Shown in pieces: positions 1 through 64,000 of a stretch of 64,000 nucleotides of DNA (the first letter of the stretch is position 1; each line of letters begins with the position of its first letter). This DNA is from Muricauda sp. SCSIO 65647 (GTDB taxonomy: Bacteria > Bacteroidota > Bacteroidia > Flavobacteriales > Flavobacteriaceae), in contig NZ_CP091037.1 of NCBI RefSeq assembly GCF_021534965.1, positions 3,665,501-3,729,500 of the forward strand. The letters are read 5' to 3'. The notes beneath the pieces are model-generated. The model ran no database searches and had not been told where the DNA came from. It saw only the letters and a list, made by a program, of their open reading frames with translations. The position numbers were made by a program, and so were the translations under genes.

Positions 1-306
1 GTACTTTTCAATATCAACTGACTGTATTTGTGCCGAAGCGGCCAATATGCCCAGTGCCAATGTCAAATCATAGGCCGAACCTTCTTTGCGCAAATCGGCG
101 GGTGCCATATTGATCGTGATCTTCTTACCGGGAATTTTATATCCGTTGTTCTTCAGTGCAGCAGCTATTCGATAATTACTTTCTTTGATGGCATTATCGG
201 GCAATCCCACCAAATGGTAGCCAACGCCATGGTCAACATTGACCTCAACGGTTATGGTTTGGGCCTCAACGCCAAAAACGGCGCTGCCAAAAACTTTTAT
301 GAGCAT
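1..306 (-). CDS. comM: ComM/YifB-family Mg-chelatase-like ATPase, N-terminal part (gene runs off the left edge)
   Basis: The minus strand from an ATG at 306 is open to the window edge and gives about 102 residues. It begins MLIKVFGSAVFGVEAQTITV and continues with GVGYHLVGLPDNAIKESNYR and DLTLALGILAAS, the typical N-terminal subdomain-of-ChlI (Lon-S5-like) domain of the YifB/ComM family. Family members are cytoplasmic AAA+ proteins; ComM is known as a branch-migration helicase in natural transformation. The AAA+ core and C-terminal domain lie outside the window, so the ATPase motifs cannot be checked. A short dispersed repeat (339-423) lies just upstream of the start. Confidence 0.9.
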   Translation of the reverse strand, partial: MLIKVFGSAVFGVEAQTITVEVNVDHGVGYHLVGLPDNAIKESNYRIAAALKNNGYKIPGKKITINMAPADLRKEGSAYDLTLALGILAASAQIQSVDIEKY

Positions 307-338
307 GGTTAGTGTTTGGCCCTAAAATATGTCTTTTT

Positions 339-423
339 GGGTTCTACTGCGAATTTAGCAGGAAATTTTGTCTAAAAAAGTACGAACAGTTCAAAAAAAT
401 GGCCGTACATCATGTGCTTTACG
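339..423. repeat. Short dispersed intergenic repeat, copy A
   Basis: About 85 bases starting TGGGTTCTACTGCGAATTTA align at roughly 70 percent (by eye) with 7623-7706. Shared blocks include CTGCGAATTTAG, AAAGTAC, GTTCAAA, TGGCC and GCTTTA. Both copies sit immediately 5' of a minus-strand gene (comM here, pabB at the other site) in the same orientation. The copy could be a repetitive element or a shared upstream control region. Confidence 0.55.
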
Positions 424-490
424 TTGGTGCTGCGTCAAGTTCTATAGTGGTCTTTAGACACGAATTACGAATGCAGAATTAAGAATTTGA

Positions 491-523
491 AATTTGTGAT
501 TTGTGATTTGTGATTTGTGATTT
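491..523. repeat. Heptanucleotide tandem repeat (about four units of ATTTGTG)
   Basis: The heptamer ATTTGTG/TTTGTGA is repeated about four times directly downstream of the penicillin-acylase stop codon. It is a simple-sequence repeat in a non-coding spacer, probably from slipped-strand synthesis. No function is visible. Confidence 0.8.
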
Positions 524-543
524 AAAACTTAATCATTTCAGCT

Positions 544-2943
544 TCACTGCTTTTTTGGCTTGAAAACCAGTAGGTCATCAGAACCGCTCTTTATTTCTTC
601 TTCATTCATCATCATCTTTCTGAACTCGCCATTGACAAACATTTCGGCCTGGTCGTCATAGTGTTTGCTCAACGGATTTCCTGATTGCCCTGTGGGAAGT
701 ATGCTGATACTGTTCTCTATATCGGAAAAATCAACGATTCGACGGGTCGATGGGCCTGAATTGACCTTGTAGTACAGTGTACTGTCATAGAGAAAAGACA
801 TATTGTTGATGACCTCCCTTGTTCCTGATACTGGAAATGGCCCAACGTTGAAATATTTTCGCAGGGCCTTTACCTGCCCGATAGGATGACCATGTTCAAC
901 GGTATGTACGTTTTGCCACTGCCATTGGGTTACATCTGAACCGAAATCTTCTTGTAGTGACTGCCATGCCTGCTGAAAAGACTTGAGTATGATATCGTAT
1001 CGTGTCTCGGTTTTATCTTGGGTGTTGATGTCATCCCACCAAATGCCCTCCTCCAAACGGGCACCGGGTGCAATATGTCGCTTCATGAAATGTGTCGACA
1101 AAAACTGTTTGAACCGCTCTGGGCCAAGCTCATCTTCAAAGGTATTCTTCAATACGAAATATTCAGAACGGTGATAGAAGGTTCCCGCTACGGATTCCAA
1201 TGAATAGTCACCTTCCCAGTTTTTCAGTTGATCGAGCAATTTGATCTGCTCATCGTTCAATTCACTCACTTCCATGTGCTTGATCAAATCTGCAACGATA
1301 CCAGGGTTGACACTCGAAGTAACATCCAATACCATTTCGCTGGTCGAGGCCTTGTCCCAGTCATCTTTATCCTCTAAGAGCTGCACAATACGTTTTGCCC
1401 TGTTTTCGGGCAGGTAATATCCTGGGTACAACATTCCAGCAATGGAATCAGGTTGATTGTTGGCCGAATATACATAGTGCCAAGGTGGGTTGATAGCTTG
1501 GGGATTATCTGAAAAGTCAAGAAACCCTAACCGTTCCTGGGTGCCCGAAGTGCCATCCAAAACCAATTTTGTGGAAAGGCTGTCTGGCATTTGGTACAAT
1601 CTTGCCGAAGCCCACCACGCCACATTGCCTTTGGCATCTCCATACATCACATTCAGTCCCGGGGCATGTATTTTTGGTAAGGCCAATTTGAATTCCTCAA
1701 TATCGGTGGCCATCGTAATACCGTAGAGGGCCTCTAATATTTCATTATCGACCTGTGCGTAAATCCACGACATGGCAATGGGCCGTTCACCCGGTATCTG
1801 ATTGGCGATACCGTTTAAAACAGGGCCATGTCTTGTCTTCTTATAGGTGAAAGATACTTCTTCAGCATCTTTGACCTTGATGTTTTTGGTAACGTACACA
1901 TAGTCACCATAACCGTCTTCTGTCTTATATTTTGTACTGTCTGACGGATGGTTTTGCTCATAGTAAAAATCAATATCGTCGTTCTCGAACATCGTCATGC
2001 CGTATGCCAGGTCTCTATTGTGCCCCAATAACGGAAAAGGGACCCCTGCCAAGTGATAGCCATATTTTTCATAGGTGGGTGTGCTGATATGTGCCTCATA
2101 CCAGACCGATGGTTGCGCAAAACCAATGTGTGGGTCATTTGCCAAGATCACTTTGCCATTTTTGGTCTTTTCAGGGGCAAGTACCCAACTGTTGCTCCCC
2201 TCAAATTGTGGAAGGGGCAGTTTTTTCAAAGCTTCGTTGGCCATCGCCGTGATGTTTAAAGGAATGGTATCGGTTTCTTTCAGATTGTAATTCTTGATCC
2301 AAACCGTAGAAGTATCAGAGGCAATGAACAGGTCATTGAGATATTCTTCGCCCAATTGATTCTTGATATCGGTCAATAGTGGATCGGTCTTATGAGCCAT
2401 GGCAAAGCTAAAGGCCATGTAACCCACGGCATTGTACACGTCATCTAAAGCGAACGATGTTTTATCCAGTCCGGTCAAATAGAATTCAACGGGCGTAGGG
2501 CCCTCTTCGATAAATTGGTTGACACCATCTAAATAAGCTTCAGCAAGCCTTACCTCTCTACTATCACGATTCAAACTTGCGATTGTTTCCTTGGTATTTT
2601 CATCAATACCAAGGGAAAGAAAAAACTTATCGGTCTTCACCAAATCTTTTCCAAATACTTCAGACAATCCGCCTTTTGCCACACGCCTGAGCAATTCCAT
2701 CTGCCACAGACGGTCTTGGGCATGTACATAGCCCAATGCTCGAAAGGCGTCTTCATCTTTGGAAGCATAGATATGGGGAATGCCATACGTATCAAAATAA
2801 ACCTCGACAGGTTGTTCAAGTCGTGACAGTTCTTTTTCACCTTCATAGGTGGGGGTAAGCGTATTCATAAAAATCATACCCCCTAGTAATATGATAACGA
2901 TAAGAGCCAATAGAACCCAAAGCACTTTTTTGAGTAGCCGCAT
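544..2943 (-). CDS. Penicillin-acylase-family (S45) N-terminal-nucleophile hydrolase
   Basis: 799 residues. An N-terminal hydrophobic segment (about residues 5-27) is a signal anchor, so the enzyme should act in the periplasm. The family folds as a precursor and cuts itself into alpha and beta chains before a serine. Here the motif FEG-SNSWVLAP places the nucleophile at Ser250, which gives an alpha chain of usual length and a beta chain of about 550 residues. The downstream motifs NDPHIGF, PFPLLGHNRDLAYGMT and RHGPVL are typical of the family. Members hydrolyse amides such as beta-lactam side chains or N-acyl homoserine lactones; the substrate cannot be read from sequence. It lies 69 bases downstream of dsbD on the same strand and may be co-transcribed. 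Confidence 0.88.
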   Translation of the reverse strand: MRLLKKVLWVLLALIVIILLGGMIFMNTLTPTYEGEKELSRLEQPVEVYFDTYGIPHIYASKDEDAFRALGYVHAQDRLWQMELLRRVAKGGLSEVFGKDLVKTDKFFLSLGIDENTKETIASLNRDSREVRLAEAYLDGVNQFIEEGPTPVEFYLTGLDKTSFALDDVYNAVGYMAFSFAMAHKTDPLLTDIKNQLGEEYLNDLFIASDTSTVWIKNYNLKETDTIPLNITAMANEALKKLPLPQFEGSNSWVLAPEKTKNGKVILANDPHIGFAQPSVWYEAHISTPTYEKYGYHLAGVPFPLLGHNRDLAYGMTMFENDDIDFYYEQNHPSDSTKYKTEDGYGDYVYVTKNIKVKDAEEVSFTYKKTRHGPVLNGIANQIPGERPIAMSWIYAQVDNEILEALYGITMATDIEEFKLALPKIHAPGLNVMYGDAKGNVAWWASARLYQMPDSLSTKLVLDGTSGTQERLGFLDFSDNPQAINPPWHYVYSANNQPDSIAGMLYPGYYLPENRAKRIVQLLEDKDDWDKASTSEMVLDVTSSVNPGIVADLIKHMEVSELNDEQIKLLDQLKNWEGDYSLESVAGTFYHRSEYFVLKNTFEDELGPERFKQFLSTHFMKRHIAPGARLEEGIWWDDINTQDKTETRYDIILKSFQQAWQSLQEDFGSDVTQWQWQNVHTVEHGHPIGQVKALRKYFNVGPFPVSGTREVINNMSFLYDSTLYYKVNSGPSTRRIVDFSDIENSISILPTGQSGNPLSKHYDDQAEMFVNGEFRKMMMNEEEIKSGSDDLLVFKPKKQ

Positions 2944-3012
2944 TTTGGTAGAGTCAAGTTGTTTAGACTAAAAGTACTGCTATTTTAGGGGAAGGAAAAA
3001 CGTTTTACAAAA

Positions 3013-5001
3013 TTATCGTCGCAAGGCAACGCCATAATTGCCCAAGCCCGATCTTAACCATTCTTCATACGCTTCAACGTCTGTGTACTGCACCGCCGGG
3101 GCCAACACCTGCAACTCTGGGGAAAGCAATACATAATAGGGCTGGGAAGCCACATTGAAATTCACGGTCTGAAAGGTACCCCACTTCTGCCCTATCGTTT
3201 TGATGGATTTGATACGGCCCGTCTCATATTGAAATTCAAATTGTTCGTTTTTCGAAAGCTCTTTTCGATCGTCGACATATAATGAAATCAAGATATAGTC
3301 ATCGCGCAGCATAGGATAGATGCTGGGGTCGCTCCATACATTTTCTTCCATCCGGCGACAATTTTCGCACCCCCACCCTGTAAAATCGAGCAAAATAGGC
3401 TTGTTCTGGGCCTTGGCCGCTACCAAACCCTGCTCAAAATCTTTATAGCACTCCAAACCGAGAGGGCAATCGTTTTCCTTTTCATAAACACTGTAGAATT
3501 CAGGAGGAAGTATACCGCTCAGAAGTCCTAAACGGCTATGCTCGGTATTGGTCAACCCAGGAATAAGATAGACCATAAAGGCCAATGTCAATATGGCGAA
3601 GGATAGTCTGCCCAGACCCAGTTTTTTGGGAATGATATCGTTCGGAAACTTGATCTTTCCGAATAGGTAGAGCGCTTGCAACAAAAAAATCAAAATCCAG
3701 ACAGCGACAAAAATCTCGCGTTTGAGCCATCCCCAATTGCCTACCAGATCTGATTTGCTCAAAAACTTGAACGCCAAGGCCAACTCTAAAAAACCGAGTA
3801 CCACTTTTACCGTGGTCATCCAGCCACCAGATTTTGGCAACGAATTGAGCCAAGCCGGAAACAGTGCAAAGAGAGCGAATGGCAGCGCCAACGCGAGACC
3901 AAAACCTGTCATGGCGGAAGAAAGGTTGGTCGCCACACTGCCCTGTGCCAACGTGGTACTGCCCAAAAGTCCGCCTAGAATGGGACCCGTACACGAAAAA
4001 GAGACAATCGCCAAGGTAAGCGCCATGAAAAAGACACCAAAGCCCCCGCCGACCTTATTCGAAATACTGTCCATTTTATTGGCCCAAGAATTGGGCAACG
4101 TCAGTTCATAATACCCAAAAAACGAAAAGGCAAAGAACACGAAAATGGCAAAGAAGAACAGGTTGAGCCAGACATTGGTCGAAATGGTATTCAAGATCTG
4201 CGAATCTACCGAATCAAAAAGGTGAAAGGGCAGGCTCAACAGAAAGTATATCAATACGATGAAAAAACCATAGAGCAATGCATTTTTAATACCTTTTGAG
4301 CGATTGCCCGTATGCTTGGTGAAAAATGATACCGTCAATGGTATCAGCGGAAACACGCAAGGGGTCAGCAAGGCAATGAGACCGCCCAAAAAACCTAGGC
4401 CAAAGACCATCCAAATGGCATTGCTGCCCGACGAAGTATTCAAAGCACCCTGCGTCAACAGTTCTTTGTCTTTTAAGTCGAGGTACAAGTTGGCAGCCAT
4501 GGCCCGGCTGCGATCGTCAAGTTCTTGGCTTGTCTTGGTGATCGCGCTGCCGTCCAAAGAAATCTGGAACAGTTCATCTTTCGGGATACAGACCTCTTTG
4601 CAAACCTGATAGAACAGGTTTACCGTAATCTGGTTGACTTCAGGTCTCAACAGTTTGATATGTTGGGTGAAAACAGCTTCTTTCTTGAAAAAAGTTTCAT
4701 CGACCTCGAAAATATCGCTGTACTCGGTAATGGTCTCACTCTCTTCGGTCTTTCCGACCAATTCATAGTCCTCGCCTGTTTTTTCAAAGGAAAACTCGCT
4801 TGGCAATGACCCGCCTTCAGCCGTATATTGTGAATACACGTGCCAACCTTCAGCTATCTTGCCCCTGAAGACCAATTTGTATTCGGTATCGGAAATTTTA
4901 TCAACTTCGTGGCTCCACAACACGGGTTCTTTGTCAGATTGGGCAAAAGCCACCGACCAGACCAAGGTCAAAAACCAAAATGCCAATAACGATCGCTTCA
5001 T
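3013..5001 (-). CDS. dsbD: Thiol:disulfide interchange protein DsbD (protein-disulfide reductase)
   Basis: 662 residues with a signal peptide (about 1-20). Domains in order: a DsbD-alpha/N-terminal domain (about 25-160) with Cys134 and Cys138; a CcdA-like transmembrane core with redox cysteines in LTPC(215)VFPL and SFSC(337)TGP; and a C-terminal thioredoxin-like domain with the motif WGC(545)ENC(548)RRME. DsbD passes electrons from cytoplasmic thioredoxin across the inner membrane to periplasmic reductases and cytochrome c maturation. The start overlaps the tilS stop as ATGA, indicating translational coupling. All six expected cysteines are present. Confidence 0.93.
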   Translation of the reverse strand: MKRSLLAFWFLTLVWSVAFAQSDKEPVLWSHEVDKISDTEYKLVFRGKIAEGWHVYSQYTAEGGSLPSEFSFEKTGEDYELVGKTEESETITEYSDIFEVDETFFKKEAVFTQHIKLLRPEVNQITVNLFYQVCKEVCIPKDELFQISLDGSAITKTSQELDDRSRAMAANLYLDLKDKELLTQGALNTSSGSNAIWMVFGLGFLGGLIALLTPCVFPLIPLTVSFFTKHTGNRSKGIKNALLYGFFIVLIYFLLSLPFHLFDSVDSQILNTISTNVWLNLFFFAIFVFFAFSFFGYYELTLPNSWANKMDSISNKVGGGFGVFFMALTLAIVSFSCTGPILGGLLGSTTLAQGSVATNLSSAMTGFGLALALPFALFALFPAWLNSLPKSGGWMTTVKVVLGFLELALAFKFLSKSDLVGNWGWLKREIFVAVWILIFLLQALYLFGKIKFPNDIIPKKLGLGRLSFAILTLAFMVYLIPGLTNTEHSRLGLLSGILPPEFYSVYEKENDCPLGLECYKDFEQGLVAAKAQNKPILLDFTGWGCENCRRMEENVWSDPSIYPMLRDDYILISLYVDDRKELSKNEQFEFQYETGRIKSIKTIGQKWGTFQTVNFNVASQPYYVLLSPELQVLAPAVQYTDVEAYEEWLRSGLGNYGVALRR

Positions 5002-6302
5002 AGAAGGGTAAACTTTATAATATTCTTTGTTCTACCGGTAACCTTGAACCGTTCATCAGCCCTTTTACCGATAATCCAGACAATTTCTTGTCCAGAACAC
5101 AACAGCCATTGCTTTTGTTTGGCAAGGATGTCGATTTTTTCATCCTTAAAAAATTTGCCGACCTTTTTTTTGCCTTTCATTCCGAACGGATAAAAATAGT
5201 CGCCTTTTTGCCACTTTCTTATCAATAACGGATAGTTTAACGTTTCCTTATCAACATAGAGCATATTCGGTGCTGTTTCCCCTACTTCGGCCACTTTTTC
5301 AATTCGCATGGCAAAAGGGGTGCGAATATGATTTTGTGTTTCCGAAATCTGGTAGGCTTCTGCCTTGTCTTCATCAAACTTTTGTAGCAACAGGGTTTTT
5401 CTGTCTTTGACCAACCTATGGGTAGCTGAGCGGATCTCTTTTCCGCTCGAGGTGTTCAACAAATCTTCCAAAGCACTCCAATCTGTAAATCCAAAGTCAT
5501 TGAATAACAAATGTATATGGTCTTTTATTGGATGTAAAGCTTCTAGTTTTTCAATATCGATTTCCACCCTATCTTTCCGTACCTTGAAAAGTGCCGAGTG
5601 CAGTTGCTTTTTATAGACCTGCAATAATTGTGATGAGGATTGCAAGTGTTTTTGGGTCATTTGAAAGTTTTCCAAAAATGTGGGATGCAGTTCTTTCAGT
5701 TCTGGAACAATGTCATGCCGAATCTTGTTTCGCAGGTATTTGGTCTCGGCATTGCTACTGTCTTCACGCCAACCGATATTATTCTCATCGGCATACTTAA
5801 AAATCTCATTACGGAAAAAGGGAAGTAGTGGTCGTACAATGCTTTCATTTTGTGCTGGGATTCCTTTTAGTCCCACAATGCCCGTACCGCGAGAAAGGTT
5901 AATGAGAAAGGTTTCCAAATCATCGTCTGCCTGGTGTGCCGTGAACAGATAGTCATAGCCTTCACTTTTGAGCAATTTTCGAAACCACGAGTACCGTAGT
6001 TCACGTGCGGCCATTTGAACCGACCCCCCTTCTGTATCCATATATCCTAGGGTGTCAAAGGCCCTTGTGAAAACCTTGCGCCCAAGTCTTTCGCCCAAGT
6101 TCTCGACAAATTGCTGGTCGTCATCACTTTCTGTACCACGCAATTTAAAATTGCAATGTGCCAAAGCAAAGTCCATTTTCAATTCATGGCAAAGATGTGC
6201 CAAAACAACACTATCGATCCCCCCACTACAACCCAATAAGATACTTGAGCCTTTGAGGTAAGGGAAGTTTTGCTCGATATGTTTCTTGAACCGTTTGAAC
6301 AC
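4998..6302 (-). CDS. tilS: tRNA(Ile)-lysidine synthase
   Basis: 434 residues, cytoplasmic. The PP-loop motif SGGIDS lies at residues 26-31 after a short lead, as in the family, and LRNKIRHDIVPEL is the usual TilS signature in the catalytic domain. The C-terminal region ending in KVTGRTKNIIKF fits the TilS C-terminal domain. The enzyme converts cytidine 34 of tRNA-Ile(CAU) to lysidine, so the tRNA reads AUA, and it is normally essential. It overlaps dsbD by four bases and starts 18 bases after pabB. Confidence 0.95.
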   Translation of the reverse strand: MFKRFKKHIEQNFPYLKGSSILLGCSGGIDSVVLAHLCHELKMDFALAHCNFKLRGTESDDDQQFVENLGERLGRKVFTRAFDTLGYMDTEGGSVQMAARELRYSWFRKLLKSEGYDYLFTAHQADDDLETFLINLSRGTGIVGLKGIPAQNESIVRPLLPFFRNEIFKYADENNIGWREDSSNAETKYLRNKIRHDIVPELKELHPTFLENFQMTQKHLQSSSQLLQVYKKQLHSALFKVRKDRVEIDIEKLEALHPIKDHIHLLFNDFGFTDWSALEDLLNTSSGKEIRSATHRLVKDRKTLLLQKFDEDKAEAYQISETQNHIRTPFAMRIEKVAEVGETAPNMLYVDKETLNYPLLIRKWQKGDYFYPFGMKGKKKVGKFFKDEKIDILAKQKQWLLCSGQEIVWIIGKRADERFKVTGRTKNIIKFTLL

Positions 6303-6320
6303 CGTGCAAAATTAGCAATA

Positions 6321-7610
6321 TTAATTGCCTTCCAACACGCTGCGCATGGCCTTGGCCTTCAACAAGCACTCTTGGTATTCTTTTTCAGGGTTTGACTTTG
6401 CGGTAATGGCGCTGCCCACCGAATATGAAACGTATTTTTTGGCCTGGTTATAAAGAATACTACGAATGACCACGTTGAAGTCAAAATCACCATCAGGAGT
6501 GAAATAGCCTACCGCACCGCTGTATAGACCGCGCTTGGTCTCTTCCAACGACTCGATGATCTTCATGGCAGAAATCTTGGGTGCGCCAGTCATACTGCCC
6601 ATCGGAAAGGTATCCATAATCAAGTCAACAGGTTTTGTGCCCGCCACTACTCGACAAGATATCGTTGAAATCATTTGGTGCACTTGTTCAAATGAATATA
6701 CGTGGCACAGTTCTTCAACTTCAACCGATCCTTTCAGTGCACTTCTTGAAAGATCGTTCCGCACCAAATCGGTTATCATGATGTTTTCGGCACGTTCTTT
6801 CGTATCGTTCTGCAAGTTGGTCTTATAGGCAGCATCTTTTTCACTGTCTTCTGAACGTGGTGCCGTGCCCTTAATGGGCTGCGATATGACTTTATCGCCC
6901 ATTTTTTTGAGGTACCTTTCAGGTGATGCGCACATGAGATAGCGATGGCCCAGCTTCATAAAACCGGCAAAAGGTGGCCGCGAGATGGCATTCAGCTGCA
7001 AATAGGTCTCCATGGGCTGTAGCTCGGTATCCTCAGCATAAAACTCTTGACAGAAGTTTGCTTCATAGATATCGCCACGGTGTATATGGTTCAGGAGCTT
7101 TTGGATTTTTTCAAAATAGGCATCCCTATGGATACGGAGCTTTATCTTGATTTCAGTCGAGGCTTCTATCGGTACTTCTTCGGTTGAATGCAATGTGACC
7201 GAGGCAAAATCCTTTTCAATTTCTGAGGCCAACTTTGAACGGTACAGAAATTCCACACGGTTTTCCCTTATCAAGATTAGCTTATCAGGACAAAAAAAGT
7301 GCAGTTCATCAAACCCCAGCCCATCGTGATTGTTAGAGTCCAAGTTTTCTATTCGATTCTTGAAATCATAGGAAAAGTAGCCAAAGAGCCAGTCATTTTT
7401 ATCGTTCACATACTCATCTAAGGATGCAATATCAGAAAATGAAACAGCTCTTGAACTACCGACGGCCAATAGGGTTTCAAAAGATGAATAACGGTCTTCG
7501 TGCCCATTGCCATCAAGCCATATGACTTTCTCATACTGTTGTGCCCAACGCAATAGCCCTTTTTTAAACCTCTCGATTTTTGAAACTTGGAACAAACGCT
7601 CTTTCCTCAC
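6321..7610 (-). CDS. pabB: Aminodeoxychorismate synthase component I (chorismate-binding)
   Basis: The chorismate-binding domain is clear: RGDIYEANFCQEF, PFAGFMKLGHRYLMCASPERYLK, PIKGTAPRSED, MITDLVRNDLSRSA, GSMTGAPKISAM and the Cys-containing end PEKEYQECLLKAKA. PIKGT, rather than PIAGT, favours PabB over TrpE. The product is 4-amino-4-deoxychorismate for folate synthesis. I chose the GTG at 7610 (about 429 residues). The frame stays open to an ATG at 7679, but those extra 23 codons lie inside a dispersed repeat (7623-7706) and do not look like the family N-terminus, whereas VRKERLFQV does. It is followed by tilS and dsbD. Confidence 0.87.
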   Translation of the reverse strand: MRKERLFQVSKIERFKKGLLRWAQQYEKVIWLDGNGHEDRYSSFETLLAVGSSRAVSFSDIASLDEYVNDKNDWLFGYFSYDFKNRIENLDSNNHDGLGFDELHFFCPDKLILIRENRVEFLYRSKLASEIEKDFASVTLHSTEEVPIEASTEIKIKLRIHRDAYFEKIQKLLNHIHRGDIYEANFCQEFYAEDTELQPMETYLQLNAISRPPFAGFMKLGHRYLMCASPERYLKKMGDKVISQPIKGTAPRSEDSEKDAAYKTNLQNDTKERAENIMITDLVRNDLSRSALKGSVEVEELCHVYSFEQVHQMISTISCRVVAGTKPVDLIMDTFPMGSMTGAPKISAMKIIESLEETKRGLYSGAVGYFTPDGDFDFNVVIRSILYNQAKKYVSYSVGSAITAKSNPEKEYQECLLKAKAMRSVLEGN

Positions 7611-7622
7611 GAAAACTAATAT

Positions 7623-7706
7623 TGGGTTCTGCTGCGAATTTAGTGGAAGATTCGGTTCAATAAAGTACAAACGGTTCAAACGATGGCCCCAGGCTATGCG
7701 CTTTAG
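7623..7706. repeat. Short dispersed intergenic repeat, copy B
   Basis: This copy begins TGGGTTCTGCTGCGAATTTA and aligns with 339-423 over about 85 bases, allowing small gaps. It lies directly 5' of pabB and in the same orientation relative to the downstream gene as copy A relative to comM. A much weaker partial match starting GGGTTCTGCTGC occurs near 30826. Confidence 0.55.
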
Positions 7707-7831
7707 GCGGATTGTGGAACAACAAATGTAGTTTGACGCCGAGCGATGGGCAAATTGCTCTGGTAGCAGAGTTCGTTTTAATACGATTCATTCTATTCTT
7801 AAACTCCATTGAAATTGTGTAGAACCTGATA

Positions 7832-8365
7832 TTAGAACGATGAAAGAAAGGTCATAAGGGCCCTCTCGTGTTCGTCTTTAAGATTGGGGTCGACAATGCC
7901 TTTACCAGCTTCAAAATTTTCATTGAACGAAGGGAGTGAAAAGGTGGCCAGTATATCTCCGCCAAATCTCGACAGCATGGCCTTTGAAACTTCAAGGGAG
8001 CCAAAACCGCCCCGTTTTCCTTGTGAGGTCGACATGAGCAATACCTTGGTATCTACTAGAAATTTTCGCTCAATGCGAGAGAGCCAATCCACCAGATTTT
8101 TGAAATATGCCGAAGGGTAGCTGTTATGCTCATTGACCGAAAGGATAACCCCATCGGCTTTTTGGATTTCGTTCTTCAGCTCGATGAGCGAGTTTGAATA
8201 TCCTTCCTTTTTTTCAAGATCAACACTGAACAAAGGAAATGGATAATTGGCCATGTTCAATTCATTCATTTCATGACCATTGACCAAAGAAGTGGTGTAT
8301 TTTACCAGTTTATAGTTGATGGATGTGGAAGAATTACTTCCTGCAAACGCCAAAATTCGGGCCAT
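7832..8365 (-). CDS. NADPH-dependent FMN reductase family flavoprotein
   Basis: 177 residues from the ATG at 8365. It begins MARILAFAGSNSSTSINYKL, the phosphate-binding loop (GSxSxxS-like) of the flavodoxin-like FMN_red fold. The segments ADGVILSVNEHNSYPSAYFKNLVDW and KVLLMSTSQGKRGG form the rest of the flavin site. Such proteins reduce quinones, azo dyes or flavins with NAD(P)H, and the physiological substrate is unknown. The frame is open further upstream, but an upstream start would run into the divergent gene and would precede the conserved first strand, so 8365 is preferred. Confidence 0.85.
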   Translation of the reverse strand: MARILAFAGSNSSTSINYKLVKYTTSLVNGHEMNELNMANYPFPLFSVDLEKKEGYSNSLIELKNEIQKADGVILSVNEHNSYPSAYFKNLVDWLSRIERKFLVDTKVLLMSTSQGKRGGFGSLEVSKAMLSRFGGDILATFSLPSFNENFEAGKGIVDPNLKDEHERALMTFLSSF

Positions 8366-8495
8366 AGAGCGATTTTTTTTAATGATTTCGCTAAAATACC
8401 CCAAAAGCCCTACAATTGCCTGAATTTTATCTAATTTTGCACCGCTTGACATCCAAAGGGGTTGTAAAACAAGTATATAGGGTAATCGATTGCCT

Positions 8496-9689
8496 ATGAC
8501 CAGTTCAACACGATTGTACTTTATTGACACCATGAGGGCTTGGGCCATCTTGATGATGCTTCAAGGACATTTCATCGATGGACTGCTAGACCCGGTTTTA
8601 CGAAATGCTGAAAGTTCGGCCTACACTATTTGGCTCTACTTTAGGGGTATCACCGCCCCCGTGTTCTTCACGGTCTCTGGCTTCATCTTCACATTTTTAT
8701 TGGTTCGTGTGCCCCAAGTGGGCTGGGATAATCCGCGGGTCAAAAAGGGTATTCGGCGGGGGCTGCAGCTGTTGCTCATCGGCTACCTGCTTAGATTGAA
8801 TCTTTTCGGACTTTTTAAAGGGCAGTTGTATGACAGTTTCTTTTTGGTCGATGTACTGCACTGTATAGGCCTTTCCATTTTGGCCATCATCGGTGTCTAC
8901 CTATTGGGGGCCACAAGAAAAAAACACCTCTTCCCGTTGCTCTTGCTAGGCCTGACACTTGTACTGTTCTTATTTGAACCGCTTTACAAGCAATGGTCGT
9001 TTGCCTTTATGCCCGAGGCATTGGCAAATTATTTCACAAAGGCCAATGGTTCGGTTTTCACCATTATTCCATGGTTGGGTTACACGGCCTTCGGTGGTTT
9101 TTTGTCCTTGCTCTTTACCCGGTATAAAGAAAACAAGTATTTATATCCTATAGCCATTGTAACCGCATTGATAGTGGGCCAGCTATTGATACGTTATTCA
9201 TCGAGTGCCTTTATGGCCTTACATAAATCCACAGGGGTTGAGCTGTTCAAGCTTATTTACTCAAACAATTACCTCTTCATTCGATTGGGCGATGTAGTGG
9301 TGGTATTTGCCATTTTTATGCTCATTCGCAAATTTCTTACCCAAAAGGCCTTTATAAAGATCGGGCAAAACACCTTGGGCATTTATGTGGTGCACTTTAT
9401 CATTCTATATGGCAGCTTTACGGGATTGGGCCTATATAAATTCTTTCACCATGAATTGACCCCTACGGTAGCTATTGTTGGGGCGCTGGCCTTTATGGTC
9501 GTCTGTACTGCATTGGCCTTATGGTATGACAAGCACGAAGCTTCTATCAAAAGTCGCATTACCAACGTTGTACAGACCACCAAATCACAGGCAATTGCTA
9601 CCTATCTAATATTTTTGCCTCTTCTGAGAGACTTGGCCTATCGCGCCAAAGGGTTTTTTTTCAGGGTCTTTGGAATAGTGAGAAACTAA
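8496..9689 (+). CDS. DUF1624 / HGSNAT-like integral membrane acyltransferase
   Basis: About 397 residues from the ATG at 8496 (a TTG lies two codons earlier). It starts RLYFIDTMRAWAILMMLQGHFID, the first transmembrane segment of the heparan-alpha-glucosaminide N-acetyltransferase-like family with its conserved Arg and His. About ten hydrophobic segments follow. Family members are thought to move acetyl groups across the membrane onto glycans; the acceptor is unknown here. It is divergent from the FMN reductase with a 130-base spacer and ends at a bidirectional hairpin. Confidence 0.75.
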   Translation: MTSSTRLYFIDTMRAWAILMMLQGHFIDGLLDPVLRNAESSAYTIWLYFRGITAPVFFTVSGFIFTFLLVRVPQVGWDNPRVKKGIRRGLQLLLIGYLLRLNLFGLFKGQLYDSFFLVDVLHCIGLSILAIIGVYLLGATRKKHLFPLLLLGLTLVLFLFEPLYKQWSFAFMPEALANYFTKANGSVFTIIPWLGYTAFGGFLSLLFTRYKENKYLYPIAIVTALIVGQLLIRYSSSAFMALHKSTGVELFKLIYSNNYLFIRLGDVVVVFAIFMLIRKFLTQKAFIKIGQNTLGIYVVHFIILYGSFTGLGLYKFFHHELTPTVAIVGALAFMVVCTALALWYDKHEASIKSRITNVVQTTKSQAIATYLIFLPLLRDLAYRAKGFFFRVFGIVRN

Positions 9690-9691
9690 AA

Positions 9692-9711
9692 AAGACGGCC
9701 TAAACCGTCTT
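9692..9711. terminator. Bidirectional hairpin terminator between converging genes
   Basis: AAGACGG and CCGTCTT form a perfect 7-bp stem with a 6-base loop, preceded by an A-run and followed by a T-containing stretch. It lies between the end of the DUF1624 gene and the end of the convergent yegP-like gene. Confidence 0.75.
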
Positions 9712-9735
9712 CTTGATAGTCTTCTAAGCGGAACT

Positions 9736-10065
9736 CTAAGTGTTATCTTCCACCCCCGCGTCTGGGGCGTTTTTCTTCACAGACTCAATACCGTTTTCCA
9801 TACCTGAGGTATCGGCGTACATTTGACTGCTTCCGATGACCTGTCCGTTGCTGGCCTTGAGATTAAAATAGTGTTTACCGTTCTTGGCTTCTTTACGTTC
9901 AAAACGGGCATCATCTTGTGAGTTCTTTTTAACGGATTCCATTCCATTTTCACAAGCTGACTTGGTAGTGTAGCCTTCGCTACTCAAAATTACCTGACCG
10001 TTGGCAGCTTTCAAATTAAATCTAAACTCACCGGATTTGTCTGTATTGACTTCAAATTTTCCCAT
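9736..10065 (-). CDS. YegP/UPF0339 (DUF1508) tandem-repeat protein
   Basis: 109 residues built from two DUF1508 units (about 3-50 and 52-101). Each carries a core of the form FxFNLKAxNGQVIxSSxxY followed by a short helix ending in NGxESVKKN. The family comprises small cytoplasmic proteins of unknown function, often stress-associated. Length and two-unit architecture are normal for YegP. It appears monocistronic. Confidence 0.88.
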   Translation of the reverse strand: MGKFEVNTDKSGEFRFNLKAANGQVILSSEGYTTKSACENGMESVKKNSQDDARFERKEAKNGKHYFNLKASNGQVIGSSQMYADTSGMENGIESVKKNAPDAGVEDNT

Positions 10066-10152
10066 TGTAATAGTATAGTTTTGTGTTTTGCTAAAGGTAT
10101 CAATTATCTCAAAAACTGAAATGATATTGATCTAATTTTTTCAACAATATGA

Positions 10153-11559
10153 TCAAATGTGCAAAGCCCTATCATCGGTCGCGGCCAAAGCCGCTTCTTT
10201 CACTGCCTCTGCATAGGTAGGATGTGCATGGCTCATTCTTGCCATATCTTCGGCAGACGCCCTGAACTCCATCGCCGTTACCGCTTCAGTTATCAAATCT
10301 GCGCATCGAGCCCCGATCATATGTACCCCTAAGACTTCATCGGTGTTCTTATCGGCCAAAATTTTGACAAAACCATCGATATCCATACTGGCTCGGGCAC
10401 GGCCCAAAGCCCGCATAGGAAACTGCCCCACTTTATACTCTACACCAGCCTCTTTTAACTCTTCTTCGGTTTTGCCTACCGCGGCCACTTCTGGCCAAGT
10501 GTACACGACCCCGGGAATCAAGTTATAGTCAATATGTGGCTTTTGGCCCGCCAACAGCTCAGCGACCATGGTTCCTTCTTCTTCGGCTTTGTGGGCCAAC
10601 ATGGCCCCTCTGACCACATCGCCAATAGCGTATATATTCGGTACGTTGGTCTGTAAATGTCCATTGACCTCTACCCTGCCCCTATCGTCTAATTTGACAC
10701 CTGCCGCATCAGCATTCAGCCCGTTGGTATAGGGGCGTCTTCCTACGGAAACCAAACAATAATCTCCCTTGAAAACCACTTCTTCCCCTTTTTTGTTATC
10801 AGCTTTGACAACGATCTCATCACCGTTTCTTTCCACTGATTTCACTTTATGGGAAAGGTTGAACTTCACCTTTTGTTTTTTCATCACTTTCATCAGCTCT
10901 TTGGAAAGTGCTCCATCCATCCCAGGAATGATCCTATCCATAAACTCGACAACGGTCACCTCTGAACCCAGGCGTTTATATACCTGACCCAATTCAAGGC
11001 CAATGACACCACCGCCAATGACGATCATATGCTTTGGAATCTCTTTGAGTGAAAGGGCCTCGGTAGAGGTAATAATCCGCTCTTTGTCAATTTTGATGAA
11101 TGGCAATGTGGCCGGTTTTGAACCTGTGGCGATAATCGAGTACTTGGCTTCAATGGTCTCGGGCTTGCCCTTATCTTTTTTGATTTCGATATGGGTGGCA
11201 TCTTTAAAACTGCCAAGCCCGTGGTACACATCGATTTTATTTTTGTCCATCAAAAAGTCTATGCCCTTGGTGGTCTGCTCGACCACAGCATTTTTTCTGG
11301 CGATCATTTTTTCGAGATTGACCTTGACATCACCGGGAATTTCAATACCATGCGCTTCAAAGTGTTTTACGGCATCTTCATAGTGGTGCGAAGAATCCAA
11401 TAAGGCTTTCGAGGGAATACACCCCACGTTCAGGCAGGTACCGCCCAAGGTATCGTACTTTTCAATGATCGCGGTTTTCATTCCCAACTGTGCGCAACGG
11501 ATTGCCGCTACGTAACCGCCAGGTCCAGAGCCAATGATGGCTACATCGTATTGTGACAT
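10153..11559 (-). CDS. lpdA: Dihydrolipoyl dehydrogenase
   Basis: 468 residues. The FAD-binding GxGxxG is at GSGPGG (10-15). The redox pair is Cys42 and Cys47 in GGTCLNVGCIPSK. The NAD-binding motif is IGGGVIGLELG, and the C-terminal catalytic dyad is His446 and Glu451 in HPTYAEA. All active-site residues are present. This E3 subunit reoxidises lipoamide in 2-oxo-acid dehydrogenase complexes and glycine cleavage. No E1 or E2 gene is next to it. Confidence 0.96.
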   Translation of the reverse strand: MSQYDVAIIGSGPGGYVAAIRCAQLGMKTAIIEKYDTLGGTCLNVGCIPSKALLDSSHHYEDAVKHFEAHGIEIPGDVKVNLEKMIARKNAVVEQTTKGIDFLMDKNKIDVYHGLGSFKDATHIEIKKDKGKPETIEAKYSIIATGSKPATLPFIKIDKERIITSTEALSLKEIPKHMIVIGGGVIGLELGQVYKRLGSEVTVVEFMDRIIPGMDGALSKELMKVMKKQKVKFNLSHKVKSVERNGDEIVVKADNKKGEEVVFKGDYCLVSVGRRPYTNGLNADAAGVKLDDRGRVEVNGHLQTNVPNIYAIGDVVRGAMLAHKAEEEGTMVAELLAGQKPHIDYNLIPGVVYTWPEVAAVGKTEEELKEAGVEYKVGQFPMRALGRARASMDIDGFVKILADKNTDEVLGVHMIGARCADLITEAVTAMEFRASAEDMARMSHAHPTYAEAVKEAALAATDDRALHI

Positions 11560-11640
11560 AGTGTTGATTTCAGATTTTTAGCATTGATGAAATGCGTTCA
11601 AGAAGCACAAAAATACAAATGTTTTTGCTTTAAATAAGCA

Positions 11641-12033
11641 TCATGAAACGGGTGCCAACGGAAATCTGTCAGCGGCCAAACGGCCAAGCCAAAGTGCTGA
11701 TAAGAGGGCCACGCCCAAAGAGGTTTCGTACCAAAGCGGACCACTCAGGGTATCACAGACCACGACAAAGCAAAGTTTGCCCAAAACGAAGATCGACATT
11801 AAAATGTGCGGTAGGTAATTGCTGCGAACCACTATCAATGAGGCCATGAAACCGGCCACAAGGCCAGCGCCAAAAATACCCATGGTGCCCATGACCAATT
11901 CTGTTCGTGTTGAAGAGCAATAGCTCAATCCGTCGATCAATACCTCTTGTACCAAGGTGGTGTAGAGCCATAAAGACAAAATGCCAACACATGATGCCAA
12001 AAAGGTGATAAAGACTTTGGTTCGCCGTTCCAT
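11641..12033 (-). CDS. Small integral membrane protein of unknown function
   Basis: 130 residues with about four hydrophobic segments (residues 8-30, 46-70, 75-95 and 100-120). I see no motif that identifies a family. Its features are consistent with a small DUF-type inner-membrane protein. It lies between lpdA and the Lrp-type regulator, on the same strand as both, with gaps of about 80 and 155 bases. Confidence 0.6.
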   Translation of the reverse strand: MERRTKVFITFLASCVGILSLWLYTTLVQEVLIDGLSYCSSTRTELVMGTMGIFGAGLVAGFMASLIVVRSNYLPHILMSIFVLGKLCFVVVCDTLSGPLWYETSLGVALLSALWLGRLAADRFPLAPVS

Positions 12034-12189
12034 ACGCTATGCGGCACCATGTTTTCTAGATTCTCTGAACCACCCCAAGAAGAAAAGGAATCCAGAAAAC
12101 AATGACCGCTCATTTTTTGATTGATCTTCAAATTACCACCTTTACCTTGGCCAAGTGTTCACTTTAACACCGCATTAGGTTAAAGTTTC

Positions 12190-12648
12190 TTAAATGTGCA
12201 CTGCGGTCGTGTGTTTGACCTCACTTATAACGAAAGCGCTTTGTGTACTGCCAATATGGGGGATGGCGGTCAATTTATTGACCATAAATTCTCGATATGC
12301 CTCCATATTCTCTACATGAATCTTAAGTATATAGTCATGGCTGCCACTCGTATGAAAACATTCGACAACCTCTTCCAATTTTTGGATTTCCCTTTCAAAA
12401 TGCAGTACATTTTCTTTGATGTGTTGGTCTAGGGCAACATGGCATAAAACCGAAAATTGTCTATTGACTTTCTTCTTATCGACCAAGGCCACATATTTTG
12501 AAATCACCCCATTGCGTTCCAATCGCTTGATGCGTTCATAGACAGCCGTGTTTGATAGCTCTAGTGCATCAGCATATTGTTTGGTGGTTTTTTTGGCATC
12601 TTCTTGCAGTAGCCGCACCAATCTTAAGTCTATTTCATCCAAAATCAT
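12190..12648 (-). CDS. Lrp/AsnC-family transcriptional regulator
   Basis: 152 residues. An N-terminal winged HTH begins DEIDLRLVRLLQEDAKKTTKQYADALELS with RIKRLERNGVISKYVALVD, and a C-terminal RAM ligand-binding domain has the GSHDYILKIHVENMEAYREF motif. Such regulators bind amino acids and often control a divergent amino-acid enzyme. Here the divergent neighbour is a methionine gamma-lyase-like enzyme, so it probably responds to methionine or a related amino acid (inference). Confidence 0.9.
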   Translation of the reverse strand: MILDEIDLRLVRLLQEDAKKTTKQYADALELSNTAVYERIKRLERNGVISKYVALVDKKKVNRQFSVLCHVALDQHIKENVLHFEREIQKLEEVVECFHTSGSHDYILKIHVENMEAYREFMVNKLTAIPHIGSTQSAFVISEVKHTTAVHI

Positions 12649-12752
12649 TTCGAATTTTTTTCTAAGTAAGTAATGATTCTAAACACTTTAAAGTTATTTT
12701 TTCTCCAATATAATAAATTAATAGTTTTATTTTCTATTTATAACAGTGTATA

Positions 12753-12783
12753 TTGATTTTTATTCCATTATACTCTAATTTTG
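12753..12783 (+). promoter_or_regulatory. Predicted flavobacterial promoter of the methionine gamma-lyase-like gene
   Basis: TTG at 12753-12755, a 20-base spacer, then TAATTTTG at 12776-12783. This matches the Bacteroidota consensus TTG...TAnnTTTG exactly. It ends 23 bases before the ATG at 12807 and sits in the very AT-rich spacer shared with the divergent Lrp-type gene, where an operator would be expected. Confidence 0.6.
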
Positions 12784-12806
12784 TTGCAATAAATATCATA
12801 TTTGTC

Positions 12807-14027
12807 ATGGATTATAAAGCAGCTAGTTCTATTCAAGATTTACAGTATTTTGGGGAGTTCGGTGGTGTGAATCCTTCCATTTCTGACTCTTCTACCTATA
12901 CTTTTCTATCGGCCAAGACCATGTTCGATACTTTTGAGGGCAATACTGAAGGCTGTTATCTCTACAGCCGGCATTCATCGCCATCAAATCTTTACCTCGG
13001 CGAGGCCATGGCCGCTCTAGAAGGAACCGAAACCGCCAATGTGTATGCCAGTGGCATGGGGGCCATCAGTGCGGTAATCTTTCAACTTTGCGACAGCGAC
13101 GATCATATTGTGAGCAGCCGTACCATTTACGGTGGCACTTATGCCTTCATGAAAAACTTCTTGAAAAAGTTCGATATCGGAACTTCATTTGTCGACATAA
13201 CCAATTTAGAGACCGTAGAAAAAAGCATCACCAAGAAGACCAAGATGATCTATTGCGAAGCGGTCAGCAATCCGCTTTTAGAAGTCGCCGATATCAAGGC
13301 CTTGTCAAAACTGGCCAAAAAACATGGTATTCCGTTGGTGGTCGACAATACCTTTTCGCCCTTGAGCATCAGTGCTGCACGACTGGGCGCCGATATAGTG
13401 GTGCATAGCCTCACCAAATTCATCAATGGTAGCAGTGATTGTGTTGCAGGGGCCGTTTGTGCCTCCAAAGATTTCTGCCTGAAATTGAAGGATGTCAATG
13501 ACGGTGCAGGTATGCTCTTGGGCAGTACACTAGACAGTCTTCGGGCCGCATCCATCCTCAAAAACATGAGAACGCTGCACATTCGAATAAAAAAGCATAG
13601 TGAAAATGCCCTGTACCTTGCACAGCAGTTTGAAAAAGACGGACTAAGGGTGGTATATCCCGGTCTGGCATCACACCCCGGCCATGAGGCCGTGAAAAAA
13701 CAAATGGCACATGAATATGGGTTCGGTGGACTGTTGACCATCGATGTGGGCACTCTTGAAAAGGCCAATATGCTGATGGAATCGATGCAAAAAGAAAACC
13801 TAGGTTATCTTGCGGTCAGTCTTGGCTTTTATAAGACCTTGTTCAGTGCCCCGGGCACTTCTACATCTTCAGAAATTCCCGAAGATGAGCAAACTCAAAT
13901 GGGACTTTCTGAAGGGCTTATCCGTTTTTCCATAGGATTGGACAATAACATTGAGAGAACTTATCTCGCCATGCGCAGCTGTATGGAAAAACTGAACATT
14001 CTCGATTCAAAAATGGTTTCGTTTTAG
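12807..14027 (+). CDS. Methionine gamma-lyase-like Cys/Met-metabolism PLP enzyme
   Basis: 406 residues from the ATG at 12807. Fold-type I gamma-family motifs: YSRHSSPSNLYLGEAMAALEG, ASGMGAISA, an SSRTIYGGTY loop, VVDNTFSPL, and the PLP lysine Lys204 in VVHSLTKFINGSSD. Enzymes of this group cleave methionine or related amino acids into a thiol, ammonia and a 2-oxo acid, or run cystathionine chemistry; the exact reaction is not certain. The divergent Lrp-type regulator and following NhaC transporter suggest an amino-acid catabolic unit. Confidence 0.82.
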   Translation: MDYKAASSIQDLQYFGEFGGVNPSISDSSTYTFLSAKTMFDTFEGNTEGCYLYSRHSSPSNLYLGEAMAALEGTETANVYASGMGAISAVIFQLCDSDDHIVSSRTIYGGTYAFMKNFLKKFDIGTSFVDITNLETVEKSITKKTKMIYCEAVSNPLLEVADIKALSKLAKKHGIPLVVDNTFSPLSISAARLGADIVVHSLTKFINGSSDCVAGAVCASKDFCLKLKDVNDGAGMLLGSTLDSLRAASILKNMRTLHIRIKKHSENALYLAQQFEKDGLRVVYPGLASHPGHEAVKKQMAHEYGFGGLLTIDVGTLEKANMLMESMQKENLGYLAVSLGFYKTLFSAPGTSTSSEIPEDEQTQMGLSEGLIRFSIGLDNNIERTYLAMRSCMEKLNILDSKMVSF

Positions 14028-14098
14028 TACATAATTTTTTCTGGTTTGCAGAACAGGGTCCAAAATCGTAATATTACCCTTGGACAAAAAATAACTGA

Positions 14099-15589
14099 AT
14101 GCCGAACCAAAAAAAGAAAGCCAAGTACAGGGAGAACGAAGCAATCATTGAAAATAAAGAACTGAACATTTGGGAAGCATTGATCCCAGTGTTTGCCCTT
14201 GTGGGCATGTTGGCTTACAACGTATATGTATTTGGAGACGATGCGCTGAGCGGATCTAACCAGTTCATTCTGCTATTGGGTGGTGCGGTTGCCGCCGTTG
14301 TCGGGTTTTTCAACAAAGTGTCATACAAACAAATGCTGGGCGAAGTGGCAGAAAATGTCAGATCGACCACAGGAGCCTTGTTGATTCTTTTAATGGTGGG
14401 GGCCCTTTCAGGCACATGGCTGGTCAGTGGCATCATACCTGCGATGATCTATTATGGGCTACAGATTCTGAACCCGACCATATTCTTAGGCGCCTGTGTC
14501 ATTATTTGCGCCATTATCTCGATTGCCACTGGAAGTAGTTGGACCACGGCGGCCACTGTAGGTATTGCGCTGGTAGGCATTGGTGAGGCCTTGGGCATTT
14601 CGTTGGGCATGACGGCTGGAGCAGTATTGTCTGGGGCTTATTTTGGCGATAAGATGTCTCCCTTGAGCGACACCACCAACCTGGCCCCTGCAATGGCCGG
14701 CGGCGAACTCTTCTCACATATTCGGTATATGGCCATGACCACCATCCCTACCGTCTCGATTACGCTTTTGGTCTTTATTATCATCGGGTTTACCCTTGAT
14801 ACCTCGGGAGTGGCCGATACCGATGCCATTTTGAATACCATTGGTGAAACCTTCAACATCAACGGTTGGCTTTTCATAGTGCCCTTGGTGGTCATCTTGA
14901 TGATCGTCAAAAAGGCCCCTCCCCTTTTGGCATTGTTGATCGGCACACTGTTGGGTGGGGTTTTTGCCCTTATTTTTCAGCCCGATATCGTGGCCAAGAT
15001 CGGTGGTGGAAATATATTGGATTTCAGTACGGGCTACAAGGGTATACTCAATTCCATAACGGTGAGCACGGCCATCGAAACACCAGACCCCGCATTGAAC
15101 GAGCTGTTTTCTTCTGGGGGAATGGCAGGCATGCTTGGCACCATATGGCTTATCGTCTGCGCCATGGTGTTTGGGGGCGTTATGGACGGTATCGGGGCTT
15201 TGGAGCGCATTACCAAATCGTTATTGAACCTGGCCAAGACCACATTTGGACTCTTTGCGAGCACGGTAGGAAGCTGCCTTGCACTAAATGTTACCGCATC
15301 AGATCAATATCTCGCTTTGGTCGTACCCGGTAAGATGTTTTCAAAAGCCTATGAAGAACGTGGCCTGGCCCCAGAGAACCTTAGCCGCACACTCGAAGAT
15401 TCAGGAACCGTCACCTCTGTATTGGTACCTTGGAACACGTGTGGTGCCTATCATAGCGGCGTTTTGGGTGTGGCCGTGGGCGATTACTTCTTCTATGCGA
15501 TATTCAATTGGCTGAGTCCGTTTATGACCCTCTTTTTCGCTGCGGCCAAAATAAAGATCAAACAATTGGCAACGCCCATAAAAGCATAA
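14099..15589 (+). CDS. NhaC-family Na+/H+ antiporter-like transporter
   Basis: 496 residues with about eleven to twelve hydrophobic segments after a charged cytoplasmic N-terminus. Family-like stretches include TGSSWTTAATVGIAL, GAYFGDKMSPLSDTTNLAPA, and a second-half mirror LNVTASDQYLALVVPGKMF and LEDSGTVTSVLVPWNTCGAYHSGVLG. Members exchange sodium for protons or for organic or amino acids. It lies 71 bases after the methionine gamma-lyase-like gene on the same strand, so amino-acid or keto-acid exchange is a plausible alternative to pure pH homeostasis. Confidence 0.87.
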   Translation: MPNQKKKAKYRENEAIIENKELNIWEALIPVFALVGMLAYNVYVFGDDALSGSNQFILLLGGAVAAVVGFFNKVSYKQMLGEVAENVRSTTGALLILLMVGALSGTWLVSGIIPAMIYYGLQILNPTIFLGACVIICAIISIATGSSWTTAATVGIALVGIGEALGISLGMTAGAVLSGAYFGDKMSPLSDTTNLAPAMAGGELFSHIRYMAMTTIPTVSITLLVFIIIGFTLDTSGVADTDAILNTIGETFNINGWLFIVPLVVILMIVKKAPPLLALLIGTLLGGVFALIFQPDIVAKIGGGNILDFSTGYKGILNSITVSTAIETPDPALNELFSSGGMAGMLGTIWLIVCAMVFGGVMDGIGALERITKSLLNLAKTTFGLFASTVGSCLALNVTASDQYLALVVPGKMFSKAYEERGLAPENLSRTLEDSGTVTSVLVPWNTCGAYHSGVLGVAVGDYFFYAIFNWLSPFMTLFFAAAKIKIKQLATPIKA

Positions 15590-15600
15590 CCATTTCTTTA

Positions 15601-15631
15601 TTGGTTTTGCACTGTAGCTTTAGTAACTTCG
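15601..15631 (+). promoter_or_regulatory. Predicted promoter of tpx
   Basis: TTG at 15601-15603, a 20-base spacer, then TAACTTCG (15624-15631), one mismatch from TAnnTTTG. It lies 23 bases upstream of the tpx ATG, the same geometry as the promoter at 12753. Confidence 0.45.
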
Positions 15632-15654
15632 CAGCAACTAAAATTATCATCGCC

Positions 15655-16161
15655 ATGGCAACAGTAACCTTAAAAGGAAATCAAATCAATACATTGGGCA
15701 ATCTACCCAATATAGGTGCCCAAGCCCCTGATTTTGTATTGACCACAAACGACCTCTCTTCAGTTTCGCTAGCTGATTACAAAGGCCACAGATTGGTCTT
15801 GAATGTTTTTCCGAGTGTAGATACGGGCACTTGTGCCCAATCGGTCAGGCAGTTCAATGAAGAAGCTGCAGAACTTGACAATACCATAGTGCTCTGCATC
15901 TCTAAAGACCTGCCCTTTGCACAAGCCCGCTTTTGTGGGGCCGAGGGTATTGAAAACGTTGAAATGCTTTCAGATTTCAGGGATGGCAATTTCGGAAAAA
16001 ACTATCAGGTAACGTTCACAGATGGCCCATTGAAGACTTTGCTCTCAAGATCGGTTGTCGTTCTTGATGAAAATGGCAAGGTGCTCTATACTGAACAAGT
16101 TGCTGAAACAGTTGATGAACCTAATTACAAAGCAGCTCTTGAAGCATTGATGGATGCCTAG
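15655..16161 (+). CDS. tpx: Thiol peroxidase (atypical 2-Cys peroxiredoxin)
   Basis: 168 residues from the ATG at 15655. An earlier in-frame opening exists, but it overlaps the antiporter gene and lacks family sequence. The peroxidatic Cys60 is in SVDTGTCAQSVR and the resolving Cys94 in ARFCGAEG, matching the spacing of E. coli Tpx. It reduces hydroperoxides with thioredoxin. It overlaps the next gene (dgkA) by eight bases, indicating coupled translation. Confidence 0.95.
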   Translation: MATVTLKGNQINTLGNLPNIGAQAPDFVLTTNDLSSVSLADYKGHRLVLNVFPSVDTGTCAQSVRQFNEEAAELDNTIVLCISKDLPFAQARFCGAEGIENVEMLSDFRDGNFGKNYQVTFTDGPLKTLLSRSVVVLDENGKVLYTEQVAETVDEPNYKAALEALMDA

Positions 16162-16519
16162 GGAATCGTTCTTCAAAAACCGTTGGCGAAGTATCGGTTT
16201 TGCCTTCAAGGGGTTGTTCTTGTTGATAAGAACCGAGGCCAGTATCAAAATCCAGTTTTTTATTGCTCTGGTGATGACCGCCTTAGGATTTTATCTTGAT
16301 ATTTCGCTTACGGAATGGTGCTTACAATTCTTGGCCATTGGCTTGGTAATGGGCGTTGAAGGGTTGAACACCTCAGTTGAAAAATTGGCTGATTACGTGC
16401 AGCCAGAGTACGATACGAAAATAGGTTTGATCAAAGACATTTCGGCAGGTGCCGTTATGGTTGTCTCCATAGCCGGTGCAATTGTAGGCTTACTGATCTA
16501 CCTGCCCAAAATATTTTAA
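16154..16519 (+). CDS. dgkA: Diacylglycerol/undecaprenol kinase (DgkA family)
   Basis: 121 residues. Three transmembrane helices typical of prokaryotic DgkA, with the motif EGLNTSVEKLADYV (ExxNTxxE) and KDISAGAVMVVS at the third helix. The N-terminal RWRSIGFAFKGL and EASIKIQFF segments match the family. The enzyme phosphorylates diacylglycerol or undecaprenol at the inner membrane. It starts inside the end of tpx and precedes ftsK by 64 bases. Confidence 0.92.
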   Translation: MPRESFFKNRWRSIGFAFKGLFLLIRTEASIKIQFFIALVMTALGFYLDISLTEWCLQFLAIGLVMGVEGLNTSVEKLADYVQPEYDTKIGLIKDISAGAVMVVSIAGAIVGLLIYLPKIF

Positions 16520-16583
16520 AAGGTAAAGCCAAGGCTCGCCTTTCTCGAAATTTGTAATTTTAGCCCCCAGAACAGAACTATTT

Positions 16584-18953
16584 ATGGCAAAGAAGCGAAG
16601 AAAGTCCAAACCTACTTCGTCTAAAAAGCGTTTTTCGCTAAGGCTTTCCAAACAGAACAAGGTCATCTTGGGCAGTTTGTTGATCGTGCTCAGTATTGCC
16701 CTGTTCTTCTCTTTCATTTCGTTCTATTTCACTTGGCAAGAAGACCAAAGTGCCTTATCACAATTTGCCGATAGAAATGCAGAAGCCAAAAACCTTTTGA
16801 AAAAATTCGGGGCATCGGTCAGCCATTTTTTCATGTACAAAGGGTTTGGGTTGGCAGCATTTATGTTTCCCGTGCTATTGGCGATAACCGGTCTCTATCT
16901 CTTTCTGGGTTTGCAGGGAAAACGTTTGATCAGCAAATGGATATGGGGGCTACTCAGTGTTATCTGGGTTTCAACCGCACTTGGGTTCTTCGCTATTGAA
17001 CTGCCTTTGCTCGGTGGTCTCGTCGGATTTGAAATGAACGATTTTCTTCAAGACTATATTGGAAGAATAGGCATATTTCTGTTGCTATTGTTCATACTTG
17101 TCGTTATCATGGTACGCCTTTTCAATTTTTCTCCTGAGGACATCGGCAATTATTTTAGGGAAAAACGAACGCTCTTTAAAAAAGAAAGTACCCCAAGGGC
17201 CGAAACCGTGCTGGCATCAGATGGAGAAAACTCGATTGAACTGACCATGCCAGAAAAAGAAGTTGAACAAAAAATAGATACCTATACCCATAAAAAAGAC
17301 ATCCCTCCCCTAAATCAAGAAGCAGGGTTAGATGTCAACCTGCCCCAAGAAGAAGAGGTCGATATCGATTTAGACGTTCAAAAAGTCACTATAGAAAAGG
17401 AAGAAAGTGACATCAAAGCCGAGAAATTGGTAAAAGATTTTGGTGAATTTGACCCCAAACTTGAACTGGGCAATTACAAGTTTCCTCCTCTCGATCTATT
17501 GGATGACCATGGCGGCAGTGGGGGTATTACCATTAACCAAGAAGAGCTTGAAGAGAACAAGAACCGTATTGTCGGAACGCTCAAAAATTATAAGATCGGC
17601 ATTGCCCAGATCAAGGCGACCATAGGCCCGACGGTAACGTTATATGAAATTGTGCCAGAGGCCGGTGTGCGTATTTCCAGAATCAAGAACCTAGAAGATG
17701 ATATCGCCCTTTCCCTGGCTGCCTTGGGCATTCGCATCATCGCGCCTATTCCCGGTAAGGGCACCATCGGTATCGAAGTGCCGAACAAAAAAGCCACTAT
17801 AGTATCGATGCGTTCTGTAATCGCTTCCAAAAAATTCCAGAATGCAGAAATGCAACTGCCCATCGCATTCGGAAAGACAATAAGCAATGAAACGTTCGTG
17901 GTCGATTTGGTCAAAATGCCGCATTTATTGATGGCCGGGGCCACAGGCCAGGGTAAGTCCGTAGGGTTGAACGCAGTGATAACATCACTCCTTTACAAAA
18001 AACACCCCGCAGAGGTCAAATTTGTATTGGTCGACCCCAAGAAAGTCGAATTGACACTTTACAATAAAATTGAGCGCCATTTCTTGGCCAAATTGCCCGA
18101 CTCTGAGGAAGCCATAATCACCGACAACACCAAGGTCATCAACACCCTGAACTCTTTGTGCATCGAGATGGACAACCGTTACGAACTGTTGAAATTGGCC
18201 ATGGTGCGCAATATCAAAGAGTACAATGTCAAGTTCAAGTCGAGAAAACTGAACCCGAATGACGGACATAAATTCTTGCCCTACATCGTGCTCATCATCG
18301 ATGAGTTTGCCGATTTGATCATGACAGCGGGCAAAGAAGTTGAGACCCCTATCGCTAGATTGGCACAGTTGGCAAGGGCTACCGGTATTCATTTGATCAT
18401 TGCGACACAGCGACCGTCCGTGAATGTCATAACAGGGATCATCAAGGCAAACTTCCCTGCCCGTATCGCTTTTAGGGTGACCTCAAAAATCGATTCAAGA
18501 ACCATATTGGATTCCCATGGCGCCGATCAGTTGATCGGTCGGGGTGACATGTTGTTCACACAGGGCAATGATGTGACCCGGCTGCAATGCGCCTTTGTAG
18601 ACACTCCCGAGGTGGCTAAGATCACAGAGTACATCGGCTCGCAACGTGCATACCCTGATGCGCATTTGCTTCCCGAATATATGGGCGAAGATTCTGGCAC
18701 GGGTATTGATTATGATATCGCGGATCGTGATTCAATGTTCAGAGAGGCCGCAGAGGTCATTGTAACGGCCCAGCAGGGATCGGCATCGCTCATTCAACGA
18801 AAATTGAAATTGGGCTATAACCGTGCAGGACGCATCATTGACCAGCTAGAGGCAGCAGGCATAGTAGGTCCATTTGAGGGCAGTAAGGCCCGACAGGTAT
18901 TGGTGCCCGACATTCACTCGTTGGATCAATTATTACAGAATGAAACAAAATAA
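16584..18953 (+). CDS. ftsK: DNA translocase FtsK/SpoIIIE family
   Basis: 789 residues. A basic start and four hydrophobic segments (about 29-190) anchor it in the inner membrane, followed by an acidic linker (about 200-300). The motor has Walker A GATGQGKS with Lys458, Walker B VLIIDEFADLIM, and the Q-rich motif LIIATQRPSVNVITG. The C-terminal gamma winged helix contains LIQRKLKLGYNRAGRIIDQLEAAGIVGP. It pumps chromosomal DNA at the division septum. The next gene begins five bases later. Confidence 0.95.
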   Translation: MAKKRRKSKPTSSKKRFSLRLSKQNKVILGSLLIVLSIALFFSFISFYFTWQEDQSALSQFADRNAEAKNLLKKFGASVSHFFMYKGFGLAAFMFPVLLAITGLYLFLGLQGKRLISKWIWGLLSVIWVSTALGFFAIELPLLGGLVGFEMNDFLQDYIGRIGIFLLLLFILVVIMVRLFNFSPEDIGNYFREKRTLFKKESTPRAETVLASDGENSIELTMPEKEVEQKIDTYTHKKDIPPLNQEAGLDVNLPQEEEVDIDLDVQKVTIEKEESDIKAEKLVKDFGEFDPKLELGNYKFPPLDLLDDHGGSGGITINQEELEENKNRIVGTLKNYKIGIAQIKATIGPTVTLYEIVPEAGVRISRIKNLEDDIALSLAALGIRIIAPIPGKGTIGIEVPNKKATIVSMRSVIASKKFQNAEMQLPIAFGKTISNETFVVDLVKMPHLLMAGATGQGKSVGLNAVITSLLYKKHPAEVKFVLVDPKKVELTLYNKIERHFLAKLPDSEEAIITDNTKVINTLNSLCIEMDNRYELLKLAMVRNIKEYNVKFKSRKLNPNDGHKFLPYIVLIIDEFADLIMTAGKEVETPIARLAQLARATGIHLIIATQRPSVNVITGIIKANFPARIAFRVTSKIDSRTILDSHGADQLIGRGDMLFTQGNDVTRLQCAFVDTPEVAKITEYIGSQRAYPDAHLLPEYMGEDSGTGIDYDIADRDSMFREAAEVIVTAQQGSASLIQRKLKLGYNRAGRIIDQLEAAGIVGPFEGSKARQVLVPDIHSLDQLLQNETK

Positions 18954-18957
18954 GATT

Positions 18958-19605
18958 ATGAAGCAGTATAAAACGCTGACCGTGCTTTTTTTTGCAATGG
19001 CATGCACAGTTTTTGCCCAAGATTCTCAAAAGGCCAAAAACTTGTTGGATGAAGTGTACAACAATGTAAATGGCTATGACAACATTTACGTTGATTTCAA
19101 ATACGTCTTGGAAAACGACGAGGCGAACATCAAACAAGAAACCCGTGGCGACGTTACCTTAGAAGGTGAGAAATACGTATTTAACTATTTAGGGTCAAAA
19201 CAAATCTTCGATGGCAACAAGGTCTATACCATCGTACCTGAAAATGAAGAAGTGACCATTGAAGACCGAACTGAAGACGATAATGCGGTGACCCCTTCAA
19301 AAATGTTGACCTTTTATAAGAGTGGGCACAACTACGCGTGGGACATACTACAGAATGTGCAAGGCCGAAAAATACAATATGTCAAATTAGTGCCCATTGA
19401 CACCAATAGCGAAGCGGATTATAGATTATTGGGTGTCGACGCCGAGACCAAACATATTTACAGGCTCATAGAGGTTGGCAAGAATGGAACCAAGACCACA
19501 ATTACCGTTAATTCTTTCAAAACCAACCAACCCCTGTCAAAAAGCTTATTTACCTTTGATGAGGCCAAGTACAAAAGCGATGGCTATTATATCATAAGAA
19601 ATTAA
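18958..19605 (+). CDS. LolA-like outer-membrane lipoprotein carrier protein
   Basis: 215 residues from the ATG at 18958, which gives a signal peptide ending in ACTVFAQ. The alternative ATG at 18940 overlaps ftsK. The mature part (YVDFKYVLENDEANIKQETRGDVTLEGEKYVFNYLGSKQIFDGNKVYTI) has the convex beta-sheet pattern of the LolA/LolB fold. It should act in the periplasm carrying lipoproteins or similar lipids. The ftsK-lolA order is common in bacteria. Confidence 0.85.
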   Translation: MKQYKTLTVLFFAMACTVFAQDSQKAKNLLDEVYNNVNGYDNIYVDFKYVLENDEANIKQETRGDVTLEGEKYVFNYLGSKQIFDGNKVYTIVPENEEVTIEDRTEDDNAVTPSKMLTFYKSGHNYAWDILQNVQGRKIQYVKLVPIDTNSEADYRLLGVDAETKHIYRLIEVGKNGTKTTITVNSFKTNQPLSKSLFTFDEAKYKSDGYYIIRN

Positions 19606-19614
19606 ACCCATACC

Positions 19615-21111
19615 TTGAAGATACTCGACCGTTATATACTATCACGGTTTCTTTATAATTTTTTCAGTTCGTTTGCAATATTGATGTTCATCTTCATATT
19701 TCAGACGATTTGGCTTTTTATTGACGATCTGGCCGGAAAAGACCTTGATCTGTGGATCATAGGCAAGTTTCTTTTTTATTATATGCCCACCCTCATAGAC
19801 AAGGTGTTGCCACTGACGGTATTGCTATCTTCAATATTGACCTTTGGCACATTTGCTGAAAATTATGAGTTTGCCGCCATGAAGGCCTCGGGCATCTCGC
19901 TACAACGGGCCATGGTGAGCATCATCATCTTTGTGGTGGTATTAGGCGGGTTTACCTTTTTTTTGGCGAACAACGTTATTCCCGCTTCAGAACAGAAAAT
20001 CTACAATATGCGTCGAAACATCGCCAAGGTTAAGCCTGCGGCGGTTATTGTAGAGGGGGTGTTCAGTGATATTGAAGGGTCTAATATGAACATCAAGGTC
20101 GAAAAAAAATATGGTGAAAAAGATCGTTTTCTAGAGGATGTCATTATTCACCAAAAATCAAAAAATGGCATAAACCGTACAGTAATACGAGCCAAGACCG
20201 GAGAGCTGATCAGTGATGAAGAATCCGATATCATACAACTTGTCTTGAATGATGGCCATTACTACGAAGAAGTAGATTCAAAATCACGAGATGACAAAAA
20301 GAAACATCCCTTTGCCAAATCTGAATTTGAAACATACATCAAGAACATTGACATTTCATCTTTGAATGATCTTGATGTTGAAAAAGAATCTGACATCACC
20401 ACCGATAAAATGAAAAACGTTGTCCGCTTACGAAAAGATATTGATTCGCTGCGTGACAACAATGTCAGACAAGTACGTGCATTTTCAAAGAACATCGTGG
20501 CCCGAATGGGGGCTTTTCCTGTTCCACAACCGGGTGACAGTCTTATCAAAGAGTCAAAAGAAATCCCTTCGAAAATACAAGGAGAGTTAAGAACGCCCAC
20601 AGACTCGGTAACGACCATTGCCCAGCTTCTTGAACGTTATCCTGAATGGCAGCGTTTACAATTGCTGACCAATGCCAAAAATCAAGTTTCGAGCCTCTTG
20701 ACCACGATCCGTGCCAAAAAAGATGAGCTTCGCAACAGATTCAAGTTTTACAATAGCCATGTGCTATCATTGCATAAAAAGTTCGCGCTGGCCTTTTCGT
20801 GCATCATTCTGTTTTTCGTGGGCGCCCCGTTAGGCGCCATTATTCGAAAGGGCGGACTGGGACTGCCCATGGTCATCGCCATTATTTTATTTTTGGCTTA
20901 TTATTTCATTGGGGTCTTTGCGGGCAATTATGCCAAAGAAGGTAATATCCATCCCATGTTGGGTGCATGGCTTTCTGTGTTGATAATGTTACCTTTGAGC
21001 ATTATTCTGACCCAACGCGCCACCGCTGACCGCGGCTTAATGGGCGATGGAAATTTAGTACAGCGCATCACCGATTTCTTCAAGAAAAAGAAAAAAGACA
21101 CGGCGGAATGA
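19615..21111 (+). CDS. LptF/LptG-family (YjgP/YjgQ) permease with TTG start
   Basis: 498 residues starting at TTG (19615) with KILDRYILSRFLYNFF, the usual LptF/G start. An in-frame stop lies three codons upstream, so no ATG start is possible before it, and the next Met would remove half of the first helix. Six transmembrane segments flank a long periplasmic region (about 130-380). LptF and LptG extract lipopolysaccharide from the inner membrane with LptB. The periplasmic part is longer than in E. coli and holds a charged stretch (about 225-330). It overlaps ribB by four bases (ATGA). Confidence 0.88.
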   Translation: MKILDRYILSRFLYNFFSSFAILMFIFIFQTIWLFIDDLAGKDLDLWIIGKFLFYYMPTLIDKVLPLTVLLSSILTFGTFAENYEFAAMKASGISLQRAMVSIIIFVVVLGGFTFFLANNVIPASEQKIYNMRRNIAKVKPAAVIVEGVFSDIEGSNMNIKVEKKYGEKDRFLEDVIIHQKSKNGINRTVIRAKTGELISDEESDIIQLVLNDGHYYEEVDSKSRDDKKKHPFAKSEFETYIKNIDISSLNDLDVEKESDITTDKMKNVVRLRKDIDSLRDNNVRQVRAFSKNIVARMGAFPVPQPGDSLIKESKEIPSKIQGELRTPTDSVTTIAQLLERYPEWQRLQLLTNAKNQVSSLLTTIRAKKDELRNRFKFYNSHVLSLHKKFALAFSCIILFFVGAPLGAIIRKGGLGLPMVIAIILFLAYYFIGVFAGNYAKEGNIHPMLGAWLSVLIMLPLSIILTQRATADRGLMGDGNLVQRITDFFKKKKKDTAE

Positions 21112-22250
21112 TACATACTATGGAGGATAAGATACAACTCAACACAATCGAAGAAGCTATTGACGACATTCGAAAAGGCAAGGTCATTATAGTGGTCGAC
21201 GATGAAAATCGCGAGAATGAAGGAGACTTCATCGCTGCAGCGGAAATGGCGAGTCCGGAGATCATCAACTTTATGGCCACCCATGGCCGTGGACTGATTT
21301 GTGCCCCTTTGACCGAAGAACGTTGTAACGAGCTGGGGCTTCCGATGATGGTAGAAAACAATACCGTGCTGCACCATACCCAGTTCACCGTATCTGTCGA
21401 TCTCATTGGCCATGGATGCACTACCGGTATTTCTGCCCATGATAGAGCAAAAACGGTAAAGGCCCTGGTCGACAAAAACATCAAGCCCAATGATTTGGGA
21501 AGACCTGGTCATATTTTTCCTTTGCGCGCGAAAGAAGGCGGGGTACTGCGCCGCACGGGCCATACCGAGGCGGCCATCGATTTTGCGCGTTTAGCGGGGC
21601 TACAGCCTGCCGGACTATTGGTCGAGATCTTGAACGAAGATGGTAGTATGGCCCGTTTGCCGCAACTCGTAGAAGTTTCCAAAAAATTTGACCTCAAAAT
21701 CGTTTCGATCGAAGATCTGATCGCCTATCGGATGGAACATGATAGCCTTATCGAGAAAAAGGAAGACTTCATGGTACAGACACGTTTTGGCGAGTTTCGG
21801 CTCCGCGCTTATGCGCAAACCACAAATGACCAGATACACATCGCTTTGACCAAAGGTGATTGGCACAAGGGAGAACACGTGTTGACCCGTATCAACTCTA
21901 CTTTGGTCAACAACGATATTTTGGGTACCCTAACCAACAGTCCGGATCAGAAATTACAAGACATGTTCGCAGCCATCGATAGAGAACAAAAAGGTGCCTT
22001 TGTCTTCATCAACCAAGAACCGAAATCGATGAACCTGATCAATCGATTGCAACAATTGAGAGATTTACAGAAAAAGGGTGAACTGAAAGCCCCCCCTATC
22101 GAGATGGATGCGAGGGATTTTGGTATTGGCGCCCAAATATTGCACGATCTCGACATCTCTAAAATCAGGTTGCTGACCAATTCAAAACAGGCCAAACGGG
22201 TCGGTATGGTCGGCTATGGATTGGAGATTGTTGAGTATGTGGGGTATTAG
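21108..22250 (+). CDS. ribB: 3,4-dihydroxy-2-butanone-4-phosphate synthase with degenerate GTP cyclohydrolase II domain (RibBA-like)
   Basis: 380 residues. The N-terminal RibB domain (about 8-205) is intact: DDENRENEGDFIAAAE, THGRGLICAPL, HTQFTVSVD, GISAHDRAKT, RPGHIFPLRAKEGGVLRRTGHTEAA. The C-terminal half aligns with GTP cyclohydrolase II, but the zinc-binding segment (normally ECLTGD...CDCG) reads INSTLVNNDILGTLTN and has no cysteines. The protein should therefore make dihydroxybutanone phosphate for riboflavin but not open GTP. The C-terminal domain may be regulatory or structural. Confidence 0.9.
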   Translation: MIHTMEDKIQLNTIEEAIDDIRKGKVIIVVDDENRENEGDFIAAAEMASPEIINFMATHGRGLICAPLTEERCNELGLPMMVENNTVLHHTQFTVSVDLIGHGCTTGISAHDRAKTVKALVDKNIKPNDLGRPGHIFPLRAKEGGVLRRTGHTEAAIDFARLAGLQPAGLLVEILNEDGSMARLPQLVEVSKKFDLKIVSIEDLIAYRMEHDSLIEKKEDFMVQTRFGEFRLRAYAQTTNDQIHIALTKGDWHKGEHVLTRINSTLVNNDILGTLTNSPDQKLQDMFAAIDREQKGAFVFINQEPKSMNLINRLQQLRDLQKKGELKAPPIEMDARDFGIGAQILHDLDISKIRLLTNSKQAKRVGMVGYGLEIVEYVGY

Positions 22251-22310
22251 TTTAAAAGTCCAGGGTTTATGGGTTCAATTCAGCAACACCATACTTATAA
22301 ACTCCTAAAC

Positions 22311-23501
22311 CTATAAACTTTTTAAAATACGGACCATGGTATCAGCCCGTTCGCTAACTTCATTTTCGGTCCAACCCAATTTTATCAGACAAGAAATGTT
22401 CCTTCCTACCCAGTGATCTGAGACTGAAAAATCAACTTTGTTAAAATCTTGAAGTCCGTGCAGCACCTCTTGGGAAAGTTTGCCCAGCGTTTTTTGGTTG
22501 GTCAGATGTTCCCATTTACGGTAATAGTGCCAGTTATTGTCGTACCAATAAAAACAGCTGTCGACACCTGCATCTAAAAGTGCCTTATGTGTTCTTCTCG
22601 CCATTTCTTCGGTAGGGAGAAAAAAATTGAGAAAGGAGTAGTTCTCCACTCCCCCATCAGGTACCCGCCTAAAGGTAACCCGTTCAACCGATGAGAGTGC
22701 TTCTCGAAGCATGTTATAGTTTTTCTCTTGAATGCCCAAAAACTCATCTAACCGCTGTATTTGGGCACAGCCAACAGCGGCGTTCAATTCTGAAATGCGA
22801 AAATTGTATCCTAAAAAAGGATGTGATTCCGCTCCCCTATCGTTTCCAATATGATCATGCCCGTGATCGGAATATTTTTGGGCATTCTCATAATATTCCC
22901 CATTGTCGGTGATCAGCGCCCCCCCTTCACCACAGGTGACCGTTTTTACATAATCGAAAGAAAAGCATCCCAGATTCCCAATGCTTCCCAATGGTTTGCC
23001 CTTATAACTTCCACCAATGGCCTGACAGGCATCTTCAAGTAATAATAATCCATGTTTTTTGCAAATTTGCTGCAGTGCATCCAAATCGGCCATGGAACCG
23101 CACATATGTACGGGCATCACGACCTTGGTCTTCGGTGTGATAGCATTCTCGACCGCATTTGGATTCAAGGTCAAGGTATCATCGACATCAACCAAAATGG
23201 GCACGGCGCCCAATGCCAAAATCGACTCGAAACTCGCCACAAAGGTAAACGTGGGCATAATGACCTCATCACCGGCCCCTACCCCAGCACTGGCCAAGGC
23301 AATCGTCAACGCTGCGGTTCCACTACTGACCACGTGGGCATGGTTGACCTGCATGCGTTGGCTCAGGGCTTCTTCAAGTTCTTTGGCTTTCCAGTGGCCA
23401 TCGCGCATACCGTCAAAGCCATAGCGCATCAAAACACCGGTGTCCAATACTTTTTCGACCTGTTGTCGCTCTTCTTTACCAAATAATTCAAATCCGGGCA
23501 T
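22311..23501 (-). CDS. DegT/DnrJ/EryC1/StrS-family sugar aminotransferase
   Basis: 396 residues. Fold-type I PLP enzyme with SSGTAALTIAL (phosphate-binding), EDACQAIGGSYKGKPLGSIGN, and the PLP lysine Lys186 in CFSFDYVKTVTCGEGGALIT. The C-terminal part fits perosamine- or amino-sugar-type synthases. Such enzymes transfer amino groups onto nucleotide keto-sugars for surface polysaccharides, yet no other sugar-nucleotide genes are nearby, so the substrate is unknown. The start region is preceded by short tandem repeats. Confidence 0.82.
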   Translation of the reverse strand: MPGFELFGKEERQQVEKVLDTGVLMRYGFDGMRDGHWKAKELEEALSQRMQVNHAHVVSSGTAALTIALASAGVGAGDEVIMPTFTFVASFESILALGAVPILVDVDDTLTLNPNAVENAITPKTKVVMPVHMCGSMADLDALQQICKKHGLLLLEDACQAIGGSYKGKPLGSIGNLGCFSFDYVKTVTCGEGGALITDNGEYYENAQKYSDHGHDHIGNDRGAESHPFLGYNFRISELNAAVGCAQIQRLDEFLGIQEKNYNMLREALSSVERVTFRRVPDGGVENYSFLNFFLPTEEMARRTHKALLDAGVDSCFYWYDNNWHYYRKWEHLTNQKTLGKLSQEVLHGLQDFNKVDFSVSDHWVGRNISCLIKLGWTENEVSERADTMVRILKSL

Positions 23502-23505
23502 GGGA

Positions 23506-23569
23506 GTAGTTAATAGTTAGTAGTCAATAGTCAATAGTTAGTAGGTGGTTGATGGTTGATGGTTGATGA
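23506..23569. repeat. Low-complexity tandem repeats upstream of the aminotransferase
   Basis: Two mixed simple repeats run together: units like TAGTCAATAGTTAG, then GGTTGAT repeated about three times. They start five bases upstream of the aminotransferase ATG, within its 5' leader or promoter region. Length changes there could alter expression, but nothing in the sequence proves it. Confidence 0.75.
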
Positions 23570-23591
23570 AATGTACAAAACTATCAGAGAT

Positions 23592-24344
23592 TTAGAAAAA
23601 CCAGAGTTTAATGGCCATTGCGATGACCATAATGACCAAAAAGGTCTTGATAAAGCCGTCTCCCTTTTTTACTGATACCCGGCTAGAAAACCAAGCGCCG
23701 AGGCCATTGCCCGCCGCAAGTATGAAGCCGACTTTCCAATTGACCTTGTCATTGAGAATAAAGACTGCCAATGCTGCCATGGTATAGATGAACACCACAG
23801 AGACTTTGGTCGCATTTACCTTGACCAAGCCCATTCGGTTCACGTAATGCAAAAAGAGGATAATGACAAAACCAATACCCGCATTGATAAATCCGCCATA
23901 GATACCGATAAAGAAAAATGCCAACATTGAAAGCCATCGGTATTTGCCTGTCAGGCGCTCGGGCAGATCCTCGATTTTGATCCGGGGCTTAAAAACAATC
24001 AGGCAAACCACCACGATCATAATAATGGCAAGGATCCGATTAAAGGTCTCACCTTTGATATCGACCGCAATTTGGGCCCCGATAATAGCGCCCAGCAATG
24101 CTGCAAATCCCAAATATAGATTGAACGGAAAATTGGAAACGCCCTTGCTCTTAAAGCCTGCGGTCGCCATGGCGGTCTGTACGGCTATGGCCACTCGATT
24201 GGTGCCGTTGGCCACCGCTGGGGGAAGTCCTAAGAATATCAAAGTAGGCAATGAGATAAGGGATGCACCCCCTGCAATGGTATTGATGAAGCCTACTACA
24301 AAGCCCACTACGATCAACAAAGGATAGTGCCACCATTCGGTCAT
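23592..24344 (-). CDS. TSUP (TauE/SafE) family membrane transporter
   Basis: 250 residues from the ATG at 24344. The upstream in-frame ATG at 24389 adds 15 residues with no family sequence. Family marks are the repeat pair GFINTIAGGASLISLPTLIFLGLPPAVANGTNR and the second half GGFINAGIGFVIILFLHYVN. About eight transmembrane helices are visible. TSUP proteins export sulfite, sulfonates or other organosulfur anions; the substrate is unknown. Confidence 0.88.
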   Translation of the reverse strand: MTEWWHYPLLIVVGFVVGFINTIAGGASLISLPTLIFLGLPPAVANGTNRVAIAVQTAMATAGFKSKGVSNFPFNLYLGFAALLGAIIGAQIAVDIKGETFNRILAIIMIVVVCLIVFKPRIKIEDLPERLTGKYRWLSMLAFFFIGIYGGFINAGIGFVIILFLHYVNRMGLVKVNATKVSVVFIYTMAALAVFILNDKVNWKVGFILAAGNGLGAWFSSRVSVKKGDGFIKTFLVIMVIAMAIKLWFF

Positions 24345-24440
24345 GCCGACAAAAGTACAATCTTCGGGGCGAACACCGAGAGGAAACAAAATTTAAGTTT
24401 TGAAGATTAAAATTTTCAAAAAGCTATGTATATTTGCACC

Positions 24441-24485
24441 CGCCTAGGCCGAAGGCTTCGGCGGGCAAGCCCGCTCACCGATAAA
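24441..24485. repeat. Palindromic GC-rich intergenic element
   Basis: The stretch CGCCTAGGCCGAAGGCTTCGGCGGGC contains the perfect palindrome GCCGAAGGCTTCGGC and is followed by GGGCAAGCCC. It lies just before the tRNA-Ser pseudogene and resembles REP-like intergenic hairpins. A second palindrome (CCCGATAGTTATCGGG) sits inside the pseudogene 60 bases on. Confidence 0.6.
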
Positions 24486-24500
24486 AGGTGGGCATATTAT

Positions 24501-24572
24501 GGAGGAATGGCAGAATGGTCGTCCCGATAGTTATCGGGAGCGGCAGTCTCGAAAACCAGACCTCTTCTTTTT
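24501..24572 (+). pseudogene. tRNA-Ser pseudogene with palindromic insert in the D-loop
   Basis: It starts GGAGGAATGGCAGAATGGTC, nearly identical to the intact tRNA-Ser 75 bases downstream. The D-loop is interrupted by the hairpin CCCGATAGTTATCGGG, then an anticodon arm resumes (GCGGCAGTCTCGAAAACC) whose loop would read CGA. The variable arm, T-arm and 3' acceptor strand are missing or scrambled, so it cannot fold as a functional tRNA. Confidence 0.7.
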
Positions 24573-24575
24573 ACT

Positions 24576-24660
24576 GGAGGAATGGCAGAGTGGTCGAATG
24601 CGGCAGTCTTGAAAACTGTTGAGGGTCACACCTCCGGGGGTTCGAATCCCTCTTCCTCCG
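24576..24660 (+). tRNA. tRNA-Ser (anticodon UGA)
   Basis: 85 bases. The acceptor stem GGAGGAA pairs with TTCCTCC, with G as discriminator. The D-arm is GCAGAGTGGTCGAATGCGGC. The anticodon loop CTTGAAA gives anticodon UGA. A long class II variable arm is present, and the T-loop is GGTTCGAATCC. CCA is not encoded. It decodes UCN serine codons. The sequence is complete and shows no mismatch in the acceptor stem. Confidence 0.96.
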
Positions 24661-24985
24661 CTTAAAGCAAAGCTCGTTTTTGATGAAAAAGCGGGCTTTT
24701 GTTTTTAGAGTGGCGCAACTTTGGTTGCTTGAACGAACAAAAACAAAAGGACGGTATTGCGGAGCAATATGGGCTTTATTTTCAGGTGCGTTGGTCAAGG
24801 GAACACAAAGTGAATCCCTCTTCCTCCGCTTAAAGCAAAGCTCGTTTTTGATGAAAAAGCGGGCTTTTGTTTTTAGGGTGGCGCAACCTTAGTTTCTTGA
24901 ACGAACAAAAACAAAAGAACCGTATTGCGAAGCAATAAGCGCTTTATTTTCAGTTGCGTTGGTCATATTTGACCAAAACCCTCCA
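24644..24985. repeat. 168-bp tandem duplication that includes the tRNA-Ser 3' end
   Basis: Two head-to-tail units begin with GAATCCCTCTTCCTCCGC at 24644 (inside the tRNA) and 24812, an offset of 168 bases. They continue with the same downstream sequence, including an AAAGCTCG...GCGGGCTTTT hairpin that probably terminates the tRNA transcript. The second copy carries only the tRNA 3' end, so it is an att-like tRNA-end duplication. No integrase gene is seen. The rest of the spacer up to 25217 holds a longer repeat (24892-25118) and no gene. Confidence 0.85.
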
Positions 24986-25118
24986 AATTTCACTGATTCA
25001 TAAAATCTAAAGAAAATCAGATCGTTAGAAATAAAACATATATCTGTTTAGCATTAATTGAAATCAAATGCTATAAAAAACTGAATATGGACATCGTACT
25101 GTCCCATAAAAAGTGAAT
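24892..25118. repeat. Left copy of ~230-bp direct repeat flanking the permease gene
   Basis: It starts TTTCTTGAACGAACAAAAAC and ends near the sequence ACTGTCCCATAAAAAG. It matches 27944-28170 in the same orientation at roughly 80 percent by eye, with shared blocks such as AAGCAATAAGCGCTTTATTT, AAAACCCTCCAAATTTCA and GCATTAATTGAAATCAA. Its 5' part is also shared with the first unit of the 168-bp tandem repeat. Confidence 0.8.
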
Positions 25119-25217
25119 TAACGAAACTACTAAACTAAAAGAGACCACATTTGGGACTTTGTAGATAAAAGGTTACCGCATCAAATAAAAAGACCTTTAA
25201 AACGGCGGTTTAAAGCA

Positions 25218-27575
25218 CTACTCCGTCCGTAAGCTTTTTACGGGGTTGGCCATGGCAGCCTTGACTGCCTGAAAACTAACCGTCAATAGAGCGATGCAAA
25301 TGGCAGTCAAACCGGCAACAGCAAAAACCACCCAATTGATTTCAATTCTATAGGCAAAACCTTCGAGCCAATTTTGCATCATCCACCAAGCAATGGGGCC
25401 AGCAATCAAGAGTGCAAAAAATACCAAGCGCATAAAATCTTTTGACAACAACTTCACAATTCCCCTAATACTAGACCCTAAAACCTTACGCACACCTATT
25501 TCCCTTTTACGTTGTTCGGCCGTGTATGTCGCTAGACCGAAGAGGCCCATGCAGGATATCATAATGGCAATCAGCGCAAAAATTTGGGAAAGGTTTCCTA
25601 TAAGTTTTTCACTTTTGAATCTAGCATCGAAAGCATCATCCACAAATTGATATTCAAAAGGAAAAGCGGGATTGTGCTTTCTCATTACATTTTCCATAGC
25701 GGCCAAAGTTTCGGTCATCATCACACCTGATTTGGACTTTACATATAGATATTGGGCATCACCGTGATAATTAAAAAACATCACTGGATCGCTTGCGCCA
25801 TACATATCGCCATACAAATAGTCTTTGACCACACCGATAACGGTATAGGTGTCCCCATCGCGTCTAACAGTTCTGCCGATGGCACTTCCTTCACCCATTA
25901 ATTTGGCAAAAGTCTCCGTAATCAAGATATTATTACTGGAATTGTCTAACCCATCATTGAAACCTCTACCTTGGACGATTTCCATTCCAGCCGTTTCAAA
26001 AAAACCAGAACTTATATATCTCTTAGAAATCACGATATCCTCGGTATCTGTAGCTCCTTGCCATTCGAACCCCCATCCATTATTGCCCCCCGAAAGGATT
26101 GCTGAATTATTTAGGCCCACATTTTCGATTTTTCCAGAGCCGATCATATCTTGTTGAATGGGATTGAAATTTTTAATGACATCCCCGTTTACCGGAAGTC
26201 TGATCAGGTTTTCCCTATCGAATCCTAGGTCGCGGCTTTTTACATGGTTTACTTGCTGATATACAATGATGGTGCTAATGATGAATATGATGGAAACCGT
26301 AAACTGAATGACTACCAATCCTTTTCGAATCATTGTGGCACTCTCTCTTTTGCTTCTGATTCCCTTGAGAACCGTAACGGGTTTAAATGAGGATAGATAG
26401 AATGCCGGATACCACCCTGCAAGAAGACCACAAATCAAGGTGATTCCCAAAAGTGAAAACATATGTGTGATATCGTAAAATCGAAGTTCCAGCTGTTTCT
26501 CTATCAACGTGTTGAATTGAGGTATTATAACCACCAACAGTATTATACTTATGGTTGCCGCACCCATTGCAATTATCAGGGCCTCGGCCATGAACTGTGA
26601 AATCAAGGAGCCTTTACTTGACCCTAGTACTTTTCGAACACCCACTTCGTTGGCTCTTTTCTCACTCCTGGCAGTAGAAAGGTTTATGAAATTGATACAG
26701 GCAATCAAGAGGATGATAATTGCAATGATTGCGAATAAACGTACATAAATAATTTGCCCCCCTACTTTTTTGCCACCTTCGAAGTTCGATCTTAAATACC
26801 AATCTTTCATTGAATGCAGAAAGGCAATGACATCTTCATCACCTCTTTTTGCCGGAAGTAGTTCACGAACCTTGGCATCAACTGTTTCAAAATCAGCTTC
26901 TGGAGATAGTTCTACAAAAGTATCGGAGAAAAAGCTTCCATATTCTGACATCCATGGCTTATCTGCCGCAAAACCTTCAAATTGTGCGACCCAATCGAAT
27001 GAATAGCTAATATTGGAAGGTAAATTTTCGAAAACTCCGGTTATCGTATAGTCGATATCATTGTTTACTGTAACCACTTTACCTAGAGCCGATTTACCTT
27101 TCCCATAGAGATGGGTCGCGGTCTCTTTGGAAATTACAATAGCATCAGGTTTATCAAGAGCTTTTTCAATGTTTCCTTCGACAAAAGTGAGGCTGAATAT
27201 GTCTAAAAAATCAGGGTCGGCGTGCCTTCCGTATCTATTAATCGAATTATCGCTAACCTTAAAAAGAACATCTGAACCTATCGAACGTGAACTCTTGACA
27301 ACCCCTGGAACTTCATCTTTCATTACTTGTGCCAAGGGACCAGGTGTTGACTGAAAAACCGTGCGCCATTCCCCTTCGAACTTTTGGTTGGTCGGCACAT
27401 AATACACGAAATCCTTTTTGGGGAAAGTACTATCGAAACTTAATTCATCCTCGACCCAAAGCAATATCAAACTGGCACAAGTAATGCCAATTGCCAGACC
27501 AAAGATATTAAGAGAACTATACCCTTTATTCTTCCAGAGGTTCCTCCAAGCGATTTTTAGATAGTTTTTGATCAT
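25218..27575 (-). CDS. ABC transporter permease, FtsX/MacB type
   Basis: 785 residues. It begins MIKNYLKIAWRNLWKNKGYSSLNIFGLAIG, then a MacB-type periplasmic core domain (about 50-250). An FtsX block with three helices (about 280-410) starts VRLFAIIAIIILLIACINFINLSTARSEKRANEVGVRKVLGS. A second periplasmic domain (about 440-640) and a second FtsX block (RKREIGVRKVLGSS) follow. Such permeases are driven by a separate ATPase and move lipoproteins, peptides or drugs, or act as mechanotransmitters. No ATPase is adjacent. The gene lies alone between direct repeats, which suggests it arrived or duplicated as a unit. Confidence 0.87.
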   Translation of the reverse strand: MIKNYLKIAWRNLWKNKGYSSLNIFGLAIGITCASLILLWVEDELSFDSTFPKKDFVYYVPTNQKFEGEWRTVFQSTPGPLAQVMKDEVPGVVKSSRSIGSDVLFKVSDNSINRYGRHADPDFLDIFSLTFVEGNIEKALDKPDAIVISKETATHLYGKGKSALGKVVTVNNDIDYTITGVFENLPSNISYSFDWVAQFEGFAADKPWMSEYGSFFSDTFVELSPEADFETVDAKVRELLPAKRGDEDVIAFLHSMKDWYLRSNFEGGKKVGGQIIYVRLFAIIAIIILLIACINFINLSTARSEKRANEVGVRKVLGSSKGSLISQFMAEALIIAMGAATISIILLVVIIPQFNTLIEKQLELRFYDITHMFSLLGITLICGLLAGWYPAFYLSSFKPVTVLKGIRSKRESATMIRKGLVVIQFTVSIIFIISTIIVYQQVNHVKSRDLGFDRENLIRLPVNGDVIKNFNPIQQDMIGSGKIENVGLNNSAILSGGNNGWGFEWQGATDTEDIVISKRYISSGFFETAGMEIVQGRGFNDGLDNSSNNILITETFAKLMGEGSAIGRTVRRDGDTYTVIGVVKDYLYGDMYGASDPVMFFNYHGDAQYLYVKSKSGVMMTETLAAMENVMRKHNPAFPFEYQFVDDAFDARFKSEKLIGNLSQIFALIAIMISCMGLFGLATYTAEQRKREIGVRKVLGSSIRGIVKLLSKDFMRLVFFALLIAGPIAWWMMQNWLEGFAYRIEINWVVFAVAGLTAICIALLTVSFQAVKAAMANPVKSLRTE

Positions 27576-27943
27576 GATTTATTTTTGACAGATGATATGG
27601 GATATCTGCCTTGGAACACAGATATCTCAAAGATGTTGAATTTCACCCAATAACTATTCCAATTTATTAATATTCTTTAAGTCAATTAGTTATGACTGGA
27701 ATTTTAAAAAAGTCTCATTTAAGTGTAAAGAAAATTGACAAAAAATGTCAATTAATTGTACAACGGCCAATAGATGCGGAAACACATTTCCTAAGATGAA
27801 ATTCAAAAAATGCAATGTCACCTTAAACCAACGTTTTTTAGAACTCTTCAATTCGGCTTAAACTGCGACGTTTTGATTCACTATCAAACAATAAGTAAAA
27901 CGAGTACAATTGTTAAAGTTTGGTTAAACAAGCGGCCCTTTTT

Positions 27944-28170
27944 TCTTGAACGAATAAAAACAAAAGAGCGGTACTGCGAAGCAATAAGCGCTTTATTTTC
28001 AAGCGCATTGGTCGTATTTGAGCAAAACCCTCCAAATTTCATTGATTCCCATGGTTTAAAGAAAATGTGATTATTAGAAACATAGCACAGCCCTGTTTAA
28101 CATTAATTGAAATCAATATGCTATAAGAAACTGAATATGAGTATAGAACTGTCCAATAAAAGCAGAATAG
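27944..28170. repeat. Right copy of ~230-bp direct repeat flanking the permease gene
   Basis: Starts TTCTTGAACGAATAAAAAC and carries GCGAAGCAATAAGCGCTTTA, AAACCCTCCAAATTTCATTG and TTAACATTAATTGAAATCAA. It is collinear with 24892-25118 with scattered substitutions and a few small indels. The two copies enclose about 2.8 kb with one gene. Confidence 0.8.
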
Positions 28171-28220
28171 GCGAACCAATGAAAAACAGAAAAACAAGTC
28201 AATTTCAAAACGTCTTTTGA

Positions 28221-28254
28221 CCATTCGAGAAATGATTTCTCAAAATGGTTTTTT
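28221..28254. terminator. Orphan terminator-like hairpin
   Basis: CCATT-C-GAGAAAT-G-ATTTCTC-AA-AATGG forms a long stem with one small internal loop, followed by TTTTTT on the plus strand. No intact plus-strand gene lies upstream, so it may be a remnant of a lost gene or may stop transcription running out of the repeat region. Confidence 0.5.
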
Positions 28255-28294
28255 GGCACTTCTTCTTTTAACTAATTCAATATCCTTTAATGTT

Positions 28295-28302
28295 TATTTT
28301 TG
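28295..28302 (+). promoter_or_regulatory. Predicted -7 element of the PD40 gene pair
   Basis: TATTTTTG matches TAnnTTTG. The -33 region is weak (TTC near 28277). It lies 71 bases upstream of the first PD40 gene. Confidence 0.35.
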
Positions 28303-28373
28303 TAGTACTTGCAAAGCGAATAAAGTCCAAATGCACTTTATCTCCTTAGTGTCTAGGCATAAATGAACTAAAC

Positions 28374-29327
28374 ATGAGAACATCATTATTGTTATTTGCG
28401 ATGTTTTTTATGGTTTGCATTAATGCGTTTGCACAGGAAAGGAATTTTGATTTCCCGGAATTAAGTGGACCTTACTTAGGTCAAAAACCACCTGGTTTAA
28501 GCGCCGAAGTCTTTAGTTCCGAAATTATTTCAACAGTTGAAGGAAGAGAAATGTGTTCTGCGTTCACAGAGAATGCCAAAGAATTTTACTTTAACGCCAT
28601 CTATGATGGGACATTTTCCATTTTCGTTACCAAAGAAATTGATGGGAAATGGACAAAACCCCTACCCCTGCATTTTTCTTCTGCATTTATTGATCGTGAT
28701 TTTACCATATCACCGGATGGAAGAAGAATTTTTTTTGGTTCAAACAGACCTCGCAACAAAGGAGAAAGTAGCTTAGAGTCATTGGACATTTTTTTTATTC
28801 AAAGAAAAGAGTCGGGAGAATGGTCAAATCCAGTTAATCTCGGTCCTCCTGTGAATAGTGACTTTGGTGAGAATTATCCCTCGGTAGCAGCTAACGGAAA
28901 CCTATATTTTTTCTCATGCAGGCAAGATGGCTGGGGCGGATGTGATCTTTATTTGGCTCCATATGAACATAAGAACTATCAAGAACCTATTCTTTTGAAT
29001 GGGAACATCAATAGTAAAATGCATGACTGGGATGGTTACATCGCTCCCGATGAGAGTTATCTTATTTTTAGTTCAAAAGATCGATCGGATACGCTTGGCA
29101 CGCAAGATTTGTATGTTTCCTTTAAAAAGGAAGATAATAGCTGGACAAAGGCCAAAAATCTTGGGATTGCAGTAAATTCAGCTTATGATGAGATTTGTCC
29201 CAGTATAACTTTAGATGGAAAGTATTTGTTTTTTACGAGCAGGCGTAGGGGAAAAGAAGACATATATTGGGTATCCTCAAAGGTTATAGAAGAGTTGAAA
29301 CCCTCAGAATTACTAAGTAAAGACTAA
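28374..29327 (+). CDS. PD40 (WD40-like/TolB-like) beta-propeller secreted protein
   Basis: 317 residues with a signal peptide (cleavage near NAFAQ). Repeated PD40 blades: FTISPDGRRIFFGSNRP, NYPSVAANGNLYFFSCRQDGWGGCDLY, YIAPDESYLIFSSKDRSDTLGTQDLYVSF and CPSITLDGKYLFFTSRRRGKEDIYW. This propeller type is common in Bacteroidota envelope proteins, and its ligand is unknown. It is a tandem paralogue of the next gene (both start with a GQKPPGL motif after the signal) and is separated from it by two bases, so they form an operon. Confidence 0.82.
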   Translation: MRTSLLLFAMFFMVCINAFAQERNFDFPELSGPYLGQKPPGLSAEVFSSEIISTVEGREMCSAFTENAKEFYFNAIYDGTFSIFVTKEIDGKWTKPLPLHFSSAFIDRDFTISPDGRRIFFGSNRPRNKGESSLESLDIFFIQRKESGEWSNPVNLGPPVNSDFGENYPSVAANGNLYFFSCRQDGWGGCDLYLAPYEHKNYQEPILLNGNINSKMHDWDGYIAPDESYLIFSSKDRSDTLGTQDLYVSFKKEDNSWTKAKNLGIAVNSAYDEICPSITLDGKYLFFTSRRRGKEDIYWVSSKVIEELKPSELLSKD

Positions 29328-29329
29328 AT

Positions 29330-30262
29330 ATGACAAAACCATTACTCTCCTTTTTGGTACCAATGGTAATGCTTTGCCATCTACACTCGCAAGTAAAAAA
29401 AGACAACTATTTTGGTCAAAAACCTCCAGGACTTAAAGCAGAGTTATTTCATGATGGAAAATTGGTACTACATCCAAAAGGGGAAAATAGGAGCTTCAAT
29501 GTTTCTTTTTCGCCTGATGGCAAGGAAATGTTTTTTTCCTACTACAAAGCCACAGAGAAAAACCCGGACCCTACCTATGAAATAAAAACGTTCAAACTGG
29601 TCAATGGTAAATGGATAGGCCCTGTAACCGCTTCATTTTCTGGTAAATATTCCGATGTGGACATTAATTTCTCGCCTGATGGCAATTATGTATTCTTTGC
29701 TTCTGATAGACCACAACCAAATTCAGCCGGACTCGACATATACTATGCCATAAAAACAGAAGGCGGTTGGTCTGAGCCAATGTACGCAGGTACTGACATC
29801 AACACAAATGAAGGAGAGGTATATCCTTCTGTCTCAAAGAATAGAAACGTTTTTTTTCGTTCAACACGTCCAGGCGGCTATGGTGATGATGATCTATATC
29901 GAGCCGAATGGGTCAATGGTAATTTTATAAATGTGAAAAATCTAGGCCCGAATGTGAATTCTGTATATGGAGAAAGCAATTCGGTAATTGCGCCAGATGA
30001 GAGCTATATACTTTTCTGCACTTCGCGACCTGAAAATGACAACATTCAGCAGATTTACATTTCTTTTCAAATAGGTGAAAATATCTGGACCAAGGCCACT
30101 CCAGTCGGAGCTGAAGTGAATACCAAAGCAGGTTCCAGTGCCCCAACGCTGACAGCCGATGGCAAGTATCTTTTTTTTAAGAAAGTGAAAGAGCCTTATC
30201 GTGGCATTTATTGGATAAGCACTGAAATTTTTGAAAAATTGAGACCTCTAAATAAACAGTGA
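29330..30262 (+). CDS. PD40 beta-propeller secreted protein, paralogue of the preceding gene
   Basis: 310 residues with a signal peptide (LHSQ end). It has the same order of blades as its neighbour: FSPDGKEMFFSYYKA, FSPDGNYVFFASDRPQ, VYPSVSKNRNVFFRSTRPGGYGDDDLYRA, APDESYILFCTSRPENDNIQQIYISF and TADGKYLFFKKVK. The shared start GQKPPGLKAELF and shared architecture mark a tandem duplication followed by divergence. Function unknown. Confidence 0.82.
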   Translation: MTKPLLSFLVPMVMLCHLHSQVKKDNYFGQKPPGLKAELFHDGKLVLHPKGENRSFNVSFSPDGKEMFFSYYKATEKNPDPTYEIKTFKLVNGKWIGPVTASFSGKYSDVDINFSPDGNYVFFASDRPQPNSAGLDIYYAIKTEGGWSEPMYAGTDINTNEGEVYPSVSKNRNVFFRSTRPGGYGDDDLYRAEWVNGNFINVKNLGPNVNSVYGESNSVIAPDESYILFCTSRPENDNIQQIYISFQIGENIWTKATPVGAEVNTKAGSSAPTLTADGKYLFFKKVKEPYRGIYWISTEIFEKLRPLNKQ

Positions 30263-30496
30263 ACATAATAGATTGGTAACAATCCATTATAAAGAAACTG
30301 GGATTGAAAGTGTTGAATTTAAGGGCTGCTGTACGCTGCAGCCTTCTAGATACTTATAACTGAAAATCACTCTTAAAAATCGCAATCCCTTCAAAGGTCA
30401 ACCGCCGCACCCTTGCCCCATTGGATTTACTTTCTAAGTTTGGGCAAATTAATTGGAATAACAACACGCACCAATCGAACCATCAAACGCGATATA

Positions 30497-30808
30497 CTAA
30501 GCCCAAAGGTTTTCGATTGTATCGATACCCTCGATTTTCATCAAGTTTTCCAGGGGTTCGTCCAATACCTTGGCTATTTTCAGCAGGGAAAAAAATGTCA
30601 GGTTCCGTTCACCCTTTTCAATGAGGTTGTACCCACTACGGGAAAAACCGCAACGGTCGGCAACGAGTTTCTGTTTCATCTTTTTACTTAGCCGTATGGC
30701 ACGTAGATGCTCTCCGAGCATGCGTTGCACCACTGTCTTTAACTTTCTTTCTTCTGGGGTAAGATTGACCAAGAGGGTATTGGATTTATACAAAGTTAGC
30801 GTACACAA
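30497..30808 (-). CDS. XRE-family helix-turn-helix regulator
   Basis: 103 residues. An HTH_3 domain covers about 30-85: LGEHLRAIRLSKKMKQKLVADRCGFSRSGYNLIEKGERNLTFFSLLKIAKVLDEPLENLM. It is probably a DNA-binding repressor or antitoxin-like protein. No toxin partner is visible beside it. The start at 30808 is uncertain; an internal ATG at 30721 would leave just the HTH domain, but the intervening residues look coding. It stands alone, opposite to its neighbours. Confidence 0.75.
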   Translation of the reverse strand: MCTLTLYKSNTLLVNLTPEERKLKTVVQRMLGEHLRAIRLSKKMKQKLVADRCGFSRSGYNLIEKGERNLTFFSLLKIAKVLDEPLENLMKIEGIDTIENLWA

Positions 30809-31188
30809 TTTAAAAATAAAGGGTTCTGCTGCAATACGTTCAAAACATCCATGAACTGCAGGTTTTTATCCATAAAGAACAACCTTTGACACACGCATAT
30901 GTACCATACGCAAAATGTTGGAAAAGCAATGTGAATCAAATTACGGACGTTCAGTGTTCTTGCCACGGCCTTTCACCTATTGGCCAAGCTATCTGCAACC
31001 CTTGATATTATTTTTTCAAAGCCTACGGAAAGAAAAATATTTATACTAATTGTTGTATATAGAAATTTTTTGTTTATTTGCTCTCAACTTTTTGTAGGAA
31101 TATTTTCACATCAGTATTAATGAACCACGGGAAATAATAATTGGAACGGTATCAAACAATCAAATTGAATATCGAAAGCAGATAAGAA
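30809..31188. other. Spacer with duplicated leader, copy 1
   Basis: No gene is visible. 30826-30850 has a weak match to the dispersed repeat (GGGTTCTGCTGC). From 31049 to the ATG at 31189 the sequence (starting AATTGTTGTATATAGAAATT) is closely matched by 33576-33718. It is probably the promoter and 5' untranslated region of the lipoprotein gene at 31189. Confidence 0.7.
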
Positions 31189-31189
31189 A
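31049..31189. repeat. Duplicated 5' leader, copy 1
   Basis: About 140 bases from AATTGTTGTATATAG to ATCGAAAGCAGATAAGAAATG. Copy 2 is at 33576-33719. Both lie upstream of lipoprotein genes on the plus strand. In this copy the last base of the block completes the ATG start codon. Confidence 0.8.
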
Positions 31190-32451
31190 TGAAAACAAAA
31201 AACGTACTTCCATTACCATTATTTATGTCTTTCTTTTTTTTGAACTCCTGTTCTAATGGAGGTATAAATTTTGAAGAAAAGAAAGATAGTATCTCAAACA
31301 TACTGGACAAACAAAGTGTTCAAAATGCCCCGCTTAAAGATAAATTGACTTACAAAGAGTTTCATCTCACCTCCCTTATGGCCGAAGTAATTAAGGTTAA
31401 TCCTGATTTTGATAAAATATCAGAGTTTAAAACTAGTAAAGGGGAAAGACCTGCCGTCTACATTAAAAGCTTATTACTAGAGAATGATTTGGGGTCAAAA
31501 GATGATGTAGACCCCTCTGTTGATGCATTTACTGATTTAGAAGGTGAAACATGGCATCCCGTACTGACACTCATAAATCAAGGTGTCGGTGGAGCTGATA
31601 ATGCCACATTTGCCGTCAGTAGTTATAATGAAGATACTGGAGTAGAATTTGTTAAAGCCTATCAACTAAACGAAGTCGGAGAACTTGAATTGGTCGATGA
31701 AGATTATACCGAAGATGAATTCTCTAAGACGACCAGTAGTAAAGGTAACTTGTCAGTATATTCCTTATCACTGGTAGAATGCGGTCAACAACCCGCCGCA
31801 ATTAAGAAAATAGCTTATCAAAATTGCGGTAGAAGTGTCGGAACCATCGGAATCGGAGGTGGAACTAGTGGAATTTCAAAGACTAGTTTAAAAATCACAA
31901 AAATGAAGATAAAGGATAAAAAAGAGTCCTGGTTAGAGAAAGCCGATGTCCAGATTTATGGCTGGTTTTTTCCATTTAGATCTTCCAACTGTGAAGATAC
32001 CGCGAATGTTTGTCCACAAGGAAGCCGTGACTACACTGAAGCGATAGATATATGGTATCCTAATAATAAAAAAGGAATCAATCGACTAAATTTGCCAGAA
32101 TATCGCTTGAGCAAGTATAGCAATAGGGATGTTAGAAAAGAAAGAAATAAAACAATAAATAAACACCTCATGTATGATGACAATCGCCCTGAAAGGGAAA
32201 GCGGAGTATATTTAGCGTATGTTATTTATGAATATGACGGGTGGCCAGCCCCACGAAAGTATATTTCATTTAACAATCATAACCGCTTTGTTGACGGCCT
32301 ACCCTATCGATCCTACAATCAAAAATATCATTTTCAAATTGTTCGTGCCAATCGGGCATTTAAATGGGCCCCCGCTTTTAACGCCGTCAGACCTTTTGGT
32401 ACAAGAGTAAATAATAGCGTTATCGAGTATACCTATTCTCCAGAACAATAA
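31189..32451 (+). CDS. Lipoprotein of unknown function
   Basis: 420 residues. The signal peptide ends in a lipobox (FLNSC, about residue 21), so it should be lipid-anchored, probably at the outer membrane. I recognise no family. The N-terminal half holds TWHPVLTLINQGVGG and a stretch of acidic residues. The C-terminal half looks beta-rich (KADVQIYGWFFPF, YLAYVIYEYDGWPAPRKYISF). Two Cys pairs (near 203/213 and 266/272) could form disulfides. It is preceded by a leader shared with the lipoprotein at 33775 and followed by an outer-membrane barrel gene. Confidence 0.65.
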   Translation: MKTKNVLPLPLFMSFFFLNSCSNGGINFEEKKDSISNILDKQSVQNAPLKDKLTYKEFHLTSLMAEVIKVNPDFDKISEFKTSKGERPAVYIKSLLLENDLGSKDDVDPSVDAFTDLEGETWHPVLTLINQGVGGADNATFAVSSYNEDTGVEFVKAYQLNEVGELELVDEDYTEDEFSKTTSSKGNLSVYSLSLVECGQQPAAIKKIAYQNCGRSVGTIGIGGGTSGISKTSLKITKMKIKDKKESWLEKADVQIYGWFFPFRSSNCEDTANVCPQGSRDYTEAIDIWYPNNKKGINRLNLPEYRLSKYSNRDVRKERNKTINKHLMYDDNRPERESGVYLAYVIYEYDGWPAPRKYISFNNHNRFVDGLPYRSYNQKYHFQIVRANRAFKWAPAFNAVRPFGTRVNNSVIEYTYSPEQ

Positions 32452-32562
32452 AGAGTAATATCGACAAATTAAATACAAAAGAGGATTCATTACTTAAGTC
32501 TTTTAACATGAAACCTCTATGTTTATAAACTAATTAAATAATTGTCTTATTAGAATTATTTT

Positions 32563-33258
32563 ATGGATTCAACGAAAGAATGCATTCATAAAAAGAACTC
32601 TTTTTTTAGGCTTTTTTCGTTCATTGTGATTGCAATACCAATAATCTGTTTTTCTCAAGACTTAGAAAGAAAAGGAAAGTTTTTTTTCAGTTTAGGGCCG
32701 GAATATAGAATAACCCCTGTGTACAAACTCAACAATATCAGCCGGGAAGCCCTATTCACTAACCCTGACATGCAAAACTCTGGTATTTCGTTGAATATTG
32801 GGGTTAGCTATTACATTACAGAAAGGTTAAGTGTCGGATTTAATAACTCTTTTCGTTACGACTTAATCGTAAATGAATCGGATGGTATGGGGAATAATAC
32901 AGGTGTTTCCAATGCAAAAAACGACATAATCTTTGGATATCATTTTAGTCTGGGTTATCATTTTCCCGTTTTTAAGAATGGGGACCTGTTCGCCAATGTA
33001 GGAGTCTCTCTACTTAACCGAAACACGGGGTTTTCTATTACTGAACCGGTTTTTAATGGCAATGGCGATATAGTTGGCTCAATAACGTCCCAGATGGACT
33101 TCGGCTACGGTGCGAATAGAATATCAATAGGGTATGCAAAAGGCAAGTCTAAAGTTATGATAGGAACTTACGTCTCAACGAACACGGGCTATTTTCAGGA
33201 GACTACTACATTTTGGGTTCCCTTTATAAATTATAGCTATGATTTTGGAAAGCTATAA
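32563..33258 (+). CDS. Outer-membrane beta-barrel protein of unknown function
   Basis: 231 residues. There is an N-terminal hydrophobic segment and likely signal cleavage after CFSQ (about residue 31). The rest shows alternating beta strands with turns, such as GISLNIGVSYYITERLSVGFNNSFRYDL, IIFGYHFSLGYHFPVFKNGDLFANVGVSLL and NRISIGYAKGKSKVMIGTYVS, typical of small eight-to-ten-strand barrels. It follows the lipoprotein gene by 111 bases and could be its partner. No specific family is recognisable. Confidence 0.65.
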   Translation: MDSTKECIHKKNSFFRLFSFIVIAIPIICFSQDLERKGKFFFSLGPEYRITPVYKLNNISREALFTNPDMQNSGISLNIGVSYYITERLSVGFNNSFRYDLIVNESDGMGNNTGVSNAKNDIIFGYHFSLGYHFPVFKNGDLFANVGVSLLNRNTGFSITEPVFNGNGDIVGSITSQMDFGYGANRISIGYAKGKSKVMIGTYVSTNTGYFQETTTFWVPFINYSYDFGKL

Positions 33259-33774
33259 ATAAAACGAAAGCATTGGCAGTGAATCGGACCTCAGGTAATT
33301 CGAAAAAAGGCCATAACCATGAAACTCAACCGGAAATTGTCAATCCGAAAATTAGAAGAATGACATATACCGTTTGATATTATGTCAAAAAGCACTCCTT
33401 GCGGCACCAGTAAAATTTTATCGCTTCAGAAAGCCCTGAAACCGCCAGTTTTTCCAATTCATAAAAGGCCTTCTTCTCTTTAAAAGGAAAAACGGTATCA
33501 ATTCAAGTCTGAATAATTTTCAAAATAAAGGTTCTTAATATCTTCTTAGTTCATCAAATGAAATAACAAAAATAAAATTGTTGTATATAGAAATATTTTT
33601 GTTTATTTGCCTTCAATTATATGTAAGAATATTTTTACAGATTTTTGATAAACTACGGAAGATAATAATTGGGACAGTACCAAATAATCAAACTGAACAT
33701 CGAAAGCAGATAAGAAATAAAAAGACAAAACGAACTATTTCAAACTAGCCATTAACATTAAAATACAACATAAG
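33259..33774. other. Spacer with duplicated leader, copy 2, and possible gene debris
   Basis: About 516 bases without an intact gene. 33576-33719 is the second copy of the leader. On the minus strand around 33405-33500 a short open stretch of about 39 codons (with VFPFKEKKAFYELEKLAVSG) looks protein-like but has no start, so it may be a remnant. The final 55 bases before 33775 have no counterpart in copy 1. Confidence 0.6.
33576..33719. repeat. Duplicated 5' leader, copy 2 (start codon lost)
   Basis: Matches 31049-31189 including TTGTTGTATATAGAAAT, GATAATAATTGG and ATCGAAAGCAGATAAGAAAT. Where copy 1 reads AAATGAAAAC (start codon), this copy reads AAATAAAAAG, so the ancestral start is destroyed. 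The current gene begins 55 bases further on. Confidence 0.75.
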
Positions 33775-35211
33775 ATGAAACACTTCTACAAAGGGCCATT
33801 AGTACGGACACTCATTGCTTTGGCGATTGTCTCTTGTGAGTCTACGTCAATCGAGGGCATTGAGAATATAGAAACTGATGAATCATTGGGTGAGCGAAAA
33901 GAATTTATGAAAGAAACCTCCTTATTGATGGGCAGAGTGCTAGCAGATAGGGATGTAAGAAACGAAGTGGTATCAAAAATGGCAGAAATCGATAGCTATG
34001 GCGAATTGGCAAGCTTTTCATACTTACTGGGTGAGCGCAATGTACTGCGCAAGAACGAAGTTAAATTATTGAACACCGACAAAGCTTCGTTTTCAAAAGG
34101 AAAATCGTTGTTTAGACAGAAACTGATCGATGAAGTTGTCAATAATATTGAAGAGTATGATTACATTTCTTCTCAATTGACCGATCGAAACGTTGATGTC
34201 GGTTCCATAAGTTCAAAGTCCAATCAAGATGAAATTGGCCAAGAACTGGCCCAAATATTGGTCAACGAAGAATTGCAGATTTACTTGCCCTATGAAGACA
34301 AAATTATTGCGGGCAAGGGTTCTGAGGATGTTTTCTATGTAACCTACGACCCTTTAGAATATACAAAGACCAACGAAGCATTCAAGTACGACCCATCAAT
34401 CTCTTCCGGTATGGGGCCAACCTTGCAGCCCATTGGGCCTGTTGACGACGATTTTCTAGATGACCATCAGGTCTTTGTCCTATCACCTATAGATAGTTGT
34501 GATATTGATGGCAGGAAGTGCAGCTATGAAGAGCTGTTCCCGGTTAGGGATGAAGAGCGAAACGATATTCACCCACCTTTTGCCAAGGGACCCAAATTAT
34601 TGACCTATAATGTCAATCATAAGGATATAGAAGAAGATGATATTATCAGTACCGTAATGCCGCGTTTTCGGGTAAAGGGCAAAGATTGGTTAGGTTTTGC
34701 AGCCACTCACCAAAGAATAGAGGTGTTTCGAGGTTCACCAGATGGAAAAATTTCAGTACGCGGAGGTGCTATTACCGCTGAATCAAATGTGTACAAAATC
34801 GGTTATTTCAGGTTTCGTAAAAAAGGTGTGAAGAAAGGTTGGTGGCACAAGGTCAACAGAGAGTTCGATGCTGACTGGAATATGTCGGAAAACGAACAGG
34901 TGATCACAATTTTCTCTAAGCACAGGCTAAGGGGTGAAGTAGCTGCGGAACTGAACACCAAGGCTGGGCTCAAACTTGTCAACGGAAAGGTTATGCCCGT
35001 GGCCGAAGCGACGATTTCTTCTAAAGTAAAAATTTCTGTTGGAGGGGCCAAACTAAGGGGCAAGGTCCCGCTAACAAGAAGACAGGTACTTTCAACAATA
35101 ATAGGAAATGGCATTACCAACGAGACCTATACTGATGGTGGCGTAAAGTACAATGTCAAGAAAGTTGGTATTTTCTCTTACTATCTCAAGCATTATTACA
35201 CTAACCTTTAA
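33775..35211 (+). CDS. Lipoprotein of unknown function, possible distant relative of the 31189 gene
   Basis: 478 residues with an unusual signal peptide ending in a lipobox (AIVSC, about residue 21). The N-terminal part (about 40-170) looks helical and charged; the centre (about 250-300) holds acidic stretches (PVDDDFLDDHQ). The C-terminal part (about 300-478) is beta-rich and basic. No family is recognisable. The shared leader with the 31189 gene, plus a similar order of helical then beta-rich regions around KxxWL, hints at paralogy, but sequence identity is low and this is tentative. It ends at a hairpin terminator. Confidence 0.62.
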   Translation: MKHFYKGPLVRTLIALAIVSCESTSIEGIENIETDESLGERKEFMKETSLLMGRVLADRDVRNEVVSKMAEIDSYGELASFSYLLGERNVLRKNEVKLLNTDKASFSKGKSLFRQKLIDEVVNNIEEYDYISSQLTDRNVDVGSISSKSNQDEIGQELAQILVNEELQIYLPYEDKIIAGKGSEDVFYVTYDPLEYTKTNEAFKYDPSISSGMGPTLQPIGPVDDDFLDDHQVFVLSPIDSCDIDGRKCSYEELFPVRDEERNDIHPPFAKGPKLLTYNVNHKDIEEDDIISTVMPRFRVKGKDWLGFAATHQRIEVFRGSPDGKISVRGGAITAESNVYKIGYFRFRKKGVKKGWWHKVNREFDADWNMSENEQVITIFSKHRLRGEVAAELNTKAGLKLVNGKVMPVAEATISSKVKISVGGAKLRGKVPLTRRQVLSTIIGNGITNETYTDGGVKYNVKKVGIFSYYLKHYYTNL

Positions 35212-35218
35212 TAATTGA

Positions 35219-35246
35219 CCCCAAGGCCGATTTGGTCTTGGGGTTT
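35219..35246 (+). terminator. Rho-independent terminator after the 33775 lipoprotein gene
   Basis: CCCCAAGGCC and GGTCTTGGGG form a stem with one mismatch and a 5-base loop, followed by a short TTT. It begins eight bases after the stop codon. Confidence 0.75.
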
Positions 35247-35269
35247 ACAGCTATAAGTTATAGCCAACC

Positions 35270-35401
35270 TTACTTGCTTTGTCCATTGTATCCATACAGT
35301 ACTGTCTCTGCATCATTATAATCACAATTGACAATCAATGATGTAGCCTCATGAATACAGGTAAGCTCTTTGATTCGCTCCTTTAACTTCTGTTCGGCCA
35401 T
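35270..35401 (-). pseudogene. Relic of a PAS-type sensor kinase (43 codons)
   Basis: From an ATG at 35401 the minus strand reads MAEQKLKERIKELTCIHEAT and stops after 43 codons. The KLKERIKELTCIHE stretch is typical of the coiled linker before a PAS or GAF domain in flavobacterial histidine kinases. The remainder after about residue 20 no longer fits, and no kinase domain follows. I read it as a remnant, though a small standalone protein cannot be excluded. The rest of the 35212-35568 spacer shows nothing else. Confidence 0.45.
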
Positions 35402-35568
35402 ATACACCCGTACAACGTTCTATACTTCTAAATTTTCCATTTTCGTTAGCGCGACCTATCCATCTCGGAATTGACTTTTATCATATCTTTGATAAGATAT
35501 CGACCCTATTTTTATCGTATATATTGAAAAAACAAAACTTTCACCTCGATAAAGTTTAATCTCAAAGT

Positions 35569-36060
35569 ATGAAAAAACTATTGTATTGTCTTATACTGAC
35601 TTTCTTAATGACTTTGTTCGCATGTGAAAATAACGATGACATCTCCTCTCCAGACCCAAATCTATTTCTAGGAACCTGGCAGCTGGTAAGCTCAACAATT
35701 GATAATGACAATATTGTTTTGGATGAGTGTAGTGAAAACAGCAAATTGATTTTATATTGGTTCAGTGAACAGGATCCCGTAAATAATGCTCAACTCTATG
35801 ACTATATACTGGATGAGAACGAAGAATGCGTAATAATTGAAAATATAAATGACGCGAGTTGGGCTCCTGCGCTAAACATAGATGCTTCAGGCAACATCAC
35901 CCCAACTGTGGGTTTAAGGTTCGTATCAAAGGAAAAGGATACAGTGCTACTGGAACTGGACCGTAAAGATGAGCTACTGACCTTGAGTGGGCAATTATCA
36001 GTGGGCGGTGAATCGGTTTCCATACGGAGAGAGTACCGTAAACTATTACAACAAATTTAG
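35569..36060 (+). CDS. Lipocalin-like lipoprotein
   Basis: 163 residues. Signal peptide with lipobox LFAC (about residue 19). The mature start reads PDPNLFLGTWQLVSSTIDNDN, the GxW motif of bacterial lipocalin-like domains, followed by predicted beta strands to the C-terminal SVSIRREYRKL. Family members are small envelope lipoproteins that may bind hydrophobic ligands. It stands alone; the 220-base spacer downstream shows nothing. Confidence 0.7.
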   Translation: MKKLLYCLILTFLMTLFACENNDDISSPDPNLFLGTWQLVSSTIDNDNIVLDECSENSKLILYWFSEQDPVNNAQLYDYILDENEECVIIENINDASWAPALNIDASGNITPTVGLRFVSKEKDTVLLELDRKDELLTLSGQLSVGGESVSIRREYRKLLQQI

Positions 36061-36280
36061 TATTGACAAAAAAGTTTGGGTTTAGCTGTTAGCTGTGCTT
36101 GTCGAAAACATCTCAAAACGCCTGTAGATCTCTTGCTTCCTAGAGCCAATGTTTTAACAGAAAAGAAAAAACAGTTAGAATTCGTATTTAGTTAATTTTT
36201 AAATATGGGCTTTTGATATCTTGTTGACCTATTGTTCTTCTCTTCCCTCAGAAATTTAATTCAATTGGCAGCAGTCGCGA

Positions 36281-37165
36281 CTAAAATTTCAATTTTTCAT
36301 CTTTATCCCAAAGCCCCCAAAAAGCCCCTACGTCACCTTCGGCCCCAACTTTCCAAGATTCATCGAATGATGAAAAATAGAAAATCTCAATAGCTTCTTC
36401 TTTTGACCATTTCTGGGTATTTATGAAATACTTTATGAAATTGACCAGAGACGGATGTGCCCCATCTAGATTGGTGCCTTGACTTGGCCATCCCGTTTCT
36501 GAAATAATTACTTTTTTGCCACCCCCCGCTCGTTCAGCTTGCCTGAACATATCTTTCATGTACAAAAGGGAATAATCTAGATCACAACCTTCCCAAAACG
36601 GATAGCAATTGGCCAAAATAACATCACAAACTTCCGTTATTCTAGGCCGTTCCCGAAATTCGTAGTAGGCATCGACATAACCGACGGGCACATGTGTTAT
36701 TGCCTCTTTGCCCCTTTTGATAAAGTCCAACAATTCATCCTCGCTCAAATCGCCCCTGTACATGACCTCATTGCCTATGGCCGCAATATCTACAAAACCT
36801 TCATTAGCCAATTTTATCAGACCTTCCAACTCTCGATTGTTGATATCGGGGTCGTCGCCCAACCATGCCCCAACAAGGGTTTTGATACCATATTCTTTGG
36901 CAATGCGCGGTATGGCCTCATTGCCTTCTGTACAAGAAAATGACCGGATCCAATTTGTATAAGGCTTGATAATCTCCATTCGTCGATGGATCTGATCTTC
37001 AGAAATCTGGTCCCCAGGCTGTTGATTTTCCACATATGGGCTAAAACACAGGCCATGCATGCCCTCGTCGAGCACCTCTCGGCAAAGTAGTTTCAGCTCT
37101 TTTTCACTTTTACCAGCATAATCCAATGAGGCTAGACTAAGAAATCGTTCTGCTTTGTACGACAT
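36281..37165 (-). CDS. GH17-family beta-1,3-glucan hydrolase, cytoplasmic
   Basis: 294 residues and no signal peptide. The catalytic acid is Glu133 in AAIGNEVMYRG and the nucleophile Glu223 in VIISETGWPSQG, the GH17 signature. The family cleaves or transglycosylates beta-1,3-glucans with retention. Absence of export sequence places it in the cytoplasm, where it would act on laminari-oligosaccharides brought in by the neighbouring symporters, alongside the GH149-like phosphorylase. It is the last gene of the operon, 48 bases after the MFS gene. The palindrome AGTCGCGACT overlaps its stop. Confidence 0.88.
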   Translation of the reverse strand: MSYKAERFLSLASLDYAGKSEKELKLLCREVLDEGMHGLCFSPYVENQQPGDQISEDQIHRRMEIIKPYTNWIRSFSCTEGNEAIPRIAKEYGIKTLVGAWLGDDPDINNRELEGLIKLANEGFVDIAAIGNEVMYRGDLSEDELLDFIKRGKEAITHVPVGYVDAYYEFRERPRITEVCDVILANCYPFWEGCDLDYSLLYMKDMFRQAERAGGGKKVIISETGWPSQGTNLDGAHPSLVNFIKYFINTQKWSKEEAIEIFYFSSFDESWKVGAEGDVGAFWGLWDKDEKLKF

Positions 37166-37213
37166 TGCTTTCTACTATTTTTGTTAGTTCCTTTCTATTT
37201 TAAAACAACAAAT

Positions 37214-38635
37214 TTAAACCGTAATGGCCTTTCTTTTTTCAAGTTCTGCACGTATTTCATTGGCACGCTTTTCAGATACATCATACTTTCGCATGACAAG
37301 CATCGCGAAAATTGTACCGGCCATGGGGAAAAAGCAAAAGAACGCCAGTAATCCATCCACCGCAGACTGTTGCCCGGTCGTGGCCAGGTCTGGGTTAAAG
37401 CCCACTATTGCAATTATGAGACCACTGAGCGCACCGGCTATGGCAAAACCTACTTTGACCATCCACCAGTAAATTGCACCGAAAATACCTTCTCTACGTT
37501 TACCTGAATTGAGTTCATCAATATCTATTACATCTGCGGTCATTGACATCATAATGGTAAACAAACTGCCTATGCCGAAAGAAAAGAAGGGTAGGCCGAT
37601 GATATACATCCAAGGTTTGCCCGGCACAAAAAGAAAGTACAACATGATGTAACCCACAACTGAAATACCCTGAGACACCATGAAGGCTTTTTTCTTGCCC
37701 ATAGCCTTGGCCATCCAGGTTACGGTCGGAATCACAATAAAGGTAGTGCCCAGTGCCCCTAAACAACCAAACAAAGATACCCAGATGCCCGAAGCGTCGG
37801 CGTCACCGTTGAACAATTTGTATACGACCACGAAAAATGTGAGTGCCGCAACAGTATTGAATGCATTGAAAATCAAGAACGTGGCAATACATATTTTTCT
37901 AAACTGACTGATCATGAAGGCCTCTTTAAAACTCTTGATTATCTTTTTCACACTATTGCCAATATTAGCGGAATTCAAAGGCTCATAATTTTCATTAAGC
38001 GTCGATTTACTTTTGATAAAAATTGCTGGGACCAAAGCACATATCGCACATGGAATAGCAACCCAAATTGCCAGTTCACGAACGGCCACATCTGCCGAGG
38101 GAAACCAATCTTGGTCGTACATGATCACCCAAAACCACGGAGCAATGACCCAGGCCCATTGGCCTATCCATTGGGCAATGGCCATGATATCGGTACGTTC
38201 ATGAAAATCGTCACTCATCTCATAGCCCATTGCCACATAAGGGACGCTAAAAAAGGTCAGGCCCAGATAAAAAATGATCGACCAGAGAAAGAAATACCAA
38301 AAGTTGTATTGCAATGTATCCTCTGCATAGAGCTGCCACATGAATATAAAGGCTATACCCATAATAAGCCCACCAATCAAGACATACTGTTTTCTCCTTC
38401 CCCATTTAGATTTGGTATTGTCTGAGATAAAGCCCATAATGGGATCGGTAATCGAATCGAAGATTCTGGGGAAAAAATAGATGAGTGACCACATCCAACC
38501 CGGAAATCCCAAATCTTCTACAAGCACCACCATGAAAATTCCGAGAATGGCCGGGAACATTTGGTTGGCAAACATTCCAATTCCAAAAGCCAGCTTTTGA
38601 CCAAATGGAACACTATCTTTATGTTCAGTACGCAT
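37214..38635 (-). CDS. GPH-type (MFS) glycoside:cation symporter
   Basis: 473 residues with about twelve hydrophobic segments. Family marks are FDSITDPIMGFISDNTKSKWGRRKQYVLIGG after helix 2 and MSMTADVIDIDELNSGKRREGIFGAIYWW in the second half, diagnostic for the GPH/MelB group. It should import oligosaccharides with sodium or protons across the inner membrane. It is a paralogue of the symporter at 39374, and the two probably divide substrates by length or branching (inference). Confidence 0.88.
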   Translation of the reverse strand: MRTEHKDSVPFGQKLAFGIGMFANQMFPAILGIFMVVLVEDLGFPGWMWSLIYFFPRIFDSITDPIMGFISDNTKSKWGRRKQYVLIGGLIMGIAFIFMWQLYAEDTLQYNFWYFFLWSIIFYLGLTFFSVPYVAMGYEMSDDFHERTDIMAIAQWIGQWAWVIAPWFWVIMYDQDWFPSADVAVRELAIWVAIPCAICALVPAIFIKSKSTLNENYEPLNSANIGNSVKKIIKSFKEAFMISQFRKICIATFLIFNAFNTVAALTFFVVVYKLFNGDADASGIWVSLFGCLGALGTTFIVIPTVTWMAKAMGKKKAFMVSQGISVVGYIMLYFLFVPGKPWMYIIGLPFFSFGIGSLFTIMMSMTADVIDIDELNSGKRREGIFGAIYWWMVKVGFAIAGALSGLIIAIVGFNPDLATTGQQSAVDGLLAFFCFFPMAGTIFAMLVMRKYDVSEKRANEIRAELEKRKAITV

Positions 38636-38693
38636 CGGTGAGCTGTGGCATCTTGTTAATTTTTAACGGATTCATCTTTGGCGTGGTTTTCCA

Positions 38694-39329
38694 CTAAAAA
38701 ACTCCTCTACAGTTTTTTCTGGTATAAATCACAATGCGCTCTACTTCCTTAGCTCCGGCAGGCATTTCTTCCAATTGTAACCCTGGGTAATCATCAGCCT
38801 CCTTCCATTTTGCTATGGTAGCGCTGAAAAATGATGAGGCAGCGGAATCTGCTTCATAAACAATCAAATCATAGGCCTCTCCCTTGTCTCCGCCGAAACG
38901 GGTCACAACCTGCCATTCACCATCTCTTTTATAAGAAGTATTGGTATGGTCTGATTGCGGATAATACCTGTCATCAGTAGGTCTGATAATGACCCAAATA
39001 TCTTTTTCATGGCGTTCGGGATAAACGCCCATTGTCAGAATACGACAGTCTACGGAGTCTTTATCGATTGGAGAAACGACTTTCACGGCATTTACCGGCC
39101 CGCTGATCTTTAACTTATTGCCTATGGAAACCTGTTCCATTTGGGTATTGTAATTGACCAAATCTGATGAATAGCTGCCATATATCATCAATAAAATACC
39201 CGTTATTCCGAACAGTACCGCAAGTTTGGTGTTGAGCAACCTTTTGCCCGAGTTTCCTTTTATACTGCCAAGGATCGCCACCAATGCAAGTAGAACCCCT
39301 ATTGATATGATTATTATTTTTGTTGACAT
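38694..39329 (-). CDS. Membrane protein of unknown function between two sugar symporters
   Basis: 211 residues. Two hydrophobic helices near the N-terminus (about 4-22 and 34-54) are followed by a soluble domain of about 155 residues with beta pattern (LKISGPVNAVKVVSPI, DIWVIIRPTDDRYYPQSDH, YDLIVYEAD, VERIVIYTRKN). I recognise no family. Its position between two symporters in a beta-glucan operon suggests it modulates transport or binds substrate at the inner membrane (inference). Confidence 0.7.
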   Translation of the reverse strand: MSTKIIIISIGVLLALVAILGSIKGNSGKRLLNTKLAVLFGITGILLMIYGSYSSDLVNYNTQMEQVSIGNKLKISGPVNAVKVVSPIDKDSVDCRILTMGVYPERHEKDIWVIIRPTDDRYYPQSDHTNTSYKRDGEWQVVTRFGGDKGEAYDLIVYEADSAASSFFSATIAKWKEADDYPGLQLEEMPAGAKEVERIVIYTRKNCRGVF

Positions 39330-39373
39330 CTTTCTTTTTTAACTTTTGTTACCTATTTAACCATTCAACACGA

Positions 39374-40804
39374 TTACAATACGCCCCTTCTTTCTTCGAG
39401 TAGGGCTTTGATCTCTTTTGCACGCTCTTCAGACAGGCTGTATTTCCACATCACCCAAATAGCCAAGGCTGCTGTTACTACAGGAATAATGATATCCGCG
39501 ATTCGTAGTTTGGTCAAAGTATCGACCGTTTGTGTGGCCGCATTACCATCAAATCCGATTAATTTCAATACCAGACCTCCTAAAACGAGCGCCAAGCCTT
39601 GCCCCAGTTTTACGACCCACCAGTATAATGCCCCAAAGGTACCCTCTTTCCTTGGCATGCCATTGTTGAGCTCATCTAGATCACAGACATCGGCGGTCAT
39701 ACTCATCATCAAGGTGAACAAACTACCCAAACCAAATGACATTAATGGTATTGGAATAAAAGAAAGCCAAACATTATCGGGAGTAAACGCCCACCACTTC
39801 AAAGCGTATCCAACTATAGAAAGGGCCGTTGAAATAATAAACGCCTTCTTTTTTCCCCATTTCGTGGCCATTGCCGATACAATCGGAATCACTAAAAATG
39901 CCGAGACCAATGCACCTATGGAGCTAAACCAGGCCGGCCATGTCGCGGTGGCTTCATAGCTTCCGTTAAAAATGTAAAAAACGAAAATAAAGAAGCTGAA
40001 AGACGCTACGATTTGGTAACCATTAAATACCAAGAAAGTAGCACCACATAGTTTCATAAATGGCTTATTCTTTACGGCCTCTCCTATACTGACAAATAGG
40101 TCTTTTAAATTACTGAATATAGAGGAAAAGGTCAATTTTTTTCTATTTCCCATTTGGGCCGAATCCATGCCCCTACAAAAAATAGCCGGCAAAAGCCCGA
40201 GTAGCAAACAAGCTACCCCAACATAAATTGCCATGGTTCTTACGCCTTCGGCTTGGTTGCTAAAAATATCTGGATCGGCAATGATCACCCAAAACCAAGG
40301 TACAATTACCCAAGCTATTAGACCGACTGTTTGTGAAAATGCCATTAAACGGGTTCGCTCGTTATAATCTGAGGTCATTTCATAGCCCAAGCCGACCAAG
40401 GGTGTAGCGAACATGGTATTGCCAATAAGAAAAACCATTGACATAATGAGGAAGTACCAGAAGTTATAGTCTGAAGAATTGTTTTCATTAAGCTGCCAAA
40501 GAAAAACAAAGGTAACGGCACTCAGTATGCCCCCAACCAAAATGTAGGGCCTTCTTCTACCCCACTTTGAGCTTGTATTATCAGAAATAAACCCCATAAT
40601 CGGATCGGTGATCGCATCAAAAAAACGGGGTAATCCACCCAACAAACCTGCCAAAAATGGATCCATACCGAAGGCTGTCAATAAGAAGAACATAAAGAAA
40701 CCCAGGGCTCCCGGATAAAGGTTCAAAACCAAATGGCCCGCTCCGAAGGCCGCTTTTTGCCCTAAGGGGACTATATCTTTTGCAGCAGTTTTACTTTCAG
40801 ACAT
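39374..40804 (-). CDS. GPH-type (MFS) glycoside:cation symporter, second copy
   Basis: 476 residues, about twelve hydrophobic segments. FDAITDPIMGFISDNTSSKWGRRRPYILVGG and MSMTADVCDLDELNNGMPRKEGTFGALYWW match the GPH group and the symporter at 37214 position by position. It should import laminari-oligosaccharides or glucose-containing disaccharides. It follows the GH30 gene by 30 bases and precedes the unknown membrane protein by 44 bases. Confidence 0.88.
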   Translation of the reverse strand: MSESKTAAKDIVPLGQKAAFGAGHLVLNLYPGALGFFMFFLLTAFGMDPFLAGLLGGLPRFFDAITDPIMGFISDNTSSKWGRRRPYILVGGILSAVTFVFLWQLNENNSSDYNFWYFLIMSMVFLIGNTMFATPLVGLGYEMTSDYNERTRLMAFSQTVGLIAWVIVPWFWVIIADPDIFSNQAEGVRTMAIYVGVACLLLGLLPAIFCRGMDSAQMGNRKKLTFSSIFSNLKDLFVSIGEAVKNKPFMKLCGATFLVFNGYQIVASFSFFIFVFYIFNGSYEATATWPAWFSSIGALVSAFLVIPIVSAMATKWGKKKAFIISTALSIVGYALKWWAFTPDNVWLSFIPIPLMSFGLGSLFTLMMSMTADVCDLDELNNGMPRKEGTFGALYWWVVKLGQGLALVLGGLVLKLIGFDGNAATQTVDTLTKLRIADIIIPVVTAALAIWVMWKYSLSEERAKEIKALLEERRGVL

Positions 40805-40834
40805 CGTGTTATATTTATCGGTTCTTAAATTTGG

Positions 40835-42358
40835 TTAGCTATTCTCTGGTATAGTTTCAACCATTATTGTCTGTATGGCCTGTCCGCTTATTTGAACAGC
40901 CGTGGAACGCTCTCCCAAAACAAGGGAAAAGTTTCTAGGTTCGGCCTCTTGATTTAAAATGACCACGGCGACCGATCCATCAAGATTTTCAACAGCAGTG
41001 ACCTGTAATACATCATCTCGGTTTTCAAAGCCTATTCTTATCGCACCGGGCCTGATATAACGACTAAAGTGTACCAATGTATGATATAGGGGTGTGAAGT
41101 ACACCTCATCAGTTTTGGGATCCACAATGACCGATGCCACACACCAGTTCTTGAACCAATTGGGGCCACCCTGTTTATTCAACACCATGTTCCAGTCGAT
41201 CCAACCGTCGACCCAATTGTTAAGGCAACCGATAATGTCTCGTGCATACCGGTATACCGGCACATATTTGGGGTGTAGGTGTTTGTCTTCTTCAGGTGCC
41301 CAGTCCCAACCCCAATCTGTCGCTTCTTTAGACCAGTACCATGAATCGTCTTGCCATTTGGGCACCTCTGCATCTACACAGGCCTCTGATTGGATCAGAT
41401 ACTTGTCAGGTGCCTTTTTATGGGCGTATTGCAAAGCATCTGGAAATACTTCATACGTGCTGGCGTACCAATGTACCGCGGTACCATCATAATATTTTGA
41501 GGTGGCCTCGTTCTTGTACATCTCATCGACCCATTCTTTCAAATGCTCACGGTTTTGGTCGTATCCCAAAATCTTGACTTCGGCTTTGCCATCGGCTTCC
41601 AATTTGGGCCCCAAATGGTTCTGTACAAATTGTGTCATTTCCTCAGGGGAATAGTGCATACTTTCCCAGTTATTTCCGTTACCAAGCGGCTCATTTTCCA
41701 CCGTTAGTCCCCAAATGTCAATACCTTCATTTTTGTATGCGTCAATATACTTGGAAAAAAACAACGCCCAGGTATCATAATATTTTGGCAATAACTTTCC
41801 CCCAACATAGTCATTGTTGTCTTTCATCCAGGGTGGGGCGGTCCATGGTGATGCCAAAATCTTGAACCCATCTTTTGATATCGCCATCGCCTCTTTAATA
41901 ATGGGGATGATGTCATCACGGTCTTCATCAATGGAAAAATGTTCCAGTTCTGTATCGCCCTCGACAGGTGCATAAGAATAATTGTTCAAAGAGAAATCAC
42001 AAGAGTTCATGTGCGTGCGCGTCAATGAATACCTTGCCCCGTCCTCACCAAAATAGGCTTCCAAAATTTTATGGCGGTTTTGTTTGCCCAGCTGGTTCAA
42101 CAAATGTGCCGATGCTTCGGTAAACGACCCTCCAAACCCTGTTATGGTCTGAAACTTTTGATCGGGCAACAGTTTTATGGTTGCCGTATTCCCATCGGAA
42201 GAAACCGCCGTTATTCTTTCTAGCTTATTGCCATTGGCCGAGGTTTCGTACACCGTCACGTGCAAAGACCGCTGTTTTTCGCTACACCCCAGCATACCCA
42301 TGGTCAATACGATAAAAATATAATGTTTCGGTGTTCCCATTCCCCGATATCTTACCAT
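40835..42358 (-). CDS. GH30-family glycosidase lipoprotein (probable beta-1,6-glucan-active)
   Basis: 507 residues; an alternative ATG at 42340 gives a cleaner signal peptide. The lipobox is GMLGC. Clan GH-A barrel: ITGFGGSFTEASAHLL near the start, acid/base Glu in LTVENEPLGN (Glu223 from the first ATG), nucleophile Glu325 in YLIQSEACVD, and a C-terminal beta-sandwich. GH30 members linked to laminarin loci remove beta-1,6 glucose branches. It should be anchored in the periplasm or on the surface. It starts six bases after the preceding GH17 gene. Confidence 0.9.
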   Translation of the reverse strand: MVRYRGMGTPKHYIFIVLTMGMLGCSEKQRSLHVTVYETSANGNKLERITAVSSDGNTATIKLLPDQKFQTITGFGGSFTEASAHLLNQLGKQNRHKILEAYFGEDGARYSLTRTHMNSCDFSLNNYSYAPVEGDTELEHFSIDEDRDDIIPIIKEAMAISKDGFKILASPWTAPPWMKDNNDYVGGKLLPKYYDTWALFFSKYIDAYKNEGIDIWGLTVENEPLGNGNNWESMHYSPEEMTQFVQNHLGPKLEADGKAEVKILGYDQNREHLKEWVDEMYKNEATSKYYDGTAVHWYASTYEVFPDALQYAHKKAPDKYLIQSEACVDAEVPKWQDDSWYWSKEATDWGWDWAPEEDKHLHPKYVPVYRYARDIIGCLNNWVDGWIDWNMVLNKQGGPNWFKNWCVASVIVDPKTDEVYFTPLYHTLVHFSRYIRPGAIRIGFENRDDVLQVTAVENLDGSVAVVILNQEAEPRNFSLVLGERSTAVQISGQAIQTIMVETIPENS

Positions 42359-42364
42359 TCATTT

Positions 42365-43663
42365 TTAATGATGAGCGTTGATTTCACTTGCCGTAGGGGG
42401 TACCAATACTTCACTCAGCAATGCCTCTTTATCACCATTATAGGTTTTTGTTATGGGGTTGCCATTTCTGGTCAATCCTTCAAACATACCTTTGTCCACC
42501 TCGTCCCAAAGCGCATATTTGGCCTTGCCATCAACCGTAAACAGGCCAAAGTGCTTTTCAGAATTTCCTGGATTGTTACCACCTTTCCATGGCTCATCAA
42601 AACCTTCGAAATAAAAGCATGACATTTTGGCTTCGTTTGTCCAGTCACGCATGTGTTGATAGTACAATGCTTCTTTGTACTCGTCACAGGCTTTAGAGCC
42701 CTTTGGCCCATAATAACCATCAGAAAAACTTGCCCACCCCGTTTCACCGATATGAATGGACTTGCTGATCCCCAGACTTTCCATATAATCCTTTACGGCT
42801 TGGTATTGGGCCATGGCATAATGTTTTGCCCTTAGCATGGCCACATCAACTATTTCCAAATGGGTCATGTCTGTATGTCCTTCAATCGGTTTTTGCCAAA
42901 ATTCTGGCTGGTAGTGCGTGTCGTGCATTGGGTAGGTATGAATGGAAAGGAAATCTACCGCTTCTATTAATTTATTCAAATCCTCGACATGGTATTCGTC
43001 TCCACCGCCACCCCATGACGCAAAATTATCGGAGCTTGTAACCCATAAATCCTTTGAAAGCTTTCCTTCTTTTTTAAGGTCTTGTAAATGGTTGACCCAT
43101 TTTAAGATTACGTCGGGTTGCACATAGTAGTCAGCTGCCCATTTGACCATGGCCTCATTGCCAACGGCCAGCACCTTTACGATGTCAGGATACTTGTTGG
43201 CAAGCCTGACGGCTTCCTCAACCTGTGGTTTGTTGTCTGCACTTTCTTGGTTGTGATCCGGTTCCATACCCGTCCAGGCATTAAGACAATCAATCCATAT
43301 ACCCAGCATAACATACATTTCCAATTCAGGGTCTTCTTTTTTCAGCTCAGTGATGGCCTGTAGCAAGTTAGCTGCTTGTGGTTTATGTACTTTATAGGTA
43401 CGAAGCACTTTAATGCCCATTGCGGCCAATATTTTTACATCCTCCTTAAGCTCGTCCATTGTTGGCTCAATGTTATGGTCGGCATATCGGTACCCTCCGT
43501 ATGACATGGCCAAATATTCAGGGTGTCCTAAAATGTCCTTTGCGCTTAGACTCAATTCTTTCGTCACGGTTTCGGTTTTGCTTTCTGTTTTTGAATTGTT
43601 TTTGCATGAAAATATGAATACTGGCAACAACAAGTACATCATTATTCTTATATGGTGCTTCAT
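42365..43663 (-). CDS. GH17-family beta-1,3-glucanase lipoprotein
   Basis: About 432 residues from the ATG at 43663; a second ATG three codons earlier (43672) is possible. The signal peptide ends in lipobox IFSC. Catalytic acid: Glu170 in VLAVGNEAMVKW. Nucleophile: Glu307 in IHIGETGWASF (numbering from 43663). The GH17 barrel is longer than in the cytoplasmic paralogue at 36281. It should cleave linear beta-1,3-glucan chains, probably in the periplasm. It starts 17 bases after the phosphorylase gene, so the two are co-transcribed. Confidence 0.9.
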   Translation of the reverse strand: MKHHIRIMMYLLLPVFIFSCKNNSKTESKTETVTKELSLSAKDILGHPEYLAMSYGGYRYADHNIEPTMDELKEDVKILAAMGIKVLRTYKVHKPQAANLLQAITELKKEDPELEMYVMLGIWIDCLNAWTGMEPDHNQESADNKPQVEEAVRLANKYPDIVKVLAVGNEAMVKWAADYYVQPDVILKWVNHLQDLKKEGKLSKDLWVTSSDNFASWGGGGDEYHVEDLNKLIEAVDFLSIHTYPMHDTHYQPEFWQKPIEGHTDMTHLEIVDVAMLRAKHYAMAQYQAVKDYMESLGISKSIHIGETGWASFSDGYYGPKGSKACDEYKEALYYQHMRDWTNEAKMSCFYFEGFDEPWKGGNNPGNSEKHFGLFTVDGKAKYALWDEVDKGMFEGLTRNGNPITKTYNGDKEALLSEVLVPPTASEINAHH

Positions 43664-43680
43664 CTGTATCATGCCTATTT

Positions 43681-46600
43681 CTATTTTTTGAAGGATACGA
43701 TTATTTTCTCGATTGCTCCAGTTCTATTCAAAACTTTGGCACTTGTTTCAGCATCGAGTTCAAGGCTGTCGAATTCAAGCGTCGTATTTTCATGGAAATC
43801 TACTTTTATGCCCTCCCTTTCTCCCAATTCATAAACAATCGGCACTTGACAATAGGTAAAACAAAGAGCGTCTTTTTCCAATTCAATTTTTTGCACTTCT
43901 TTTTTAACGTTAGTGTATTTGAAGGTCTTAGCGTGCTGTAAATACTCTTCTTTTCGTAACAAGTGCGGACTGAAAATCAATCTGCCGCCCTTTACAAAAA
44001 CGCCCAGTTCACCGAAGCGACTAAGGATATCTTCTTTTACCTGACCTGTCATTCCCGGTTGTTGGGCTCCCTTTCCTGCAGGGGTATGGGAATAGGGATC
44101 CGTAGGAAAAGCACCATATAATTCAGGCGACTTATGCACCCCTATGCCTTCATTGATTTCATAATAATGTTCTAGCAACCGACCTATGATCTCCTCATTT
44201 TCCTTTTCATCAATCGCCCTCAAACAGGTTTCTTGAACAGCAAGAAGTAACTTAGAAACCATGTGCCAGTAGATCGAGCCCAGCCCTTCATAGCCAAAGA
44301 ACGTTCCCGATCGCCCTGTAAAGGCCTTGTGGTTAAAAACTTCCTCGAAAGCTTGCAATAGCAATGGGGCATCCTTTTTTACGAGATCTCCATATTTTTC
44401 AGGTAATTGTGCCAAGGCCTCTTTTAAGCTATTGGCATTGTTGAAATTTCCATTGAAATGATAACCCCCATCAATATCTTTCTCTATTATTTCTGTATTC
44501 CCATCTTCTAGAAGCCGATTTGCCAAATCTGATTCTGCAATATTGGCCGATGGTATGTTGTTCTTTCGCGAAAAACGGGGAAGTTCTTTATTGGGATATA
44601 GAATATAGCTATACTGATCATGCCTAAAAAGTGTACTGTTCTTGAGTGCATCCAAGACTTCGAGAGAAGCTTTGCCCGACAGATATTTGGCGCTAAGTAC
44701 CGCCACCTGACCTTCCAACATCTCTGATAGATATGAAATGGAAACTTCCGTATCATTCTCGACCGTCATCAAATTATAGGCGTGATATAGGTTGTCAGGG
44801 CGTTTGTTGGCATCTATACTATGCTCTAAGTATTGCCGGGTAACCTGAACAAATTTCAGCACATCTGTCTTTGTAATGGTTGTTTTATTGGCACTAAAAC
44901 CCTTTTTATAAATTGTGTTTCTGTACTGGCTACCAGCATTTCCCAATCCATCCACCACAGTTTTTCTATCCGTGTCAGAAACCTTACCGGAAAGAATTGA
45001 TTGGTTTTTGATAAGTACATCGGTTACATTATTGAAAAATAAGATGAGTTCTTCTGAAAGATAATAGCCATCATTTGGTATTGTTTCAACCAAATCTTCA
45101 AAGAACTTTAAAAACCTTCTCAGATAGTACAAGGTGACCATAGAGATACCATTGCCCACCAAGGCATTATTGGCATCGTTCCATTCGGGTCTTTGGGTGT
45201 TCATCCAAATACCTCCCTCGGGTATCAAATTGGACACTTTCGCCAAAACCGTGGCCAGTAATTTTTCAAGCAGGTTTACATGATGGATCGATTGATGGGC
45301 ATCTTTCAACAAGGCTGCATCGGCACCTATTTGTCCTCTTTCCCTATTGATCTCATCATCGAGTTCAGCATCAAAGAGAATAGTGTCTTTTGGGTCTTTA
45401 AGAATATCCCCGTAGTCTTTTATTTTATAGGGCACATTGGCGTACACAAAAATATTTTCATTGAAATATGTCGCCAATTTGCTGGGGTAATGGTCTTCAA
45501 TAAATTCTAAAAATTTTAGGAGATAAATAATTTGATGGTCTCCCCAATAACCGATGTATGACCAAGGGTCATCGGGTTCTATGGTTTCCCAATCAAAACC
45601 GCCCTTGGTCACCCGATATGGGTTATAGCCATCAAAAGTGGTCGCGTTGACAAACTTGAAGATCATGCTCTCAATAAAGACTGGATAAGAGTGCGCCAAG
45701 GCTTCCCAATTTTGAAAAATATCGCGCCAATTGCCCTCATAATCCAAAATCTTTTTGCCGTCATCTGTTTCGGTATTGATCGAGAACTTATTCCATGGAC
45801 GGCTTGGATCGCCATGTCTTCTGCTAAATTTCAAGGGCATGTATTCACAAGCCAGTCTTTTGAAATCGGCATCTTGGCTATCTTCAGTACATTTTTTCAA
45901 AAAACTGCACGAAAATTTGTCGGGAAGTTCTTCTATGGCCGTCTTCTTGCGCTGATAAACTTTTTTATTTGCCTTTTCAATATAGTTGCGAAAATCTGTT
46001 CTTTCAATTTCATAGCCGTTATCAAAAATACCTCCACGCATGATATTGAAGAGTACGTTTGAAAAATGCCGTGTATCCCTCATTTTATCTGCTGTCAGTT
46101 GTATGGCATCTGCAGCAGTATTCAACCTTAACAATTCTTCAGAGCCTTTTTGAATATCCTTTTCGATAAGACCAAAAAGGTTCTTTTCTGTTTTGATCAA
46201 ATGGGAAATCTCGGCCATATCAACTTTTGACTGATTTACCTCGGCGATCAACATCCAGTGCTTTTCGGCATTTGGTTTTAAACTGACATCCGCATTTACG
46301 AAATAAGCTCCCTTTTCGGCTTTGATGTCCACTTCTTGCTCAATTGCCCGTCCACCCCTAAAAGCATCCAACTGCATGGAAGAAAGCAAGTGTTTTGCTT
46401 TTTCCAAACCTGTTGACCAAACCGTGGTCGCTTTCAACGCTTCACTGGGCTCTGCCCTATCAACGATGATTGCACTGAGGGCATAAATGCCCAAACCTAT
46501 ATCGGTTTCAAGCTCGTTTTTCTTATAGGCATCTACAAGATTGCTACTTGCATTTTGCAATGCCGAAGCCACACCATAGGTCATGATATTCTGAATTCCA

Positions 46601-47136
46601 TCCAGAACCGCTATTTTGACCTCATCTTCGCCGTTATTGACAAGGGTCGATTTCTTTACAAAACCAAATCTGCTGCTAGCGTTCCAATGGTAGCGAAAGG
46701 TCAGGCCCAAATCTTCATTTATTTCTTCAAAGACAATTTTGTTGCCATAGCTGTTTTTGTAAAGATTTCTATGGATTTCATAGATACCTGGATATGTATC
46801 TGAAAAAGGCTCCCACAAGAAGACTTTTCCCTTGGCCTGTACCTTAAGTATGGTCTTGCTGCCTGTTATATCGGCTGATTCTGTTATTTTATCATCTGTA
46901 TAGTACGGAAACAAAGCCGACTCAGCGTTTTGTCTACCGGCCGATAATCCGCCATTGCTCGAGATGAACATCCAATGATTTGAATGGCTCACAATGCTCA
47001 TGAAGAAAGGGCGCATGGCATCATAGTTTGAGATCTTGTAATAGTCTTCTTCTTCAAACTGAACCTGTTGGCCCTTGATTTCCTTTTTAGCCGTCTCGAT
47101 TTTTGAGTTGCCTATATAAATATCCTTTCCAGACAT
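43681..47136 (-). CDS. GH149-like beta-1,3-oligoglucan phosphorylase
   Basis: 1151 residues from the ATG at 47136. A TTG nine codons earlier is in frame but less likely. There is no signal peptide, so it is cytoplasmic. The N-terminal beta-sandwich begins DYYKISNYDAMRPFFMSIVSHSNHWMFISSNGGLSAGRQN, as in inverting GH94-like phosphorylases, and an (alpha/alpha)6 barrel follows. GNWRDIFQNWEAL carries the likely general acid Asp472. The length (over 1100 residues) favours GH149 (GH161 is the alternative) over ordinary cellobiose or laminaribiose phosphorylases of about 800. It would split beta-1,3-gluco-oligosaccharides with phosphate into glucose-1-phosphate. The operon partners (GH16, GH17, GH30) support this. 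Confidence 0.82.
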   Translation of the reverse strand: MSGKDIYIGNSKIETAKKEIKGQQVQFEEEDYYKISNYDAMRPFFMSIVSHSNHWMFISSNGGLSAGRQNAESALFPYYTDDKITESADITGSKTILKVQAKGKVFLWEPFSDTYPGIYEIHRNLYKNSYGNKIVFEEINEDLGLTFRYHWNASSRFGFVKKSTLVNNGEDEVKIAVLDGIQNIMTYGVASALQNASSNLVDAYKKNELETDIGLGIYALSAIIVDRAEPSEALKATTVWSTGLEKAKHLLSSMQLDAFRGGRAIEQEVDIKAEKGAYFVNADVSLKPNAEKHWMLIAEVNQSKVDMAEISHLIKTEKNLFGLIEKDIQKGSEELLRLNTAADAIQLTADKMRDTRHFSNVLFNIMRGGIFDNGYEIERTDFRNYIEKANKKVYQRKKTAIEELPDKFSCSFLKKCTEDSQDADFKRLACEYMPLKFSRRHGDPSRPWNKFSINTETDDGKKILDYEGNWRDIFQNWEALAHSYPVFIESMIFKFVNATTFDGYNPYRVTKGGFDWETIEPDDPWSYIGYWGDHQIIYLLKFLEFIEDHYPSKLATYFNENIFVYANVPYKIKDYGDILKDPKDTILFDAELDDEINRERGQIGADAALLKDAHQSIHHVNLLEKLLATVLAKVSNLIPEGGIWMNTQRPEWNDANNALVGNGISMVTLYYLRRFLKFFEDLVETIPNDGYYLSEELILFFNNVTDVLIKNQSILSGKVSDTDRKTVVDGLGNAGSQYRNTIYKKGFSANKTTITKTDVLKFVQVTRQYLEHSIDANKRPDNLYHAYNLMTVENDTEVSISYLSEMLEGQVAVLSAKYLSGKASLEVLDALKNSTLFRHDQYSYILYPNKELPRFSRKNNIPSANIAESDLANRLLEDGNTEIIEKDIDGGYHFNGNFNNANSLKEALAQLPEKYGDLVKKDAPLLLQAFEEVFNHKAFTGRSGTFFGYEGLGSIYWHMVSKLLLAVQETCLRAIDEKENEEIIGRLLEHYYEINEGIGVHKSPELYGAFPTDPYSHTPAGKGAQQPGMTGQVKEDILSRFGELGVFVKGGRLIFSPHLLRKEEYLQHAKTFKYTNVKKEVQKIELEKDALCFTYCQVPIVYELGEREGIKVDFHENTTLEFDSLELDAETSAKVLNRTGAIEKIIVSFKK

Positions 47137-47224
47137 TGATTTGATTCGATTCGATTTGAACAATGATTAAAGCAATGAAGGGTCGCTACACAAATATGCA
47201 TCGACCCTTTATTAAACCTTATTT

Positions 47225-49522
47225 TCAATTCGCCGTAATGGCGAAGTCATCTACATAAAAGGTCACGTCTGCCGGTGTATTGCCTCCGTCAATATTACCA
47301 GGTTTAACGACTAACATGGTGTATACGGTTTCGTCCATGCTGTTTGGAAATGCATTGGCAGATAAATCAAAAGACATTTCTACCCACTCATTGGCCGAAG
47401 TCAGGGTCTGGTTATACGGCGCTGGATTACCAATCATACCACCATCATTGGGTATAGCGACAATCTCCAATCGTATTTCTTGATTGGGCAATGTACTATA
47501 TATTTTAAAGGTAATGGTAGAATTGTTGGTAAATGTACCCGTAGCAAATACATTCTGAAAACCACCAAATCCGTCGGCACCACTAGGCTTTGTAAATTGA
47601 TATACTTTGTCAGAGGTATTGATACCACCAGAAACGGGATTGTCAACAATTTCCTTAGTCTGCAATGAACCAAAAGATTCATTGAACCCTTCACAGTTTT
47701 CAAAGTCTACCGGAAAGGCGGTAACATCCATAGTGGGGCCACCGGAGCATCCACCTCCTCCAGAACTTCCGTTGCTGCACAGCCTTATGTTGTCGAACTG
47801 TATGGTCCAGTCAGCGCTGCCGTCGCCCGCCGTGCCGTTGTCCATGATGAGCGTGATGGCGGTGACGGCGCCCATATTGCCCGCCACGGCGCTAAAGTCA
47901 TAGGTGATGGTCTCCCAGCCCGTTCCGGACGTTGGAACGATCACCTCGATGTTCAGCCCCTCCAACTTGAACAGGAGCTGCCTCACGGCTACCGAGTACA
48001 CGTCTATCGAGAACACGCCCGAGTCGAAATCGATGTCAGGGTCGACCTCAATGGTGATGCCCCCGAAGACCTCGCCCGCATTCTTGACATACTGCCCCAC
48101 TTTGGCGCTCATGTTCACCGAAGTGTCGGGATTGTCGATGATTGTACCGACCCCGCCGCCAAAATTGCTGAAGATGCTGTCGTCAGACGCTTCGAAGTCG
48201 TTCACCAGTTCACCACCGGCACAGGCCTCTAGTGTATTGCCCCCGCCCGAGCTTTCGTTGCTGCACAGCCTTATGTTGTCGAACTGTATGGTCCAGTCAG
48301 CGCTGCCGTCGCCCGCAGTGCCGTTGTCCATGATGAGCGTGATGGCGGTGACGGCGCCCATATTGCCCGCCACGGCGCTAAAGTCATAGGTGATGGTCTC
48401 CCAGCCCGTTCCGGACGTTGGAACGATCACCTCGATGTTCAGCCCCTCCAACTTGAACAGGAGCTGCCTCACGGCTACCGAGTACACGTCTATTGAGAAC
48501 ACGCCCGAGTCGAAATCGATGTCAGGGTCGACCTCAATGGTGATGCCCCCGAAGACCTCGCCCGCATTCTTGACATACTGCCCCACTTTGGCGCTCATGT
48601 TCACCGAAGTGTCGGGATTGTCGATGATCGTACCGACCCCGCCGCCAAAATTGCTGAAGATGCTGTCGTCGGACGCTTCGAAGTCGTTCACCAGTTCACC
48701 GCCGGCACAGGCCTCAATGGAACCGCCCATATTACCGCCCGATGTGGTTTCTACTTGCTCAACATCATCAATGTAGAAAGTACCTGCCGTGGTACCTGGG
48801 CCATCAACAAATAAGGTCAGTCTAGAAAAACTGTCAGAAGAAGTGAAATCAAAGGAAATCATCTCCCAGCCGGTTCCGCCATGACTTGCCGTAACTTCTG
48901 TATCGGTACCGGTTCCCTCTTCCAATTTCAACAACACATCTATGGGTGCATCTGACCAAAAATTCATGGTGACGGTCTTGTCATCCGTTAAATCCAAAGG
49001 CATTCCCAAATTGAAAAAGATGCCTTCAAACTCGGCCCCAATATTGGTAATGGCCCCTACTTGCGATGCAACATCGTTGGACCCCCCAGGTGCTGGATTG
49101 GCCACAATTTCAAAAGCCGCCCCACCAAACGTACCCACATCGTAATTTACATTCGAATCGTCAAAGGTAATCGGTGTGGTAATCGATTCTGGAACCACAA
49201 TGACCAATTGGTCTTCAAAAGTACTGGAAGCCCCCGCGTTGTTTGAAGCAGTGAGCGTAACCGTGTAGGTACCCGTTTCATAGGTTTTTACCGGGTCGAT
49301 TTCAGTCGATGTGGTTCCATCCCCAAAATTCCATTCAAATGAATCTGCATTTTCTGACAGATTGATAAATGTTACGGTACCCGAGTCTTCAATGAACGTT
49401 TGCGTAAATCTAGCTATGATCTCAGGAAGTTTATTGGCATCGTCATCGTCTTCACATCCTAAAAAGGACATGGCCAAAATCATGACGAAAAGAATTCTGG
49501 CTTTAATTGGTACTAGTCTCAT
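47225..49522 (-). CDS. PKD-domain lipoprotein with four carbohydrate-binding-like modules
   Basis: 765 residues. Signal peptide with lipobox SFLGC. Domains in order: PKD (about 35-115, with FEWNFGDGTTSTEIDPVKTYETGTYTVTLTASN); a jelly-roll, CBM-like module (about 120-265); two identical modules (about 270-422 and 432-584); and a last related module (about 595-765). Each module ends in a strand like FYIDDVEQ or IQFDNIRLC. No catalytic motif is visible. It is probably a surface glycan-binding protein for laminarin. The duplicated modules are markedly richer in G+C than the rest of the gene. Confidence 0.8.
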   Translation of the reverse strand: MRLVPIKARILFVMILAMSFLGCEDDDDANKLPEIIARFTQTFIEDSGTVTFINLSENADSFEWNFGDGTTSTEIDPVKTYETGTYTVTLTASNNAGASSTFEDQLVIVVPESITTPITFDDSNVNYDVGTFGGAAFEIVANPAPGGSNDVASQVGAITNIGAEFEGIFFNLGMPLDLTDDKTVTMNFWSDAPIDVLLKLEEGTGTDTEVTASHGGTGWEMISFDFTSSDSFSRLTLFVDGPGTTAGTFYIDDVEQVETTSGGNMGGSIEACAGGELVNDFEASDDSIFSNFGGGVGTIIDNPDTSVNMSAKVGQYVKNAGEVFGGITIEVDPDIDFDSGVFSIDVYSVAVRQLLFKLEGLNIEVIVPTSGTGWETITYDFSAVAGNMGAVTAITLIMDNGTAGDGSADWTIQFDNIRLCSNESSGGGNTLEACAGGELVNDFEASDDSIFSNFGGGVGTIIDNPDTSVNMSAKVGQYVKNAGEVFGGITIEVDPDIDFDSGVFSIDVYSVAVRQLLFKLEGLNIEVIVPTSGTGWETITYDFSAVAGNMGAVTAITLIMDNGTAGDGSADWTIQFDNIRLCSNGSSGGGGCSGGPTMDVTAFPVDFENCEGFNESFGSLQTKEIVDNPVSGGINTSDKVYQFTKPSGADGFGGFQNVFATGTFTNNSTITFKIYSTLPNQEIRLEIVAIPNDGGMIGNPAPYNQTLTSANEWVEMSFDLSANAFPNSMDETVYTMLVVKPGNIDGGNTPADVTFYVDDFAITAN
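47771..48229 (-). repeat. Intragenic 459-bp module, second copy in protein order
   Basis: Identical to 48257-48715 except for five substitutions that I can see (for example CGCCGTGCC versus CGCAGTGCC and TCTATCGAG versus TCTATTGAG). All are silent: the two translated modules are the same residue for residue. The offset is 486 bases, an exact multiple of three. Confidence 0.93.
48257..48715 (-). repeat. Intragenic 459-bp module, first copy in protein order
   Basis: First of the two identical modules as read in the protein (starting EACAGGELVNDFEASDDS). It is separated from the next by a short Ser/Gly-rich linker. Codon choice here is strongly G/C-ending, unlike the flanking modules of the same gene. 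Confidence 0.93.
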
Positions 49523-49534
49523 TTTTTATAGAAG

Positions 49535-50401
49535 TTAGTTTAGTTTATTATCAAATACTCTCTCATATTCATATACTCTCACATAGTCCACTATCATGGT
49601 TTGTGGAAACTCGGTCTCTTCATTGGGCATACCTACAAAAGTGCCCCCTACCGCAAGATTCACCAGAATAAAGAAAGGCTTGTCAAAAACCCAAGGACCT
49701 GTTACATCTTCTGGGGTAATTTGATTGTACAGTACATCATCAACATAGAAGTTTACAAATTCAGGACCCCACTCAATACCAAAAATGTGGAACCCCGTAT
49801 CAAAGCGGTCGTTTTCAAGGGTAAACTCTTTAGAAATCGCCTCTCCGGCCGAGTATCCCGGACCATGAACGCTTCCAATCAGTACAGAAGGTTCTTGGCC
49901 CCTATATTCCATGATATCAATTTCTCCGGCTCCTGGCCATGGGTTTTCATCAATATCTGCGCCCAACATCCAAAATGCGGGCCAAATACCTTGACCCCAA
50001 GGCAAACGAATTCGAGCTTCAAACCTTCCATATTTTTGCTCAAACAAGTCTTTGGTCAACAATCTTGCAGAGGTAAATTGGGCTCCTTCAAAAGATTCTT
50101 CACGGGCGGTAATCAGCAATACTCCATTTTCTACAATTACGTTTTCAGAACGATCTGTATAATATTGTAGCTCTTGATTGCCCCAGCCATCACCATCGGG
50201 CCCTCTACCAATATCGTAGGCCCAAAGACTTTGATCGGGTGCGCCGTCAGAATCAAATTCGTCAGCTAAAACTAGGGTGGTCAACGTAGTTACCATCTGC
50301 TCATCATCGGTCTCACAGCCTAAAAAAACCACTGTGACCACAAATAATGCTGAACAAAAAAGAGATGTTCCAATTCTTTTATAATTCGATGTCTTATTCA
50401 T
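49535..50401 (-). CDS. GH16-family endo-beta-1,3-glucanase (laminarinase) lipoprotein
   Basis: 288 residues. The signal peptide ends in lipobox VFLGC. The GH16 catalytic motif is GEIDIMEYRG with nucleophile Glu160 and acid/base Glu165. The substrate-cleft sequence RFEARIRLPWGQGIWPAFWMLG and the FHIFGIEWGPEFVNFYVDD stretch match the laminarinase subfamily (GH16_3) rather than agarases or carrageenases. It should cut laminarin at the cell surface. It lies 18 bases after the binding-protein gene and 12 bases before the PKD-protein gene. Confidence 0.92.
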   Translation of the reverse strand: MNKTSNYKRIGTSLFCSALFVVTVVFLGCETDDEQMVTTLTTLVLADEFDSDGAPDQSLWAYDIGRGPDGDGWGNQELQYYTDRSENVIVENGVLLITAREESFEGAQFTSARLLTKDLFEQKYGRFEARIRLPWGQGIWPAFWMLGADIDENPWPGAGEIDIMEYRGQEPSVLIGSVHGPGYSAGEAISKEFTLENDRFDTGFHIFGIEWGPEFVNFYVDDVLYNQITPEDVTGPWVFDKPFFILVNLAVGGTFVGMPNEETEFPQTMIVDYVRVYEYERVFDNKLN

Positions 50402-50419
50402 ATTTGCATTTTTTTGTCC

Positions 50420-51865
50420 CTACTCTCTGTAGAGGTATATGTTGTCAACTGATATATTTGAAATAGTACTTGAAACGAAGCTTACCTGTGCAAGGTTACT
50501 GGTACTGGTCAAGCCTGTAAATCCTCCACCCGTTCCATTGGAAAAGCCGGTAAGCGGTATGTCTATACCGACCCATTCACCACTTGCCAATTGTGAATCG
50601 TCAATGGGCGTTGCTGCACCGACCGAATCATCAGAGTTCAAACCGTTGGCGACCCCATTGGCGCCAAAATCAGCCAGCTCGATGGTCAACGCATCGCCCG
50701 CATCAAGGGCCTCATCAATTTTTACATCAACATGAATATGGGTCATTTGGGTGGCGTCTACGGTTGGATTGGAAAACTCTACCGACACAAAGTTTAGATT
50801 GGTATAGCGAATAACGCTTTGGTCGGCAACCGCTATTGCCCCGCCAAGGGTCGTGGAACCACCAAAAAATCCATTAAAAAAGTCAACATTTATATTGTTG
50901 TACGAATCGCTAAATATCGAAATCACGTCTTCAGGGTTTCGTGCTGGCGGAATGGGCGCAAAGTCAAAGGGCCCCAATACGTTCAACTGCAAAGAACCAG
51001 CAGCGGCAACATTTGCCAAAGTAGCCGTGATATTGGCCTCACCAATCGCCAATACTGATACGACCCCCAACTCATTTACAGTGGCAACCGCATTGTCTGA
51101 AGATTCAAAATCAAAATAAGAAGGTTTTACCAATACCGTTACATTGTCTCCTGAGCCCACATTGAACGTCTGGGTGAGACCGGTCAATGTAATCGGGATA
51201 TCCAAGAAGGCTTCTTGTGCTACATCGGCACCGTTCAAAATAGCAGGTCTAGCCTGAGCCACCGTACCTAATTTTTCAAATTTGATTTCATCGAACCAAA
51301 GAACGTATCCGCTTTCATCGTCTTCATTCTCTGCACCTTCGGCCAACCAGAACAAGCCTGTTAGGTTATTTAACTTTGAGGCATCCGGTATCGGAATCAC
51401 ATATTTCTCCCATCGGGTACTGACCAGCAAATTTTGCATCGTCACCTGAAATTTATTGTTGGTACTACCATCGATACCAAATCCTATTTCATTAATGTCT
51501 GCCGCTTTGGATGCCTTGGCATAAAATGTTAACGCATCAAAACCAGAGACATCTCTATTAGCCGTTGTATTAAAAGCAGCACCTACAAAACCATTGCCAA
51601 AAGCGGGCACATCAAATCGCATTGATGCGCTGCCCGCAAAAGCCTCGTCGGTATCTACGCTAAAAGCTTCAGGGTCAGCACCACCGTCCACAAAGGGAAA
51701 ATAGTCCAATCCTGCAGAAAAAGTATCGATGAAGACATCGCCATTCGGCGGGAAGGTGGCAAACTCCACATCATCTGAAAAGTCTCTTTCACAGCTTGAA
51801 AAAGCAATGAGCGTCAAGCCAAAAAGAAGTACAAAACGTGTATTGATATATTTAGAATTTTTCAT
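50420..51865 (-). CDS. Surface glycan-binding-type lipoprotein (CBM-like, Ig-like, CBM-like)
   Basis: 481 residues. The signal peptide ends in lipobox AFSSC. Order: a jelly-roll module (about 40-195, ending GYVLWFDEIKFEKLG); a bacterial Ig-like BIG2-type domain (about 215-300, with NVTVLVKPSYFDFESSDNAVATVNELGVVSVLAIGEANITAT); and a second jelly-roll module (about 305-481, ending ISNISVDNIYLYRE). No catalytic motif is visible. The arrangement is typical of surface glycan-binding proteins that sit next to SusD in polysaccharide loci, but here there is no SusD. It starts 12 bases after the glycosidase-barrel fusion gene. Confidence 0.78.
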   Translation of the reverse strand: MKNSKYINTRFVLLFGLTLIAFSSCERDFSDDVEFATFPPNGDVFIDTFSAGLDYFPFVDGGADPEAFSVDTDEAFAGSASMRFDVPAFGNGFVGAAFNTTANRDVSGFDALTFYAKASKAADINEIGFGIDGSTNNKFQVTMQNLLVSTRWEKYVIPIPDASKLNNLTGLFWLAEGAENEDDESGYVLWFDEIKFEKLGTVAQARPAILNGADVAQEAFLDIPITLTGLTQTFNVGSGDNVTVLVKPSYFDFESSDNAVATVNELGVVSVLAIGEANITATLANVAAAGSLQLNVLGPFDFAPIPPARNPEDVISIFSDSYNNINVDFFNGFFGGSTTLGGAIAVADQSVIRYTNLNFVSVEFSNPTVDATQMTHIHVDVKIDEALDAGDALTIELADFGANGVANGLNSDDSVGAATPIDDSQLASGEWVGIDIPLTGFSNGTGGGFTGLTSTSNLAQVSFVSSTISNISVDNIYLYRE

Positions 51866-51877
51866 TTTTCAATCTTT

Positions 51878-54800
51878 TTATTTCCCAATATTGATGTGTA
51901 TATAGGTCATGATTTCCCATTCGTTGCCGTTGTCAAACCCGACCGGACTTATCGTGGGCTCATTTGAAGATCCTTCCCCGGCATTTGGTAAATATCTCGG
52001 TGAGAATTCATTCAGCGATCGCCATATGCCACGTATGCCCACCTGTGTACTTGGCAAAATGAACCAATCGGGCTTGCCCAAGGTGGTCGATATATCCAAC
52101 ATCAATTGTACCGGGTAGGTCAAGTTGAAGTCTCGATGGTAGTCAAATGGACCCCAATCATTGATTTTTTGTTCGTAGCGCAGCTTGAAGTTTTTGTAGA
52201 TCATTCGAACGTCTCCGCCAAAACGATTGATCAATCGTTGTGAATCTCCATTTCCTTGTCCGTTACCGTAGTAAAAATTACCGATAATGCCTAGGTCCGG
52301 GCCAATTTTTGAGACCATTCTAGAATGAACCTCCCAAAGGTCTTGCGCTGGTGCTGAATTGGGAAAGGCGAAGAACGTACGATCGGCCTGGAAACCGATA
52401 TGGGCATCCATGGTCGTGGGCAGGTGACGGTATACAAAGCCCAGATTCATGGCGAACTTGGCATCTTCGGCCCTGTCATTGTCCCATTCATACATCCAAG
52501 TACCTGGTGTAGGGTCATAGGTGAAAAGTATCTCCCCAGCTGTGGTTTCACGGTTCGCCCGAACGGAGAAAGGATCATCAATAATATTCCGCAATCGCCC
52601 AGGGCCTTGAACATCTTGTGGCATGGCCTCAACCAGTGGTTTTTGCCACATAAAATTGGGCGCGATCTGAAAATTTCCCGCAGCAAAAGTAAATCCTGAG
52701 AACACACTGGTAACATTACCGCTTCCGGTATCTCTCAGTTTCCAACCCGTAAAGGTGAGTGTTTGGTCGGCACCGCCATTTGCAATTAGGCCCATTGCCG
52801 ACGCCTGGCCATACCAATTGAATTTTCCACCCTCATAGGTAATCTTTGCCTTTCCTCCCCAATTATCGCTTGACTGGATTCTATCTTCAAAAACCACATA
52901 ATCACCCGGGGTTCCGGTGACGTCTTGAAAGGCGATGCCATTCAATGGGCTACCTGCCCAAACACCGCCCAATGTGATGCCAAACTTGCCAAACTCACGT
53001 TCGATGGCGATAGAGGCCCTTTCAGTGGGCCAAGGTGGAATGACACCACTACGTACTTGGTTGACATCTAAAACACGGCGGCCGTTTTCATCTAAAACGA
53101 CATCGGTTTCAAAGTCCCTGTGATAGATACCGGTAATATCAAACTTGCCAATATGCCTTTTGTACTTGAAGAGCATGGTCGGATTGGCCCCCCACCACAA
53201 CTGCGGCCCCACAGCTACTTTCAAGCCTTTCAACACACCTTTGCCGTCAAGTTCCGCTCCTAGTATTTCTCCATTATAGATATCGAGGTTCGGACCATAA
53301 TTGGCTTCAGGATAAAAGCCAAAAAAGTCTCCTTCATACCCCCAGTGGTAATGCCCGGTTCTATAAAAGCCCCTTATATCGAACTCTTTTGCATTCCATT
53401 CAAATTCAGCTTGGTACACCCGTACCCTATTTACATCTGAAACAACCACATCTCCCTGATCGGTACTCACATCGATCGGACGGGCATTGTTCTCATAAAA
53501 AATCTCATTGATGGGGTTTTGTGCCACGTTTCCGACAACGTTGACATTAACCTCTGCCCGCATGTTCGGGGCCGGATTTCCTTCCACTCCAACGAAGTAC
53601 GACTGCAAATGGTCAAATCCCAATTGATTGGGGAACGTATTCGGGTCGTCTGGATTTGGGGTATCGGGAGTTGTTATAAGACTGCCGCCGGTACTAAAGG
53701 TGGCAAACTTGGCCTGAAGGTTGCTAATTCTAAGCAAGTTACTTTGCTCTCCCTGCAAAGCCGCTTTGTCACCCCGAGCCTTCAATACGGCATCCATCAA
53801 TTCGATGTTATCAAAGTGGTTCTGTACAAAATTTAGGTCCACCCCTTCACCGTAAGGATCCACTTGATGGGCCTCTTTCAGTGCATAGTAGGCGGCACGG
53901 GGATATAGGTCATAAAGCCCCCTTGGATTTGTAGCGCCCTTGGCACAGATACCGAACCATTCTTCGTTCATGTTATTGGCTCCCACTTTTGCCAGATCAC
54001 GTGCGTAGCCACCATTAGACCATGAAGCATTGTTGTCATGCACATCGGCATTTTTTCTATCGTCAAAACCAAATTTCCACCAACCATCACTGAACTGAAA
54101 AGTAAACCCTCCAATGGAATTGCCTGCTTTGCCAAGGCCAGCAGCATTCTCATATATTTCTTTCCAATTGCCCACCATGTAATAGGCCTGTGACAACTGG
54201 TCTTCCTTGTTCTCAATGGCATTGAATGCATCGGCTCCGAACTCAGTGAACATAACGGGCTTGTTCAATTTGTCTTTGACCACTTGAAACATATCACCGA
54301 ATGAAACCCCGCGATAGGTGTTGGTTCCATAGATATCCACATCTTCACATTCATCTGCAACGATGTCTATGAACAAGACGTCTCCGTTACAAATGGCCAC
54401 GGGGTGGTTGGCGTCCAGTTCTTTCATCTTTTTGGCCGCCTCGTTCATTAATCTGTACATAGGCCGTCCCCTGCTCTCCCCTATAAATTGTATTCTACCT
54501 TCATCATCGGGAAAATCTTCGGTTTCGGCCCCGGCCCAGAACAACCCATAGTTATTTTCGTTGCCCAACAGATACATCAGAAGCCCAGGCGTATTTTTGT
54601 AGCCTTGTACCAAATTTTCGATTTCCGTCATTAAAAACTCTGCGGTTTTGGGGTCATCATAAATAGTGACCGGTGTCCAAACACCATCCAAGGTCAAGCC
54701 ATATCGACCAAAGGAGTGATTGAGCATTGTGTAGATCCCGTAATTCTCATAGATGTATTTGATCCATTTTGCCGGAACACCTGTATATTGGCGAATAACA

Positions 54801-55063
54801 TTGACCCCCATATTTTTTAACAGGGACATTTCGGTATCAAGACCGGCTTTGATGACATCATCTGACTTTTCCCAAAATTTGGCATTCACGGTATTGGTGC
54901 CAATGGGTATGTAATCCCAGTTCATACCATTGATCATGAAATCCTTACCGTTGACCACCAACTTTTGGCCTTCTCCTTCGTCTACCACGACCACCTTGTC
55001 TGTCTGGGCATAGATTCCGGCCACAAACAAAAAGAGAAGTAATCTCAGCAAATTTTTTTTCAT
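51878..55063 (-). CDS. Clan GH-A glycosidase fused to an outer-membrane beta-barrel (porin-like)
   Basis: 1061 residues from the ATG at 55063, which gives a clean signal peptide (MKKNLLRLLLFLFVAGIYAQ). An upstream in-frame extension is basic and unlikely to be used. Residues about 25-385 form a TIM-barrel glycosidase: MNGMNWDYIPIG-like start, acid/base Glu169 in LLGNENNYG, nucleophile Glu274 in VMFTEFGADAF. A linker (about 385-480) follows. Residues about 485-1061 alternate polar and hydrophobic residues in long strands with turns (VAVGPQLWWGANPTMLFKYKR, FDITGIYHRDFETDVV, FNWYGQASAMGLIA, MNLGFVYRHL, YEQKINDWGPFDY). That pattern indicates an outer-membrane barrel of many strands. The glycosidase family is not certain (GH2-like, GH5-like or GH158-like). 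It is the first gene of the operon. Confidence 0.78.
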   Translation of the reverse strand: MKKNLLRLLLFLFVAGIYAQTDKVVVVDEGEGQKLVVNGKDFMINGMNWDYIPIGTNTVNAKFWEKSDDVIKAGLDTEMSLLKNMGVNVIRQYTGVPAKWIKYIYENYGIYTMLNHSFGRYGLTLDGVWTPVTIYDDPKTAEFLMTEIENLVQGYKNTPGLLMYLLGNENNYGLFWAGAETEDFPDDEGRIQFIGESRGRPMYRLMNEAAKKMKELDANHPVAICNGDVLFIDIVADECEDVDIYGTNTYRGVSFGDMFQVVKDKLNKPVMFTEFGADAFNAIENKEDQLSQAYYMVGNWKEIYENAAGLGKAGNSIGGFTFQFSDGWWKFGFDDRKNADVHDNNASWSNGGYARDLAKVGANNMNEEWFGICAKGATNPRGLYDLYPRAAYYALKEAHQVDPYGEGVDLNFVQNHFDNIELMDAVLKARGDKAALQGEQSNLLRISNLQAKFATFSTGGSLITTPDTPNPDDPNTFPNQLGFDHLQSYFVGVEGNPAPNMRAEVNVNVVGNVAQNPINEIFYENNARPIDVSTDQGDVVVSDVNRVRVYQAEFEWNAKEFDIRGFYRTGHYHWGYEGDFFGFYPEANYGPNLDIYNGEILGAELDGKGVLKGLKVAVGPQLWWGANPTMLFKYKRHIGKFDITGIYHRDFETDVVLDENGRRVLDVNQVRSGVIPPWPTERASIAIEREFGKFGITLGGVWAGSPLNGIAFQDVTGTPGDYVVFEDRIQSSDNWGGKAKITYEGGKFNWYGQASAMGLIANGGADQTLTFTGWKLRDTGSGNVTSVFSGFTFAAGNFQIAPNFMWQKPLVEAMPQDVQGPGRLRNIIDDPFSVRANRETTAGEILFTYDPTPGTWMYEWDNDRAEDAKFAMNLGFVYRHLPTTMDAHIGFQADRTFFAFPNSAPAQDLWEVHSRMVSKIGPDLGIIGNFYYGNGQGNGDSQRLINRFGGDVRMIYKNFKLRYEQKINDWGPFDYHRDFNLTYPVQLMLDISTTLGKPDWFILPSTQVGIRGIWRSLNEFSPRYLPNAGEGSSNEPTISPVGFDNGNEWEIMTYIHINIGK

Positions 55064-55365
55064 AATAGTTTGAGTTAAAGTTTGTTGTTCGATAAAGGAA
55101 AGCATCGTGCCCATTTTTGAGATGTGAAAAAGACACCAACGTCTTCCCCTTTTTCGCATCTCTAAACATATCTTAAAAAAATATCAACCCCATAAAAAAC
55201 ACCTCAACAAAAAATATACATGGCAAAAAAAAGAGCGGTTTGTTGACACATTGGCAAGGAACCGATTTATACAGGAGTTTTCAGACCATGGAGCTGCTCG
55301 CTTTTTGTCGAAAAATTAGATTTGTATAGGTATTGTTGAGGTATTGGCTGAAGAATGTACAGAAT
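55064..55365. promoter_or_regulatory. Control region of the beta-glucan operon
   Basis: About 300 bases between the regulator stop and the first operon ATG, both on the minus strand. A 10-base inverted repeat, ACCTCAACAA at 55201-55210 and TTGTTGAGGT at 55333-55342, spans it with a 122-base spacer. A weak -7-like TATGTTTA (minus strand, about 55164-55171) is present, but no clear -33 element. No gene is seen. Confidence 0.4.
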
Positions 55366-58155
55366 CTACAGTTTAAGGATGTAGTTCACAAGATTGGCAT
55401 CATGCGATAAGTTCATTTTTTTTCGAAGTCTGTACCGTTTTATCTCAACACTGCGTGCAGATATATTGAACAATGGCGCTATTTCTTTAGAGGATAGGTT
55501 CAACCGCAGATAGGCACATAACCGTATGTCATTGGGAGACAAGTTCGGGTGTGCTTTTTTTAACTTTTTCAAGAATTTTCTGTCTGCATTGTTGAATGCT
55601 TCTTTGAACAGTTCCCAGTCATCATTCTGGTTGAGACTTTTATCAATAATATTGATGATGGGCTTCACTGAATCTTTATCCTCTGCATACGATAAAAGTT
55701 GTTCTTTGGCTTTTGAGAGCAATTCGTTCTTTCTTATGATACTCAAGGTAGAAGCGGCCAATTCGCTGCTCTTGTTCTTAAAATCTGTTTTGAGCTGCTC
55801 ATTTTTTATTTTGATGATTTCCTTTTCATTTTGGGCCTTGGCCAATTCCATCTCACGCTTATTGCGCTCAATCAATTTTTGTTGCCGTTTATGGTAATGC
55901 CGTTTATATGAATAGTGAATCATGATCGAACCCAATATGGCCCCCAATGCATAAAGGGAAATCATCAAGGTGGAAAGATACCAGGGCTTTGCCACCTTAA
56001 AGGAATATGAAGCTGTGTTATCTGATAGGGCGTTGCCTATTTTTCCTTTCACTTGAAACTCATAATCACCAAATGGCAAATTCTCATACAATACGGTTGC
56101 TTTTTCTGACCAATCACTCCAGTCATCGTACATTCCCTCTAACCGATATTGGTATTGGGTATTGATGTATTTGTTGTATTCAGGGGCGTAAAAAGAGAAC
56201 TCTAGATTATTTTCATCGTTGTCAAAACTGCCCTCTAGCTTCTTATCGAAAAAGCTCTTATTGGTATTAATGGCCCAATTGCTTACCTCACTGATATGAA
56301 CATGAAATTTCTTGGGTTTTACCTCATTGGTGTTCATAATGAAATACCCTGAGGTCTTTCCGAGCAAATAATTTCCCCTATCATCGAGTTTCATGATATT
56401 TTCATAACCCAAAATACCATTTCTCACTTCTTTGGTCAGGGGCACACTTCTAATCTTCAATGTATTGGTCAACCCTACTGGGGATACATAATTTATATTT
56501 GATTTGCTGAAAACCCACAGTCTGTTATCGTTTTCATCGACAAGCAATTTGCCCGATTCATATTCATGTTCGTCGTAGATGTTACTTAAGAGACTGTCCC
56601 TAACAAATTTCTCATCATCATAGGTAAAGATTCCATCTTTATAGGCATACAACAAATCACCATTATACATCGCAAGGCCTGAATTGGAACCTTTTATCGA
56701 GGTATCGATGGTGACCTTCCCCGCTTTGGAAAAAGTGTCATCGACCACTACTTCAAAAACACCATTGTACTCATGGTTCACAAAGATTTTATTGCCGAGC
56801 GTCTCAAAATACCTTGATGAATTAGCAAACCCTTCTATCTTATTTCTAAGTTTCCAAGAACCATTCGACTTTTCTAGAACATACAATCCATCATAATTGC
56901 CCTGCAGCAACAAGTTTGGTCTATCTGCCAGCTTAGCTATCTGCCAAGTACCCTGTACGGACGCTATTTTTTGGGCCTTATTATCCCTGATCAAAAATGT
57001 ACCGGTATTATGCCCACAAAACAAGGTACCATCGATTTCTTCCAAACACCAAACCTGCCCTTGGGTACCTGATATCAAGCGATAATCATCTGAACCATCA
57101 AATGGCTTATAAAACAGCCCTTGATTTGTTCCCAAATACAGATTGTCATTATGAATTGCCGATACATATACACTGCCCAGAATACCATTGGTATCATCAA
57201 ATACCCGATAGGGCGCATCTAAATTCACATAGCTTATACCATAGTCAAGCCCTAGCCATATGTTACTATCGGCATCTTCAAAAACAGAGAGAACGGTATT
57301 GTTCGACAACCCTGTATTCTGGTCTATTTGAAAGAGCAGTTCCCCTTCTTTGCTTAGATGGATCATACCATTGGATATGGAACCCAAGACATAACTTTCA
57401 TCCTTTAATTGAATACCGTCATATAGACTGAGATTTGACAATAGGTCATTGGGGAAATTCTTTGACTGAACCAAAGAACCATCGCTCAGTCTATAAAAAC
57501 CATTCTGTTTTGTGAGGACCATTACGTCTTTTTCATTTCCAAACAACTGAATGACTTCGTCTTTTTTGACAATCTCATCGTCAAAAACCAAAATGTCTCT
57601 ACCTGACTCAATTTTAAACACGCCCTCACCCATTCTTTGAAAATAGATGCCTTGACCAATTTTGAACATTTTAGTAATCGTGCTTTTCGAATCTATCGTA
57701 CTTACAGAACCATCTCGTACATCATAGATATAAATTCGTTTCAACGATTGAAAAACGATGTATTCATCTACCGCTATTATGTTCCAGAATTCTTCATCTT
57801 CCAATAGGTCTATACCTATTTTCTTTGATAAAGAAGTATACTTTAGAATGCCCAGATCATTTTTTTCCCAATAGCCAAATTCCATAAAACAACCCGTATA
57901 GATTCGGTCATCAATGACATTGACCGAACGCATAATGGTCTCATTTATAGATGGATATAATTTGAAGCTGGCGCCATTGAATTCTATCAACCCTTTGCTG
58001 TTGGCTACATAGATCAGCTTTTCTGAAGACTGCGAAATCGCCCAGTTCTGATTTTCTCCATTATAATCGTAGGGATAAAAAACCTGTATCGGGGGTAACT
58101 CTTGAGCAATCAGACTCAATGGAACAAAAAACAATAAGATAATATAGAACCTCAA
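55366..58155 (-). CDS. One-component membrane regulator: propeller sensor, Y_Y_Y domain, TM helix, LuxR-type HTH
   Basis: 929 residues. Signal peptide (1-17), then a periplasmic sensor made of two propeller-like sets (about 35-640; VFEDADSNIWLGLDYGISYV is a typical blade), a triple-tyrosine Ig-like domain (about 655-720; YRLEGMYDDWSDWSEKATVLYENLPFGDYEFQVKG), one transmembrane helix (about 727-749), a coiled coil (755-815) and a C-terminal HTH (about 868-925; NDIRLCAYLRLNLSSKEIAP with ISARSVEIKRYRLRKKM). There is no histidine kinase or receiver domain, so signal passes directly across the membrane to DNA binding. Position immediately upstream suggests it controls the beta-glucan operon. Confidence 0.85.
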   Translation of the reverse strand: MRFYIILLFFVPLSLIAQELPPIQVFYPYDYNGENQNWAISQSSEKLIYVANSKGLIEFNGASFKLYPSINETIMRSVNVIDDRIYTGCFMEFGYWEKNDLGILKYTSLSKKIGIDLLEDEEFWNIIAVDEYIVFQSLKRIYIYDVRDGSVSTIDSKSTITKMFKIGQGIYFQRMGEGVFKIESGRDILVFDDEIVKKDEVIQLFGNEKDVMVLTKQNGFYRLSDGSLVQSKNFPNDLLSNLSLYDGIQLKDESYVLGSISNGMIHLSKEGELLFQIDQNTGLSNNTVLSVFEDADSNIWLGLDYGISYVNLDAPYRVFDDTNGILGSVYVSAIHNDNLYLGTNQGLFYKPFDGSDDYRLISGTQGQVWCLEEIDGTLFCGHNTGTFLIRDNKAQKIASVQGTWQIAKLADRPNLLLQGNYDGLYVLEKSNGSWKLRNKIEGFANSSRYFETLGNKIFVNHEYNGVFEVVVDDTFSKAGKVTIDTSIKGSNSGLAMYNGDLLYAYKDGIFTYDDEKFVRDSLLSNIYDEHEYESGKLLVDENDNRLWVFSKSNINYVSPVGLTNTLKIRSVPLTKEVRNGILGYENIMKLDDRGNYLLGKTSGYFIMNTNEVKPKKFHVHISEVSNWAINTNKSFFDKKLEGSFDNDENNLEFSFYAPEYNKYINTQYQYRLEGMYDDWSDWSEKATVLYENLPFGDYEFQVKGKIGNALSDNTASYSFKVAKPWYLSTLMISLYALGAILGSIMIHYSYKRHYHKRQQKLIERNKREMELAKAQNEKEIIKIKNEQLKTDFKNKSSELAASTLSIIRKNELLSKAKEQLLSYAEDKDSVKPIINIIDKSLNQNDDWELFKEAFNNADRKFLKKLKKAHPNLSPNDIRLCAYLRLNLSSKEIAPLFNISARSVEIKRYRLRKKMNLSHDANLVNYILKL

Positions 58156-58337
58156 AAAATGATTGTTTTTAAGAGCTATCTAAAATTAAGCTATTTCATG
58201 GAACTGATATAATTAAAAAAGGATGGTAAGCGCTTTATGGGGCCAAGTATATTTCGGTTTTTCATGAATTGCTGAAACATCGATTGTTCACCAACAAAGA
58301 CAATTCTTGAGTGTACGATCTGATTTAGGGCAACTTT

Positions 58338-59318
58338 TTATTCCCCATAGTTTTCAATGATCAAGGCGTCGGTCTCCTCTTGTGTTTTAAATACCTCAAA
58401 AGTTCTTCCCTGTGTTCTCAGGGCCCCCAAAGCGTTGGCATACTTAGCCGCCCTAATGTAGTTGGTAGGTTCTTCCAACAATCCGAAACCCAACCCACCG
58501 GCAAAAGAATCACCGCAACCTGTGGTATCGATGACATGTTCTACCTTGACCGACTTTACCATTTCATGACGAATTTTGCCATCTTCCTTAAAAAAGACGG
58601 CTCCTCCCTCGGCATCCAGGGTCACGATGAGCGATTCCACTCCCCTATCCAAGACATGTTCGGCCAGTTTCGGCAAATGGTCCGTTGAATGGGTCTCGAA
58701 CTCAGTAAGGTCTTCAACATTATATTCCTTTTCAAACCAACAGCACATAGACTCTTCTAAATTCATTTTGAGCACATCGATATACGGAAGCCACTGATCG
58801 CGATCCACCCAAAAACGAATCAGGCGATCACCGGTAATGGTCAGTGTATTGGTCGGGCCATGAGCATCGAAAATAATTTTACCGTTGCTGTTTTCTTTGA
58901 TATACTTCAACGTTTCAAGTGGTACCTCATAATCGGTAATGGGCACGCATACGAACACCTCACAATGCATGAGGTCTTTGACATCTTCTGGGATGATGGG
59001 GTTCATGAACCCTGTCTGCTTCTCTAAACGTTTGTTTTGATCTACGAAACGCAACTTGATGACATCGCCTTGATCGGCATCTGAAGTAATATGGTCAACG
59101 TTCAAATTCGAGTATGGGGCCAATAACTGTTTCACCGCATCCTCATCACGTTTTCGTACATGTGAAACAAGATGTACCGAGCCCTTATCACCCAAAAGCT
59201 TTGAAATGCCTATGGCAGTATGGGTGGCACAGCCATATTTTTCAATGACTTCGCCATGGTGGGTGGTAATATGATCTCTTGGTATTGGGCCAAGAACGGC
59301 TACATTATATTTGAGCAT
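58338..59318 (-). CDS. PfkB-family carbohydrate or nucleoside kinase
   Basis: 326 residues. The ATP/anion-hole motif DTTGCGDSFAGGLGFG lies near the C-terminus (Asp is the catalytic base), and a ribokinase-like start (NVAVLGPIPRDHITT...GCATHTAIGISKLLG) is present. The family phosphorylates sugars, nucleosides or cofactors; the substrate cannot be told. It lies 182 bases upstream of the regulator on the same strand. A role in glucan use is possible but unsupported. Confidence 0.82.
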   Translation of the reverse strand: MLKYNVAVLGPIPRDHITTHHGEVIEKYGCATHTAIGISKLLGDKGSVHLVSHVRKRDEDAVKQLLAPYSNLNVDHITSDADQGDVIKLRFVDQNKRLEKQTGFMNPIIPEDVKDLMHCEVFVCVPITDYEVPLETLKYIKENSNGKIIFDAHGPTNTLTITGDRLIRFWVDRDQWLPYIDVLKMNLEESMCCWFEKEYNVEDLTEFETHSTDHLPKLAEHVLDRGVESLIVTLDAEGGAVFFKEDGKIRHEMVKSVKVEHVIDTTGCGDSFAGGLGFGLLEEPTNYIRAAKYANALGALRTQGRTFEVFKTQEETDALIIENYGE

Positions 59319-59580
59319 TTCTAAGATGGTGTTTTAAAAAAAGAAAATACAAAAAAACCTTGGTCTGTCATTACGTTTGACTTCAGAATGTTGGTCAACT
59401 GTCAAAAAAAAGCAATTCTTCAAATATAAATCCGTGCAGAAAAGAAGAAATTTTCGATGAATTTCATCGGTAAAGTGCAATTTTCATCGATAAAAGTCAA
59501 AAACCTATGAAAAATTCATAAGTATTGAAGGCGGTGGGTTCTGCATCTTTGTATCATAGTAACGCCCTAAATCTTAACTT

Positions 59581-60795
59581 ATGATACGTTCAATTACCTA
59601 CAGGCTGTGTCTTATTTTTTCCTTTTTCCTATTTGTGCACCATATAGGGGCACAGCATACCGACCATTTCTCGACGAATCACAAAAACCAAGAAACCAAC
59701 AAAAGGGTAGGCGACTATCTTGATTTGTTACAACAGGGATTTTCTGAGAATGAAATCTTTCAAGATCTCGGCAATGCCAATTTGTTGGCCGAAAATTATG
59801 AAGCCGCCGTTTTTTGGTATGAAAAATTGTTGCGTCTTGACAGCAACAGCAGCTTCAATGACAATTACCAAGAACGCTATCGTTATGCTTTGGGCCAGTT
59901 GCAGAAAAAAGCATTGCGGCAGCCCGTAGCGAAAAAAAATTGGGAAACCTATGTAAAAGCTGATTACATCGATGAGGGCAGTAGATTTAAAAAATTGCTC
60001 CAAACCGATGTGGAAAGGCCCCAAACCATCACTGCTTCGATTCAACCAAAAATGGAAGGCAGCTTTTCGACACTACAAGGCTATGTGCCTTCTATGGCCA
60101 CTACCAAAGATGGACGTATCGGCTATTTCAGCAAGGCCGTCTATAAAAAACCGTTGACAGGTATTTTTTCAAAGCGCCAGCTCATACACGAGATTTATCG
60201 TGCGGAAAACATAAACGGAGAATGGAAAAATGTTGAGAAAGTCACTGTTTGCCCTGAGTACTTTTCAGCAAAGCACCCCACCATTTCTGAGGACGGCGCA
60301 AGGTTGTTCTTTGCTTCGGATATGCCGGGAAGCTATGGCAAATACGATATTTATGTCGCCGATATAAAGGCAGATGGCAGCTTTGGTATCGCCAAAAATC
60401 TAGGCCCAAAGGTGAACACCAAAAAAGATGAAGGGTACCCCAATCTTTTTAATGAGACCCTTCTTTTCTTTGCTTCTGAAGGACGGGAAGGCTACGGTGG
60501 ACTCGATCTTTACGCCGCCCAGGTAGCCCAGAACACGCTCACCACATCTGTCAACTTGGGCAGTCACATCAATAGTAGCCATGATGAGTACACCATTGCA
60601 CTGAATCCTGAAAAGGGAATGGGCTATGTGGTCTCGAATCGTGGAGACAACAACTCAATTGAGCAATATGCCATCTCTTATGGTGATAATACCGACAATA
60701 CGCTTATGGCCAATAGGGAAGAAAAGTTGATGAACCTTTTGAACAACGATGACTCAAAAATGGAATACTCGAATACCGTATTTGAGAACGAATAA
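59581..60795 (+). CDS. TPR and PD40 envelope protein
   Basis: 404 residues with a signal peptide ending HHIGAQ. A short TPR-like helical region (about 40-115; NANLLAENYEAAVFWYEKLLRLD) is followed by PD40 blades (KHPTISEDGARLFFASDMPGSYGKYDIYVADI, GYPNLFNETLLFFASEGREGYGGLDLYAAQ, HDEYTIALNPEKGMGYVVSNRGDNNSIEQYAI). The layout recalls the N-terminal part of PorE or OmpA-family peptidoglycan-linked proteins, but the OmpA domain is absent. Its start is preceded by CCCTAAATCTTA, also found before 61172. Confidence 0.78.
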   Translation: MIRSITYRLCLIFSFFLFVHHIGAQHTDHFSTNHKNQETNKRVGDYLDLLQQGFSENEIFQDLGNANLLAENYEAAVFWYEKLLRLDSNSSFNDNYQERYRYALGQLQKKALRQPVAKKNWETYVKADYIDEGSRFKKLLQTDVERPQTITASIQPKMEGSFSTLQGYVPSMATTKDGRIGYFSKAVYKKPLTGIFSKRQLIHEIYRAENINGEWKNVEKVTVCPEYFSAKHPTISEDGARLFFASDMPGSYGKYDIYVADIKADGSFGIAKNLGPKVNTKKDEGYPNLFNETLLFFASEGREGYGGLDLYAAQVAQNTLTTSVNLGSHINSSHDEYTIALNPEKGMGYVVSNRGDNNSIEQYAISYGDNTDNTLMANREEKLMNLLNNDDSKMEYSNTVFENE

Positions 60796-60961
60796 GATAA
60801 TCTTGGACACCATAAGACTACTATCGGTCAGATACCATAGGGGTTAAATCTGGTTTTTATTCGATTGCCACAGTTTTCATAAGTCGTTGGCCATTGGCCA
60901 AAATATCTGGCAGTTATTATAGGGAAAACGGGTTGTATTATTTCAATCTGGCCGATTTTAC

Positions 60962-61004
60962 AAGACCTTGCGGATCATTGAGCTGCAAGGTCTTCTTTTA
61001 TTTT
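60962..61004 (+). terminator. Strong rho-independent terminator
   Basis: AAGACCTTGC (60962-60971) pairs perfectly with GCAAGGTCTT (60985-60994) around a 13-base loop and is followed by CTTTTATTTT. It lies about 170 bases after the TPR/PD40 gene stop, so either the 3' untranslated region is long or it ends another transcript. Confidence 0.8.
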
Positions 61005-61171
61005 GCACTGGCTTCCACTCCCAATTCAAAAAATGATAGACGAAAAAATCTTAACAAATAGTGCATTTGAACGAAAATGACTACAAAAAACACGTTGTCT
61101 TTTTAAAAAAATATATATTGGAAAGTAAATAATACAACCCTAATTCGAAAAATCCCCTAAATCTTACGCTT

Positions 61172-61249
61172 ATGGAAACGTATTGCTACACTCAGACCCA
61201 ATTGAATGGTTCAAGCTATAAACCACGTATAGTGGCCTTGCGACGGTAG
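61172..61249 (+). CDS. Possible 25-residue small ORF
   Basis: ATG at 61172, stop TAG at 61247. It starts METYCYTQTQ and ends RIVALRR. The sequence before the ATG (CCCTAAATCTTACGCTT) nearly equals that before the TPR/PD40 gene (CCCTAAATCTTAACTT) and resembles that before the response regulator. This suggests the ATG is used. It could be a leader peptide or a small protein, but the length is too short for certainty. Confidence 0.3.
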   Translation: METYCYTQTQLNGSSYKPRIVALRR

Positions 61250-61294
61250 CGAACCTTCCCTACATCATTTTATCTCTTTTTTACCCCAACCGGT

Positions 61295-61440
61295 CATGCC
61301 AAGCTAATGGCAGTTGCCATTACGTAAGCCTTTTGTAGCGTTCTTGCCTTGGCATGCCCCTGGCGCAGAGACCCGAACGGGCATTCTTGCCCTTTGGCAT
61401 AGGGCCTTGCGGTAGAGAGGCCGTAGGCAATTGTATGCTT
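61295..61440 (+). ncRNA. Candidate structured RNA or 5' leader of the response-regulator gene
   Basis: Nested inverted repeats are visible. The outer stem is CATGCCAAG (61295-61303) with CTTGGCATG (61348-61356). Inside it is TAATGGCA-GT-TGCCATTA (61305-61322). Beyond it are GGGCA-TTCT-TGCCC (61379-61392) and a TTGCGG...GGCAA pair (61408-61430). The region is GC-rich compared with its flanks and carries no ORF. It may be a regulatory leader or a small RNA; no known riboswitch class is recognised. Confidence 0.35.
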
Positions 61441-61473
61441 TTTTAAAACCAGTTAACCCAAATCTATATTAGT

Positions 61474-62118
61474 ATGAAAACTTGTGCAATCAGGGTCGTC
61501 ATTATTGACAATGACCCACAACTCCATCAACTTTATCGGTGCTATTTTGAGACTGTGACCGAGTATGAGCTCATGGGCATTTATTCGAGAGTGTCAGAAG
61601 TGCTATCAAACTTTGGTCGGTTGGCGCCCGATATTGTCATTTCTGAAGTTTCCCTTGGTGGGATTTCAGGATTGGAAGGCATAGAGCTCCTCAAAAAAAG
61701 GAAAGCCCCGATCAAAATTCTCATCATGAGCAATCAAAATGATTTTGAAATCATCAAAAAAGCCTTTAGAAAAGGTGCGAATGGCTATTTGACAAAACCT
61801 GTGACCAGTAACCGTTTGTTTCATGCCCTAGATGCCATCAAACAGCATGGTGCCGCCTTGGGGCACGATGTCGCCAAAAAAATCATCGGCTCGTTTCAGC
61901 AAAGACCCTTGGAAGCCTTTTCAAAAAGAGAGAACCAAATTATTGAGCATCTCGGGCAAGGCGCCACTTATAAAGTCATTGCCGACAAATTATATGTGAC
62001 CCCCAGCACGGTAAACTTCCATATCCAGAACATTTACCTCAAGCTCAATGTGAACTCAAAATCAGAGGCGCTCGAAAAACTGAGATTGCTGCAAATGAAA
62101 GAATTGAATTTTGGATGA
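61474..62118 (+). CDS. LuxR/NarL-type response regulator with atypical receiver
   Basis: 214 residues. An N-terminal receiver fold (about 5-125) has acidic pocket Asp12 and Asp14 (IIDND), Ser86 at the switch position and Lys108 in GYLTKP. The residue at the phospho-acceptor position is Glu58 (PDIVISEVSLGG), where Asp is expected. A C-terminal LuxR HTH follows (about 150-205; SKRENQIIEHLGQGATYKVIADKLYVTPSTVNFHIQNIYLKLNV). No kinase gene is nearby. It is probably independent of phosphorylation or locked in an active-like state. Confidence 0.85.
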   Translation: MKTCAIRVVIIDNDPQLHQLYRCYFETVTEYELMGIYSRVSEVLSNFGRLAPDIVISEVSLGGISGLEGIELLKKRKAPIKILIMSNQNDFEIIKKAFRKGANGYLTKPVTSNRLFHALDAIKQHGAALGHDVAKKIIGSFQQRPLEAFSKRENQIIEHLGQGATYKVIADKLYVTPSTVNFHIQNIYLKLNVNSKSEALEKLRLLQMKELNFG

Positions 62119-62143
62119 AGAAGAGTTGTTCAGCACGACAAAG

Positions 62144-62165
62144 CCCGCACCAGTGCGGGTTTTTT
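62144..62165. terminator. Terminator between converging genes
   Basis: CCCGCA-CCAG-TGCGGG followed by TTTTTT on the plus strand. It ends the response-regulator transcript, 26 bases after its stop, just before the convergent PAP2 gene end. Confidence 0.85.
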
Positions 62166-62169
62166 GATG

Positions 62170-62910
62170 TCAAAAACGCTTGACAAGATGCAGCCCCATT
62201 GCTCCATCGCTATATGAGGGCAACAACGTAAAGTCATTTTTCTTTTTGAAAGGATTCCATCGAAAGAGATAGTCAAAATGATAGACCAGCTTGGTCACTA
62301 TAATGCCCACGGCCGCCCCTGCAAAAATGTCTGAAAGCCAATGTTTGTTGTTCATGACCCGCAATGCGCCGGTGGCCGTGGCAAAGCCATATCCGCTATA
62401 GGCCAGCAAGGCACTGCTATCTTTAAATTCTTCGTATAATACCGTTGCATTGGCAAAGGCATTCGAAGTATGCCCTGATGGAAATGCCTCGGCATTGAAC
62501 GCATTGGGCCTTTCTTTATAAATGGCCTTTTTCATGCCAGCCGTGATCAATTGTGTAATGGCCGCCGAAAGCACAAGGTTTTTGGTCTGGTCGAACCAGT
62601 GGTTCTTTGCTTTGACACCGGCCAGGTCGGCAATGTACATCTGGGCAATGGGGGCATAACGAATGTAGTCATCCAAAGAAGTGTTGAAGTCATTACCCAA
62701 CTCATCTTGGAGACCCGCCTGAAAATTTCTTTCAAAATCACTATCTGACAGCAGTAATCCGACCAAGAACAATGACCCCGGAAGAATGGCTTTTTTTGCA
62801 AGTGACTTTTCGGTAGGCCTTTCTAAAGAGAGGTTTTCAAATTGTCCGAAACCCAAGGTAACGGTCAACATAGAGGCCAAAAAGCTGTATATGAAAGATT
62901 TGGTCGACAC
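62170..62910 (-). CDS. PAP2-family membrane phosphatase
   Basis: 246 residues with an N-terminal signal-type segment. The three phosphatase motifs are intact: KxxxxxxRP (Lys127, Arg134, Pro135), PSGH (144-147) and RxxxxxHxxxD (Arg184, His190, Asp194). Members remove phosphate from lipid phosphates such as phosphatidic acid or undecaprenyl pyrophosphate at the periplasmic face. Transmembrane helices flank the motifs. It is convergent with the response-regulator gene. Confidence 0.9.
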   Translation of the reverse strand: MSTKSFIYSFLASMLTVTLGFGQFENLSLERPTEKSLAKKAILPGSLFLVGLLLSDSDFERNFQAGLQDELGNDFNTSLDDYIRYAPIAQMYIADLAGVKAKNHWFDQTKNLVLSAAITQLITAGMKKAIYKERPNAFNAEAFPSGHTSNAFANATVLYEEFKDSSALLAYSGYGFATATGALRVMNNKHWLSDIFAGAAVGIIVTKLVYHFDYLFRWNPFKKKNDFTLLPSYSDGAMGLHLVKRF

Positions 62911-63024
62911 TATAACTTGATCTGATCGTCATAGTAGTAACTTCAAATACGGCCAAATTATTGTTGTAGGGTACCTGCTTTCATGGCGTACCACTTTTTA
63001 TGTACTGCCCAAACAAAATAAAAA

Positions 63025-63046
63025 ACCCCAGCAGTTTTGCTGGGGT
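63025..63046 (-). terminator. Terminator of dnaK
   Basis: ACCCCAGCA and TGCTGGGGT form a 9-bp stem. On the minus strand it is followed by a T-run (A-run at 63017-63024). It lies 22 bases beyond the dnaK stop codon. Confidence 0.85.
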
Positions 63047-63068
63047 CCATACAATGAATTAAAAGACT

Positions 63069-64000
<932 letters not shown>

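Follow-up and report, generated by a model that had tools for sequence, protein, structure and literature searches.

The fusion gene and its operon

In the window (the whole stretch of DNA analysed, 64,000 nucleotides from Muricauda sp. SCSIO 65647), the gene for protein P0001 lies on the minus strand and heads an 11-gene operon of the laminarin type that also encodes GH16, GH149, GH30, two GH17 and two MFS proteins (Table 1). The reading frame runs from an ATG at 55063 (MKKNLL...) to 51878, and frame 1 of the plus strand is interrupted by many stops over the same interval. From 51878 down to 36281, the gaps between successive genes are 6-61 bp, and the families characteristic of laminarin loci, namely GH16, GH17, GH30 and GH149, occur together in this one operon. 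A homologue of the sensor-type regulator is present in 68 of the 82 fusion loci compared. Induction by laminarin is reported for the laminarin loci of Formosa (PMC6246565).

The sequence-only reading had the gene leading a beta-glucan operon and set it against the usual loci, where uptake is by separate SusC and SusD proteins. No susC/susD pair was found in the window, and the locus thus falls outside the canonical definition of a PUL. SusC matches occur at 57 places in the genome, 18 of them above the cut-off and none in the window (56 of 68 candidates scored); the Plug domain (PF07715) has 47 genome matches, again none in the window, and P0001 itself matches neither Plug nor SusC (TIGR04056, NCBIfam scan) at E up to 1. 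Matches to SusC, SusD and GH16 are clustered elsewhere in the genome, at about 1.055-1.062 Mb, so that the fusion is not the only candidate glucan route of this bacterium.

Table 1 Features of the fusion gene, its operon and the adjacent regulator gene (coordinates in the window).
Feature	Coordinates	Strand	Evidence
Glycosidase / predicted outer-membrane barrel fusion, whole gene P0001, 1,061 aa	51878..55063	(-)	open reading frame, relatives
Signal peptide, residues 1-19, without lipobox	55007..55063	(-)	sequence; helix 2-18 in model
Clan GH-A TIM-barrel glycosidase domain, residues 23-400	53864..54997	(-)	PF02836; fold matches
Glu169, predicted acid/base	54557..54559	(-)	invariant in 81 sequences; aligned with BuGH158 E137
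Glu274, predicted nucleophile	54242..54244	(-)	invariant in 81 sequences; aligned with BuGH158 E220
Linker, residues 401-440, largely helix	53744..53863	(-)	model
Predicted 24-strand outer-membrane beta-barrel, residues 441-1061	51881..53743	(-)	barrel-only model; structural matches
Conserved 20-residue predicted periplasmic turn, residues 850-869, candidate glycosidase docking surface	52457..52516	(-)	conservation (docking inferred)
Partner lipoprotein: Big_2 domain and CBM11-like region below Pfam cut-off; surface-type signal C-ERDFSDD	50420..51865	(-)	Pfam, signal, neighbourhood
GH16 lipoprotein, surface-type signal C-ETDDEQ	49535..50401	(-)	PF00722, 6.2e-23
PKD-domain lipoprotein, internal duplication, surface-type signal C-EDDDD	47225..49522	(-)	Pfam, signal pattern
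GH149 beta-1,3-glucan phosphorylase, presumably cytoplasmic (signal peptide not seen)	43681..47163	(-)	NF058639, 1,811.6 bits (cut-off 1,150)
GH17 lipoprotein without acidic surface signal, predicted periplasmic	42365..43672	(-)	profile, signal pattern
GH30 lipoprotein without acidic surface signal, predicted periplasmic	40835..42358	(-)	profile, signal pattern
MFS_2 sugar transporter	39374..40804	(-)	profile
Protein without a Pfam family at E up to 0.001; hydrophobic stretches visible by eye	38694..39329	(-)	
MFS_2 sugar transporter	37214..38635	(-)	profile
GH17 enzyme without lipobox, last gene of the operon	36281..37165	(-)	profile, signal pattern
Regulator: Reg_prop/Y_Y_Y sensor and LuxR-type helix-turn-helix	55366..58155	(-)	Pfam

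The glycosidase half

That a signal peptide, a TIM-barrel glycosidase and a barrel of the outer-membrane type are combined in a single polypeptide, as claimed from the letters, is confirmed by the reading frame, Pfam and AlphaFold2, the barrel being a predicted structure. In the full-length AlphaFold2 model (81 sequences), the TIM barrel is followed by a helical linker and then by antiparallel strands up to the C-terminus; at a pTM of 0.50, this model does not fix the position of the enzyme relative to the barrel. The signal peptide appears to end with IYA, before Q, and a lipobox pattern matches seven of the 82 fusion proteins, with tails suggestive of false matches on the signal peptide. Among the five classes compared, conservation is lowest in the linker (mean top-residue frequency 0.73).

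Pfam assigns residues 32-282 to Glyco_hydro_2_C (PF02836, 1.1e-8), a profile matched by all 14 family members scanned (best 1.5e-10); weak matches to Glyco_hydro_72 in 2/14 enzyme halves, and to two further GH families in 1/14 each, were set aside. The N-terminal sugar-binding and sandwich domains of GH2 are absent at E up to 1 in Pfam, and the TIM barrel begins straight after the signal peptide. The two predicted catalytic glutamates, Glu169 and Glu274, are where they had been placed, in GNENNYG and TEFGADAF, respectively. By structure, the nearest folds are GH157, GH158 and GH2, with LaGH157 (Z 29.5, rmsd 2.8, 310 residues) followed by GH2 enzymes (up to Z 28.1) and GH158 (up to Z 27.1), at 13-22% identity among the GH158, GH157 and GH2 matches listed; with GH2 enzymes scoring within 1.4 of LaGH157, the fold does not separate GH157/GH158 from GH2. 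In sequence searches, the glycosidase half matched a GH158 chain (E 0.0018) and BuGH158 (E 0.00076).

GH157 and GH158 include beta-1,3-glucanases, according to the available text of two studies (PMC10229575, PMC7157763), whereas the discussion of a paper on Muricauda laminarin use names its GH2 a beta-1,6-glucosidase (PMC13188888), so that the glycosidase half may cut either linkage. This half looks built for cutting algal sugars.

The predicted barrel half

Because TIM barrels crowded the VIA results for the full model, leaving the barrel hardly tested, the C-terminal half was folded and searched alone. The resulting model has 24 strands (pLDDT 76, pTM 0.75), a count that could shift by two at this pTM and that exceeds the 14 strands expected as a minimum by the sequence-only reading; the barrel called there stands, but its length, given as about 575 residues, is nearer 620. 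The alternating strand pattern, also noted there, is reflected in a hydropathy alternation of 2.20, compared to 1.40 +/- 0.22 in within-strand shuffles (0/500 as high), the strands being taken from the model, such that this test is not independent of it. As modelled, the protein combines the features of an outer-membrane beta-barrel protein, namely a signal peptide and an even number of amphipathic antiparallel strands, joined by long loops outside and short turns on the periplasmic side.

All 50 VIA matches listed for the barrel-only model are membrane barrels, among them the PapC usher (7lhh_C; Z 14.2, rmsd 4.8, 371 residues, model 1-621, i.e. end to end) as well as 5t3r_D, the barrel of BT1762-1763 (Z 12.4, rmsd 5.5, 372 residues, model 4-621). 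In Foldseek, the first rank went to the TonB-dependent BtuB3G3 and the fifth to ZnuD, LptD lying between the two. Query TM-scores against any single barrel were low (0.23-0.44 among the 50 matches listed); one of these 50, 8agd_A, cannot be recognised from its title as a barrel or otherwise. Despite this ranking, an identity as a TonB receptor or SusC was rejected, given that the Plug and SusC profiles find nothing in P0001. Sequence searches yielded no solved relatives of the barrel at E up to 10, and Pfam gave no family for the barrel half of the window's own protein, only a sub-threshold NHL match (E 0.98), so that this half appears to represent a barrel family for which no Pfam entry was found. 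Three chance-like Pfam matches, each in a single barrel member, were set aside, as were weak matches to TIGR01786 (2/16 barrel members, best 0.0067) and Gli521 (1/16).

In the model, loops after odd strands average 23.6 residues (n = 12) and turns after even strands 4.8 (n = 11), which would put both ends of the barrel in the periplasm, and with them the glycosidase on the inside. This orientation, which had been raised as a second option, is favoured by the loop lengths and by the fact that usher and SusC-type barrels match from one end to the other. One of the predicted periplasmic turns, at residues 850-869, has a mean top-residue frequency of 0.94 (81 sequences), and nine of the ten others comprise 2-6 residues; it may serve as a docking surface for the glycosidase. 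Conservation in the outer loops is close to that in the strands (0.76 vs 0.78), with five of the 12 at 0.83-0.98, a level that fits a binding role for these predicted loops.

Spread of the fusion and its partner lipoprotein

Both halves are read through without a stop in the best 80 of 578 relatives, a selection that favours full-length copies; the search for homologues retaining both parts, called for at the outset, thus succeeded. Among 395 sampled Bacteroidota genomes, 33/33 near-full-length barrel matches lie within frames of 1,028-1,101 amino acids and the other three matches are fragments, with at most three or four candidates scored per genome in the barrel and glycosidase searches, such that a diverged barrel-only gene could escape. 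The barrel family is present in 35 of the 395 genomes (two with fragments only) and in one Bacteroides. In the latter, the label 'plasmid 29' (NZ_OY725931.1) raised the prospect of a mobile element, which was set aside: the record looks like a piece of chromosome, as it carries valine-tRNA ligase, rpsA and glutamine synthetase. An assembly fusion was likewise ruled out by the fused relatives (best 80 of 578) and the 33/33 long frames.

The gene next after the fusion encodes the same lipoprotein in 79 of the 82 loci; two of the remaining three (L081 and L086) end at contig ends, and the Bacteroides locus has a homologue by profile (441 bits). The lipoprotein also adjoins the fusion gene in all of 20 phylum-wide loci, drawn from the 33 fused genes of the 395 genomes. 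Glycosidases without the barrel were found at eight stand-alone loci, two of which adjoin SusC/SusD. The lipoprotein is present at 50/51 fused loci vs 0/8 glycosidase-alone loci, using neighbour profiles built from the neighbours of fused genes and stand-alone stretches of 8-18 kb; with independent pairs, the tie held in 5/5 in most pairings (p = 0.0625 to 0.125, five pairs). GH16 is less closely tied to the barrel (49/51 fused vs 3/8 stand-alone loci), and the paired test gave no signal for it (median p = 0.25). GH149 still lies beside the barrel-less glycosidase in 7/8 stretches. Judging by gene neighbourhood, the next-gene lipoprotein is the partner of the predicted barrel, a tie that the sequence-only reading had not drawn. 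A lipobox is present in four of the eight stand-alone glycosidases, and one of these (L198, C-AEIQEK) has the acidic surface signal that the other three lack, so that these relatives do not settle on which side the enzyme acts.

A quick tree was built from 31 of the 82 fusion loci (29 of the best 80 and two plasmid records), 28 loci including the 20 phylum-wide fused ones, and eight distant sequences; two strong glycosidase matches, G424 (364-aa frame) and G328 (two internal stops), were left out. This tree, in which 23 of 64 inner branches are open, suggests an old fusion followed by loss of the barrel in several lineages; the stand-alone sequence L201 lies near the root, which is also compatible with gain of the barrel after the L201 branch.

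Discussion

We consider it probable, at roughly 0.6, that the fusion is the outer-membrane component of a SusC-independent uptake complex for laminarin (beta-1,3/1,6-glucan). In such a complex, the N-terminal GH-A glycosidase would hang at the periplasmic mouth of the 24-strand barrel, and the surface lipoprotein encoded by the next gene would bind glucan and sit on the conserved outer loops, much as SusD-type proteins sit on SusC. Laminarin would be cut by the surface GH16; the Big_2/CBM11-like and PKD lipoproteins would keep the pieces at the surface; these would pass in via the barrel, and the tethered glycosidase would cut or transglycosylate them as they emerge, such that they are trapped and the gradient stays inward. 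The periplasmic GH17 and GH30 would complete the breakdown, the MFS carriers import the products and the cytoplasmic GH149 phosphorolyse them, a pathway we infer from enzyme families that were themselves tested. Surface cleavage is better assigned to the GH16 lipoprotein than to the glycosidase of the fusion. No energy source for uptake through the barrel is evident, which counts against the uptake complex. A specific form of it, to which we give somewhat less than an even chance, is a plug-less 24-strand catalytic importer in which the periplasmic glycosidase would consume the threading beta-glucan, hydrolysis rather than TonB energy would make uptake one-way, and the surface lipoprotein would act as a lid.

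The barrel might instead be an anchor and not a pore, merely fixing a periplasmic glycosidase beside SusC/SusD systems, at the locus or elsewhere, through which the sugars enter. The SusC, SusD and GH16 cluster elsewhere in the genome would suit such an arrangement, as would the barrel-less glycosidases, two of eight adjoining SusC/SusD, and the SusC homologues near 17 of the 82 fusion genes (SusD near 19; stretches of up to 10 kb on each side, less on short contigs). However, 65 of the 82 loci have no SusC in the same stretches, the barrel goes together with a surface-type lipoprotein, and 24 strands with conserved outer loops exceed the needs of anchoring, for which a lipid would suffice; we regard the anchor as unlikely. 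The lack of a Plug domain in P0001 or the window and of a SusC match in P0001 or at the locus makes us doubt still more a gated or energised transporter, SusC-like with the enzyme as plug, where the TIM domain would close the barrel from below and move on binding of substrate or partner, or where TonB coupling has escaped recognition; TonB receptor barrels have 22 strands, compared to 24 in the model, a count that could shift by two. In favour of such a transporter are the Foldseek ranks of BtuB3G3 and ZnuD, the weak TonB-receptor matches (TIGR01786), the parallel of partner lipoprotein and GH16 with SusD and a surface hydrolase, and the long conserved periplasmic turn, which could dock or gate.

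In type V secretion, an N-terminal passenger precedes a C-terminal barrel, the translocator having 12 strands. The same order in P0001, along with the two acidic residues in the surface-signal window of L198, would fit a barrel that brings the glycosidase outside, autotransporter-like, for a first extracellular cut. This is improbable: the loop lengths place both barrel ends in the periplasm, a barrel of 24 strands whose long loops are conserved looks unlike a 12-strand translocator, and the acidic signal, which the GH16 of the same operon has, is missing from three of the four lipobox-bearing stand-alone relatives. We attach very little weight to an assembly or annotation artefact, or to soluble beta-repeats in place of a barrel. 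The C-terminal half of the window's protein indeed has no Pfam family, but relatives and frames are consistently fused, and the barrel-only model and its structural matches, all membrane barrels among the 50 listed by VIA, speak against soluble repeats.

Laminarin uptake by Bacteroidota is thought to depend on SusCD. Like the SusCD importers (TIGR04056 and PF07980), the putative uptake complex would draw on a glucan operon in which the gene for a large outer-membrane barrel adjoins those for a lipoprotein and a glycan hydrolase of the cell surface, and would pass oligosaccharides to the periplasm; unlike them, the fusion has 24 predicted strands, no plug, no SusC/SusD match, another lipoprotein and a glycosidase in the place of the plug. 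The likeness to the chaperone ushers PapC and FimD, matched end to end, is one of fold only; ushers, whose barrels have 24 strands, export pilins and have plug and periplasmic domains of other kinds. BuGH158, LaGH157 and the GH2 TIM barrels share the clan GH-A fold and, for BuGH158 (E137/E220), the aligned catalytic pair; these solved chains have no membrane barrel, and P0001 has no GH2 sandwich domains. The atypical cellulose locus CHU_1276-CHU_1280 of Cytophaga hutchinsonii, compared by description only, comprises an outer-membrane protein predicted to be barrel-like, with TonB-receptor matches, an SGBP-B-like protein and an endoglucanase, and the SusC/SusD pairs of that species are dispensable for cellulose use; its substrate differs, and the available text describes no enzyme fused to that barrel (PMC12016534). 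FbGH17B of Formosa, an MFS-GH17 fusion from a laminarin locus, likewise unites a transporter and a glycosidase in a single chain, for which the authors suggest hydrolysis coupled with uptake (PMC6246565, available text). That fusion is in the inner membrane, whereas P0001 is predicted to reside in the outer one, and the MFS and GH17 genes of the window are adjacent yet separate.

The yearly laminarin output of diatoms alone has been put at about 5-15 Gt (PMC6246565, available text). Some bacteria may use the fusion beside or instead of the standard sugar-uptake machinery, and if so, it would be a second door for laminarin, a form of outer-membrane glycan uptake apart from SusCD that occurs across Bacteroidota, in marine members as well as in Bacteroides, and an outer counterpart of the inner-membrane MFS-GH17 fusion. 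It would offer a plain test of hydrolysis-driven import across the outer membrane, would mark laminarin loci overlooked when loci are defined by susCD, and makes available for study a putative barrel family without a Pfam entry found, together with its partner lipoprotein.

The predicted glycosidase-barrel protein is widespread yet overlooked, and nearly always accompanied by the same lipoprotein. No description of a glycosidase fused to an outer-membrane barrel was found among the literature matches listed, within their available text. The family is hidden because its annotation, 'glycoside hydrolase family 2 TIM barrel-domain containing protein', stops at the GH2 TIM-barrel name. The 'GH2 beta-glycosidase' of a Muricauda lutaonensis laminarin locus, which to judge from its position is probably this gene in the corresponding operon, is described as an enzyme alone; the main text has no mention of 'outer membrane', 'porin', 'TonB' or 'SusD' and a single one of 'SusC' (PMC13188888). 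Contig SGIU01000001.1, listed in that paper, carries one of the homologues identified here (L037).

Architecture of the fusion protein

The gene at the head of the operon encodes one chain carrying a signal peptide, a glycosidase and a predicted outer-membrane barrel, an arrangement proposed in the sequence-only reading and borne out computationally by the single frame, the PF02836 match and a model of 24 strands. PF02836 was matched in all 14 family members scanned, whereas Pfam yielded no family at E up to 1 for the window's own residues 441-1061. Because the signal peptide comes directly after it, the MKKNLL start was chosen over a second in-frame ATG located 32 codons upstream.

Features of the fused gene and its product
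Feature	Position	Strand	Remarks
Fusion gene	55063 to 51878	minus	single frame, 1,061 residues, begins MKKNLL
Signal peptide	residues 1-19
Glycosidase TIM barrel	residues 23-400		PF02836
Helical linker	residues 401-440
Barrel half	residues 441-1061

The 24-strand model was obtained by folding the barrel half alone with 80 homologues (pLDDT 76, pTM 0.75). Each of the 50 VIA matches shown is to a membrane barrel, including AlgE, ushers, OprD-type porins, TonB receptors, a SusC-like chain and VDAC; the 50 Foldseek matches shown, one with an ambiguous title, add LptD and MtrB. Ushers cover the model from the first to the last residue (PapC, Z 14.2, 371 residues). Long loops of outer-membrane barrels generally point outward. 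In the model, loops after odd strands span 7-36 residues (mean 23.6, n = 12), compared with 2-20 residues (mean 4.8, n = 11) for turns after even strands. Since the long loops would face out, both barrel ends, and hence the enzyme, are predicted to face the periplasm; the loop and turn lengths thus favor what had been raised as an alternative, namely, a glycosidase on the inside. The outer loops of such proteins are usually their most variable part; here, their conservation nearly equals that of the strands (0.76 vs. 0.78), reaching 0.96-0.98 in loops 5, 7 and 21, which might form a glycan or partner site. The 20-residue periplasmic turn 850-869 (conservation 0.94) is a candidate enzyme docking site on the periplasmic side.

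The closest structural match of the full-length model is the GH157 enzyme LaGH157 with laminaritriose (Z 29.5, rmsd 2.8, 310 residues); in the same comparison, GH2 and GH158 enzymes reach Z 28.1 and 27.1, respectively, and Foldseek places GH158 and GH157 on top, almost level. Because the fold does not tell these three families apart, the enzyme half is assigned as a GH-A glycosidase without a CAZy number. All 81 sequences compared share N168, E169 and E274; in the profile alignment, E169 falls on BuGH158 chain residue 115 (own count) and E274 on 198, both 22 lower than the published catalytic E137 and E220, and hence consistent with these. Given the fold relatives and neighbor genes, the substrate is probably beta-1,3-glucan, but the linkage cut may differ, since the discussion of the Muricauda paper presents the GH2 of its locus as a beta-1,6-glucosidase (PMC13188888). 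A distant glycosidase family (loci L016-L023), encoded without the barrel elsewhere in the organism's taxonomic family, has frames of 338-399 aa with 29-36% identity to the enzyme half.

Distribution and evolution of the fusion

Full-length copies were found in 14 of the 99 genomes searched (the Muricauda genome, itself counted, and relatives). GTDB genomes contain at least 578 relatives among at least 590 pattern matches, and the best 80 of these relatives all keep both halves open. The barrel is present in 35 of 395 Bacteroidota genomes, where the 33 near-full-length matches all lie inside frames of 1,028-1,101 residues and 3 further matches are fragments. These open loci and long frames rule out an artefactual origin of the fusion; the architecture is real, widespread and overlooked. 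The enzyme half matched strongly (>500 bits) at 43 places; 33 of these lie in long frames, and 8 of the 10 with short frames were examined as the stand-alone set.

In a tree of 67 enzyme halves, stand-alone rows appear in five places among the fused rows. In locus L204 (genome G215, 2037-3626), a stand-alone glycosidase is followed by a stop codon and about 54 in-frame residues matching the barrel start, a trace of barrel loss. This scatter and the remnant suggest an old fusion from which the barrel was lost several times, as far as can be read from a quick tree in which many branches are open.

The gene next to the fusion gene encodes a lipoprotein that combines a Big_2 domain with a CBM11-like region scoring under the Pfam cut-off. 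In 79 of 82 loci, a homologue comes after the fusion gene; two exceptions end at contig ends, and in the third, a Bacteroides locus, a profile search detects a homologue (441 bits). Across the phylum, the partner was adjacent in 20/20 fused loci and GH16 present in 19/20. In the tree set, the partner accompanies 50 of 51 fused loci (the remaining one lies on a contig of 4,070 bases) vs. 0 of 8 stand-alone loci, whereas GH149 remains close to the enzyme in 7 of these 8. Thus, the enzyme is associated with the phosphorylase pathway; it is the barrel that is associated with the lipoprotein. Among 200 pairings of independent loci, 5/5 pairs agreed in most and 4/5 in the rest (p = 0.0625-0.125; with five pairs, p < 0.05 is unreachable).

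Predicted cellular location and proposed uptake

Surface lipoproteins of Bacteroidota carry acidic residues right behind the cysteine (PMC5080379). Using a simple pattern (at least two acidic residues at +3 to +7) on proteins with a lipobox (partner 69/79, GH16 71/83, PKD 36/39, SusD 15/19, GH17 44/61, GH30 31/40), we found this signal in 52/69 partner lipoproteins, 63/71 GH16 and 33/36 PKD proteins, and in 14/15 SusD controls, but more rarely in GH17 (8/44) and GH30 (11/31). The sequences in the window are C-ERDFSDD (partner), C-ETDDEQ (GH16) and C-EDDDD (PKD lipoprotein) vs. C-KNNSK (GH17) and C-SEKQ (GH30). These signal sequences suggest that GH16 and the binding proteins are at the surface, GH17 and GH30 periplasmic, and GH149 (profile NF058639, 1,811.6 bits, cut-off 1,150) cytoplasmic. 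For the stand-alone enzyme relatives, the cell side is less clear than for the operon lipoproteins: a lipobox is seen in 4 of 8; three of these lack the acidic signal, and the fourth (L198) has two acidic residues within the signal window.

Profile searches for SusC, SusD and the plug found no match within the 64-kb window; genome-wide, there are 57 SusC (18 above cut-off), 15 SusD and 47 plug matches, and SusC is near 17 of 82 homologous fusion genes. One cluster on a single strand (G000:C1:1054958-1062062) comprises matches to SusC (1,054,958), SusD (1,058,866) and GH16 (1,061,538); it may resemble the short laminarin locus of PMC6298971 and is perhaps a second laminarin locus. Given this cluster, the barrel of Muricauda sp. 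is probably an addition to SusCD, with other routes beside it. Computation backs the existence of the fusion, its predicted fold and conservation, the operon and the partner; we infer the uptake mechanism, and there is a fair chance that the system is a separate mechanism of its own among those of Bacteroidota glycan uptake.

Related loci

The operon type is already known: the Muricauda lutaonensis locus is listed with a GH2 beta-glycosidase, GH16, GH149, GH17, GH30 and MFS (PMC13188888), and a word check of that paper's main text returned no "outer membrane", "porin", "TonB" or "SusD". Among the literature matches listed, mostly outside subscription journals and preprints, no glycosidase-outer-membrane barrel fusion was described. 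Formosa laminarin loci encode an inner-membrane MFS-GH17 fusion (PMC6246565), and one NS4-clade genome is mentioned as having a laminarin locus that lacks susCD (PMC10108472). In Cytophaga hutchinsonii, a cellulose locus independent of SusC/SusD encodes an SGBP-B-like protein and an endoglucanase along with a predicted barrel (PMC12016534).

In the window, the MFS and GH17 genes (36281-38635) adjoin unfused, unlike the Formosa pair. The 211-aa protein encoded between both MFS genes (38694-39329) shows hydrophobic stretches by eye and matches nothing in Pfam at E up to 0.001. NZ_OY725931.1 (L031) is labelled Bacteroides finegoldii plasmid 29 but, with genes for valine-tRNA ligase, rpsA and glutamine synthetase, resembles part of a chromosome; in its operon version, GH3 (bglX) is terminal and no GH149 was seen. 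The PKD lipoprotein gene contains two 300-nt copies (47754-48053 and 48240-48539; 98% identical, spacing 486 nt), apparently a recent internal duplication.
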